DNA from: Rugalucina vietnamica
Taxonomy: Eukaryota; Mollusca; Bivalvia; Lucinida; Lucinidae
Length of the DNA stretch: 64,000 nt
Reading direction: 5' to 3'
NCBI GenBank assembly: GCA_964017185.1
Contig: OZ024873.1
Span: 43,076,760-43,140,759, forward strand
Of the stretch, positions 1 through 64,000 are shown one piece after another. Both the position numbers and the translations under genes were made by a program. Under the pieces are notes generated by a model. It saw nothing but the letters and a program-made list of their open reading frames with translations. It searched no databases and was not told where the DNA came from. How positions within the stretch are numbered: the stretch's first letter is position 1; each line of letters starts with the position of its first letter.

Positions 1-2146
1 AGTATATATATTAATTTTCTAAAAGATTTTAAAGATCCGTCCATTGCGAAAGTCGCATCATCAGCAAACATAGTACTCTTAAATTCTTTTCCATTTATTT
101 TTATCCCTGTAATATCTTGATCTTTCAGTAATGTAGCTGATAAAACTTCGATGCACAATATAAATAGGTAAGGCGAGAGAGGACAGCCCTGTCTCACACC
201 TCGATTAATTGAAAGGAAGTCTGACATATATCCAGCATTTTGCACACAACTATTGGCTCCCTGGTAAAAACATTCAACCCACTTTATTATGTCTGCCCCA
301 AAATTAAAAGCTTCTAAGCATCGTAAAATATATTTATGACTTATACTGTCAAATGCTTTTTCAAAATCTGCAAAAAATAAAAGTCCTGGTGAATTTTCAT
401 TTTCTAGCTTTTCAATAGTTTCTTGAATTAAGCGGATGTTCTCGCCAATGTATCTGCCCTTTATGAAACCTGTTTGAGAACAGTCAATTAAATTTGGAAG
501 ATATTTCTTTATTCTGCTTGCTATGGCCTTAGTAGCAAGTTTATAATCCGTATTTAATAAAGTTAACGGGCGCCAATTTTTTAAGTCGTCCAGATTTTTA
601 TCTTTTTTGGGTAATAGCGAAATAATGCCTTGTTTTTGAAGTGTTGTTAAGCTACCATTTTCAAAGGAATAATTTAAAGATTTGATATAAAACGACTTAA
701 TATCATTCCAAAATATCTTATAAAACTCAGTTGTAATTCCATCGGAACCGGGACTTTTGTTGTTGTTCATATTTCTAAGTGCACATGCACATTCATACTC
801 GGTTAAAGGCCCTTCTATATCATTTTTTTCTTCCACATTTAGTTTTACTGAAATATTATTAATCATTTGATTCATCTTTTCTTCGTCTACTATTTGTTCT
901 GTATTCATGTTTTCATAGAAAGAACGAACTTCATTTAATATTTCCTTTCGATCATTAATTTCAACCATATCAGTCTTTAATTTATGCAACGTTTTAGCAT
1001 CTGATCTTTTTTTCTCTAAATTCGCAAAGTATTTTGTATTCTTTTCGCCCCCTTCAATATATTCTGCTTTTGATCTTATTATGTAACCCTTAATTTCTAA
1101 TTCGTATAAGTTTTGTAATTCTTGATTCTTTTCCTTCAATCTAATAAGTTCATTTTCTTGATCATTTCCCAAAGTCAGATTACCTTTAATCAAATTTATT
1201 TCTTCTATTAACTGCCTTTCCGACTCATTTTTTTGTTTTTTCTTATAAGACGCATATTTAATGGACTCATCACGTATGCCACCTTTAATGATTTCCCATA
1301 GTGTGTTTGGGTTTGCATTTTTGTTTATTTCCGCCATTTCACTAATGGACTTTCTTATTTTATTTTGATACTCCGTTTGCAATATGAGACTATTATTTAT
1401 TTTGAAATACCCTTTTCCACGTTCGATATTATTTAAAGTTAAAACCATAGATATAATTGAATGATTAGACATGAATCCTGGATTGATTTTACAATTATTT
1501 ACTTGATTTACAAAAGAGTCTGATATAAGAAAATAATCGAGTCTTGAGAATATGATGGGTTTACTAGATGAATGCCATGTATATTGCCGTAAATCAGGAT
1601 TACGAATCCGCCAAACATCAGCCAAATCAAAGTTCTCCTTTATTGTTAAAATTTGTTCCCTGCATTTTTTGTGAGAGCCTGCTATTCCGCCAAATTTATC
1701 TAACATAGGATCTAAAACTGTATTAAATCACCACCAATGACATAATTTTCTTCATCATTTTCTCCCAAGAAATTATACAAGGTTTCAAAAAAAGCAGCAT
1801 CATCAGTATTAGGACCATAAATATTTACAAAAACGATATCACGATCATCTATGTTTAATTTTAAGGCTTGTATTTTTCCAGGTATTATTTCTTTATGATA
1901 TATAAACTTGAATTTCAGGGATTGTTTTACCAAAGTACACACATCGCCACTAGTACTGCTTCTACCACTAAAGAAAATATGCTGTTTACTTTCGCGTGTC
2001 CAAAGTGATTCAACTTCTATTTTGGAATGTGTTTCTTGTAAGAGACAGATGTCATAGTTATGTTTTTCTAAAAAATTAAAAATTTGTCTACGTTTTGTAT
2101 TTTGACCAAGCCCTCTGACGTTAAAGGAGCAAATTGCATAGTTCAT
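1..2146 (-). pseudogene. LINE ORF2 (endonuclease + reverse transcriptase), L1-superclade, frameshifted and partial
   Basis: Minus-strand ORF2 of an APE-type non-LTR retrotransposon. It would nick target DNA and copy its own RNA at the nick. The start is the ATG at 2144-2146, followed by the endonuclease N-terminus CSFNVRGLG, LLQETHS and INIYGPN-like blocks. At the GGDF/N motif (about 1725) one T is missing from a T run, so the first frame stops at 1712. In the shifted frame the endonuclease continues (SRLDYFLIS, then SNHS where SDHS is usual). Reverse transcriptase follows: NKSPGSDGI near 750, FADFEKAFD near 375, RGVRQGCPLSP near 200 and MFADDATF near 60. That frame looks open to the window edge, so the C-terminus lies outside. 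RGVRQGCPLSP and FADD place it with L1/Tx1-like elements. The single lesion suggests recent decay. Its ORF1 is probably the gene at 6280-7467. Confidence 0.85.
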
Positions 2147-4554
2147 TGTTTATTTTAAAGTTTAATGCGTCATAAATGCGTGCACACAACTGTGATAAAA
2201 AAAAAGAGCGTCATGCGATAACATGTTCAAAAATATCTACATCATGCTTGAAGCACAACAAAACATTCATACACAAAACATTAACAGTTCAAAATATACA
2301 TTTCGTATGACCACTTTTTAGACAAACGTGAATACATTAACATTTATTCAAATTGTAATTATAGTATCCAATCGGTTATCCAGAGACAACCAACGCGACC
2401 GAAAATAATCGAAGTGGATGATACAAATATAAGAATGTGGTATGCACATACCGATCTAGTAACAAGTCATCGCATCGGCTGTCTACGGATGACCGGTGTG
2501 GTATACGTTTTTATAAATATTAGTCTTACTAGCCATCGGTGTTATATGCATTACTACGAGTGCAATATTCTATCAATGAGATCCAAACATAAGTAATCGT
2601 TAATTCAAATTTCCTACTACAGCTGAATTTATCTCCGTTTTATATGAAAAACGTCTAATTGGAGGGAAGGAGAGAAAAATAGTCATTTAAACATGGTAAA
2701 TACAAATAAACTAAATGCCGGGGTTAGCTCATGATACCAAAAGTATTGTGAATATTATTTCATTCCATTTACATGATTTAACGCACATCATGTTCCTGGC
2801 ATTTTTGATAGACATACATAGACAGACAGACAGACGGACCAGCAGACCAACAACCAGAAAGGCATCAACTATTTAATACACTCATTCACTGCTCTTATAT
2901 GTAATATTAAAAGAGTTCGTACGGTTAACGTATATATAATAGAAATGCTGAACCGCGTCAAGGGAGACTACAAATGAACACAAGCTTAAAGTTCAAGTTG
3001 GAGTATACTTTCCTAGAGAAGGAGTAATGCATCAACTTATCAAAGGTGACTATTTACTCTGCATCTTTTAGTGCTGTATTATAAAATTAGTACACAAGTT
3101 GGCTTCTTTAAAAAGAAACCAATGAAAAGGTCAGCAGCCGTTTGTTATAAGGGATTCCTTTTGCTCCAGATTTCAGTGTTGTTGATTCTCTGGTTTGTCG
3201 TTAATTTCGATTCTCATACGTTTCAGTTTCGTTTCCTATACATGAATGTCGTTTCTTGTTATGAACGCTTGACCAGTGTGTGTATCTGTCACTCAAGGCA
3301 TTGACCAAAATTTTTCTGATGTTATGGAACCAAAGCCAATCGATGTGTAGAAAACCATTTTGCAGTGCAGTCAATTTGTGACCGAGTTCTGAATTTTGAC
3401 CTGCAGCCACACTACCAGAAACAGACTCATGGGACCGATGTGATGGACTAAAAGTCAGCCATATAGAGTTCCTGTAGTTTCTGTACCCCTTGTCAGGGTA
3501 TCTACGATCTAAACCTAGATGCGCTGTGATAAGCAGTCACCACGATCGAGACTGCTTGCTAGCTTTTACCGCTATTTGACGGGGAGTGTCAAAAATGGAT
3601 AAATTTAATTGATTGCGGTTAACTGTCTAGTCAGTATAGACGGGTTCACTAGTTCTTATTAAGCGCTTTGTGTGACAAAATGCGCAATTAAGAGAGAGCA
3701 GTCGATCATGGGTAGAATTTTCTTCATATTGAAAGTAAACACTGTGGGAGGGAACTTTTCCAATAATTAAGATTTGTGTCGAAATTTGTGCTTCGTTTGC
3801 CTTATACATGTACAAAAAGAAAATTAAAACAAAAGAAATGATGACATTAAACGTCGAACACATCAACTCATGATCCCTACACAAGTTTACCGAGTCACAA
3901 ATGCGTCAAAGATTCATGATATCCACGTGCAAATAGTTGGTGCTCATATTTGATTTTATACCGATAGGAGTAACTACAGTGCCCTTACATGCTTTGTGAC
4001 TCTACAAACTTGTGACTGGACCAATGTTTATCGTACAGACAATATTTTAAGACAGAAACTAAATTAAATTACTATAGGACAAGATCTAGATTCATGACAC
4101 ACTGCAGATTTATCTTATTCGCGGTAAGTTACATGTAGCACACCAAAACTATGTCTGCAAACTGATTTTATTGGGAAATATCCCCACTCTCCATTGTTTA
4201 TCCCTTGTATTCCACAAGGGACCAAACTACGGGGAATCGGCTTCATATGTGTCATTTTTGATAATATTACAACCTTGTGCCCTTAGCGAAAACGAAATAA
4301 TAAGGACAACAGTATGGTTGTTTCACTAGAATACGATTCTTCCTTTGTGTCCTTCAGTGAAAAGACAAGTTTTAGTATGCTTACTGTTTTATATGAAAAC
4401 ATACTTGCAATTATAAGAAGTGTAAATACAACATAAAGATATTACATGTACCTATATGCTTTGAGTGAACGCTAGAATGCATCGATACATGTATAGCAGA
4501 GAAAATACAGCATAACGCAAACATGCCCATGCAATATAAAGAATTTTTTTTCGA

Positions 4555-4775
4555 CTGTACAAATTCAAAATTTTCATCAGAAAAAAATCATCATCTTTAA
4601 TACTTTCACCAAAAACACACCGCGCGGGCCCACGCTAGAACCGCCTCGACAAGGCGGATCCAACGAGCACCCACGATGTATGTCCCGGATCAAAAATAAG
4701 AAAAATTTTACATGTATACCCCTGCAAATCCCAGTTTTGCTAAACAAAAGTGTGGTCAACAGGGGCATACATTTC
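4555..4775. repeat. Hairpin-bearing interspersed repeat, copy 1
   Basis: Related to the copy at 5640-5850. Shared blocks in the same order are a run of A with ACACCG, the CCGCCT...AGGCGG hairpin (4641-4646 with 4652-4657), an AAGAAAA tract and ATACCCCTG. In this copy GTATACCCCTG near 4715 pairs imperfectly with CAGGGGCATAC near 4760, adding a second stem. No protein is encoded. Its size and stems suggest a MITE-like or foldback repeat, but I see no target duplication. Confidence 0.45.
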
Positions 4776-5639
4776 ACGGACATGTTTCCATGATGAACAT
4801 CGTTACCCTTAAAAGTAAAGCAACTAACCTATATGAAATAAGTCAAATACCGTCAATAATTGACAGGATTGTGATTTGTTTGTTTTTCGCTAAGTTTTTG
4901 TTTCTTTGTTTGTATTGAAGTTTATATTTGTATTGAAGTTTTAACGACCCAGTCAGCAATTCTTCAGTCATCCCAGGATGGTGCCATCATTTCCTGGGTG
5001 CTACCAGTACTGTTGGGCGTTACTATGGGACCGCCGGGCAACCGTGCTCTCTTAAATATAAAATCATATTTCCAAAAACATCTTAAAAATAAGACTTTAT
5101 GATCCAATTGACACTATTACAACTATATAAAGTATGTTAAATGTAAGTATTATTCAAATTACGTCGATTATAATTTCAACGGAAGTGGAACACCGCGGCT
5201 TGGAGTTTGCATTTGAGCCACATCACGAGAGTTGCCGATCATCAACATTCGAGCCGACCCAGCGCACGAAGGACTGGGCGACATCATACAAATGATAGAC
5301 TCTTGAAAGTTTAGCTTCAGGAATTGAAATGGTTGTACCATTCTGTTATGGTAGAAGGAATCGGTATTTTAGATAGGGCATCTCTTGACGCGGCTCATCA
5401 TGACCATACATTTACAGCTAAATATGTAACATATGCCACGGACCATATACGCTTTTGTCATCACTGAACCATGCATAATACTGTGGTACATAACTATTCT
5501 TGATTTTTGGATAGCTTAATAAGTATAAATCGCCGTCCGATCTTGCCACAGCGGTCTATATATAATCAAACAAACATTGCGGAAACACCCATTGCATTTT
5601 ACAGCGATTTTACCGCCTTCAAAAATGATAAGAATTTCC

Positions 5640-5850
5640 TAGGATAATTTTTTGATAATTCCAATTATTTTGTTAACAAAACGAGAAAAAAACACCGATT
5701 GTGGGTACCCGCCAGGACCGCCTCGCCGAGGCGGTACTACCGAGTACCCACAGTCCATGTTTGGGATTAGATTAAGAAAAGAATGGCATACCCCTGAACA
5801 CTTTACATTAAAGTGGGGATTTAGGAAGTGTATGCTTTCGTGATGATACA
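5640..5850. repeat. Hairpin-bearing interspersed repeat, copy 2
   Basis: Contains a perfect 9-bp-arm hairpin ACCGCCTCG/CGAGGCGGT (5717-5735, one-base loop), nested in an outer stem GTGGGTAC (5701-5708) / GTACCCAC (5744-5751). About 50 bp further on there is a second perfect stem CACTTTA/TAAAGTG, then GCATAC/GTATGC. Its blocks match copy 1 (4555-4775) in order and orientation. Confidence 0.5.
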
Positions 5851-6279
5851 TCTTAATTTGTAAATCGTACACCTCTCAATAACCCGACCAAAAGCGACAT
5901 CTTCATATATATAAACGGCATTTTACTATATATGTACAGTAAGAATATAAAGCCTCTGACAGGCCGCACAATTAGACCAGCAGTTTTTGATTAAACATAA
6001 GTGCAGACTATCCTGAGACGCGGTCCATTTCATATCAATACTGGTCGTCGATAACACTAACCAGACTGGGCAAATATGCGGCTGATCAGGGTATATGTTA
6101 TTTTATATTATCGTGTCGTTGTGTGAATAAGTGAGCACTGTTTTATAAGTTGTCCAAATTTTGGAGTAGCTACTTCATAACGTTTCTTTCACAAGCAAAA
6201 TATATAATGCACAAAATTGATAATGTAACGTCCTGAATGATAACATACGAATTCAATATTTTCTTGGCATTTATAATTG

Positions 6280-7467
6280 TTAAACTTTTTGTGATTCGAA
6301 AATCACATCTTCTCCCTCTTCTCCATCGTCAACAAAATCTAGCCAGTCTTGATAATCAGAGTATTCTATTCGAGTTATTTCCTCGCTACCTTTCATCACA
6401 ACATATACAGAACCATCTATTGTCCAGCACTTCTGTACCTCATCGTTGCTTCTTGCAGCCATGTATACCGAGTAATTGAGATTTGTTAGATCTTCCTGAA
6501 TAAATATATTGGTCCCCTTCAGTCTAGTTTTTCTGTCTTTCAAACATTTTATCTTTGACATTCTGGATAGAAACTTAACAATTATGCATCTTCCCGACTT
6601 CTTGATTTTCTTCTTTTTCCCAATTCTGTGAGCAATGTCTATGTCGTATGATGTTAATTTGGCCCCTAGTTTCTCATTCAAGACCTTTACTACTCTGTCT
6701 ATCGTTGCCTGTGCATCTTCTTCACCCTCTGCTTCTGGAATTCCCCATATTCTGATGTTGTTTCGCCTGCTGTACTGCTCGAGCTCATTCGACCGACCAT
6801 AAAATGCTCTATCCGAGTCTTCCAAGGCATACTGGAGCCTTTCAATATCTTGTTTCTGATCTTCTGACTCTTTCTGCAGATTTTCTATCGTATCTGTCTT
6901 ATCCTTCAGCGTCTTTTCCATTGATTTGACCTTCTCACATAACGCGTCATTATTTACTTGGCAATCATGCAGATCTCCTTCTAACACTTCAATTCTATGA
7001 GTAAGTGATTTAATGATCTCCTCTTTCATTGTAGTCATTAATTTATCAAGTTTTGTGTCGAACAATTTCGAGAACTCGTTCTTCAATTCTGATCTATTCA
7101 CAAGATTTGCCAGACTTGCACTTATATCTTTTAACTGTAACTGAATGGATTCTTGAAAACTCAGATCTTCCCATTCTCCCTCAGACTCTTTTGCAACTCT
7201 TGCCTTCTTTGCTTTCTTCTTTAAGCGTGCTGATTCTTTAGTCTTAGTTTTAGAACTTGGTATCTCTGTCTGTGTAGCGACCTTATGCTGGGAATTTACT
7301 TTATCACTGTTTTCTGATTTCTCTGAGACAGCCTCCTCCTTAGTTATACTTTGATTGATATTTCCATTGTCTTTACTATCGTCTAGCAGACTACCATCCG
7401 TCTCGCTTATACTAGCTTCACTGCGATTTCTTTTTTTACTGTCTTCTACGTCCATCTTCGTGGCCAT
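6280..7467 (-). CDS. LINE ORF1 protein (coiled coil + RRM, L1 ORF1p-like)
   Basis: A 395-residue intact ORF starting at the ATG 7465-7467. The N-terminal 100 residues are charged and Ser/Lys-rich (basic stretch RLKKKAKKARVAK at 81-93). Residues about 101-232 have heptad-like Leu/Ile spacing, consistent with a trimerising coiled coil. The LEQYSRRNNIRIWGIPE block (229-245) opens an RRM-like domain that continues through IDIAHRIG and RCIIVKFLS (to about 301), followed by a C-terminal domain (TRLKGTNIFIQEDLT to about 370). This architecture is that of L1-type ORF1p, an RNA-binding chaperone that coats the element RNA. It lies upstream, in the same orientation, of the ORF2 at 1-2146, but 4.1 kb away. 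There are no stops, so this copy may be young. Family assignment is firm; pairing with that ORF2 is inference. Confidence 0.85.
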   Translation of the reverse strand: MATKMDVEDSKKRNRSEASISETDGSLLDDSKDNGNINQSITKEEAVSEKSENSDKVNSQHKVATQTEIPSSKTKTKESARLKKKAKKARVAKESEGEWEDLSFQESIQLQLKDISASLANLVNRSELKNEFSKLFDTKLDKLMTTMKEEIIKSLTHRIEVLEGDLHDCQVNNDALCEKVKSMEKTLKDKTDTIENLQKESEDQKQDIERLQYALEDSDRAFYGRSNELEQYSRRNNIRIWGIPEAEGEEDAQATIDRVVKVLNEKLGAKLTSYDIDIAHRIGKKKKIKKSGRCIIVKFLSRMSKIKCLKDRKTRLKGTNIFIQEDLTNLNYSVYMAARSNDEVQKCWTIDGSVYVVMKGSEEITRIEYSDYQDWLDFVDDGEEGEDVIFESQKV

Positions 7468-7873
7468 GATGATCTAGTATTTCATTTAATTGTATCTGTA
7501 TTTGATTTACTATTATGTGCTTAATAGTGTTGTTTTATATCATCAAAATCGTTCCAAAGAATTCACTAATTGTCATACTTCAAGCATTTTTAACCTCAAA
7601 AGCTGTGTCGCATTTCTGTTTTTGATCAGTATATTTTCAGATTTTTCAAGCGTGGCCTGTCCAGTGTAGATTTTTCAGTCACGAAAACTAATTACTAATT
7701 GAGAATATCTTCTGTTATCTGTTAGTTTAGAATTCTAAAGTTGCTTACAGGCTAGAAATGTAATTCCTTCTTAGTCATTATTGATTTTGACACAGAAGTT
7801 AACGAATTATCATGTTTTTGAGAAATTTTTTAATAAGCGACACATAAACACGTCCACTCCGCACTATACTCAT

Positions 7874-7917
<44 letters not shown>

Positions 7918-8020
7918 ACTATTATGAACTGTAACATTCAGCGGACAAGAACATTACTTACCAGTAGCAGTCAAAAATATGGGGTTATGCGGCTTTTCTT
8001 TTAGCAAACTGTCATCCAAG
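7468..8020. other. Non-coding spacer between ORF1 and the minisatellite
   Basis: AT-rich sequence without a supportable ORF. It may include the 5' UTR of the minus-strand LINE (upstream of the ATG at 7467). A 40-base A run lies at 7875-7914. Confidence 0.5.
7875..7914. repeat. Poly(A) tract, 40 bp
   Basis: Uninterrupted A run on the plus strand. It could be the tail of a plus-strand retrocopy, but nothing recognisable precedes it. Confidence 0.9.
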
Positions 8021-8495
8021 CCGTTTCAGTTACAACCGTTAGTATCAACATTATAACACTAAGCGTTGCAGTTGCAACCGTTCGTGTCAACAATTTAACT
8101 GCAACCGTTAGTGGCAACAAGTTAAAACTAAGCATAGCAGTTTCAAACGTAAATGGCAACACGTTAAAACTAAGCATTGCTGTTACAACCGTTAGCGTCA
8201 ACACGTTAAAACCAATCGTTGCAGTTACAACTGTTATTGTCAACTTTATTTCACTAAGTGTTGCAGTTGCAACCGTTAGTGTAAACACGTTAAAACTATG
8301 CGTTACAGTTGCAACCTTTAGTGTCAACATAGCATTGCAGTTGCAACCGTAAGTGTCAATATATTAACACTAAGCGTTGCAGTTGCACTCGTTAGTGTCA
8401 ACATGTTCACACTAAGCTTTGCAGTTGCAATCGTTATTGTCAACACGTTAAAACTAAAGGTTGCAGATACAACCGTTCGTGTCAACATTATAACA
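8021..8495 (+). repeat. 42-bp minisatellite, block 1
   Basis: Degenerate tandem array. The consensus monomer, in order, is GTTGCAGTTGCAACC, GTTAGTGTCAAC, ATGTTAACACTAAGC (42 bp). Because 42 is 14 codons, frames stay open and generate apparent ORFs on both strands; these are not genes. The last 9 bp (ATTATAACA, 8487-8495) are the left target duplication of the LINE that follows. Confidence 0.95.
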
Positions 8496-10129
8496 ATAAA
8501 CTGTGTATCAAATCAAACTGACAACAACACTGGACCACACATGGATGCATGGTTTGTTAGCAAGGGTCTTCATATCTGTCACCTTAATGTTCATTACCTT
8601 TATCCAAAATTAGATGAGATAAAAATTCTGCTTCGTGAACAAAAAAACATAGACATCTTTTGTCTAGCTGAAACTTTTTTAAATGACCAATTTACTGACT
8701 CAGAATTGAATATTCCAAATTATAACTTTGTACGGAGGGACCGCCAAAGTAATGGTGGTGGTTTAATCATTTACTACAGAAACAATCTAGCATGCATCCA
8801 TCGTGTTGATCTAGAATCCAGTAGTGTAGAAATGATATGGCTGGAAGTACGCAATAACAGACAGAAGCCATTTCTCATATGTTATGTGTATAAGCCACCT
8901 ACGGCCTCTAGTGATTGGACTGATTACGTGGAACAATCCCTAGAAAAGGGAAGTTCCGAAAACAAAGAAGTACTACTCTTAGGTGACTTAAATTTCAATA
9001 TATTAAACAAAACAGGACCTGTTAGAGCATGGCTACTAAAAACTGAAGCTTTGAACTTTTCACAACTTGTGTGCTCACCAACTAGAGTGACAGATGTATC
9101 TGAAACTATCATTGACCATGCATATTCAAATGAGCCTAATAATATTATCACAGTTTCAGTACCTAAATACTCAATAAGTGACCACTACCCTGTGTGTATA
9201 ACTAGGAAAATTTCCAAATCCTTTGAATGTGGTCCAGTGCATAAATTTATAAGTTACAGGGATACCAGTTCGTTTAATGAAACTGATTTTATACGTGACT
9301 TAGAAGAACAACCATGGTCAGTGATAGATATATTTGACACAGCAAGTGATGCTCTTGATTATTTCACAACAACTTTTAACTCAGTCCTAGATAAACATGT
9401 ACCTAAAAAGAAACGTAGAGTGAAAAAATCAAAGCAGCCAAACTGGATGAACCATAACATAATGGCTGCAAGGAGAACAAGAGACTCCATAGATCAATCA
9501 AACAACATGGCCGAATACCGGTTGTGGAGGAACAGAACCTCCAATCTCATTCACACTGCTAAGAAAGAGTTCTACTCCCAAAGTATAAATGATAATTACA
9601 AAAATCCAAAATGCCTCTGGCAAAATTTGCATGATGTTACTCATAAATCACCAAAACAACAAACAAACTTAATTCATGATTAACATGGAGATCCTATCCT
9701 AGATCCTGAAACATCTGCAAATCGTTTCAATGAGTTTTTCACATCTCTATATAAAGACTTAAATCCTAATGACACCAGACAAACTGCAACCTGTACCAAG
9801 TTAAAAGACTTTGTAGATGAAAAAGTACCTGATGGTACAGAATTTGAAATTCCCCTGGTCATCATTTATATTCCAGCAGCTACAAAATCTCAAAGTCAAC
9901 AAGGCCACAGGAATAGATGACATAAGTGCCAAATATCTCAAATTATCTGCATCTGTCATATCTCAGCCCCTAGCAACTATACTTAATGTTAGTATTGCCA
10001 ATGGAATATATCCCGATGACCTGAAAAAAGCCAAAGTTACACCTATTTTCAAAAAAGGCGATAAGCATGACATTAATAACTATAGACTCCCGATTATTAC
10101 TGGGATTTTTGAACGGCATATCAGTACAA

Positions 10130-10912
10130 AGATTCAAAGATTCAAAATTTAATCTGCATTCAATCCAAAACATACAGGATTATGACAGAAACATATAACA
10201 TACATACAAGATGAAAAATGACAACTACATGTACACTACATTTACAGTACATTTGCATTATACGATGTACATTCTACTATGAATATGACTTATGTAAGTG
10301 TGACATAACATTACACTTGGCAGTGCAGCCGTAACAGTGTATAAATGTATTTTTATTATGTCCATAAAATGTCAAATAAAACTAGTTGGAAACTAATGTA
10401 CCTGAATGTTGACTGGAGTCCTGATATTGTTGCCTAATCTTTAAACAATTATCTACATACAGGACAACAATTGGTATCATGTCCAAACTTATCATAAAGA
10501 CAAAAATTGTCAAAATTAGGAACTATGGATGACATATCTTTGAACAACTGTTTTCTCAAATCGTCATATGTTTTACAGATGCAAATAAAATGAAACTCGT
10601 CTTCTATGGCTTTCAAGTTGCATGTTTTACAAAGCCTTAACTGTTTTGCTGTTCTAGCATATCTTCCAACTTCTACCTCTAGTCTATGATTAGATATGCG
10701 AAGTTTCGTAAATTTTGCGAGTATAGATCTATCAACATTTGCCGATAAATAATTTTCGAAGCAGATTTTCTTCTTGAATTCACTGTATGTTAATAACTTA
10801 TTGTTAGTCTTAACTCTTGTAGAAGTACCTGATATGACGGAATTAAAATATGCTTCGTATCTGTCAAGTAAAATTCGCTTAATAGCATATATTAACTTAT
10901 TAACAGACCTGC
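10130..10912 (-). mobile_element. 5'-truncated antisense LINE tail nested in the CR1/L2-like LINE
   Basis: Splits the host RT between the ERHISTKIQ block and the DFLDKHK block, which are adjacent in intact relatives. On the minus strand it has a coding tail (10449-10907), about 310 bp of 3' UTR and a short TTTGAATC-type 3' tail at 10130-10150. Exact ends are uncertain by several bases. Confidence 0.7.
10449..10907 (-). pseudogene. C-terminal fragment of a LINE polyprotein (Zn-knuckle-like tail)
   Basis: About 153 codons open on the minus strand to a stop at 10449-10451, with no start because the copy is 5'-truncated. It includes LAKFTKLRISNHRLEVEVGR followed by LCKTCN, EDEFHF and CICK, giving the Cys/His spacing seen at the C-terminus of many Jockey/CR1-type LINE polyproteins after the RT domain. 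It lacks endonuclease and RT and is a dead fragment. Confidence 0.65.
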
Positions 10913-12271
10913 ATGATAGATTTTCTAGACAAGCATAAGCTTATTTATGACAATCAGTCTGGCTTTAGACGGCATCATTCTTGCCAAACCTCCTTAACCA
11001 AAATGATTGACAACTGGTTTACAGCTATGAACAGCAATGAAATAGTAGGGACAGTTTTGTTAGATCTTTCCAAAGCCTTTGATCTTGTAAACCATCAGAT
11101 TCTAAAACAAAAGTTAGCAGCCTACAAATTCAGTCAGTCATCCCAAAATTGGTTTAATTCATATCTAAGTAATCGATCCCAGCAAGTCCAAGTCTCTGGG
11201 AAACTCTCCAAGAACAAAGAGATAAAAGCAGGTGTCCCTCAGGGTTCAGTACTTGGACCACTGCTATTTTTACTTTATATAAATGATCTACCATTATATA
11301 TTAAATACTGTATTTTTGGACTTGTTTGCAGATGATGGCACACTGCACACTTCTAGTGTCCATCTTCCAACCATAACAACCTCAATAAATGCAGATCTAG
11401 ACAACTTCTCAGATTGGTGTGATGATAATGATATGAAAAAGAATACTTCAAAATCCAAAGCTTTATTCTTAGCATACAAAAATACAGCCAACAAGATAAT
11501 GGAAGCACCACCAATTCTGACCATTAGAGGAGAGCAAATTCAAATTTCTGAAACTGAAAAACTGCTAGGTGTTCATGTCAACAACACCCTAACATGGTCT
11601 GTCCACATTGAGGCAACCTTGAAAAAATGTAACTCATTACTTTATCTCTTAAACAGGATAAAACAATACATTAATGTCCCAACCAGGAAACTGTTCTATA
11701 ATGCCTACATTCTCCCTCATGTAGATTATTGCTGCTCAATATGGGGCAATGCAAATACTGAGCTTATGAGTGCAGTAATCAAATTTCAGAAGAGAGCAGC
11801 ACGATCAATATTAGATAAGCCAATAGACACACCATCAGAACAACTCTTTGCTGAACTAAAATGGATGGAATTCCCAGTGAGGGTTACCTACCAGAAGGCA
11901 ATCCTTATGTACAAAATTATGCATAACTTGACCCCACCCTACCTAACTAGTATTTTCAAGTTTTCCAAAGAAGACCATGATAGAACCCTTAGATCTACAA
12001 CAGAAAATCTTCTGTATGTTCCTAAACCAAACTTTGAATTTTACAGAAACAGTCTTGCATATTCAGGATCTAAGCTATGGAATAAAATATAAAATATAAA
12101 CTCCATTCCAGACCATCTCAGGAGTGCAACTTCTCTTCAATACTTCAGGAGTGGTTATCTAAATTGGATAGCAAATAATTCACTTTAGGCGTAGAACTCT
12201 TTTGTTTGTTTGTATTCATTTGTATGTCTGTATATTTATGTTTAAATGTTTGTAAATATTGTTTTAATAGA

Positions 12272-12309
12272 GGGCCTCAGGGAAGATTGGACTTGTCCAA
12301 CTGAGCCCC
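12272..12309 (+). other. 3'-UTR stem-loop of the CR1/L2-like LINE
   Basis: The outer stem GGGCCTCAG pairs with CTGAGCCCC; the inner stem TTGGAC pairs with GTCCAA around a TT loop. Conserved 3' hairpins of this type are thought to be recognised by the element's own RT. Confidence 0.6.
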
Positions 12310-12341
12310 CTTTCTAAATAAAGTAATTATTATTATTATTA

Positions 12342-12385
<44 letters not shown>

Positions 12386-12388
12386 ACA

Positions 12389-13759
12389 CTAAGTGTAGCA
12401 GTTGCACCTGTTAATGTCAACACCTTTACACTAAGCGTTGCAGTTGCAACCGTTAGCGTCATCACGTTTAAACTAATCATTGCAATTACAACCGTTATTG
12501 TCAACTTTATTACACTAAGCGTTGCAGTTGCAACCGTTAGTGTAAACACGTTAAAACCATGCCTTTAGTGTCAACATGTTAAAGCTAAGCATTGCAGTTG
12601 CAACCGTTTATGTCAACAGGTCGTTTCAGTTACAACCGTAGTGTCAAGACGTTAAACCTGTGCGTTGCAATATAACACTAATCGTTGCAGTTGCAACCGT
12701 TTATGTCAACATGTGAACACTAAGCTTTGCAATTTCAGTGTCAACATGTTAACACTTAGCAAAGTAGTTGCAACCATCAGTGTCAATATGTTAACACTAA
12801 GCGTTGCAGTTGCAACCGTTAGTGTCAACATTTTAACACTAAACGTTCCAGGTGACACCAATAGTGTCAACATATTAACACTTAGTGTTGCAGTTACAAC
12901 CGTTTGTGTAAACATGTTAACACTAAACGTTGCAGTTGCCACCGTCAGTGTCAACACGATAACATTAAGCGGTGCAGTTGCAAATGTCATAGTCAACATG
13001 TTAACACTAAGTGTAGCAGTTGCAACCTTAAGTTTCAACATGTTAACACTAAGAGTTAATTTCAACACGCTTACAGTAAGCATTGCAGTTGCAACCGTTT
13101 ATGTCAACATATTAACACTAAGCGTTGCAGTTGCATACGTTTGTGTCAACATGTTAACACTAAGCGTTGCAGTTGCAACCGTTAATGGCAAAACGTTAAC
13201 ATTAAGCATTGCATTTGCAACCGTTAGTGGCAACACGTTAAAACTAAGAGCTGCAGTTTCAACCGTTAGTGTCAATACTATAACACTAAGCGTTGCAGTT
13301 GCAGCCGTTAGTGGCAACATGTTATCACTAAGCGTTGCAGTTGCAACCGTTATTATAAACATGTTAACACTAAGCAATGCAGTTGCCACCGTTAGTGGCA
13401 ACATGTCAACACTAAGCATTGCAGTTGCCACCGGTAGAGGCAACACGTTAAAACTAAGCGTTGCAGTTACAACCCTTAGCGTCAACAAGTTAATACTAAG
13501 CGTTGCAGTTACAACCGTTAGTGTCAACATTATAATACTAAGTGATGCAGTTGCTACAGTTTTTGTCAAGACGTTAAAACTATGCGTTGCAGTTGCAACC
13601 GAGTGTCAACAATATAACACTAAGCGTTGCAGTTGCAAATGTCATAGTCAACATGTTAACACTAAGTTAAGCAGTTGCAACCTTTAGTTTCAACATGTTA
13701 ACACTAAGAGTTAATGTCAACACGCTTACAGTAAGCGTTGCAGTTGCATACGTTTGTGT
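12389..13759 (+). repeat. 42-bp minisatellite, block 2, with a 613-bp higher-order repeat
   Basis: Same monomer and orientation as block 1. Variant monomers recur at a 613-bp period: the rare GCATACGTTTGTGT variant occurs at 13133-13146 and again at 13746-13759, and the sequence after the first occurrence reappears after the hAT insertion at 44077. The 340-codon plus-strand and 125-156-codon minus-strand open frames here only translate the repeat. Confidence 0.95.
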
Positions 13760-13782
13760 TAGGGATGTCAACCGGAGTCCGA
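13760..13782 (+). repeat. Left terminal inverted repeat of the hAT-like element
   Basis: The first 11 bp are a perfect inverted match to 44058-44068; 19 of 23 bp match overall. The tandem array starts only 2 bp further in. Confidence 0.75.
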
Positions 13783-13798
13783 ACGTTGAACTATACTC

Positions 13799-13819
13799 CG
13801 CTTAGACTTAGTCTAAGCG
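13799..13819. other. Perfect hairpin at the start of each 3.4-kb unit
   Basis: CGCTTAGAC, TTA loop, GTCTAAGCG. An alternative outer pairing CCGCTTAG...CTAAGCGG encloses it. It recurs in all seven copies, about 14 bp from the unit junction. Confidence 0.85.
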
Positions 13820-14571
13820 AAGAGCGTTGGTGCTGTGCCTTCGCTTCAACTAAGCGGTTCCCTCGGTGAGGGGCCGCACATCTGGGGTAAGGGGGTGGGT
13901 ATGGAGACCTTCTGGGCCATGGGGACTGGTTTAGTGGGAACGATGAGGGAATGGGTATGGTGGGGGCCATAGGGAGGGATGGTTGGGAATGGGATTGCGG
14001 CGTGGCCCATGAGGTGTGGTTGAGGTGGATGGATGTTGCTTTATTTTGACGGACCCCCGTAAGGGTGTGTTGAGATTTTTAGAGATGGGCTTTTATTTAG
14101 TAACAAAATATATTACTCTTTTTTGTCAGTTTTCTTCTATGATGCTTTTCTCTCATACAACATACGAGTGTTATGCCCAGTCTGCATTTAGTCATTCTAT
14201 GGTTTCTTATTCGTCCGTTTAACGTGCCATGCTCAAACACAATATGGCGGCATTATGTTTTACCTCAATTAATACGCACGTAAATAATGATTCTGGCCGG
14301 TATTCACTTGTGGTATTATCCACCCTTTAGGGGTTATTCTGAACATTTAACGATACATAAGCTGTATTCAAGTTTCTGCTCTAAATACCCCCGAATATGT
14401 GGTCTGGGGTGCAGGACACACTTTTTACCCACTTGTCCTGGACAAAATGGTCAATATATTAGGGTATGACTACATTTTGGTTTGTAAATTTGTGTAAAAT
14501 TATTTTTAAGCAGCGTTTGATTTTTATTTCACTCAAGCAGTTGTTATTGGTTATTTAAACTGAATTTTGTC

Positions 14572-14585
14572 AGGTCACATGACCT
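14572..14585. promoter_or_regulatory. Inverted AGGTCA pair (nuclear-receptor-type half sites)
   Basis: AGGTCA-CA-TGACCT, an inverted repeat with 2-bp spacing, conserved in every unit copy (for example 17964-17977). AGGTCA is the half site bound by many nuclear receptors. Function here is only a possibility, since one such match can arise by chance and then be copied with the array. Confidence 0.3.
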
Positions 14586-16528
14586 TTTATATTTTCATTA
14601 GTGCAGAACTAACTTGTTGGATTTTACCCCTAAACCTGGAAATCGGCTTTTCAAAAATGGTTCTTTTTAAGTGGAATTTACTGTGAGAAGTCAACGGCTG
14701 CCATGTATTCAATAATCATTGCGCATATATTTAAAGCAGTAGGCTTTATCTACACATGATCATGCACTTTATGGTCATTGTATGGGCCAGTGACATGTCA
14801 TAACTTCAAGGAAAATGTGTCTTTTTGGGGCGAAAAAATGCCCTTAAAGTGCAGGGGTGTGGTAGGTTTACATTTGCATAGAGCTTGTCCCAGTCAGCAG
14901 AAACTGTTTCTGTTACTGTGAGATGATTTTATGGTCTGTATTTTATTAACTGTGGGTATAATTGAATGGTTATTAAGGTTTTGAAATTAGGGTGTTCGTT
15001 TCAAGCATGTTGCCGTCTGCTCAGCCTCTATGACTACTCGCCAGTGATCGGTGCAATATATGCGAAGGGGTCAACTTCTTATGCGACATTGCAGAGGTAT
15101 ATTATTTTTGAAACGCAGCTGTAGACACCAGGCGAATGGGTTGTCATCAGTTCATCGAGATTATGGATGCGTCGTGGTTTGTTAATGGATAGTATACATA
15201 TATAACGGGATTCATATGCGTCGGGAGATCGTTACTAATGCGTTACTCCACATCTTTTGTCCTTATAAGGTAAGTTCTAGATGTGTTGATTTTGCAAACG
15301 AAAACAATGTCGACTATGCAAAATCGGTGTCGGCTTTGATCTGTGAAAATCATTTTTCCACATGAGTCCAGTTAGTAAGAATCCTTGCATGCTCAACAAT
15401 TTTAGCTAATGGTTTATAAATGTGGTCAGTAGGTACCACAGGGCCACGAAAACTGGTTGTTTCTTTTCTGCTCCTATTGTTTGAAGTCTTGAGTGTAAAC
15501 TAGCAAGTCACAACACAGTCTTTGGGCATTTCTTATCAATCATACATCCAAGTTAGCCTTTAAAACTATTTTAAATAATGCGGGCTCGATAACCACCGTT
15601 TTAAGTGCCAAAGATAATGATTACAAGTTTTGTATTGGTCCAGGAATTCCATATGGAATACATAATTGTTAGCTTATCGATTCTGCATACGAAAATACGA
15701 AAACATGTGTATCGTCGCTAAATGTAACTGAATGGTCTATTTTCATACGTGGGGTTCAGCTAAGTTCCCTCGCATCTGTGAAATCAATATAAACTAGCAT
15801 TTTTTTTTGTTTGACGACAGAGAGGTATAATTTATAGATATTGTCACTTTTTGTAGCTTTTCGTCTACTGGTCGCGTTCATAAACGAATAGCTGAAAAAC
15901 CACAGATGGCACAAGGATTCCGAATCATTTTCATTGACAAAATAGAAGATTTTTTGCACATCACATCGGTCGCTGATTTTGCAAACGCGACTTAATTTTC
16001 TCGCACGGAAGCAAAAAGTATGATTCTAACAGTCCACAGGCAAAGGATGTATAGAACGCATTCCTAACGATCACCAAGGCGCATACAAAGTTACTATAGA
16101 ATGTATTGAGAAACCACGGCGCATCAATAATTTCGATTAACAGATGGGTCCCAATGAGACTGGAAAGAAAATAATCACAAGTCATTTTCCGACAGCACAC
16201 TTGAAGAGAAAGATGACTAGCTCTTACCCATCAAGGTAGCGACCCGGCTAGTATCAATCAAAAAAAAGATAACGAAGACAACAGAGAGACAGACAAATTA
16301 CACAGAAGATATATCATAAAGATAAATTACCTCACTGGGACAGTGACGTTTGACTGGACGGCGAACATGCCAATCTGGACGGTGAAGTTTTTAATGGGAT
16401 GACAATCACCACAATGGGACGTTATCGTTTTTACTCGGACTTGCCAGTTACGATATTATTAAATAAAATTACGCATTGCGCTCATCAGTTAAAACTTCAA
16501 ACTTACAATGTTTATCAACAAAATTTTA

Positions 16529-16581
<53 letters not shown>

Positions 16582-16601
16582 AGCAAAAAACGAAACAAAA
16601 A

Positions 16602-16640
<39 letters not shown>

Positions 16641-16644
<4 letters not shown>

Positions 16645-16740
16645 TTTCCGTTGGTGGGGTTTGAACGAACTACCCATTTCCTTAACGATCGCAATGACGA
16701 ACAAATGTTGCATTTGCGACCTTAACCACTCGGCCATGAT
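16641..16740 (-). tRNA. tRNA-like module (Leu/Ser type, probably a pseudogene), unit copy 1
   Basis: The minus strand reads TGGCCGAGTGGTTAAGG, an excellent type-II tRNA A box and D arm. It is followed by a possible anticodon arm CAAA/TTTG around TGCAACA (anticodon position CAA, with G where U33 is expected), a long variable region, and a B-box-like GTTCAAACCC. The T arm does not pair cleanly and the acceptor stem is weak, so a functional tRNA is unlikely. A long T run (the plus-strand A tract) lies directly 3' and would terminate Pol III. Confidence 0.45.
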
Positions 16741-17177
16741 ATTGGGCCTGTTTACATGACAGAAAGATTATCCCTTTATATTAGATTCGAATCCAAGGGA
16801 AAATACTCAATTTTTCATTTACTCAAATGGTCCCACTATAAAACGGGCTACACACGATAGTTGTCTCAAATGTAAATGCAATTTAGCATATCAATATTTA
16901 TTCAGATTTTGCAAAGAGCATGAACACGTGTTTAATGCCAACATTATCTAGTTTCATTATAAAGAATGAAACACTATTACACCTTGTTAAATTAATATTT
17001 GGTTCACCCATAAGCTTTGTTTTAACTCATATACGGTTAACCTGGTTCAATACCAATTATTTTACCTGTCCCGGCGTTACGCTGTGGGCGGTTCCATGCC
17101 AAAGAGGTAAATCCGAGGCCTGGTTATCGCTATTGCACTGCAGCAGGGCCCCGGAGAAGGTACTAGTTCGACACAAA

Positions 17178-19928
17178 GTTGAACTATACTCCGCTTAGAC
17201 TTAGTCTAAGCGAAGAGCGTTGGTGCTGTGCCTTCGCTTCAACTAAGCGGTTCCCTCGGTGAGGGGCCGCACATCTGGGGTAAGGGGGTGGGTATGGAGA
17301 CCTTCTGGGCCATGGGGACTGGTTTGGTGGGAACGATGAGGGAATGGGTATGGTGGGGGCCATAGGGAGGGATGGTTGGGAATGGGTGGCGGCGTGGCCC
17401 ATGAGGTGTGGTTGAGGTGGATGGATGTTGCTTTATTTTGACGGACCCCCGTAAGGGTGTGTTGAGATTTTTAGAGATGGGCTTTTATTTAGTAACAAAA
17501 TATATTACTCTTTTTTGTCAGTTTTCTTCTATGATGCTTTTCTCTCATACAACATACGAGTGTTATGCCCAGTCTGCATTTAGTCATTCTATGGTTTCTT
17601 ATTCGTCCGTTTAACGTGCCATGCTCAAACACAATATGGCGGCATTATGTTTTACCTCAATTAATACGCACGTAAATAATGATTCTGGCCGGTATTCACT
17701 TGTGGTATTATCCACCCTTTAGGGGTTATTCTGAACATTTAACGATACATAAGCTGTATTCAAGTTTCTGCTCTAAATACCCCCGAATATGTGGTCTGGG
17801 GTGCAGGACACACTTTTTACCCACTTGTCCTGGACAAAATGGTCAATATATTAGGGTATGACTACATTTTGGTTTGTAAATTTGTGTAAAATTATTTTTA
17901 AGCAGCGTTTGATTTTTATTTCACTCAAGCAGTTGTTATTGGTTATTTAAACTGAATTTTGTCAGGTCACATGACCTTTTATATTTTCATTAGTGCAGAA
18001 CTAACTTGTTGGATTTTACCACTAAACCTGGAAATCGGCTTTTCAAAAATGGTTCTTTTTAAGTGGAATTTACTGTGAGAAGTCAACGGCTGCCATGTAT
18101 TCAATAATCATTGCGCATATATTTAAAGCAGTAGGCTTTATCTACACATGATCATGCACTTTATGGTCATTGTATGGGCCAGTGACATGTCATAACTTCA
18201 AGGAAAATGTGTCTTTTTGGGGCGAAAAAATGCCCTTAAAGTGCAGGGGTGTGGTAGGTTTACATTTGCATAGAGCTTGTCCCAGTCAGCAGAAACTGTT
18301 TCTGTTACTGTGAGATGATTTTATGGTCTGTATTTTATTAACTGTGGGTATAATTGAATGGTTATTAAGGTTTTGAAATTAGGGTGTTCGTTTCAAGCAT
18401 GTTGCCGTCTGCTCAGCCTCTATGACTACTCGCCAGTGATCGGTGCAATATATGCGAAGGGGTCAACTTCTTATGCGACATTGCAGAGGTATATTATTTT
18501 TGAAACGCAGCTGTAGACACCAGGCGAATGGGTTGTCATCAGTTCATCGAGATTATTGATGCGTCGTGGTTTGTTAATGGATAGTATACATATATAACGG
18601 GATTCATATGCGTCGGGAGATCGTTACTAATGCGTTACTCCATATCTTTTGTCCTTATAAGGTAAGTTCTAGATGTGTTGATTTTGCAAACGAAAGCAAT
18701 GTCGACTATGCAAAATCGGTGTCGGCTTTGATCTGTGAAAATCATTTTTCCACATGAGTCCAGTTAGTAAGAATCCTTGCATGCTCAACAATTTTAGCTA
18801 ATGGTTTATAAATGTGGTCAGTAGGTACCACAGGGCCACGAAAACTGGTTGTTTCTTTTCTGCTCCTATTGTTTGAAGTCTTGAGTGTAAACTAGCAAGT
18901 CACAACACAGTCTTTGGGCATTTCTTATCAATCATACATCCAAGTTAGCCTTTAAAACTATTTTAAATAATGCGGGCTCGATAACCACCGTTTTAAGTGC
19001 CAAAGATAATGATTACAAGTTTTGTATTGGTCCAGGAATTCCATATGGAATACATAATTGTTAGCTTATCGATTCTGCATACGAAAATACGAAAACATGT
19101 GTATCGTCGCTAAATGTAACTGAATGGTCTATTTTCATACGTGGGGTTCAGCTAAGTTCCCTCGCATCTGTGAAATCAATATAAACTAGCATTTTTTTTG
19201 TTTGACGACAGAGAGGTATAATTTATAGATATTGTCACTTTTTGTAGCTTTTCGTCTACTGGTCGCGTTCATAAACGAATAGCTGAAAAACCACAGATGG
19301 CACAAGGATTCCGAATCATTTTCATTGACAAAATAGAAGATTTTTTGCACATCACATCGGTCGCTGATTTTGCAAACGCGACTTAATTTTCTCGCACGGA
19401 AGCAAAAAGTATGATTCTAACAGTCCACAGGCAAAGGATGTATAGAACGCATTCCTAACGATCACCAAGGCGCATACAAAGTTACTATAGAATGTATTGA
19501 GAAACCACGGCGCATCAATAATTTCGATTAACAGATGGGTCCCAATGAGACTGGAAAGAAAATAATCACAAGTCATTTTCCGACAGCACACTTGAAGAGA
19601 AAGATGACTAGCTCTTACCCATCAAGGTAGCGACCCGGCTAGTATCAATCAAAAAAAAGATAACGAAGACAACAGAGAGACAGACAAATTACACAGAAGA
19701 TATATCATAAAGATAAATTACCTCACTGGGACAGTGACGTTTGACTGGACGGCGAACATGCCAATCTGGACGGTGAAGTTTTTAATGGGATGACAATCAC
19801 CACAATGGGACGTTATCGTTTTTACTCGGACTTGCCAGTTACGATATTATTAAATAAAATTACGCATTGCGCTCATCAGTTAAAACTTCAAACTTACAAT
19901 GTTTATCAACAAAATTTTAATATTAAAA

Positions 19929-19965
<37 letters not shown>

Positions 19966-19976
19966 AGCAAAAAACG

Positions 19977-20019
<43 letters not shown>

Positions 20020-20552
20020 TTTCCGTTGGTGGGGTTTGAACGAACTACCCATTTCCTTAACGATCGCAATGACGAACAAATGTTGCATTTGCGACCTTAA
20101 CCACTCGGCCATGATATTGGGCCTGTTTACATGACAGAAAGATTATCCCTTTATATTAGATTCGAATCCAAGGGAAAATACTCAATTTTTCATTTACTCA
20201 AATGGTCCCACTATAAAACGGGCTACACACGATAGTTGTCTCAAATGTAAATGCAATTTAGCATATCAATATTTATTCAGATTTTGCAAAGAGCATGAAC
20301 ACGTGTTTAATGCCAACATTATCTAGTTTCATTATAAAGAATGAAACACTATTACACCTTGTTAAATTAATATTTGGTTCACCCATAAGCTTTGTTTTAA
20401 CTCATATACGGTTAACCTGGTTCAATACCAATTATTTTACCTGTCCCGGCGTTACGCTGTGGGCGGTTCCATGCCAAAGAGGTAAATCCGAGGCCTGGTT
20501 ATCGCTATTGCACTGCAGCAGGGCCCCGGAGAAGGTACTAGTTCGACACAAA
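17178..20552 (+). repeat. 3.4-kb tandem unit, copy 2
   Basis: 3375 bp, nearly identical to copy 1. It has ACCACTAAACC where copies 1, 3 and 4 have ACCCCTAAACC, a variant shared with copies 5 and 6. A-rich tract about 19925-20015. Confidence 0.95.
20016..20115 (-). tRNA. tRNA-like module, unit copy 2
   Basis: Same sequence as in copy 1, followed on the minus strand by the T-rich tract. Confidence 0.45.
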
Positions 20553-23359
20553 GTTGAACTATACTCCGCTTAGACTTAGTCTAAGCGAAGAGCGTTGGTG
20601 CTGTGCCTTCGCTTCAACTAAGCGGTTCCCTCGGTGAGGGGCCGCACATCTGGGGTAAGGGGGTGGGTATGGAGACCTTCTGGGCCATGGGGACTGGTTT
20701 GGTGGGAACGATGAGGGAATGGGTATGGTGGGGGCCATAGGGAGGGATGGTTGGGAATGGGTGGCGGCGTGGCCCATGAGGTGTGGTTGAGGTGGATGGA
20801 TGTTGCTTTATTTTGACGGACCCCCGTAAGGGTGTGTTGAGATTTTTAGAGATGGGCTTTTATTTAGTAACAAAATATATTACTCTTTTTTGTCAGTTTT
20901 CTTCTATGATGCTTTTCTCTCATACAACATACGAGTGTTATGCCCAGTCTGCATTTAGTCATTCTATGGTTTCTTATTCGTCTGTTTAACGTGCCATGCT
21001 CAAACACAATATGGCGGCATTATGTTTTACCTCAATTAATACGCACGTAAATAATGATTCTGGCCGGTATTCACTTGTGGTATTATCCACCCTTTAGGGG
21101 TTATTCTGAACATTTAACGATACATAAGCTGTATTCAAGTTTCTGCTCTAAATACCCCCGAATATGTGGTCTGGGGTGCAGGACACACTTTTTACCCACT
21201 TGTCCTGGACAAAATGGTCAATATATTAGGGTATGACTACATTTTGGTTTGTAAATTTGTGTAAAATTATTTTTAAGCAGCGTTTGATTTTTATTTCACT
21301 CAAGCAGTTGTTATTGGTTATTTAAACTGAATTTTGTCAGGTCACATGACCTTTTATATTTTCATTAGTGCAGAACTAACTTGTTGGATTTTACCCCTAA
21401 ACCTGGAAATCGGCTTTTCAAAAATGGTTCTTTTTAAGTGGAATTTACTGTGAGAAGTCAACGGCTGCCATGTATTCAATAATCATTGCGCATATATTTA
21501 AAGCAGTAGGCTTTATCTACACATGATCATGCACTTTATGGTCATTGTATGGGCCAGTGACATGTCATAACTTCAAGGAAAATGTGTCTTTTTGGGGCGA
21601 AAAAATGCCCTTAAAGTGCAGGGGTGTGGTAGGTTTACATTTGCATAGAGCTTGTCCCAGTCAGCAGAAACTGTTTCTGTTACTGTGAGATGATTTTATG
21701 GTCTGTATTTTATTAACTGTGGGTATAATTGAATGGTTATTAAGGTTTTGAAATTAGGGTGTTCGTTTCAAGCATGTTGCCGTCTGCTCAGCCTCTATGA
21801 CTACTCGCCAGTGATCGGTGCAATATATGCGAAGGGGTCAACTTCTTATGCGACATTGCAGAGGTATATTATTTTTGAAACGCAGCTGTAGACACCAGGC
21901 GAATGGGTTGTCATCAGTTCATCGAGATTATTGATGCGTCGTGGTTTGTTAATGGATAGTATACATATATAACGGGATTCATATGCGTCGGGAGATCGTT
22001 ACTAATGCGTTACTCCATATCTTTTGTCCTTATAAGGTAAGTTCTAGATGTGTTGATTTTGCAAACGAAAGCAATGTCGACTATGCAAAATCGGTGTCGG
22101 CTTTGATCTGTGAAAATCATTTTTCCACATGAGTCCAGTTAGTAAGAATCCTTGCATGCTCAACAATTTTAGCTAATGGTTTATAAATGTGGTCAGTAGG
22201 TACCACAGGGCCACGAAAACTGGTTGTTTCTTTTCTGCTCCTATTGTTTGAAGTCTTGAGTGTAAACTAGCAAGTCACAACACAGTCTTTGGGCATTTCT
22301 TATCAATCATACATCCAAGTTAGCCTTTAAAACTATTTTAAATAATGCGGGCTCGATAACCACCGTTTTAAGTGCCAAAGATAATGATTACAAGTTTTGT
22401 ATTGGTCCAGGAATTCCATATGGAATACATAATTGTTAGCTTATCGATTCTGCATACGAAAATACGAAAACATGTGTATCGTCGCTAAATGTAACTGAAT
22501 GGTCTATTTTCATACGTGGGGTTCAGCTAAGTTCCCTCGCATCTGTGAAATCAATATAAACTAGCATTTTTTTTTTGTTTGACGACAGAGAGGTATAATT
22601 TATAGATATTGTCACTTTTTGTAGCTTTTCGTCTACTGGTCGCGTTCATAAACGAATAGCTGAAAAACCACAGATGGCACAAGGATTCCGAATCATTTTC
22701 ATTGACAAAATAGAAGATTTTTTGCACATCACATCGGTCGCTGATTTTGCAAACGCGACTTAATTTTCTCGCACGGAAGCAAAAAGTATGATTCTAACAG
22801 TCCACAGGCAAAGGATGTATAGAACGCATTCCTAACGATCACCAAGGCGCATACAAAGTTACTATAGAATGTATTGAGAAACCACGGCGCATCAATAATT
22901 TCGATTAACAGATGGGTCCCAATGAGACTGGAAAGAAAATAATCACAAGTCATTTTCCGACAGCACACTTGAAGAGAAAGATGACTAGCTCTTACCCATC
23001 AAGGTAGCGACCCGGCTAGTATCAATCAAAAAAAAGATAACGAAGACAACAGAGAGACAGACAAATTACACAGAAGATATATCATAAAGATAAATTACCT
23101 CACTGGGACAGTGACGTTTGACTGGACGGCGAACATGCCAATCTGGACGGTGAAGTTTTTAATGGGATGACAATCACCACAATGGGACGTTATCGTTTTT
23201 ACTCGGACTTGCCAGTTACGATATTATTAAATAAAATTACGCATTGCGCTCATCAGTTAAAACTTCAAACTTACAATGTTTATCAACAAAATTTTAATAT
23301 TAAAACAAAAAAAAAAAACAAAAAAAAAAAAAAAAAAAAAAAAACAACAAAAAACGAAA

Positions 23360-23406
<47 letters not shown>

Positions 23407-23939
23407 TTTCCGTTGGTGGGGTTTGAACGAACTACCCATTTCCTTAACGATCGCAATGACGAACAAATGTTGCATTTGCGACCTTAACCACTCGGCCATG
23501 ATATTGGGCCTGTTTACATGACAGAAAGATTATCCCTTTATATTAGATTCGAATCCAAGGGAAAATACTCAATTTTTCATTTACTCAAATGGTCCCACTA
23601 TAAAACGGGCTACACACGATAGTTGTCTCAAATGTAAATGCAATTTAGCATATCAATATTTATTCAGATTTTGCAAAGAGCATGAACACGTGTTTAATGC
23701 CAACATTATCTAGTTTCATTATAAAGAATGAAACACTATTACACCTTGTTAAATTAATATTTGGTTCACCCATAAGCTTTGTTTTAACTCATATACGGTT
23801 AACCTGGTTCAATACCAATTATTTTACCTGTCCCGGCGTTACGCTGTGGGCGGTTCCATGCCAAAGAGGTAAATCCGAGGCCTGGTTATCGCTATTGCAC
23901 TGCAGCAGGGCCCCGGAGAAGGTACTAGTTCGACACAAA
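20553..23939 (+). repeat. 3.4-kb tandem unit, copy 3
   Basis: 3387 bp. A-rich tract about 23302-23402, interrupted by single C bases. Otherwise as copy 1. Confidence 0.95.
23403..23502 (-). tRNA. tRNA-like module, unit copy 3
   Basis: Same sequence as in copy 1; A and B boxes unchanged. Confidence 0.45.
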
Positions 23940-26668
23940 GTTGAACTATACTCCGCTTAGACTTAGTCTAAGCGAAGAGCGTTGGTGCTGTGCCTTCGCT
24001 TCAACTAAGCGGTTCCCTCGGTGAGGGGCCGCACATCTGGGGTAAGGGGGTGGGTATGGAGACCTTCTGGGCCATGGGGACTGGTTTGGTGGGAACGATG
24101 AGGGAATGGGTATGGTGGGGAATGGGTGGCGGCGTGGCCCATGAGGTGTGGTTGAGGTGGATGGATGTTGCTTTATTTTGACGGACCCCCGTAAGGGTGT
24201 GTTGAGATTTTTAGAGATGGGCTTTTATTTAGTAACAAAATATATTACTCTTTTTTGTCAGTTTTCTTCTATGATGCTTTTCTCTCATACAACATACGAG
24301 TGTTATGCCCAGTCTGCATTTAGTCATTCTATGGTTTCTTATTCGTCCGTTTAACGTGCCATGCTCAAACACAATATGGCGGCATTATGTTTTACCTCAA
24401 TTAATACGCACGTAAATAATGATTCTGGCCGGTATTCACTTGTGGTATTATCCACCCTTTAGGGGTTATTCTGAACATTTAACGATACATAAGCTGTATT
24501 CAAGTTTCTGCTCTAAATACCCCCGAATATGTGGTCTGGGGTGCAGGACACACTTTTTACGCACTTGTCCTGGACAAAATGGTCAATATATTAGGGTATG
24601 ACTACATTTTGGTTTGTAAATTTGTGTAAAATTATTTTTAAGCAGCGTTTGATTTTTATTTCACTCAAGCAGTTGTTATTGGTTATTTAAACTGAATTTT
24701 GTCAGGTCACATGACCTTTTATATTTTCATTAGTGCAGAACTAACTTGTTGGATTTTACCCCTAAACCTGGAAATCGGCTTTTCAAAAATGGTTCTTTTT
24801 AAGTGGAATTTACTGTGAGAAGTCAACGGCTGCCATGTATTCAATAATCATTGCGCATATATTTAAAGCAGTAGGCTTTATCTACACATGATCATGCACT
24901 TTATGGTCATTGTATGGGCCAGTGACATGTCATAACTTCAAGGAAAATGTGTCTTTTTGGGGCGAAAAAATGCCCTTAAAGTGCAGGGGTGTGGTAGGTT
25001 TACATTTGCATAGAGCTTGTCCCAGTCAGCAGAAACTGTTTCTGTTACTGTGAGATGATTTTATGGTCTGTATTTTATTAACTTTGGGTATAATTGAATG
25101 GTTATTAAGGTTTTGAAATTAGGGTGTTCGTTTCAAGCATGTTGCCGTCTGCTCAGCCTCTATGACTACTCGCCAGTGATCGGTGCAATATATGCGAAGG
25201 GGTCAACTTCTTATGCGACATTGCAGAGGTATATTATTTTTGAAACGCAGCTGTAGACACCAGGCGAATGGGTTGTCATCAGTTCATCGAGATTATTGAT
25301 GCGTCGTGGTTTGTTAATGGATAGTATACATATATAACGGGATTCATATGCGTCGGGAGATCGTTACTAATGCGTTACTCCATATCTTTTGTCCTTATAA
25401 GGTAAGTTCTAGATGTGTTGATTTTGCAAACGAAAACAATGTCGACTATGCAAAATCGGTGTCGGCTTTGATCTGTGAAAATCATTTTTCCACATGAGTC
25501 CAGTTAGTAAAAATCCTTGCATGCTCAACAATTTTAGCTAATGGTTTATAAATGTGGTCAGTAGGTACCACAGGGCCACGAAAACTGGTTGTTTCTTTTC
25601 TGCTCCTATTGTTTGAAGTCTTGAGTGTAAACTAGCAAGTCACAACACAGTCTTTGGGCATTTCTTATCAATCATACATCCAAGTTAGCCTTTAAAACTA
25701 TTTTAAATAATGCGGGCTCGATAACCACCGTTTTAAGTGCCAAAGATAATGATTACAAGTTTTGTATTGGTCCAGGAATTCCATATGGAATACATAATTG
25801 TTAGCTTATCGATTCTGCATACGAAAATACGAAAACATGTGTATCGTCGCTAAATGTAACTGAATGGTCTATTTTCATACGTGGGGTTCAGCTAAGTTCC
25901 CTCGCATCTGTGAAATCAATATAAACTAGCATTTTTTTTTGTTTGACGACAGAGAGGTATAATTTATAGATATTGTCACTTTTTGTAGCTTTTCGTCTAC
26001 TGGTCGCGTTCATAAACGAATAGCTGAAAAACCACAGATGGCACAAGGATTCCGAATCATTTTCATTGACAAAATAGAAGATTTTTTGCACATCACATCG
26101 GTCGCTGATTTTGCAAACGCGACTTAATTTTCTCGCACGGAAGCAAAAAGTATGATTCTAACAGTCCACAGGCAAAGGATGTATAGAACGCATTCCTAAC
26201 GATCACCAAGGCGCATACAAAGTTACTATAGAATGTATTGAGAAACCACGGCGCATCAATAATTTCGATTAACAGATGGGTCCCAATGAGACTGGAAAGA
26301 AAATAATCACAAGTCATTTTCCGACAGCACACTTGAAGAGAAAGATGACTAGCTCTTACCCATCAAGGTAGCGACCCGGCTAGTATCAATCAAAAAAAGA
26401 TAACGAAGACAACAGAGAGACAGACAAATTACACAGAAGATATATCATAAAGATAAATTACCTCACTGGGACAGTGACGTTTGACTGGACGGCGAACATG
26501 CCAATCTGGACGGTGAAGTTTTTAATGGGATGACAATCACCACAATGGGACGTTATCGTTTTTACTCGGACTTGCCAGTTACGATATTATTAAATAAAAT
26601 TACCCATTGCGCTCATCAGTTAAAACTTCAAACTTACAATGTTTATCAACAAAATTTTAATATTAAAA

Positions 26669-26704
<36 letters not shown>

Positions 26705-27237
26705 TTTCCGTTGGTGGGGTTTGAACGAACTACCCATTTCCTTAACGATCGCAATGACGAACAAATGTTGCATTTGCGACCTTAACCACTCGGCCATGAT
26801 ATTGGGCCTGTTTACATGACAGAAAGATTATCCCTTTATATTAGATTCGAATCCAAGGGAAAATACTCAATTTTTCATTTACTCAAATGGTTCCACTATA
26901 AAACGGGCTACACACGATAGTTGTCTCAAATGTAAATGCAATTTAGCATATCAATATTTATTCAGATTTTGCAAAGAGCATGAACACGTGTTTAATGCCA
27001 ACATTATCTAGTTTCATTATAAAGAATGAAACACTATTACACCTTGTTAAATTAATATTTGGTTCACCCATAAGCTTTGTTTTAACTCATATACGGTTAA
27101 CCTGGTTCAATACCAATTATTTTACCTGTCCCGGCGTTACGCTGTGGGCGGTTCCATGCCAAAGAGGTAAATCCGAGGCCTGGTTATCGCTATTGCACTG
27201 CAGCAGGGCCCCGGAGAAGGTACTAGTTCGACACAAA
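23940..27237 (+). repeat. 3.4-kb tandem unit, copy 4
   Basis: 3298 bp. A 22-bp deletion removes part of the G-rich segment near 24118, and the A-rich tract is only about 36 bp (26665-26700). Confidence 0.95.
26701..26800 (-). tRNA. tRNA-like module, unit copy 4
   Basis: Same sequence as in copy 1; the adjacent T-rich tract is short (about 36 bp). Confidence 0.45.
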
Positions 27238-28212
27238 GTTGAACTATACTCCGCTTAGACTTAGTCTAAGCGAAGAGCGTTGGTGCTGTGCCTTCGCTTC
27301 AACTAAGCGGTTCCCTCGGTGAGGGGCCGCACATCTGGGGTAAGGGGGTGGGTATGGAGACCTTCTGGGCCATGGGGACTGGTTTGGTGGGAACGATGAG
27401 GGAATGGGTATGGTGGGGGCCATAGGGAGGGATGGTTGGGAATGGGTGGCGGCGTGGCCCATGAGGTGTGGTTGAGGTGGATGGATGTTGCTTTATTTTG
27501 ACGGACCCCCGTAAGGGTGTGTTGAGATTTTTAGAGATGGGCTTTTATTTAGTAACAAAATATATTACTCTTTTTTGTCAGTTTTCTTCTATGATGCTTT
27601 TCTCTCATACAACATACGAGTGTTATGCCCAGTCTGCATTTAGTCATTCTATGGTTTCTTATTCGTCCGTTTAACGTGCCATGCTCAAACACAATATGGC
27701 GGCATTATGTTTTACCTCAATTAATACGCACGTAAATAATGATTCTGGCCGGTATTCACTTGTGGTATTATCCACCCTTTAGGGGTTATTCTGAACATTT
27801 AACGATACATAAGCTGTATTCAAGTTTCTTCTCTAAATACCCCCAAATATGTGGTCTGGGGTGCAGGACACACTTTTTACCCACTTGTCCTGGACAAAAT
27901 GGTCAATATATTAGGGTATGACTACATTTTGGTTTGTAAATTTGTGTAAAATTATTTTTAAGCAGCATTTGATTTTTATTTCACTCAAGCAGTTGTTATT
28001 GGTTATTTAAACTGAATTTTGTCAGGTCACATGACCTTTTATATTTTCATTAGTGCAGAACTAACTTGTTGGATTTTACCACTAAACCTGGAAATCGGCT
28101 TTTCAAAAATGGTTCTTTTTAAGTGGAATTTACTGTGAGAAGTCAACGGCTGCCATGTATTCAATAATCATTGCGCATATATTTAAAGCAGTAGGCTTTA
28201 TCTACACATGAT

Positions 28213-28367
28213 TGTCATGTCCAGAATGACACTAAATACTAGAATAATACTAGAACCAGTCAACGTTATTGCGACGTCATGTCACGACGTCGGTTACCAT
28301 GTTACATTCATTATTGTTTTATCACTTCAACATTACACATGTAAACTACACCACATGAGTCATTTCA
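28213..28367 (+). repeat. 5' LTR of the gag-only element (unit 5)
   Basis: 155 bp, TGTCATGTCC...GTCATTTCA. Contains two GACGTC palindromes arranged as an inverted pair. Confidence 0.92.
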
Positions 28368-28572
28368 TTGGCGACGAGGAGAAAAGGGAGAATTTAGGGA
28401 GAAGAGAATGATAGAGGAGGGTCAACAGAGCTAGAAGACAAAGAATAAAGAGATAAGAGAAAGCTTAAATGGAAAAAGAAAATAATTAAGAGACACTAGC
28501 AGCAAAAGGAGCTCAGACAACTAGAAGATATAAGAAGAAGAGAAGAAATAGAATATACTATAACAGGAAGGC

Positions 28573-29742
28573 ATGGATCCAAATCAAAGAGTAAGATTTA
28601 ATCTGATCAGTGGGGACTTAAGAGTAGAACATTTCAATTCAACACACAACAGATTTTTAACAGGGAAAACCTGGCAAGAATGGATAGAAAATTTCGAGAG
28701 ACAGTTAAGATTTTTCAACATTAGAGATGCATCAGACAGAAAAGATGCGCTGCTCATATTTGGCGGCAATGAAATTACACGCCTTGACAAATGGTTGCCA
28801 GATCCAAGAGGGAAATATGATGACTTTGAGAAGGTAAAGAAAAAATTAACAGATTATTATGTACCCCAAATTAACAAATATTATGCAAGGTATGTGTTCA
28901 TTAAAATGAGACCGAAACCCAGAGAAAGGATAATCACTTATTATACTAGACTACGAGAACAAGCGTATGGGTGTGATTTCAATGACACCTGTGAAGACAG
29001 AATTTTAGAGCACTTAATTCAAACTGTTAGAAATACGCAACTTGTACAGAAATGCCTACGAAAAGAATGGACCTTATTGCAGTTTCTTCAGGAATCACAG
29101 AAAGCAGAAGAAATACGAGAGCAAATGTATTGTATGGGACATTGGCAAAAAGGTGTTTTAAAGGTCTGTGGATATTGTGGTTTGTCAGGAGTACATCCAA
29201 AAGGATGGGCATGTCCTGCATTTGGGAAAAGATGCTATAGATGCCATAAAATTGACCATTTTGCAGTTGTATGCAGGACAAAGTTAGAGAGGAAATACAA
29301 TACGTACAGGAAATATAAAGATAAACATGAGAATGAATACATGATGTACATGGGGGATGGAACGCAGAAAAACAATAGAAACCGTATTGACAATTTGAAT
29401 GATAATATTATGCCAAAGATGGTTGGGCATCTTATTGTTAATCACCTCAAGAAAAGTGAAACATTTGAGAATAAAGATCAAGACAGGAGAAGCGACAATA
29501 AAGAGGAACCATTACCAGGAACGATAAGTGTACACCATCGAGGAGCTGCCAGAGAATCAATAACGAAGCATATAGAATACGGAACCAAACAGGAAATAAA
29601 GATTCTGCAACAAGAGGTAGATAAGTGGAAATCCAACTACAAACTGTTGAGAGAAGAGCTTGTGAATACTCAGAGAGAACTAAGTGCAACAAAGAAAGAT
29701 ACTCATTCTCAAGAGGAATCTCAAAGAACTCTACTGCTGTGA
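28573..29742 (+). CDS. gag: Gag protein of the gag-only LTR element (unit 5)
   Basis: 389 residues, intact, ATG at 28573 about 190 bp after the primer site. Residues about 33-190 form a Retrotrans_gag-type capsid region (WQEWIENFERQL, then helices to LQFLQESQKAEEIR). Two zinc knuckles follow: a variant C199-C202-H208-C214 (CX2CX5HX5C) and a canonical C221-C224-H229-C234 (CX2CX4HX4C), as in nucleocapsids of Mag-like Gypsy elements. Residues about 330-389 are Glu/Lys/Gln-rich with coiled-coil spacing. The protein would package element RNA in a cytoplasmic particle. The stop at 29740-29742 is followed by about 220 bp of non-coding DNA before the purine tract, leaving no room for pol. Confidence 0.88.
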   Translation: MDPNQRVRFNLISGDLRVEHFNSTHNRFLTGKTWQEWIENFERQLRFFNIRDASDRKDALLIFGGNEITRLDKWLPDPRGKYDDFEKVKKKLTDYYVPQINKYYARYVFIKMRPKPRERIITYYTRLREQAYGCDFNDTCEDRILEHLIQTVRNTQLVQKCLRKEWTLLQFLQESQKAEEIREQMYCMGHWQKGVLKVCGYCGLSGVHPKGWACPAFGKRCYRCHKIDHFAVVCRTKLERKYNTYRKYKDKHENEYMMYMGDGTQKNNRNRIDNLNDNIMPKMVGHLIVNHLKKSETFENKDQDRRSDNKEEPLPGTISVHHRGAARESITKHIEYGTKQEIKILQQEVDKWKSNYKLLREELVNTQRELSATKKDTHSQEESQRTLLL

Positions 29743-29975
29743 AAGAAGATATAACCGAAGTAAAACTAGAGACAGCTCACAGATTGCAGTAATTGAAAAT
29801 TAGAAACATGCTACGTTGATATCACAAAACTTATAGCAGATTATAGGAAGAGCTTATTGTTTAAATTGAGTTGACAGAACGCTGCAAATGCATTCGTGAA
29901 TGATTTACACCAGTAACTGATTAATTCTTTACAATAATAATTGTTTGTGACTAAGTCTTGTAAAAAAGGGAGAGA

Positions 29976-30130
29976 TGTCATGTCCAGAATGACACTAAAT
30001 ACTAGAATAATACTAGAACCAGTCAACGTTATTGCGACGTCATGTCACGACGTCGGTTACCATGTTACATTCATTATTGTTTTATCACTTCAACATTAAA
30101 CATGTAAACTACACCACATGAGTCATTTCA
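29976..30130 (+). repeat. 3' LTR of the gag-only element (unit 5)
   Basis: 155 bp, one mismatch to the 5' LTR. Confidence 0.92.
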
Positions 30131-31912
30131 ATGATCATGCACTTTATGGTCATTGTATGGGCCAGTGACATGTCATAACTTCAAGGAAAATGTGTCTTTT
30201 TGGGGCGAAAAAATGCCCTTAAAGTGCAGGGGTGTGGTAGGTTTACATTTGCATAGAGCTTGTCCCAGTCAGCAGAAACTGTTTCTGTTACTGTGAGATG
30301 ATTTTATGGTCTGTATTTTATTAACTGTGGGTATAATTGAATGGTTATTAAGGTTTTGAAATTAGGGTGTTCGTTTCAAGCATGTTGCCGTCTGCTCAGC
30401 CTCTATGACTACTCGCCAGTGATCGGTGCAATATATGCGAAGGGGTCAACTTCTTATGCGACATTGCAGAGGTATATTATTTTTGAAACGCAGCTGTAGA
30501 CACCAGGCGAATGGGTTGTCATCAGTTCATCGAGATTATTGATGCGTCGTGGTTTGTTAATGGATAGTATACATATATAACGGGATTCATATGCGTCGGG
30601 AGATCGTTACTAATGCGTTACTCCATATCTTTTGTCCTTATAAGGTAAGTTCTAGATGTGTTGATTTTGCAAACGAAAACAATGTCGACTATGCAAAATC
30701 GGTGTCGGCTTTGATCTGTGAAAATCATTTTTCCACATGAGTCCAGTTAGTAAAAATCCTTGCATGCTCAACAATTTTAGCTAATGGTTTATAAATGTGG
30801 TCAGTCGGTACCACAGGGCCACGAAAACTGGTTGTTTCTTTTCTGCTCCTATTGTTTGAAGTCTTGAGTGTAAACTAGCAAGTCACAACACAGTCTTTGG
30901 GCATTTCTTATCAATCATACATCCAAGTTAGCCTTTAAAACTATTTTAAATAATGCGGGCTCGATAACCACCGTTTTAAGTGCCAAAGATAATGATTACA
31001 AGTTTTGTATTGGTCCAGGAATTCCATATGGAATACATAATTGTTAGCTTATCGATTCTGCATACGAAAATACGAAAACATGTGTATCGTCGCTAAATGT
31101 AACTGAATGGTCTATTTTCATACGTGGGGTTCAGCTAAGTTCCCTCGCATCTGTGAAATCAATATAAACTAGCATTTTTTTTTGTTTGACGACAGAGAGG
31201 TATAATTTATAGATATTGTCACTTTTTGTAGCTTTTCGTCTACTGGTCGCGTTCATAAACGAATAGCTGAAAAACCACAGATGGCACAAGGATTCCGAAT
31301 CATTTTCATTGACAAAATAGAAGATTTTTTGCACATCACATCGGTCGCTGATTTTGCAAACGCGACTTAATTTTCTCGCACGGAAGCAAAAAGTATGATT
31401 CTAACAGTCCACAGGCAAAGGATGTATAGAACGCATTCCTAACGATCACCAAGGCGCATACAAAGTTACTATAGAATGTATTGAGAAACCACGGCGCATC
31501 AATAATTTCGATTAACAGATGGGTCCCAATGAGACTGGAAAGAAAATAATCACAAGTCATTTTCCGACAGCACACTTGAAGAGAAAGATGACTAGCTCTT
31601 ACCCATCAAGGTAGCGACCCGGCTAGTATCAATCAAAAAAAAGATAACGAAGACAACAGAGAGACAGACAAATTACACAGAAGATATATCATAAAGATAA
31701 ATTACCTCACTGGGACAGTGACGTTTGACTGGACGGCGAACATGCCAATCTGGACGGTGAAGTTTTTAATGGGATGACAATCACCACAATGGGACGTTAT
31801 CGTTTTTACTCGGACTTGCCAGTTACGATATTATTAAATAAAATTACGCATTGCGCTCATCAGTTAAAACTTCAAACTTACAATGTTTATCAACAAAATT
31901 TTAATATTAAAA

Positions 31913-31944
<32 letters not shown>

Positions 31945-31948
<4 letters not shown>

Positions 31949-32044
31949 TTTCCGTTGGTGGGGTTTGAACGAACTACCCATTTCCTTAACGATCGCAATG
32001 ACGAACAAATGTTGCATTTGCGACCTTAACCACTCGGCCATGAT
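31945..32044 (-). tRNA. tRNA-like module, unit copy 5
   Basis: Same sequence as in copy 1; short adjacent T-rich tract. Confidence 0.45.
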
Positions 32045-32481
32045 ATTGGGCCTGTTTACATGACAGAAAGATTATCCCTTTATATTAGATTCGAATCCAA
32101 GGGAAAATACTCAATTTTTCATTTACTCAAATGGTTCCACTATAAAACGGGCTACACACGATAGTTGTCTCAAATGTAAATGCAATTTAGCATATCAATA
32201 TTTATTCAGATTTTGCAAAGAGCATGAACACGTGTTTAATGCCAACATTATCTAGTTTCATTATAAAGAATGAAACACTATTACACCTTGTTAAATTAAT
32301 ATTTGGTTCACCCATAAGCTTTGTTTTAACTCATATACGGTTAACCTGGTTCAATACCAATTATTTTACCTGTCCCGGCGTTACGCTGTGGGCGGTTCCA
32401 TGCCAAAGAGGTAAATCCGAGGCCTGGTTATCGCTATTGCACTGCAGCAGGGCCCCGGAGAAGGTACTAGTTCGACACAAA

Positions 32482-35400
32482 GTTGAACTATACTCCGCTT
32501 AGACTTAGTCTAAGCGAAGAGCGTTGGTGCTGTGCCTTCGCTTCAACTAAGCGGTTCCCTCGGTGAGGGGCCGCACATCTGGGGTAAGGGGGTGGGTATG
32601 GAGACCTTCTGGGCCATGGGGACTGGTTTGGTGGGAACGATGAGGGAATGGGTATGGTGGGGGCCATAGGGAGGGATGGTTGGGAATGGGTGGCGGCGTG
32701 GCCCATGAGGTGTGGTTGAGGTGGATGGATGTTGCTTTATTTTGACGGACCCCCGTAAGGGTGTGTTGAGATTTTTAGAGATGGGCTTTTATTTAGTAAC
32801 AAAATATATTACTCTTTTTTGTCAGTTTTCTTCTATGATGCTTTTCTCTCATACAACATACGAGTGTTATGCCCAGTCTGCATTTAGTCATTCTATGGTT
32901 TCTTATTCGTCCGTTTAACGTGCCATGCTCAAACACAATATGGCGGCATTATGTTTTACCTCAATTAATACGCACGTAAATAATGATTCTGGCCGGTATT
33001 CACTTGTGGTATTATCCACCCTTTAGGGGTTATTCTGAACATTTAACGATACATAAGCTGTATTCAAGTTTCTTCTCTAAATACCCCCAAATATGTGGTC
33101 TGGGGTGCAGGACACACTTTTTACCCACTTGTCCTGGACAAAATGGTCAATATATTAGGGTATGACTACATTTTGGTTTGTAAATTTGTGTAAAATTATT
33201 TTTAAGCAGCATTTGATTTTTATTTCACTCAAGCAGTTGTTATTGGTTATTTAAACTGAATTTTGTCAGGTCACATGACCTTTTATATTTTCATTAGTGC
33301 AGAACTAACTTGTTGGATTTTACCACTAAACCTGGAAATCGGCTTTTCAAAAATGGTTCTTTTTAAGTGGAATTTACTGTGAGAAGTCAACGGCTGCCAT
33401 GTATTCAATAATCATTGCGCATATATTTAAAGCAGTAGGCTTTATCTACACATGATCATGCACTTTATGGTCATTGTATGGGCCAGTGACATGTCATAAC
33501 TTCAAAGAAAATGTGTCTTTTTGGGGCGAAAAAATGCCCTTAAAGTGCAGGGGTGTAGTAGGTTTACATTTGCATAGAGCTTGTCCCAGTCAGAAGAAAC
33601 TGTTTCTGTTACTGTGAGATGATTTTATGGTCTGTATTTTATTAACTGTGGGTATAATTGAATGGTTATTAAGGTTTTGAAATTAGGGTGTTCGTTTCAA
33701 GCATGTTGCCGTCTGCTCAGCCTCTAAAACTACTCGCCAGTGATCGGTGCAATATATGCGAAGGGGTCAACTTCTTATGCGACATTGCAGAGGTATATTA
33801 TTTTTGAAACGCAGCTGTAGACACCAGGCGAATGGGTTGTCATCAGTTCATCGAGATTATTGATGCGTCGTGGTTTGTTAATGGATAGTATACATATATA
33901 ACGGGATTCATATGCGTCGGGAGATCGTTACTAATGCGTTACTCCATATCTTTTGTCCTTATACGGTAAGTTCTAGATGTGTTGATTTTGCAAACGAAAA
34001 CAATGTCGACTATGCAAAATCGGCGTCGGCTTTGATCTGTGAAAATCATTTTTCCACATGAGTCCAGTTATTAAGAATCCTTGCATGCTCAACAATTTTA
34101 GCTAATGGTTTATAAATGTGGTCAGTAGGTACCACAGGGCCACGAAAACTGGTTGTTTCTTATCTGCTCCTATTGTTTGAAGTCTTGAGTGTAAACTAGC
34201 AAGTCACAACACAGTCTTTGGGCATTTCTTATCAATCATACATCCAAGTTAGCCTTTAAAATTATTTTAAATAATGCGGGCTCGATAACCACCGTTTTAA
34301 GTGCCAAAGATAATGATTACAAGTTTTGTATTGGTCCAGGAATTCCATATGGAATACATAATTGTTAGCTTATCGATTCTGCATACGAAAATACGAAAAC
34401 ATGTGTATCGTCGCTAAATGTAACTGAATGGTCTATTTTCATACGTGGGGTTCAGCTAAGTTCCCTCGCATCTGTGAAATCAATATAAACTAGCATTTTT
34501 TTGTTTGACGACAGAGAGGTATAATTTATAGATATTGTCACTTTTTGTAGCTTTTCGTCTACTGGTCGCGTTCATAAACGAATAGCTGAAAAACCACAGA
34601 TGGCACAAGGATTCCGAATCATTTTCATTGACAAAATAGAAGATTTTTTGCACATCACATCGGTCGCTGATTTTGCAAACGCGACTTAATTTTCTCGCAC
34701 GGAAGCAAAAAGTATGATTCTAACAGTCCACAGGCAAAGGATGTATAGAACGCATTCCTAACGATCACCAAGGCGCATACAAAGTTACTATAGAATGTAT
34801 TGAGAAACCACGGCGCATCAATAATTTCGATTAACAGATGGGTCCCAATGAGACTGGAAAGAAAATAATCACAAGTCATTTTCCGACAGCACACTTGAAG
34901 AGAAAGATGACTAGCTCTTACCCATCAAGGTAGCGACCCGGCTAGTATCAATCAAAAAAAAGATAACGAAGACAACAGAGAGACAGACAAATTACACAGA
35001 AGATATATCATAAAGATAAATTACCTCACTGGGACAGTGACGTTTGACTGGACGGCGAACATGCCAATCTGGACGGTGAAGTTTTTAATGGGATGACAAT
35101 CACCACAATGGGACGTTATCGTTTTTACTCGGACTTGCCAGTTACGATATTATTAAATAAAATTACGCATTGCGCTCATCAGTTAAAACTTCAAACTTAC
35201 AATGTTTATCAACAAAATTTTAATATTAAAACAAAAAAAAAAAAAACAAAAAAAAAAAAAAAAAAAATCATTTTCCGTTGGTGGGGTTTGAACGAACTAC
35301 CCATTTCCTTAACGATCGCAATGACGAACAAATGTTGCATTTGCGACCTTAACCACTCGGCCATGATATTGGGCCTGTTTACATGACAGAAAGATTATCC

Positions 35401-35804
35401 CTTTATATTAGATTCGAATCCAAGGGAAAATACTCAATTTTTCATTTACTCAAATGGTCCCACTATAAAACGGGCTACACACGATAGTTGTCTCAAATGT
35501 AAATGCAATTTAGCATATCAATATTTATTCAGATTTTGCAAAGAGCATGAACACGTGTTTAATGCCAACATTATCTAGTTTCATTATAAAGAATGAAACA
35601 CTATTACACCTTGTTAAATTAATATTTGGTTCACCCATAAGCTTTGTTTTAACTCATATACGGTTAACCTGGTTCAATACCAATTATTTTACCTGTCCCG
35701 GCGTTACGCTGTGGGCGGTTCCATGCCAAAGAGGTAAATCCGAGGCCTGGTTATCGCTATTGCACTGCAGCAGGGCCCCGGAGAAGGTACTAGTTCGACA
35801 CAAA
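32482..35804 (+). repeat. 3.4-kb tandem unit, copy 6 (empty retroelement site)
   Basis: 3323 bp. The retroelement target site is intact near 33450 (CACATGATCATGCAC), so this copy was never occupied or was replaced by conversion. Confidence 0.95.
35268..35367 (-). tRNA. tRNA-like module, unit copy 6
   Basis: Same sequence as in copy 1; adjacent tract broken by one C. Confidence 0.45.
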
Positions 35805-36779
35805 GTTGAACTATACTCCGCTTAGACTTAGTCTAAGCGAAGAGCGTTGGTGCTGTGCCTTCGCTTCAACTAAGCGGTTCCCTCGGTGAGGGGCCGCACA
35901 TCTGGGGTAAGGGGGTGGGTATGGAGACCTTCTGGGCCATGGGGACTGGTTTGGTGGGAACGATGAGGGAATGGGTATGGTGGGGGCCATAGGGAGGGAT
36001 GGTTGGGAATGGGTGGCGGCGTGGCCCATGAGGTGTGGTTGAGGTGGATGGATGTTGCTTTATTTTGACGGACCCCCGTAAGGGTGTGTTGAGATTTTTA
36101 GAGATGGGCTTTTATTTAGTAACAAAATATATTACTCTTTTTTGTCAGTTTTCTTCTATGATGCTTTTCTCTCATACAACATACGAGTGTTATGCCCAGT
36201 CTGCATTTAGTCATTCTATGGTTTCTTATTCGTCCGTTTAACGTGCCATGCTCAAACACAATATGGCGGCATTATGTTTTACCTCAATTAATACGCACGT
36301 AAATAATGATTCTGGCCGGTATTCACTTGTGGTATTATCCACCCTTTAGGGGTTATTCTGAACATTTAACGATACATAAGCTGTATTCAAGTTTCTGCTC
36401 TAAATACCCCCGAATATGTGGTCTGGGGTGCAGGACACACTTTTTACCCACTTGTCCTGGACAAAATGGTCAATATATTAGGGTATGACTACATTTTGGT
36501 TTGTAAATTTGTGTAAAATTATTTTTAAGCAGCGTTTGATTTTTATTTCACTCAAGCAGTTGTTATTGGTTATTTAAACTGAATTTTGTCAGGTCACATG
36601 ACCTTTTATATTTTCATTAGTGCAGAACTAACTTGTTGGATTTTACCCCTAAACCTGGAAATCGGCTTTTCAAAAATGGTTCTTTTTAAGTGGAATTTAC
36701 TGTGAGAAGTCAACGGCTGCCATGTATTCAATAATCATTGCGCATATATTTAAAGCAGTAGGCTTTATCTACACATGAT

Positions 36780-38697
36780 TGTCATGTCCAGAATGACACT
36801 AAATACTAGAATAATACTAGAACCAGTCAACGTTATTGCGACGTCATGTCACGACGTCGGTTACCATGTTACATTCATTATTGTTTTATCACTTCAACAT
36901 TACACATGTAAACTACACCACATGAGTCATTTCATTGGCGACGAGGAGAAAAGGGAGAATTTAGGGAGAAGAGAATGATAGAGGAGGGTCAACAGAGCTA
37001 GAAGACAAAGAATAAAGAGATAAGAGAAAGCTTAAATGGAAAAAGAAAATAATTAAGAGACACTAGCAGCAAAAGGAGCTCAGACAACTAGAAGATATAA
37101 GAAGAAGAGAAGAAATAGAATATACTATAACAGGAAGGCATGGATCCAAATCAAAGAGTAAGATTTAATCTGATCAGTGGGGACTTAAGAGTAGAACATT
37201 TCAATTCAACACACAACAGATTTTTAACAGGGAAAACCTGGCAAGAATGGATAGAAAATTTCGAGAGACAGTTAAGATTTTTCAACATTAGAGATGCATC
37301 AGACAGAAAAGATGCGCTGCTCATATTTGGCGGCAATGAAATTACACGCCTTGACAAATGGTTGCCAGATCCAAGAGGGAAATATGATGACTTTGAGAAG
37401 GTAAAGAAAAAATTAACAGATTATTATGTACCCCAAATTAACAAATATTATGCAAGGTATGTGTTCATTAAAATGAGACCGAAACCCAGAGAAAGGATAA
37501 TCACTTATTATACTAGACTACGAGAACAAGCGTATGGGTGTGATTTCAATGACACCTGTGAAGACAGAATTTTAGAGCACTTAATTCAAACTGTTAGAAA
37601 TACGCAACTTGTACAGAAATGCCTACGAAAAGAATGGACCTTATTGCAGTTTCTTCAGGAATCACAGAAAGCAGAAGAAATACGAGAGCAAATGTATTGT
37701 ATGGGACATTGGCAAAAAGGTGTTTTAAAGGTCTGTGGATATTGTGGTTTGTCAGGAGTACATCCAAAAGGATGGGCATGTCCTGCATTTGGGAAAAGAT
37801 GCTATAGATGCCATAAAATTGACCATTTTGCAGTTGTATGCAGGACAAAGTTAGAGAGGAAATACAATACGTACAGGAAATATAAAGATAAACATGAGAA
37901 TGAATACATGATGTACATGGGGGATGGAACGCAGAAAAACAATAGAAACCGTATTGACAATTTGAATGATAATATTATGCCAAAGATGGTTGGGCATCTT
38001 ATTGTTAATCACCTCAAGAAAAGTGAAACATTTGAGAATAAAGATCAAGACAGGAGAAGCGACAATAAAGAGGAACCATTACCAGGAACGATAAGTGTAC
38101 ACCATCGAGGAGCTGCCAGAGAATCAATAACGAAGCATATAGAATACGGAACCAAACAGGAAATAAAGATTCTGCAACAAGAGGTAGATAAGTGGAAATC
38201 CAACTACAAACTGTTGAGAGAAGAGCTTGTGAATACTCAGAGAGAACTAAGTGCAACAAAGAAAGATACTCATTCTCAAGAGGAATCTCAAAGAACTCTA
38301 CTGCTGTGAAAGAAGATATAACCGAAGTAAAACTAGAGACAGCTCACAGATTGCAGTAATTGAAAATTAGAAACATGCTACGTTGATATCACAAAACTTA
38401 TAGCAGATTATAGGAAGAGCTTATTGTTTAAATTGAGTTGACAGAACGCTGCAAATGCATTCGTGAATGATTTACACCAGTAACTGATTAATTCTTTACA
38501 ATAATAATTGTTTGTGACTAAGTCTTGTAAAAAAGGGAGAGATGTCATGTCCAGAATGACACTAAATACTAGAATAATACTAGAACCAGTCAACGTTATT
38601 GCGACGTCATGTCACGACGTCGGTTACCATGTTACATTCATTATTGTTTTATCACTTCAACATTAAACATGTAAACTACACCACATGAGTCATTTCA
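36780..38697 (+). mobile_element. Gag-only LTR retrotransposon, copy in unit 7
   Basis: Same element, same ATGAT site (36775-36779, 38698-38702) and the same single LTR-LTR difference as the copy in unit 5, at an offset of exactly 8567 bp. LTRs 36780-36934 and 38543-38697; primer site 36936-36947. It is a co-amplified copy, not a second insertion. Confidence 0.92.
37140..38309 (+). CDS. gag: Gag protein of the gag-only LTR element (unit 7)
   Basis: 389 residues, identical in translation to the copy at 28573-29742, with the same knuckles at 199-214 and 221-234. Identity reflects recent duplication of the host unit and is not in itself evidence of selection on the protein. Confidence 0.88.
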   Translation: MDPNQRVRFNLISGDLRVEHFNSTHNRFLTGKTWQEWIENFERQLRFFNIRDASDRKDALLIFGGNEITRLDKWLPDPRGKYDDFEKVKKKLTDYYVPQINKYYARYVFIKMRPKPRERIITYYTRLREQAYGCDFNDTCEDRILEHLIQTVRNTQLVQKCLRKEWTLLQFLQESQKAEEIREQMYCMGHWQKGVLKVCGYCGLSGVHPKGWACPAFGKRCYRCHKIDHFAVVCRTKLERKYNTYRKYKDKHENEYMMYMGDGTQKNNRNRIDNLNDNIMPKMVGHLIVNHLKKSETFENKDQDRRSDNKEEPLPGTISVHHRGAARESITKHIEYGTKQEIKILQQEVDKWKSNYKLLREELVNTQRELSATKKDTHSQEESQRTLLL

Positions 38698-40471
38698 ATG
38701 ATCATGCACTTTATGGTCATTGTATGGGCCAGTGACATGTCATAACTTCAAGGAAAATGTGTCTTTTTGGGGCGAAAAAATGCCCTTAAAGTGCAGGGGT
38801 GTGGTAGGTTTACATTTGCATAGAGCTTGTCCCAGTCAGCAGAAACTGTTTCTGTTACTGTGAGATGATTTTATGGTCTGTATTTTATTAACTGTGGGTA
38901 TAATTGAATGGTTATTAAGGTTTTGAAATTAGGGTGTTCGTTTCAAGCATGTTGCCGTCTGCTCAGCCTCTATGACTACTCGCCAGTGATCGGTGCAATA
39001 TATGCGAAGGGGTCAACTTCTTATGCGACATTGCAGAGGTATATTATTTTTGAAACGCAGCTGTAGACACCAGGCGAATGGGTTGTCATCAGTTCATCGA
39101 GATTATTGATGCGTCGTGGTTTGTTAATGGATAGTATACATATATAACGGGATTCATATGCGTCGGGAGATCGTTACTAATGCGTTACTCCATATCTTTT
39201 GTCCTTATAAGGTAAGTTCTAGATGTGTTGATTTTGCAAACGAAAACAATGTCGACTATGCAAAATCGGTGTCGGCTTTGATCTGTGAAAATCATTTTTC
39301 CACATGAGTCCAGTTAGTAAGAATCCTTGCATGCTCAACAATTTTAGCTAATGGTTTATAAATGTGGTCAGTAGGTACCACAGGGCCACGAAAACTGGTT
39401 GTTTCTTTTCTGCTCCTATTGTTTGAAGTCTTGAGTGTAAACTAGCAAGTCACAACGCAGTCTTTGGGCATTTCTTATCAATCATACATCCAAGTTAGCC
39501 TTTAAAACTATTTTAAATAATGCGGGCTCGATAACCACCGTTTTAAGTGCCAAAGATAATGATTACAAGTTTTGTATTGGTCCAGGAATTCCATATGGAA
39601 TACATAATTGTTAGCTTATCGATTCTGCATACGAAAATACGAAAACATGTGTATCGTCGCTAAATGTAACTGAATGGTCTATTTTCATACGTGGGGTTCA
39701 GCTAAGTTCCCTCGCATCTGTGAAATCAATATAAACTAGCATTTTTTTTGTTTGACGACAGAGAGGTATAATTTATAGATATTGTCACTTTTTGTCATTT
39801 TCATTGACAAAATAGAAGATTTTTTGCACATCACATCGGTCGCTGATTTTGCAAACGCGACTTAATTTTCTCGCACGGAAGCAAAAAGTATGATTCTAAC
39901 AGTCCACAGGCAAAGGATGTATAGAACGCATTCCTAACGATCACCAAGGCGCATACAAAGTTACTATAGAATGTATTGAGAAACCACGGCGCATTAATAA
40001 TTTCGATTAACAGATGGGTCCCAATGAGACTGGAAAGAAAATAATCACAAGTCATTTTCCGACAGCACACTTGAAGAGAAAGATGACTAGCTCTTACCCA
40101 TCAAGGTAGCGACCCGGCTAGTATCAATCAAAAACAAAGATAACGAAGACAACAGAGAGACAGACAAATTACACAGAAGATATATCATAAAGATAAATTA
40201 CCTCACTGGGACAGTGACGTTTGACTGGACGGCGAACATGCCAATCTGGACGGTGAAGTTTTTAATGGGATGACAATCACCACAATGGGACGTTATCGTT
40301 TTTACTCGGACTTGCCAGTTACGATATTATTAAATAAAATTACGCATTGCGCTCATCAGTTAAAACTTCAAACTTACAATGTTTATCAACAAAATTTTAA
40401 TATTAAAAAAAAAAAAAAAAAAAAAAAACAAAAAAACAAAACAAAAAACGAAAAACAAAACAAAAAAAAAA

Positions 40472-40571
40472 TCATTTTCCGTTGGTGGGGTTTGAACGAA
40501 CTACCCATTTCCTTAACGATCGCAATGACGAACAAATGTTGCATTTGCGACCTTAACCACTCGGCCATGAT
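40472..40571 (-). tRNA. tRNA-like module, unit copy 7
   Basis: Same sequence as in copy 1; the adjacent tract has decayed to mixed A/C. This is the last conserved element before the array ends. Confidence 0.45.
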
Positions 40572-40882
40572 ATTGGGCCTGTTTACATGACAGAAAGATT
40601 ATCCCTTTATATTAGATTCGAATCCAAGGGAAAATACTCAATTTTTCATTTACTCAAATGGTCCCACTATAAAACGGGCGGCTCAAGTACAGTATTGGGG
40701 ACCCAAGACAATATGACAACATACAGATATAATGGATATAAGCATACTAGCCTAGAGACTATACCTATCTATCTACTATATAACATATCTACTACATGTG
40801 CTATATATATGTAGGCCATACCTACTACCTATTTTCTACTATATAATACACACACATACAATGCGGAAACACTCAGACTATG

Positions 40883-40884
<2 letters not shown>

Positions 40885-40954
<70 letters not shown>
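40885..40954. repeat. (TA)35 microsatellite
   Basis: About 70 bp of uninterrupted TA, placed as the tail of the adjacent SINE-like repeat. Confidence 0.95.
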
Positions 40955-40958
<4 letters not shown>

Positions 40959-41075
40959 AGAGAAATAAAGATGTACTAAATTGGCGAAGGTAGGTTTCGA
41001 ACCCGCAGACTTCGGCTTCGGCGCCTAGCTATACAGGGCCATCCCCTCTACCGACTGCGCTACTACGCTCCTTAA
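40955..41075 (-). repeat. tRNA-derived SINE-like element with a TA-repeat tail
   Basis: The minus strand carries a consensus A box TAGCGCAGTCGG (within 41047-41063) and a consensus B box GGGTTCGAAACC (near 40996) at tRNA-like spacing. A short AT-rich body and the (TA)35 tract at 40885-40954 follow as the 3' tail. The anticodon and T arms do not fold well, so this is a SINE head, not a working tRNA. Confidence 0.6.
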
Positions 41076-41729
41076 TAAAGGAGTTATCATAGCTCAGGTT
41101 TAGAGGCGATTTCCCTGCATAACCCGTCTGATAGGTTACTATTTTATAATTTTATAGGTTACTATTTTATAATTTTATAAACATTACATATCCTCACAGA
41201 ATGTGACACCTCTGAACCGCAAACGCATTGTGCATTGTAAGAATACACATCAACATTATTGTCGTAATTGCAATTGGTTCAATTAAAGTTTGCATTTCAC
41301 ACCTAAGTAACTCTTTTTACTCAATCTGATGACCAAACGATAGCGTCTCCGTGTCCCAGTTTGAACAAAGCAAAAACCGACATAAAAATTCTTAATTATC
41401 TTCATTCAAATCTCTCTCTCTCTCTCTCTCTCTTTCTTTCTCTCTCTCTCGTTAAAGCTGCAGAAAAACACTGAAACTGTACACTGTTTTCAATGAAATT
41501 AAGATTTGTTTTTACTGTGCTGCTACTTTTTACGCTGATTCGTTCTTATTTTCTTATTTTATTTCTGCTCTCAGCCACGGTCTAGATCATCCCGTTGAGT
41601 TTTCTGGAATCGCATATTCATTCATTCATTCTCAGTCACAAGTCGCAAGATACATCAATTCATTATTTTTGTTTTTTTACTTTTTAAAAATTCATTAAAT
41701 GATTTTTGTTGTTGTTGTTTTTTATCAAA

Positions 41730-41994
41730 AGATTAGTACTAGATCTATAATTAATATTACACAAAAATGCAGATATTGACGATATGATTTTGAACAGTTC
41801 AGTGGCGCATCAATGTTGTTTTAGTTAATCTATGACCTAAGGGTATGATTTAAAGCGTGACTGATTTTATGACATGCAGTCTCGGATTATAAAACCTTAA
41901 CCATTTCACATTTTAGCCGCGGCGTGAGAAAACCGGTATTAGGGGTTATCTTCATTCAAATCTCTCTAACCGGCTTTTTTTTTTTTTAAACAAA

Positions 41995-42030
<36 letters not shown>

Positions 42031-42225
42031 CTATAATTCAATATTACACAAAAAATGCGACACGATTTTGATCACGATCAGTGGCGCATCAATGTTGTTT
42101 TAGTTTATCTATGACCTAGGGGTATGATTTAAAGCGTGCCTGATTTTATGACATGCAGTCTCGGATTATAAAACTATACCATTTCACATTTGAGCCGCGG
42201 TGTGAGAAAACCGGTACTAGGGGTT
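41730..42225. repeat. Local direct duplication, about 200 bp, period 279 bp
   Basis: AGTGGCGCATCAATGTTG occurs at 41801 and 42080, and the following 150 bp (through the GTGAGAAAACCGGTA block) matches with scattered changes. The flanking TATCTTCATTCAAATCTCTCT also recurs (about 41397 and 41947). Confidence 0.8.
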
Positions 42226-42781
42226 TCCGATCAGGTCTGACACAAACCGGCTTGTGTACTACACCATTTGGCAAGAAGCTTGAAAATTCGGATTGAGGAA
42301 GATAAGGAATTGTATTACCCGTGTAGCGAAAACAATGGCGCTGATCAGCTAGGCAACTGCTACACAGCTGACCTGAGCCTTTGTTTTTGCATAGTTAAAT
42401 TCCGGTTTTCGCATGACGCGGCTCATTTTTAATGGAAGGTGTACTTGTTATATAAATATTGCGAAAATGCAAGGAGTCGATCAGCCTGTGCACTTGAAAA
42501 ACTTGTCCAAGCGAGGTTTGACGGATTCAAAAGCAAACCGGTCTACGCATACATAAATACTTGAAAATTGGAAATAAAGATTAAGCTAGTCATCAGGCTG
42601 CGAGGTGGTTCTAATATGTGCCCACAATATATGTTTTGAGCAATAATAAGAAAAATATCAAATAATTTCTACTTTTACAATTTGGGAAAAATCTATATAT
42701 TGCATGGGCGTGTTTTCGTAATGCTTACATTTAATATGTAACATATATCATATACTCATAGCATTTATTTTGAGGAAGCAA

Positions 42782-42816
<35 letters not shown>

Positions 42817-44045
42817 ATACATGAATAAATAATTAAATAAAAATAATACAACTGAATGCTTACAGTACAAACTGGTCCATGAGTTTAACCGCGACGATGC
42901 GATTGTCACGGGTACCCACAATGTGCATTTGAATGGGAAAAACACGAGTTTTCTTTCATTCGAAATCGTGTTGTTTTTTTTTTTTACCGTCATCAAAGCC
43001 ACACATTTTGTATTTCTTTTTTTTTCATATTATTTCATAGTCGAAGTTTTGAGTTCATAAATTTTTAAGACAATTTATGATCAAATTTTATGGTTGCCCT
43101 TAGGCTAAAGTTACACAGGTAATTTTACGGACAGAGGCGCCAAGTAAATCGTAAATCACCGGAAAGAACCGAAGATGATTTACCTGTACCACTAATCCCC
43201 TAAGCTGATAATACGATAAGACGCGCTGAGGAGACTTTTTCCACATGGAAGTTCGGATCCGCCAAATTTAAGCATCCGGACGTTCGCTAAAAATCAATAT
43301 GTCCATTATTAAGGTAATTTTCCATTATTATAAAATAAAAAAAAAAAAAAAAAAAAAAAAACACAATATTTTAAGAAACCAAGGTATTAAATACGAATTT
43401 CTTAACATGTTGGTCACTAACGTTTAAGAGGTAAACGGGACAATGCATGTCACGGGGAAGCGACAATAAACAAAGAAAGGATTAAAAGTGATAATTGGCC
43501 TCTGATGTTTTCTTTTGGAAACAATTTTATTTACACTTCTCAAATTTAAAAAATAATAATTATACAGACCGCCGCCCAGCATAATTACATGTCAGATGAT
43601 TAATAGATATGTTCTGGGATTAAATAAAACAACTATGCTTTACTATGATCTTAATTTGACAAACCAAATATGCGGATTCTTACGCTGATCCGTTTATGCA
43701 GAGAAGAAACAAATAAATTTATAATACTAGTACAATTAAATTTTCTACAAGTATGACGTGACTAAATTTGTTTGCTGACGCTCCAGTTCGACAAAATTGG
43801 AACTCAGTGAATGTTCGTAATTTTTTGAAAATGAGTTAGTTTTGAGTAATGCTAGTTTCTGCGTCACAACGGAATCAACGCCAAGCTCAGCAGCTCTTGG
43901 TCATGAACGTTCTTTCAAGGGAACACTCGATTAACATACATGTGAATGTATACGTAATACATGTACTATGATCTGTTTCCCGACAGAAAGAAATGCGAAC
44001 GTTCGAACCATCCGGATGTTTGTTTCCGAACGTCCGAACCTTAAA

Positions 44046-44068
44046 TCGGACACCAAATGACATCCCTA
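44046..44068 (-). repeat. Right terminal inverted repeat of the hAT-like element
   Basis: Ends TGACATCCCTA and is immediately followed by the right copy of the GTTTGTGT duplication. Confidence 0.75.
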
Positions 44069-44076
44069 GTTTGTGT

Positions 44077-45122
44077 CAACATGTTAACACTAAGCGTTGC
44101 AGTTGCAACCGTTAATGGCAAAACGTTAACATTAAGCAATGAATTTGCAACCGTTAGTGGCAACACGTTAAAACTAAGAGTTGCAGTTTCAACCGTTAGT
44201 GTCAATAATATAACACTAAGCGTTGCAGTTGCAGCCGTTAGTGGCAACATGTTATCACTAAGCGTTGCAGTTGCAACCGTTATTATAAACATGTTAACAC
44301 TAAGCAATGCAGTTGCCACCGTTAGTGGCAACATGTCAACACTAAGCATTGCAGTTGCTACCGGTAGAGGCAACACGTTAAAACTAAGCGTTGCAGTTAC
44401 AACCCTTAGCGTCAACAAGTTAATACTAAGCGTTGCAGTTACAACTGTTAGTGTCAACATTATAACACTAAGTGATGCAGTTGCTACAGTTTTTGTCAAG
44501 ACGTTAAAACTATGCGTTGTAGTTGCAACCGAGTGTCAACAATATAACACCAAGCGTTGCAGTTGCAACCGTTACTGTCAACATTGTAACACTAAGCGTT
44601 GCAGTTACAACCGTTAGGGACAACACGTTGAAACTAAGCGACGCAGTTACAACTGCTAGTGTCAACACGTTAAAACCAACCGTTTCAGTTACTACCGTTA
44701 GTGTCAACATAATAACACTATACGTTGCAGTTGCAACCGTAAGTGTCAACATGTTAATACTAAGCGTTGCAGTTGCAACCGTTAGTGTCAAGACATTAAC
44801 AGTATAACAGTGTTGCAGTTGCAACCATCAGTGTCAACATGTTAGCAGTTGCCACCGTTAGTGGCAACACGTTAGCGTTGCAGTTGCCACCGTTAGTGGC
44901 AACACGTTAAAACTCAGCGTTGCAGTTACAATCTTTTACGTCAACACGTTAATAATAAGCGTTGCAGTTGGAACCGCTAGTGTCAACATTATAACACTGA
45001 GCGTGGCAGTTGCAACCGTTAGTGTCAACAATATAACAATAACCGTTGCAGTTGCAACCGTTCGTGTCAACTTTATAAAACTAAGTGTTACAGTTGTAGT
45101 CGTTAATGTCAACACGTTAACA
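44077..45122 (+). repeat. 42-bp minisatellite, block 3a (forward orientation)
   Basis: Resumes exactly in phase after the hAT-like element. Bases 44077 to about 44545 repeat 13147-13615 with only a few per cent differences, so they complete the second copy of the 613-bp higher-order repeat. Confidence 0.95.
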
Positions 45123-46575
45123 CACTTAATATAAACATGTTGACATTAACGGTTGCAACTGCCACGCTCAGTGCTATAATGTTGTCACTAACTGTTCCAA
45201 CTGCAACGCTTATTATTAACGTGTTGAAGTAAAGGATTGTAACTGCAAAGCTTACTTTTATCGTGTTACCATTAAGTGTTATAATGTTGACACTAAAGGA
45301 TGTAACTGTAACGCTTAGTGTTAACGTGTTGACAATAACGGTTGCAACTGCAGCGGTTAGTGTAAAACGGTTGCAACAGCAACGCTCTGTTCTAATGTGT
45401 TGCCACTTACGGTTGCAACTGCAATGCTTAGTGTTAACATGTTGACATTAACGGTTGCAACTGCAACCCTTTGCCACCAACGGTTGCAACTGCAACGCTT
45501 AGTGTTAACATGTTGACATTAACGGTTGCAACTGCAACGCTTAGTGTTTTAATGTTGACACTAACGGTTGCAACTGCAATGCTTAGTTTTGGTTTAAACA
45601 TATTTTATTTGAATTATTTACATACATTTCTTTTCATAGACATATACATTTACAAACATACAAACTGGGATTTGAACGAAAGCATAGCTTATTAAGTTCA
45701 TCTCCCCATGCTTAGTTTTAACATGTTGACACTAGCGGTTGCAAGTGCAACACTTAGTGTAAACGTGTTGACATTAACGGTTGCAACTGCTACACTTAGT
45801 TTTATTTTGTTGACTCTAACTGTTGTAACTGCAACGCATAGTTGTAACGTGTTGACACTAACGGTTGCAACTGCAACGCTTAGTGTTATAATGTTGACAC
45901 TAACGGTTGTAAATACAACGCTTAGTTTTAACGTGTTCAAGCTAACGGTCGTAACTGCAACGCTTAGCTTTAACGTGTTCAAGCTAACGGTCGTAACTGC
46001 AACGCTTAGCTTTAACGTGTTGACACTAACGGTTGCAACTGCAACGCTTAGTGAAAACGTGTTGCCACTAACGGTCGCAACTGTAACGCGTAGTTTTAAC
46101 ATGTTGAAACTAACGGCTGCAACTGCAACGATTAGTGTTAATATGTTGACATAAATGGCTGCAACTGCAACGCTTAGTGTTATAATGTTGACACTAACTG
46201 TTGTAACTGCAACATGTAGTTTTAACATGTTGACACCTAACTGCAACGCTTAGTGTTAACATGTTGGCACTAACAGTTGCAACTGCAACGCTATGTGTTA
46301 ATATGTTGACACTAACGGTTGCAACAGCAACGCTTAGTGTTAACATGTTGACACTTACGGTTGCTTCTGCAACGCTTAGTGTTCTAATGTTGACAGTAAT
46401 GGTTGCAACTGCAACGCTTAGTGTAATTATGTTGTCACTAGCGGTTGTAACTGCAACGCATAGTTTTAACGTGTTGACACTAACGGTTGCAAATGCAACG
46501 CTTAGTGTTATAACTAACTGCAACGCTTTATTTTAACATGTTGATGCTAAAGCTTATAACTACAACGCTTAGTTT
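45123..46575 (-). repeat. 42-bp minisatellite, block 3b (reverse orientation)
   Basis: Monomers read GTTAACATGTTGACAC, TAACGGTTGCAACTGC, AACGCTTA on the plus strand, the reverse complement of blocks 1, 2 and 3a. The switch lies near 45122 and makes a large inverted repeat with block 3a. Interrupted by a LINE tail at 45591-45707. Confidence 0.93.
45591..45707 (-). mobile_element. 117-bp LINE 3'-end fragment with a 12-bp target duplication
   Basis: Flanked by ATGCTTAGTTTT at 45579-45590 and 45708-45719. The minus strand has the AT-rich 3' end of a LINE, including AATAAAATATG, and ends GTTTAAACC. Extreme 5' truncation during target-primed reverse transcription explains the length. Confidence 0.7.
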
Positions 46576-46745
46576 AATCCGGTAGAAAAAAGCTGAACTC
46601 AGAGAGGACCTGGAATTGAGTTCTAAAGTTTTTTTCTTTACTGAATCTTGTTTAGCAGACCTTGCCCTTGAAGAATCCAAGTGATGCCACTTTGGCATCA
46701 TTGAGCGTTTTGATATATTCAAGATGGTGTCCAAGATGGAAGCCA
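46576..46745 (+). repeat. Left terminal inverted repeat (13.1-kb element)
   Basis: Pairs with 59511-59669. A second direct copy of most of it follows at 46773-46918 (period 173 bp). Confidence 0.75.
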
Positions 46746-46929
46746 GAAATAGCAAAAATCAATATTTCGCATCAGAGAGGACCTGGAATTAAGTTCTAAA
46801 GTGTTTTTCTTTACTGAATCTTGTTAAGCAGACCTAGCCTTTTAAGAATCCAAGTGATGCCACTTTGGCATAATTGAGCATTTTGATATATTCAAGATAG
46901 TATCCAAAATGGAAGCCAGAAATAGCAAA

Positions 46930-47110
46930 TATCAATATTTTTACATATTAGTTGGCCTCCCAAGCCATCAAAATATTTTTCTGTTGGCATTTTTGAGTAC
47001 ATTTTGGCATCCATGCTAAATGTGTTCCTTGATGTGTAACAATACACGCTAGGGTGGATGCCAAGTCTGAAAATGCCCCGGAGCCCCAAAAGTAGGTCAA
47101 AGGTCAACTA
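46930..47110 (-). repeat. Internal inverted repeat, left arm
   Basis: The reverse complement shares TTTGACCTA, GGCATCCACCC, CATGTCAAGGAA-like and GTACTCAAAAATGCCAACA blocks with 51640-51830, in the same order. Confidence 0.6.
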
Positions 47111-48128
47111 AGTGCAAAATTTCATATATTTCAGCATATCAGCAATATCTTATGTTATATTTTCAATTAATTTGCCTAAATTACATCTAGTACTTTTGTG
47201 AGGTTTAATAAGCAACAATTGTTACAACAAAGTGGTGCAGATTTAGGTCAAAGGTCACTTAAGTGCAAATATGCTTATTTTCATGCCCTTTTTCAATTGT
47301 CTGTATAAACATTAGTGCCAGTGGTATTCTGGTGGGGATAAAGTTATTTTAGGTACTTCTTGAGACTACTGTTTGATTTTGTAGTTTTTGTCATTTCAAG
47401 ATGGTGTTCAACATGGCTGTCAAAAACAAGAGAATGCTATAACAGTTGATGCATGTACAAGTAACTTACTCTCATCTAAAAATCTTTATACACATCCAAT
47501 TTTATTGTACTTTCTCATATTGTAATTGATCAGTTTTGTTAAACCAAGAAACATTTGATACATTTATGGTGTTGATCGCCATCAGTTAGTTTGGATTTAA
47601 AACTGATATTGATATACTTGAGGTTCAATGTCATGTAAGGACAAAATAATTATTTTTCATGTTGTTTTCTAATTTTGACCCTGAGAAAAGTGATGATTGA
47701 AAATAAGAGTATTGGTGGTAATCAGAGTCATTTCAAATGAGTCAGATTGATACTAATGTTTTATTTTTTACTTATCGTATAATGATGGTGGTCAAGATGG
47801 CCGCCACAACAGCAATAATTAAATATGTATTGGTAAAATTTTATTATCTTACGTATGGAGAACATAAGTAAACTTGATTTCGTGACTCCTCTGTTTAGGG
47901 CATATTCTCTTCAATAATTTAGTTGTCAATCTAATCTATTCTTCGAAACTGCCAGATCAATAAATAGTGTGTTAATGATAAATATAAACTGATTGAGAGA
48001 TTAAAACTGATGTTATTCATCATCCAGTGAAAGCTTAACATCTGAATTTCAGTTCTGATATTTACATTTTATTATCTATCAAGTATCTGTCTTTTAGTTC
48101 CAAAAACTGTTCCTAATATTCCGGATAT

Positions 48129-48565
48129 TTGACATTAAATCAGGCTTACCGGAATTTCGGAACAGCCCAAACGCTATTTTTCGAGCTTAACGTTATGGCA
48201 AAATGCGACCGACGTCACGCCAACATGAGCAAACAAACAACGATACTGGCTGACATTGACCAAACTCCAAGCCGCGGTGTTCCATTTCTGGACTTGAGTC
48301 CTCTAATTAAACAATATCGGAGAGCAACAGAGGTGTTGGCACTGTTGGGGAGTTTGGACATTGACGTGACTCCGCCATTAGGTTTGGTTTACGGTCTTGC
48401 TATATGGTTTGTCAGCAGAGTGATCAAGAGCAAAACATTTTCGTGAATTTAAAGCCTTTCGACATGAAAGATCTTTACGTTTTTGTGGAGACTCTGATGT
48501 CTGATGTAAAGATGTCTTGCACTGGTAGAGATATTGGCTTGGTTGTGCTGGCATTGAGATGCTAG
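48129..48565 (+). pseudogene. Unrecognised open segment with one apparent frameshift
   Basis: An ATG at 48129 opens 105 codons ending at 48446. Near 48395 an overlapping frame opens and stays open to a stop at 48563-48565, with a protein-like composition (FVNLKPFDMKDLYVF). The stretch is visibly more GC-rich than its neighbours. I do not recognise either part. It could be a decayed gene of the TIR element or a captured exon, or chance. Confidence 0.2.
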
Positions 48566-50166
48566 CTTTGACTTAGGCATTTGTACATACGTACATTCAT
48601 TAAGGTATCATATAGCAACTTGGAGAATTTTACACAATCGAAAATCGAGTATGGTACAAAATCATAAGATGTATGTTATTGCGTGATTAGCATAAATGCA
48701 TTACTTCATTGATTAAGCTCAGCTGCTGCTTTTTATCATTTGATGAGACTACTTACATTTATATTTTACTTATGTATTAAATAAACTTGTGTATGTTTGG
48801 TGTTTAGACAGATAAAATTGAATAGTCACTGCAGATTCAAACTAATGTCTGGTGAAGCTTTACTGAGGTCGCTGCTCATTCATTAATTTAAAACCTTAAA
48901 CATATTGTCAGTACACTATTTATGCAACATGAGCTGTACTAACAACAAATCCTGTTAATGAAAAATTATTCTCATCTACCAAGTGGGGAGTACTGCACAA
49001 GCTTTACTTGTGTCTGAAAGTACTGAGTTGCTTATGTCATCATGGCTCTCATAAATTGTACCAGCGTATCATATCTATGACACACATATCTATGATACTT
49101 CCTTGTCCCGAGACTTGGCCTAGGAATAGCATGGGTTAGGCAATTCTGGCATGACAATTGTTATCATCCCACCACTGCAAACACAAAGAGTGGTTTACTG
49201 CACTTATGCATGCTATCTTTGCTCGTATTAGAAGTACCAAGTTTCTTATTTGCATATTTTACCACAGCTCTAAAGCATTGTGTAAATGAGGTTACAAACA
49301 TCATTTTATTCACTCTTTGCTTACCTCAGCTTACTCAGAGGATAAAGTTTTGTCATTGTTATTTACTTTGACAAGCCCCGTAACTATTTATCCTGCTGAT
49401 GGCCTTAGCTGTTCCTTCTTGTTGAATTTGCAAAGATTCTTTCTTTCTGAATTTGATTAGAAATTACCCAAGTTGCACATTTTGATACACTCATTGGCCT
49501 TATTCGCAATACATCATTTCTGCAACTACCCAATGAATGATAAAATCATTACTTTTATTTATAGCGTTGTGAAATAGAAGTTGTTGCTAGTGACAAGAAT
49601 CCGAAAATCTCTCAGCAAAATTCAGCCCCAGTCTCGAAAACTAACATGTCAAAAATTAAGAATTTGGAGATTGCTCCTTTTTTTAAATAAGAAAGAAAAT
49701 TGGTGTATGCACTCTGGCCAAACCACATATGATAATTCAATTGTTTATATTGCTATCAAGGAGGTTTGAATGCACATTGATTTAAACAGGCTCAATGGAA
49801 TTTTACATGTATTTTCACTGACTAAACGTTTGCTTCTGAGCATATGTAGTTAAGTATTGTCTTCTTGGAACGCTGCAATACCTATCAATTTTGCAGTTTT
49901 ATTTGCTAAATAACAACTGACTGTGGAAAGCTATACCAAACTTAAAGTTATCACATAATCAAAAACGGACCAGCAAGTTTAGCATAACAATATTGTTCTC
50001 CATTATGATGGTAGCCATTTTGTACCCCATCTTCGAAAGTTCCATACTTTCCAAATGACTTAAATTCTGACTTAAATTCTGGAAAATGCTACAGTTCTGA
50101 AAATGGGCAAAATGAATAGTACATTCATATGATTTGTTTTGTCGTTTTGCTCGTTTGTTTTCTTGT

Positions 50167-50180
50167 GGGGGGGGGGGGGG
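50167..50180 (+). repeat. (G)14 homopolymer
   Basis: Fourteen G followed by TGGG; could form a G-quadruplex. Confidence 0.9.
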
Positions 50181-51109
50181 TGGGTCAATGGGTTGGGGCA
50201 ATCAATTACATTCAATAAGGAAAGTATTTTCACATCATGTACAAATGAAATGAACATCATAATGTATAATCTTTACAAAGGTTGATCAGATTAAGAAGAT
50301 TTATTTTTGTGGGTAATAGTGAAACATGCTTGTTTTAATAATTTAGTCTTGTTTTACTACACTTTCATCCTAAGCGAAACAGTGCGATGGGGTACAAATA
50401 GACCTGCAAGAACAGATTACTATAGTCCAGATTTTGTATTTCATACTTAAAACTAGACGGAATATTTCCATCGGTATTCCGTTAGACCTCTCCATACCGA
50501 CGGAAATGACATGTATTGAGCCCTTGGTCGAAAATGAAAAATCATCCAAGACGCCAAATAAATTGAAAATTAAGTTATGTTATATCTTTTATGACTGATA
50601 GGACTTAGTTTTTACATATTCTAGATGTAAAGATACGCAGATTCATAAAATACATCATGTTCTCTGTGGAAAATATCACATGCGTCTATAAATAGATAAG
50701 GGGAGACTACTGTAGAATACGGGACACAAAGTAGAAAATCGATTGCTTTTTGCAAATTAATTGAAATTTCTGCAGGCTTACCAGATGTTTACAAAAAGAT
50801 TTTTGCATTTTCTAACAAAACATACGAAAAATTCTAATAATTCTCACCAAATAAAGCAGCTATAAGCTTCTTACGAAATCCATAATCTGTTCGACCATAG
50901 TTTAAAGGTAACTAATGCTAAGCTGTCACGAGAGAGGAGCGAGGTCGCGAAGTGTATCGGAGTGCAGGTTAGCCAGCTGATCTAACTTAAAACTATCAAT
51001 GCCAAACAAGCACAGCAAGACCTCCTATCTCTGTCAGCTACTTTTACAACTGAAACGTTCCAGTAACTGAAATTGTGAATGCATTTTCAGGGTATACCCT
51101 GTTTTGAAT

Positions 51110-51830
51110 TGATGACCTCATCTGACCTTTGGCCTCAATGGCTAACATGCATTATTTTCTAGATAAGCCTTAAATCATCTCAGATATGTACTACAAATCC
51201 TTTGGGTAACTTTCTTTCAGCCAGCCCATGATTTTGTGATAGAATTGCATTATTTAGTAATCATTATAGGTTTTGATATTTTTGCACTCATATGACCTTT
51301 GACCTAATTCTGTGACCCAGAGGCAGTAACAAACTTGGAATATACTCGTATGAGTTTAAGCATTTGTCAATGAATAAAATGAGCATATGTTGCTTTAAGT
51401 CAGTCCATGTTTGAAATGCAAATTACTTTATTATTGTAACGGGTGTTTGTTATTTTGCACGCATTTGACTTTTGACCTAATTCTGTCACCCAGGAGCATT
51501 AACAGTTTTGATACCCACCCCTATGTCTTTGGACACATGTCAAGGAATAACATAGGTACAAGTTACCTAAAATCACTCCATGATTTTCCAAAATAATAAT
51601 GTTTATTTTTATTTTTACAGATTTTTGATATTTTGCACTCATTTGAACTTTGACCTAGTTTTGCGACCCAGGGTCATTTACAGACCTGGCATCCACCCGT
51701 ACGAGTTCGGGCACATGTCAAGGAATATTATGAGCATAGGTAGAATAATGTACTCAAAAATGCCAACAAAACGAAAACTAAGCGACTTTTATGGATTTGG
51801 ACTGCCAAGTATATATGGGACAAATCTATG
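51110..51830 (+). repeat. Internal degenerate tandem repeats and right inverted arm
   Basis: About four diverged copies of a roughly 180-bp unit keyed by TTTGACCTA...GACCCAGG...CATGTCAA (near 51110, 51290, 51470, 51650). The last copy pairs with 46930-47110 on the opposite strand. Confidence 0.55.
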
Positions 51831-54464
51831 ATTTGATTTATTGGTTTGCTCTTGAGTAAGGCATGGATAAAGAAGTTATGAAACATAACAGTTCATAACA
51901 AGTCATAGCATTTTTGTAGCTTTAAGAAACTAAGATGGCATCCAAGATGGCGGTCATGATAAGAAGCACAAAAAGGTACAAGTAGGCAAAGATCAGGAAA
52001 AGGCGCAATCAGAAAAAGATTCCCACTCCAAAAACCGAGGTGGGAAAAAAACAAACTAACAATCAGGTACTTATACCATGAAACAATCGTAAGCCGAATG
52101 GGCAGCTATTTTGCCAATAGGTGGCCACTCAGTTACCTTAACTTAACTAAAAATATGAAAACATACATAAGGCGCCAACAGCACAAAAAATTTTTAAACA
52201 CCAAGACATAAAACAAAAAGAACCACCACAGAAGTATCGACTTGGAACGATCAGTAACACAAAGTTGCACAAAAACACAATTTTACCTGTTCACATTTGA
52301 GATGTTGTGCTAATGTAAACATTTTGTGTAAGGCATATCATTTTAAGAAATGGAGGCATGTCTTTTTCACCAATTATCTAATTACAATATGCAGGATGGC
52401 ATCCAAGATGGTAGTCAAAACATCAAAACTGTATTTCATGTATTTTTACGCTTGTATTAACTGTGCAATACTTCATTTCTTTGGCAACCTGCATAATAAT
52501 ATACATGTCATCCATTTGTGTATCATATCAGTCCAGTCTAATTTTGGCCATAATCCATCCACTGCTAAGAGCTTAGATGTTTTCGTAAATTTTGCCAAGT
52601 AGTAGCTCATATATGAGCGCGGATCAGACAAAAGAGGCCTGGGCAGTAAAGTACTTGTATGCAATTAAAATTTAAAAACCAAATAAATTTGAAATATTTG
52701 GCATGCTCTGATATTTATGCCAAACTGCTTTGATATTGTAAAACAATCCAAGACGCATATAATATCTTATTAATAATATCTTATGAAAGATAGATATTAG
52801 TATCACGCATATTGCCATGGCAATCCTTGCGCCATAAGGAATACCCTCATTTTAAAAAAAAGGTACGCTCTTTGTTGTACATATGCGTGTGCATTTGTGC
52901 CTATTTCATAATCTGAACGGTGGTATAGGTGTTGAATTTCAAGGAACACATAGACGTTTGAGAATTTCAGTCATAGATTCTTTTCAGTACAATGGTATAA
53001 AGACGTTAACATCATCAATGTCAAAACGCCATCAATATTTTTATGGCGTCATGTTTAGATTGCTACACACCTTTTGATTCTCATATATTTATGCAGATAA
53101 TCTCTTCAAACTTTCAGGAAATACTCAACTAAACCTGGTCTTTCACATTGTTATTTATATATATATATATTAATTTTGAATTTTTAGGACATAAGACCCT
53201 TCTTGTCAGATCTAGGCCTATATATATTAAGCTACGCAATTGTAAGACGACAACAGTAGCCCATACTCTGAATTGAGAGGTTGGTGTTTGAGCCCGCCAC
53301 CACAGAGTTGTGCATGCCATGTTAACCTTTCCATGATGCTGGTTATAATAGTACTGGTTCATACCAAAGAAATATAAGCTCCATCTCAACCTGACTAATT
53401 GTTTATTTAATGGATTGTTAAACTACAATACAAGCAAACCAAACAAATATGTATCTTACGAAATACAATTTTACATAATGTAAAGCACCATTATGTGTCT
53501 TCCAGTCATGAAGAAGAAAAATGGTAAAACTAGCCATTATAATGATTGTTCAGACCAACATAATGGTATGAAAGATAAATGTTAAAATCGCATGGAAACA
53601 TTTTTAAAACACAACTGTCTGTTCATTTATGCATACATCGTTGTCTTGGCAAGAACGAAGATTGTACAACCAAGTCCTACGCAGCAGCAATGCTCATTCT
53701 TGAACCATAAAAGATAATGTGACGTCAGTGTCACCCAGAATCGGAAGTAAATAACCATCCTGAAATAACTTGATCACAATGCCATTACCAATGACATAAC
53801 AATAGCTGACTGTGTCGCATCCCGAAAGGGCATGCACACTAAATTAAATCAGGTAAGGATCAATTGCTTTATTTATTCCCCATTGTTTCTCTACATCAAT
53901 CATGGCAGACCTCTCGCTCACTGGTGATGACTTTACCACAATAATGCTTAGCCTGTGAGTCAGGTACTGAAAACATAACAGTACAAATGCATCTGTGACA
54001 TCTATGGTGGCTGAAATCCTTTTCAGATTTTCAAGTGCTGCCAACACCATTCGCTGCGTACGGGTGCCCCTTCTTCTTGGGTGCTTTTCATATCACTTCT
54101 TTCAATGATAATACCCTTGCAAACTTCAAAAAGTACATGTCATCTTCTCCCTTTTAAACTATCAACTTAGAATTCTGATTGTCTGCTACACTATTTTACT
54201 AATACAGCTATAAGTTTAATCAGCTACTGTTGGTTTTCTATCACTGTCTGTACAACACTTTGTGGGAACAATAATTGTATGTCTTGTGACATTGTTGTGC
54301 TAAAATTTAATCTACCAAATACCAGGTAAACATCATTCACTTTTGGGTTAGTTTAGAAATTGTCCACATTGTACTTTGACAGATCATTAGTAGACCAGGT
54401 CAGGTCAGATTATCTGCTACTGTAACATGTAATCAGTACTACCTGTTGCCATGCGGTGCAGATG
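51831..54464. other. Interior of the 13.1-kb element, right of the internal repeats
   Basis: No supportable gene. AAGATGG-type motifs occur near 51935 and 52400, and a short TA run lies near 53157. Confidence 0.5.
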
Positions 54465-54660
54465 GGGCTCGTTAGCCTTGGACGGCAACCCATCTAGGAG
54501 TTTGCTAGTTCTCTACACAAAAACCTAGCTGGGCAGGGGGAACTCATTAGTTTTGGTTGACAGTCCTCCTAGGAGTTTACAGGTCTCTAAACAAAACCTA
54601 TGAAAGGGTAGATGGAGCCCTTCAGCTGTGGCCAGCAATTCATCTAGGAAAAGGTAATTC
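54465..54660 (+). repeat. 5'-UTR tandem repeats of the LINE (about 72 bp x 3)
   Basis: Each copy has a GGNGCTC/GGAACTC-like start, a CATCTAGGAG-type middle and a TCTCTAAACAAAACCTA-type end. Promoter-bearing 5' tandem monomers are known in several LINE groups. Confidence 0.55.
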
Positions 54661-55349
54661 CAAAATAAAACCTGTGTGTCTGGATATGCCTGGTCCAGAT
54701 ATGCAAAGACTGTTTCGGTAGACGGAGCGGAAGAAATCATCAGATTCAACGGTTCGGAAAGCGATACAGCAACATGTTGTGGAACATGCAGAGCGTGATA
54801 AGGCACTATAGATGTTACGGTCATCCACTGCATCCAAACCTAACTCCAGACGTCTTGACCTGTGTCTTGCCTCTGGGCACAGTTGGGTGAGGACGAGTGA
54901 GTGAGGTTGACGTTGCGCACCTCTTCCTCACTATAATCCAATTGCATAGCGCACGTCATCTTATTTCTCAACACACAAGCACTTGCATACACAACAATTT
55001 CATCACACATGCACCCACATACCTACAAAAGTCCTGTGGCGATGGGCGAGCGGCGAAGCAGCAGGTGTAGGACACACTGGGAGCTGTAGTTGCAGACCTG
55101 CACGCAGGCGGCTCAGTTCTATATGGTCGTTTTCCGTGAGGAGAAGCAGTAAGCGAAATTCGGCAGTCGGCTGAGCGACTGAGCAGACCTATTTAGGACC
55201 GCACTGCTCACCCCCGTAGCATGGGGAAGGGGCTAGAAAAGGTGCCCTAAACAATTGCCTGCTTCAAACCCCCTGGCTGGTTAACCGCGATCAGCGGGGA
55301 TCCCTTTTCAGCGGTCGAAAAAAATAAGAAAAAAACAAAGATAATCCCT

Positions 55350-58300
55350 TTGAGGATTGGCGCATGGAATGTGCGAACATTGATGGACAGTGCTGGGTCA
55401 AATAGACCGCAGCGTAGAACGGCCCTTGTGGGCAGAGAACTTGGGAGGTATGGAATTCAGATAGCAGCTCTGAGTGAGACTCGGTTAGCAGATGTTGGGG
55501 AGATCAAAGAAGTTGGTGCTGGATACACCTTCTTCTGGAGTGGACGCAAAAGTGAAGAGAGGCGTGAAGCAGGAGTTGGCTTTGCCATTAAAACAGAACT
55601 TGTTGGTAAGCTTTCAGGATTGCCAAAAGGCATCAATGACCGCCTAATGACATTGAGACTTCCTCTGTCAGGCAATAAACATGCAACTATTGTCAGTGCC
55701 TATGCACCCACGATGACCAATCCAGATGAGGTTAAAGACAAGTTCTATAATGACTTAGATGACATTATTTCTGCTACACCCCGTACAGACAAACTTATCC
55801 TTCTTGGAGACTTTAATGCCAGAGTTGGTACAGACCATCAGACCTGGGAAGGAGTTATAGGTCCAGAAGGTGTTGGAAAGTGCAACAGCAATGGTCTCTT
55901 GCTTCTAAGGAAGTGTGCTGAACATGATCTTCTAATCACCAACACAGTCTTTCGTCTACCTAACAGAAATAAAACATCCTGGATGCATCCCCGTTCCAAA
56001 CATTGGCATCTCATAGACTATGTTATAGTGCGAAGAACAGATAGGCAGGATGTCAGAGTGACAAAGACTATGTGTGGTGCAGACTGCTGGACAGACCATA
56101 GACTGGTTGTCAGCAAACTCAACCTTAGAATCCAGCCTGCGAGGCGACCTCAAGGCAAGAAAGCTGCTAAAAGACTGGATGTCTCAAAGCTGAATCAAGA
56201 CAGCATGCGACAAGCTTTCTTAACAGACATTTGCAACCAACTGGATGCAATCAATCTCAGTTCAGAGAACCCCGAAGAAAACTGGACAGTCTTCCATAAA
56301 ACAGTTCATTCTTCAGCTGCTACTACTTTAGGACATCCATCTCGCAAACATCAAGACTGGTTTGATGAGAATGATGACGAAATTCAGAAGCTTCTTGAAG
56401 AAAAACACAGATTGCACAAGGCACATCAAGATGATACTAGCTCAGTATCCAAGAAAGCAGCCTACAGCAACGTTTGTAAGACAGTCCAGACCAAGCTTAG
56501 GGACATGCAAGATTCCTGGCTGAGGAAGAAAACAGAAGAAATTCAGTCTTTTGCAGACAGAAAGGACATGAAGAAATTTCATGATGCACTGAAAACCATT
56601 TATGGCCCTAAGAGTTCTGGAGCCACCACATTACTCAGTGCAGATGGAAACACTCTTCTCACAGACAAAGAGGCTATCTTGAAAAGGTGGGCAGAACATT
56701 TCAATAGTGTGCTAAATCGACCATCAAGCATCAATGAGGATGCAATTGACAGACTGCCACAGATAGAGTGCAATGTTCTGTTAGATGAATTTCCAACCGT
56801 CATGGAAACAAGAAAAGCAGTTCAACAACTGTCTTCTGGCAAAGCTCCAGGTGCAGATGCAATTCCTGCAGAGGTTTATAAGGCCGGGGGGCTACCCATG
56901 GCAGAGAAACTGACTGAGCTGTTTCACTGTATGTGGAGGAAGGAGGCCATCCCACAAGAATTTAAGGATGCATCCATAATCCACCTATACAAGCGGAAAG
57001 GAAATCCACAAGTCTGTGATAACCACAGAGGCATTTCCCTCCTATCGATTGCTGGGAAGATACTAGCAAAAATTCTGTTGAACCGCCTGAATGTTCATCT
57101 TGATCAGAAGGGACTTATCCCAGAAAGTCAATGTGGATTCAGAAAGGACAGGGGGACGATAGACATGATCTTCACAGCAAGACAGCTTCAGGAGAAATGC
57201 CAAGAGCAGAATGTAGATCTATACATGACGTTTGTCGACCTCACCAAAGCGTTTGACACAGTAAGTCGTGATGGACTGTGGAAAATCATGGCCAAGTTTG
57301 GCTGTCCACCCAGATTCATAGCAATGGTGCGGCAATTTCATGATGGCATGCAGGCACGTGTGCAAAATGATGGAGAGTTCTCTGAACCCTTTGAGGTAAC
57401 AAATGGGGTCAAACAGGGCTGTGTTATGGCACCAACACTGTTCAGCATGATGTTTTCTGCCATGCTCATGGATGCTTTTCAGGACAGTGACACTGGTTTT
57501 CCAATCAGGTACCGTTTTGATGGCAATATATTCAACCTTAGAAGGTTGCAAGCCAAAACTAAGGTGCAGACCGATGTGCTAGATGAGCTCCTCTATGCAG
57601 ATGATATGGATAAGAATGCCAGCTCAGAGGCAAAAATGCAAAGAGCCATGGATCAAGTCTCACAGTCATGTGATAACTATGATCTCACAATCAGCACAAA
57701 AAAGACAGAGGTTGTACACCAGCCAGCACCTGGAAAACCGTACAATGAACCAACCATCACTGTGAATGGAGAAAAACTGAAAGTTGTTGATAAATTCACC
57801 TACCTGGGAAGCACTCTTTCCAGAGCAGTGCACATTGATGATGAGGTCACTGCAAGAATTGCAAAAGCCAGTGTGGCATTCGGAAGACTCCGTGCAAATG
57901 TCTGGGAGCGAAATGGAATCAAGCTTGACACCAAGCTGAAAGTCTACAAGGCTGTGGTACTTCCAACCCTCTTGTATGCATGTGAGACCTGGACAGTATA
58001 CCAGCGTCATGCAAAGAGACTTAACCATTTCCACTTAAGCTGTTTGAGAAAGCTGTTAAAAATCAAGTGGCAAGACAAGATCCCAGACACAGAGGTCCTG
58101 AAGAAAGCAGGGATGCAAAGCATGCATACTGTCTTAAAGCTAGCACAGCTAAGGTGGACCGGCCATGTTATAAGAATGCCTGATGAGCGACTTCCAAAGA
58201 AAGTCTTCTATGGAGAACTACAAGAGGGAAAGCGCTCTCAAGGTGGCCAGAAGAAACGCTACAAAGACACCCTGAAAGCCTCTCTGAAGGATTTTGACAT

Positions 58301-58580
58301 ACCAATTGGGTCTTGGGAACAGACTGCACAGGAGCGATCAAAGTGGCGAGGTCTCATCAACAAAGGAGCAGCTCTCCATGAAAAAAAGAGAATCTGTGAA
58401 GCTGAAAGAAAGCGCAGAGAACGCAAAGCCAATACCAATGGGCCACCAGCTGATTCAATGACATTGACTTGCTCTACTTGCAACCGACAGTTTAGAGCTA
58501 GAATTGGCCTAGTCAGCCATCAAAGAACTCACCAACACACACAAACCTATTCAAGAAATAATGATGGTCTTTCTCATTAG
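55350..58580 (+). CDS. LINE polyprotein: AP endonuclease, reverse transcriptase, C2H2 finger
   Basis: An uninterrupted ORF. Endonuclease: WNVRT (N7), LSETR (E43), GDFNARVG (D154, N156) and TDHRLV (D249, H250), the full catalytic set. Reverse transcriptase: GKAPGADAIPAEVY (497-510), HRGISLL, QCGFRKDRGTIDM, FVDLTKAFDTV (D630), GVKQGCVMAPTLF and LLYADDMD (Y749-D752). The thumb/C-terminal region is basic, and a C2H2 finger closes it (C1041, C1044, H1057, H1061; CX2CX12HX3H). The codon at 55350 is TTG, not ATG. The frame is open back to 55251 with no ATG, and the first in-frame ATG (codon 12) lies after N7, so initiation must be non-AUG or unusual. All catalytic residues are present, so this copy may be active or very young. 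RTE-like placement is tentative. Confidence 0.88.
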   Translation: MRIGAWNVRTLMDSAGSNRPQRRTALVGRELGRYGIQIAALSETRLADVGEIKEVGAGYTFFWSGRKSEERREAGVGFAIKTELVGKLSGLPKGINDRLMTLRLPLSGNKHATIVSAYAPTMTNPDEVKDKFYNDLDDIISATPRTDKLILLGDFNARVGTDHQTWEGVIGPEGVGKCNSNGLLLLRKCAEHDLLITNTVFRLPNRNKTSWMHPRSKHWHLIDYVIVRRTDRQDVRVTKTMCGADCWTDHRLVVSKLNLRIQPARRPQGKKAAKRLDVSKLNQDSMRQAFLTDICNQLDAINLSSENPEENWTVFHKTVHSSAATTLGHPSRKHQDWFDENDDEIQKLLEEKHRLHKAHQDDTSSVSKKAAYSNVCKTVQTKLRDMQDSWLRKKTEEIQSFADRKDMKKFHDALKTIYGPKSSGATTLLSADGNTLLTDKEAILKRWAEHFNSVLNRPSSINEDAIDRLPQIECNVLLDEFPTVMETRKAVQQLSSGKAPGADAIPAEVYKAGGLPMAEKLTELFHCMWRKEAIPQEFKDASIIHLYKRKGNPQVCDNHRGISLLSIAGKILAKILLNRLNVHLDQKGLIPESQCGFRKDRGTIDMIFTARQLQEKCQEQNVDLYMTFVDLTKAFDTVSRDGLWKIMAKFGCPPRFIAMVRQFHDGMQARVQNDGEFSEPFEVTNGVKQGCVMAPTLFSMMFSAMLMDAFQDSDTGFPIRYRFDGNIFNLRRLQAKTKVQTDVLDELLYADDMDKNASSEAKMQRAMDQVSQSCDNYDLTISTKKTEVVHQPAPGKPYNEPTITVNGEKLKVVDKFTYLGSTLSRAVHIDDEVTARIAKASVAFGRLRANVWERNGIKLDTKLKVYKAVVLPTLLYACETWTVYQRHAKRLNHFHLSCLRKLLKIKWQDKIPDTEVLKKAGMQSMHTVLKLAQLRWTGHVIRMPDERLPKKVFYGELQEGKRSQGGQKKRYKDTLKASLKDFDIPIGSWEQTAQERSKWRGLINKGAALHEKKRICEAERKRRERKANTNGPPADSMTLTCSTCNRQFRARIGLVSHQRTHQHTQTYSRNNDGLSH

Positions 58581-58640
58581 TGAGAGACGAACCACCAGTA
58601 GACCAGTATATAAAATGACAGATCGAGTCATCTGATATAG

Positions 58641-59510
58641 AACAAATTATTTTATTTTTATTTGACCCACATATACTTTTGTTTGTGATATTTTCTTCGT
58701 CTTGCTTTGAATATAACCTGTATATATATCTGCAAATATCGAGGTTGTCTATAGTGCAAACTCATGTGCTAATGTGTTTATGCCTATGTCATATGACCTT
58801 GCCTGTTGTCCAATCACTCTAGTGTTGATTAAGATGGTAGCTACTGCTTCATTATTACCAACTGTAAGATCATTTATACTTCTGCTTGAGTTTCTACATC
58901 TTAAAAGTTTCATTATTAAAGCTTGTATGTTATTTGCTTTCAAACCGTTTCATTGTTTTTTGTACCTAGTTCGAGATCTTTATCAACACTCGCTATCTTT
59001 TCACCCATCCTTCCATCATCTTGAAATACACAATATTAAAATACAAACTTGCTCTATTATCCTTTATCTTGATAAGGCAAAATGTCTAGAGTAATGACTT
59101 TTAAGTGCTAAGTGTATTCAGTGTGGGAAAATGTTAAAACTCAATTCTAGGTCAAATTCGTTTTGCGCAAGAAATCATGGCTGCCTTCTTGAATGCCATC
59201 TTGAATATGAAAATCACTGCATCTTGATAAGGCAAACTAGCTTGAGCAATGGTTCTGAAAGTAAAAGTGCTAATTGTATGAATCAAAACTTGAAAGTAAA
59301 ACCAAAAACATGAAAAACCTTGACTTATTTCATCTATACAGTGTTTTATAAGAAAGCTGACAGCCATCTTGTGTCCTATCTTAAAAACCTGTGATAGAAT
59401 GTACATACCTACACAAATCTGATACCTATTCATCATTTGGCACTGAAATAACCACAGATTTAACAGATAAAAACAATCAGAGACCCATATTAAAGAATAT
59501 TTTATATTCT
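58641..59510. other. Right interior of the 13.1-kb element
   Basis: AT-rich, with no gene. It carries diverged inverted relatives of the terminal repeat near 59120-59240 and CCATCTT motifs (the AAGATGG motif on the minus strand) near 59190, 59360 and 59515. Confidence 0.5.
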
Positions 59511-59669
59511 GGCCGCCATCTTAAACGCCATCTTGAAAATACAAATATGCTCAATGATGCCAAGGTGGCATCATTCAGATTCTTCAAAGGCAATGTCTAC
59601 TGAACATGATTCAGTAAAGAAAAAAACTTTAGAACTCAATTCCAGGTCAAATTTGTTTTCTGCCGGACT
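59511..59669 (-). repeat. Right terminal inverted repeat (13.1-kb element)
   Basis: Reverse complement of 46576-46745 with scattered differences and a gap of about 13 bp near the tip. Confidence 0.75.
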
Positions 59670-59674
59670 AGTTT

Positions 59675-59720
59675 TAACGTGTTGCCATTAACGGTTGCAA
59701 CTGCAATTATTAGTGTTAAA
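59675..59720 (-). repeat. 42-bp minisatellite, block 4 (short, reverse orientation)
   Basis: About one monomer (TAACGTGTTGCCATTAACGG onwards) between the 13.1-kb element and the Gypsy-type element. It ends TTAGTGTTAA and is completed by CATGTTGACAC at 63667. Confidence 0.85.
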
Positions 59721-59728
59721 TGCATAAA

Positions 59729-60225
59729 TGCATTTATACTAGGTGGCTATGATTTTCATAGCTGTCGGTTCTCTCCCCAAGTTTTCGCCGTTGTATTTAC
59801 GACGGACGGCCTTCTTTCTCGTCGTATCAAAGTATACGTACCACTACCTTCGTATCTTAGAATACGTACTTTTTGATGACTCCGTACCTAAATTATAGTT
59901 TTTATTTTTCTTTTCGGACTCTAAAACTTCTAAATTTTGGAGAATCAATTATTAGGGATCTTAAACTTAAATTAATTTAATTTGCAAATATATTTGTAAA
60001 CATATCAAATAGTAAAATCAAATTTCAACTTCAAAAGCTTCTTCACTACTTCAACCCACATCCAGCGATACGAACCACACTAGCAATCACTTTTGTGGAG
60101 ATTGGTCACAGTGCGGATTGCATTGATCGCCAGCTTTAGGACAAAGCTTTATTTTTGCTGTTGTCCGATCGTCTGTCTGTCGGCTTGTGCGTCCGTCTGT
60201 CCGTCTCTACCCCTGGCCTACTACA
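59729..60225 (+). repeat. LTR piece, 3' portion (left side of the element)
   Basis: Ends CCTACTACA directly before the primer site. Its first 155 bp repeat at 63513-63667, but it lacks the TGTAGTAG start. Confidence 0.75.
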
Positions 60226-60226
60226 T

Positions 60227-60238
60227 TGGTGCCGTGAC
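60227..60238 (+). other. Primer binding site (tRNA-His)
   Basis: TGGTGCCGTGAC is complementary to GTCACGGCACCA, the 3' end of animal tRNA-His with CCA, starting 1 base after the LTR. Confidence 0.75.
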
Positions 60239-60451
60239 CAGGATGTGGTTAAATTGAAGTCAGTATTTGTGAAGCTCAAAATAAATAGGTTCAGTTATAA
60301 TCATTAATGTAAGGGTAAAATTTAAGTGTAGGAAATTACTACAGCTTACCCCACCCCATTCAGTAACAGTAAGGTTAAAGTTAATATCATAAATTAAAAC
60401 TTGTAAGGATTCTAACAATCAGAATTAAATTCCTAGGCCGTTCGTAGCAAA

Positions 60452-62457
60452 ATGCTTTCGTATTACGATGACTTTGATAGCCAGCAAGATCTTATAGATC
60501 TTTGTATCTCAAGTAGGGTTAGGGATGGAACCACCCAGACTATACCCCCCTCTTATACAAGGTCCAACACTTTAGGGGAAACAACACATGTGCCCTCGTT
60601 ACATACGAGTAGAGTTCATTTTGAACAGCCAAGTATGTCTACTTTATATGTAGATACCAATTTACCCAGCTACATGGATTCTCGTACTGATTCGAGGTAC
60701 TTCCTTTCTTCCCCGGGGCCATCGGGCCATGTATATGGGGCTTGTGCCCCTTCCCATTATGAGACACCTTACCACGACTTTAATGATCAAGGTTACCGAG
60801 CAGGAACATTTGGTAGATCAACGTCTGAATTTAATAGACCCCTACCCCAGTATATCCCAATCCCACGTCCAGCTGCCAATAGTCCATCGCGTGGTAGGGT
60901 TAAGGTGCTCGAACCTGAGACCTTTGATGGGTCAACATCGGGTGCCGAAATATCTGAATATTTGATCCATTTTGAACAAGTAGCAGACTGGAATCAATGG
61001 GATGACTCTCAGAAAGCAAAAATGCTGAAATTTAAGTTACGTGGTGAAGCTCAGAAGTTTGTTTCTACTTTGACCTACTTACAAGTGACAAATTATGCTA
61101 CCTTGAAATAATGCCTTATTCATAGATTCGATCCAATTGAAAGGGCCGTAACCTACCGCTGTGAATTCTTAACTCGGAAACGCGAGAAGAATGAGCTTTG
61201 CTCTGATTATGGCTATGCCTTACTCAGACTTGCACGGCATGCATACCCATACACACACCAGGATGATGATGATCTTGATGCAACTGTGTTAGATCAATTC
61301 ATTTCTGGCTTAGGGTCCTTAGAGCTTCAAAAGCATGTACAATTCCAGCATCCTGAAACTTTGTATGAAGCCATCTACTATGCGATGGAGTATACTTCAG
61401 TCAGTGAAATTCTTGATCAAACATCTCAATTTCATGAACCAGTTACTCCTGTTACACCATTACAACCAAAAGTAAACTCTGAAGAGCAGTTAACTTTCAC
61501 CCAAAAGCAATTAGAAGAGCTCATTAATCTGAGCATTGACATGGCATTAGCAGCTAAGAAAGAGTCAGATCAACAGGGAAATAACTCTGAAACAAATACC
61601 CCCACTGATAAGGTGCTCGCCTTGAGGCCTACTGCTTCTGATGAAAATCAATCAAAGAGAAAGCTTTCTGGAAATTCAGAGAATATAACTATGCAAGAGA
61701 GTTCAGACATGAGAATTTGTAATTCCAGTGACTCTGAATCAGAATTGTTGATGTTGAGAAACACTCATGAAGAGTTAAAAACCCAACAATTAGTAACGGG
61801 TTCAAATACAGTCAGTCAAAATTTAGGGTTAGATATGTCAACATCACCGCAATTGACAAACAGTTTGAACCTCATGACACAGTTTGACTGCCAGATTAAT
61901 AATTTCGGCATTGTGTCGTTTCGGCGAAATGTCTTTTCGGCGAAGTGGTTTTCGGCAAAGTGTCGTGCACCGATTAATAATGGGCCCGAGAGTCTGTGGC
62001 CGGGAAATAGTTTGATTCCCGTGGACCAAGATTGTAATGTCCTAACTCATGGCTTTGCATGTCAAAGGTCATTAACTGATCTTGGTGCCCCTGAGCAGAC
62101 CCTGGTAGTAGAATATGAGCATTCGGATCCCCAAATGCAGACTCCGGTACTTATGACCAGAGAAAAGATAATGAAATAAAATCTAATGGACCTGAAAGTA
62201 ACTCAGGCACCCTAGAACAGGAAAATGAAATTGAAATTGCTAAAGAATGCAATGAAGCCTTTGGAGTAGATCCTATAAATGAGCAGCCACCCCTTGAGTA
62301 TACAAGCAAATCAATTGAGACTGAAACTTACTTTGAAAAAAAGGATTCTGTGAACTCAGTTCCACACACTTGTTACAATGTCAATGGGAAAGTAGGACCC
62401 GTTAAGGGTAGAAAATTATTCCTACTTCATGGGAAATCAACCCAAGCTCAAACATAA
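60452..62457 (+). pseudogene. gag: Gag polyprotein of the Gypsy-type element, nonsense and frameshift
   Basis: The ATG at 60452 follows the primer site by about 210 bp. Residues 1-145 are Ser/Tyr/Pro-rich and low in complexity. From residue 151, VLEPETFDGSTSGAEISEYL opens a Retrotrans_gag-type capsid region (EQVADWNQWDD, KFKLRGEAQKF) that continues past a stop at 61109-61111 (TAA where CAA/Gln is likely) through RFDPIERAVTYRCEF and LLRLARHAYP to LYEAIYYAMEYT. The same frame stays open to 62179; near 62150 a frame change leads to a further open stretch ending at 62457. No zinc knuckle or protease motif is visible, and pol is absent. A 78-bp in-frame insertion lies at 61904-61981. Confidence 0.75.
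61904..61981. mobile_element. 78-bp in-frame insertion with a 10-bp target duplication
   Basis: GATTAATAAT occurs at 61894-61903 and 61972-61981. Between them are four short TTTCGGC-led repeats (such as TTTCGGCGAAATGTC). The length is 26 codons, so the gag frame is kept. The element type is unknown; a 9-10 bp duplication would suit a Mutator-like element. Confidence 0.55.
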
Positions 62458-63219
62458 TCATAAAATTGAGCCATTTACAGTCAGACAAATATGACTTAAA
62501 TGCTTATCAGAATGTAACACGAGAAGTCTTATATAAATTTTCAATAAAATGACTAAATAAAAATTATTAAAATATACATAAAACGTTGGGAAAAAAATAC
62601 TTAAAGTTTGAAAATAGGCAAGTAATTGGCAGTGGTAAAGTTATGTTGCTGTCTATGGTTGAGAAGTTGGTCTATGGCTATGGTTTCTATGGAGAAGGAT
62701 GTTCTATTGGGTCAGTTCTGTCGATGGTTATGACATACTCCTGTCCATGGTTGTAGTTTGTTCCTGTCAATGGTTATGTACTACCAATGATGTGAACAAC
62801 TGGTTGCTCTAAAGACGACGTATGGTTTACAATCTACATATAAAACTTCATACGTTATGCAGCTGTTTATGGTTCTTAATCACCGAAGTCTATGAGATGT
62901 ACCGAGGATGATACTTTAATACCTGTTGAGAGCAGTTAGACGTCTATTACTGTGTGCAGTATTGTTGACTGTCGTCTGGGCCTATGAACACGAGTCGTAT
63001 TACCGGGATGGATCTATGATCAACTTGGCCGAGACCTAAAGGCTATTGCGCGATGATGACCAACTAGCTATGGATGATGAAACAGATGGATACCTTTTGC
63101 TATTTTGACATTTTTGAGCTTGTGTTGTTCATTTATTTAGTGACATTTATGACCAGTTTGTTTTCATGCTTTAATTTAAAATATTCGCTTTGCTCATATT
63201 TTTTCAAAGGATGGAGGAA
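62458..63219. other. Non-coding 3' internal region of the Gypsy-type element
   Basis: No supportable ORF. CTGTCNATGGTT recurs four times between 62651 and 62776, and a purine tract ends the region at 63206-63219. Confidence 0.5.
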
Positions 63220-63667
63220 TGTAGTAGAAGTGCCTTCATAGGGTCTTCATTAATTGACATTTCTTGAAAGCTTATACTTGTACATTTATGTGAAGTTGCT
63301 CCCCTTGAAGCAATTAAGTTGCTTCCCTTGAATTAAATGCAGGTTTAGAGTTTTAAGTCACCATTCTTTCTCCATCTTTTGAAAGTAACTTTTGTAAATA
63401 AAATTATTTCATTTTATGAGCAAATTATTGAATATTTTAATATTTTTCATTTGTTTGACATATTTCATAAAGTCAAAATTATCTCTTTTTGTACACCTTT
63501 TTGTAATGAAAATGCATTTATACTAGGTGGCTATGATTTTCATAGCTGTCGGTTCTCTCCCCAAGTTTTCGCCGTTGTATTTACGACGGACGGTCTTCTT
63601 TCTCGTCGTATCAAAGTATACGTACCACTACCTTCGTATCTTAGAATTCGAACTTTTTGCTCCGTAC
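63220..63667 (+). repeat. LTR piece, 5' portion (right side of the element)
   Basis: Starts TGTAGTAG right after the purine tract. Its last 155 bp match 59729-59887; it stops where the minisatellite resumes and lacks the CTACTACA end. Confidence 0.75.
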
Positions 63668-64000
63668 ATGTTGACACTATCGGTTTGATCTGCAATGCTT
63701 AGTGTTAATATGTTTACATTAACGTTTGCAACAGAAACGCTTAATGTTAACACGTGACACTAACAGTTGCAACTGCAATGCTCAGTGTTAATACATATAC
63801 ACTAACGGTTGCAACCGCAACGCTAAGTATTAACATTTTGACATCTGCAAAGCGTAGTGTTAACATTTTAGCATTAACGGTTGCAACTGCAACGCTTCGT
63901 GTTAACATGTTGACAAAAACTGTTGCAACCGCAATGTTTAGTGTTACCATATTAACACTAACGGTTGCAACTGCAGCGCCAAGTATTAATATGTTGACAA
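63668..64000 (-). repeat. 42-bp minisatellite, block 5 (reverse orientation, runs off the window)
   Basis: Continues the orientation of blocks 3b and 4 to the window edge, with more divergent monomers. Confidence 0.93.

Follow-up and report, generated by a model that had tools for sequence, protein, structure and literature searches.

Yeast Ty elements are known to be captured at chromosomal double-strand breaks. In the mouse zygote, double-strand breaks repaired by RMDR have also received pieces of retroelements, with lengths of, e.g., 327, 357 and 950 bp among the examples in the accessible part of the report (PMC4516963). As for the processed pseudogenes of the human retrovirus HERV-W, which are made by LINE-1, according to the available portion of the source their 780-nt LTRs are cut to R-U5 (nt 256-780) and U3-R (nt 1-326), and they carry a poly(A) tail, target duplications of 5-15 bp and the TT/AAAA motif (PMC5016936). 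Finally, Ty3/gypsy-like LTR retrotransposons are a third point of comparison, with LTRs of the TG...CA type, a tRNA primer site and a polypurine tract (PPT).

The locus described here is a 3.94-kb piece of an LTR retroelement (window 59726-63667) flanked on both sides by a 42-bp minisatellite, the window being the whole 64,000-nt stretch analysed (C5:43076760-43140759 of a 1.09-Gb assembly whose size and content mark it as eukaryotic). As in the HERV-W processed pseudogenes, its 5' LTR is R-U5, its 3' LTR is U3-R, and the internal order is normal; unlike them, it has neither a tail nor a 5-15 bp duplication, and it goes back to one founder in a minisatellite that was multiplied as a passenger. 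With break capture, both RMDR and yeast Ty, it shares the absence of integrase ends, truncation at both ends, little or no target duplication and possible short microhomology, although the RMDR pieces are short in the accessible part of that report, whereas here the span runs from LTR to LTR. The resemblance to Ty3/gypsy-like elements includes the TG...CA LTRs, a 4-bp target-site duplication (TSD) of solo LTRs, the tRNA primer site, the PPT and a weak Ty3_capsid match; in contrast to them, pol is not recognised, gag is interrupted, and DNA searches returned no full-length copy. The titles and abstract openings returned by a narrow and partial literature search named no R-U5...U3-R copy in an invertebrate.

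The retroelement is decayed and lacks the outer parts of its LTRs, and it reads, along the forward strand, as R-U5, primer binding site (PBS), gag remnant, PPT and U3-R, set in phase in the minisatellite. Its left partial LTR opens with a repeated block (59726-59887, R if the insertion is read as an RNA copy), which equals nt 291-466 of an 805-bp solo LTR minus 14 nt, and continues with the 3' remainder or U5 (59888-60225) up to CTACTACA, at whose bases the solo LTRs also end before their TSDs. The last base of CTACTACA is 60225; one base further, TGGTGCCGTGACCAGGAT begins, and the PBS occupies 60227-60244, as the complement of a tRNA-His 3' end (TGG plus 15 nt). This assignment comes from a tRNA 3'-end pattern that has 15 nt in common with the PBS and was found at 18 genomic places (reversed control, 0), and from ARAGORN, which called tRNA-His in two of the three loci given to it. 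The gag remnant (60452-62179) is interrupted by an in-frame stop (61109-61111) and by a 61-bp MITE remnant derived from a small inverted-repeat element (61904-61964, no strand assigned), at which point the C2 and C7 copies contain 311 bp more; its weak matches to Ty3_capsid (E 0.0032) and SCAN (E 0.0037) are both below the curated cut-off. Only short ORFs occur in the internal remainder (62180-63205), and no pol domain was found in the retroelement ORFs scanned. The PPT AAAGGATGGAGGAA (63206-63219) abuts the start of the right partial LTR, which consists of a 5' portion or U3 (63220-63509), beginning with TGTAGTAG at 63220, and of the second repeated block or R (63510-63667), 4 nt shorter than the left one. 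An Rfam search gave no match at gathering scores, and RNA-fold z-scores were unremarkable (-1.3 for the repeated block, -1.9 for the block plus U5).

Two solo LTRs with 4-bp TSDs identify TGTAGTAG and CTACTACA, a perfect inverted pair internal to the insertion, as the true LTR ends, as an earlier note on this DNA had supposed. Both solo LTRs contain U3, R and U5 in one piece. The one on contig C14 (TSD TTAG) measures 805 bp, close to the 790 bp or so anticipated, and the one on C16 (TSD CAAC) reaches 885 bp because of an insert with a long T-run in its U3. The C14 solo LTR is 97% identical to the right partial LTR (425 of 439) and 95% identical to the left one (487 of 515 columns, with gaps). 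TG...CA ends with short target duplications are thus a property of the solo LTRs and not of the window insertion itself. In solo-LTR coordinates the left part begins at nt 291 and the right part stops at nt 466, in agreement with the claim that only a 3' portion is present on the left and only a 5' portion on the right; what is missing is nt 1-290 of the 5' LTR and nt 467-805 (the outer 339 nt) of the 3' LTR. The overlap of the two parts, put at 155 bp beforehand, is a direct repeat (59726-59887 versus 63510-63667) of 95.7% identity (162 columns, a 4-nt gap among them), and the solo LTRs place it within the LTR, so that it is not an unrelated repeat flanking many loci, nor are the LTR ends misassigned. 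Fourteen nucleotides of the solo LTRs are absent from both partial LTRs, the right of which is short of a further 4 nt; a diverged LTR on C11 has a similar version of the 14 nt. When the C2, C7 and C13 copies are taken into account, parsimony places one substitution and the 4-nt loss between the two blocks at the root. Diverged LTR fragments are also found elsewhere in the genome, e.g., on C8, C10 and C11 and at C5:51.2M.

These coordinates also decide the reading of the earlier note, that the element is integrated in circularly permuted form, for which it named as sources a one-LTR circle opened within the LTR or a head-to-tail tandem. Nothing is permuted, because LTR, PBS, gag, PPT and LTR follow one another as in any ordinary element, and the absences are confined to the outer parts of the two LTRs. 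Furthermore, a circle opened once predicts zero overlap, whereas about 160 bp are repeated, so a single opening is unsupported. Repeat annotation can easily mistake an RNA-shaped or end-trimmed copy for a permuted circle or the reverse, and at this locus the two can be told apart.

The joins with the minisatellite are equally informative. The left array ends (59669-59725, forward strand) at unit position 42 plus an ambiguous extra ATG, with an additional AAATGCAT at 59718-59725, so that the junction reads as a tandem AAATGCAT-AAATGCAT (59718-59733); the right array (63668-64000, forward strand, running beyond the window) restarts at unit position 1, its first AC overlapping the end of R. The in-phase joining of the array flanks that had been pointed out is therefore borne out. 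At each of the nine right junctions known, CTCCGTAC passes into ATGTTGACAC (with one substitution in C12). None of these nine has a poly(A) tail, no LTR terminus lies at either array junction, and a target duplication of 5-15 bp is lacking, the flanks overlapping imperfectly by no more than 3-5 nt (ATG/ACATG); the joins are compatible with about 2 bp of microhomology. The window insertion thus combines the absence of integrase ends, truncation and microhomology or blunt joins, features that are not unique to break-captured reverse transcripts. The view that ordinary integration fails to explain the structure is supported by the absence of outer LTR parts on both sides and by the in-phase array. 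It is highly improbable that a standard provirus once stood in the array and that two deletions subsequently removed its outer LTR parts: deletions are common and recombination in a repetitive array could give the phase match, but both would have to stop at the array in phase, with the array resuming at unit position 1, and a fuller LTR at the insertion site is found in none of the ten copies known.

These ten copies were located with internal DNA (window 60300-61300), for which all ten of ten scored candidates lie within the same array composite, on nine contigs (two on C5 and one each on C16, C14, C12, C17, C13, C2, C7 and C4). The left array-to-R junction is identical in nine of them. In the C7 copy an RT-like ORF, putatively Penelope-like, is inserted no more than 2 nt from the array/R junction, and array lies beyond the insert, which rules this copy out as an independent left junction. 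Nine of the ten likewise keep the right junction, 4-nt loss included; the C13 copy has lost its right half, and the C4 copy is split by a 14-kb stretch. Pairwise, the ten copies differ at 2-18 of 1446-1695 compared sites (window 59726-61420; the C14 copy has 1455 bases in this comparison, owing to an insertion in its U5). A left flank of at least about 1.07 kb is common to seven copies and the right array to nine, with alignments at 96.7-99.9%; the C5:42.59M and C16 copies are 99.6% identical over 19 kb, element included. Independent insertions at the same LTR point are rejected, as the copies share flanks and junctions, and the check for further openings at this LTR position that the earlier note proposed yields ten loci with one junction and shared flanks. 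The shared junctions and flanking DNA make the ten loci descendants of one event: they go back to one founder insertion, multiplied as passengers with the surrounding DNA and not self-multiplied.

A search with the 3' part gave 12 rows, ten of which come from nine of the composite copies (C2 appears as two pieces and C13 is not among them), the other two being one fragment of about 300 bp on C16, split by a stretch of about 957 bp. Apart from this fragment, the DNA searches found the internal DNA of this LTR family only in passenger copies of one non-canonical insertion. The same searches bear on a circle or tandem as the source. The same order would result if the array had captured a piece of a head-to-tail tandem, or a one-LTR circle that had been copied a little beyond one full turn, and copying past one turn allows any overlap; nevertheless, the repeated block of about 160 bp is not what a simple opening yields, DNA searches of the genome detected the internal DNA neither in tandem nor as a full-length copy, all ten gag-part matches belong to the composite, and the 3' part adds only the C16 fragment. 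We consider such a source unlikely.

The best explanation overall, which we hold to be about evenly balanced between right and wrong, is that an integrase-independent R-to-R reverse transcript entered a break in the array and was then amplified as a passenger. The starting molecule would be a reverse transcript of the element RNA extending from R to R; a chromosome break in the array would have received it and been joined without integrase; and a larger mobile or duplicating repeat bearing the array would subsequently have carried the founder over nine assembled contigs. In favour of an RNA copy, the truncations leave a block shared by both ends, as in the HERV-W processed pseudogenes. The match of R to RNA ends is not independent evidence, as R is defined solely by the repeated block. 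Several observations speak against an RNA copy. Poly(A) is missing, and neither AATAAA nor ATTAAA lies shortly before the right boundary; the two such signals of the C14 solo LTR (nt 113 and nt 178) both precede the left boundary. A TATA-like TTATAC occurs at nt 299, 8 nt in from the left boundary (others lie at nt 53 and 472), and transcription starting from it would begin within the repeated block. In addition, none of the loci compared shows the array at this position without the insert.

The missing tail and AATAAA and the internal TTATAC are better suited by a trimmed DNA copy, in which a double-stranded linear cDNA with full LTRs would have lost about 290 bp and about 340 bp at its ends before end-joining placed it in an array break. 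Such a molecule need not match the RNA ends, the lack of poly(A) is natural, the possible 2 bp or so of microhomology at the array junctions fits, and truncated captured retroelement pieces with short microhomology are described at mouse-zygote breaks in the accessible part of the report (PMC4516963). Nonetheless, in a simple simulation with uniform random fragments of an LTR-internal-LTR molecule, only 6.2% had both ends in LTRs and 3.1% showed an overlap, values that limited end resection would raise. We regard this origin as less likely than not, but as a serious rival.

Target-primed retroposition of the RNA by LINE-type machinery, with the tail lost or never present, would share the R-U5/U3-R layout described for HERV-W pseudogenes in the available portion of that paper (PMC5016936). 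LINEs with RT are present, and the one in the window (54399-58596, forward strand, with a 1076-aa ORF encoding endonuclease and RT and a 10-bp duplication AGTAGACCAG) lacks poly(A) on its right side, and a tail may therefore be dispensable here. Even so, the insertion has no poly(A) and its flanking overlap is at most an imperfect 3-5 nt, which leaves this route quite improbable. Returning to the R-to-R reverse transcript, we advance only tentatively its fullest version, in which RNA of an LTR element, bypassing the normal integration route of that element, was copied from R to R into a broken minisatellite with neither a tail nor a clear target duplication, and the resulting scar came to provide nearly all of the internal DNA of the family found in the genome via a minisatellite-bearing mobile repeat. 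If it is true that RNA ends map to both boundaries, the locus would be a tail-less analogue of the HERV-W pseudogenes, apparently in an invertebrate.

The DNA around the retroelement is itself composite. Comparison of copies delimits an element of about 8.9 kb without long ORFs in the array beside the retroelement (46578-59667, no strand assigned, a span that includes the LINE); its ends, TCCGGTAGAAAA / TTTTCTGCCGGA, are inverted, and a TAGTTTAA / TAGTTTTAA duplication flanks it. Its right-hand 1.07 kb or so occurs in seven copies and the whole was read in three (the window, C5:42.59M and C16); where it sits, the array is uninterrupted in the C2 and C13 copies and carries the RT-like insert instead in C7. 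The LINE belongs to the window copy only among the seven compared, being absent from the six others. Left of the inverted arrays, window 43300-44090 has at least 58 matches of 73-100% identity among the 40 candidates scored out of 962, so the host DNA belongs to a family of dispersed repeats. Similarity between the C16 copy and the window begins at about 41168. On the other side, the match of the C16, C17 and C14 copies to C5:42.59M stops about 5.8 kb past the right R block, after which the sequences differ, and in the C12 stretch past that block only the array matches.

Within 44069-46573 the 42-bp array flips its orientation at about 45124, forming a large imperfect inverted repeat, and further arrays lie at 8033-8499 and 12386-13759. 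Between them and the inverted repeat, a tandem repeat of about 3.4 kb occupies window 13782-40679, with several copies about 98-99.9% identical and containing A-runs. Elsewhere, a stretch that follows the array at the right end of the C7 copy also precedes the array shoulder in the left flank of the C16 copy, a hint that the host repeat may be arranged in tandem or as a circle.
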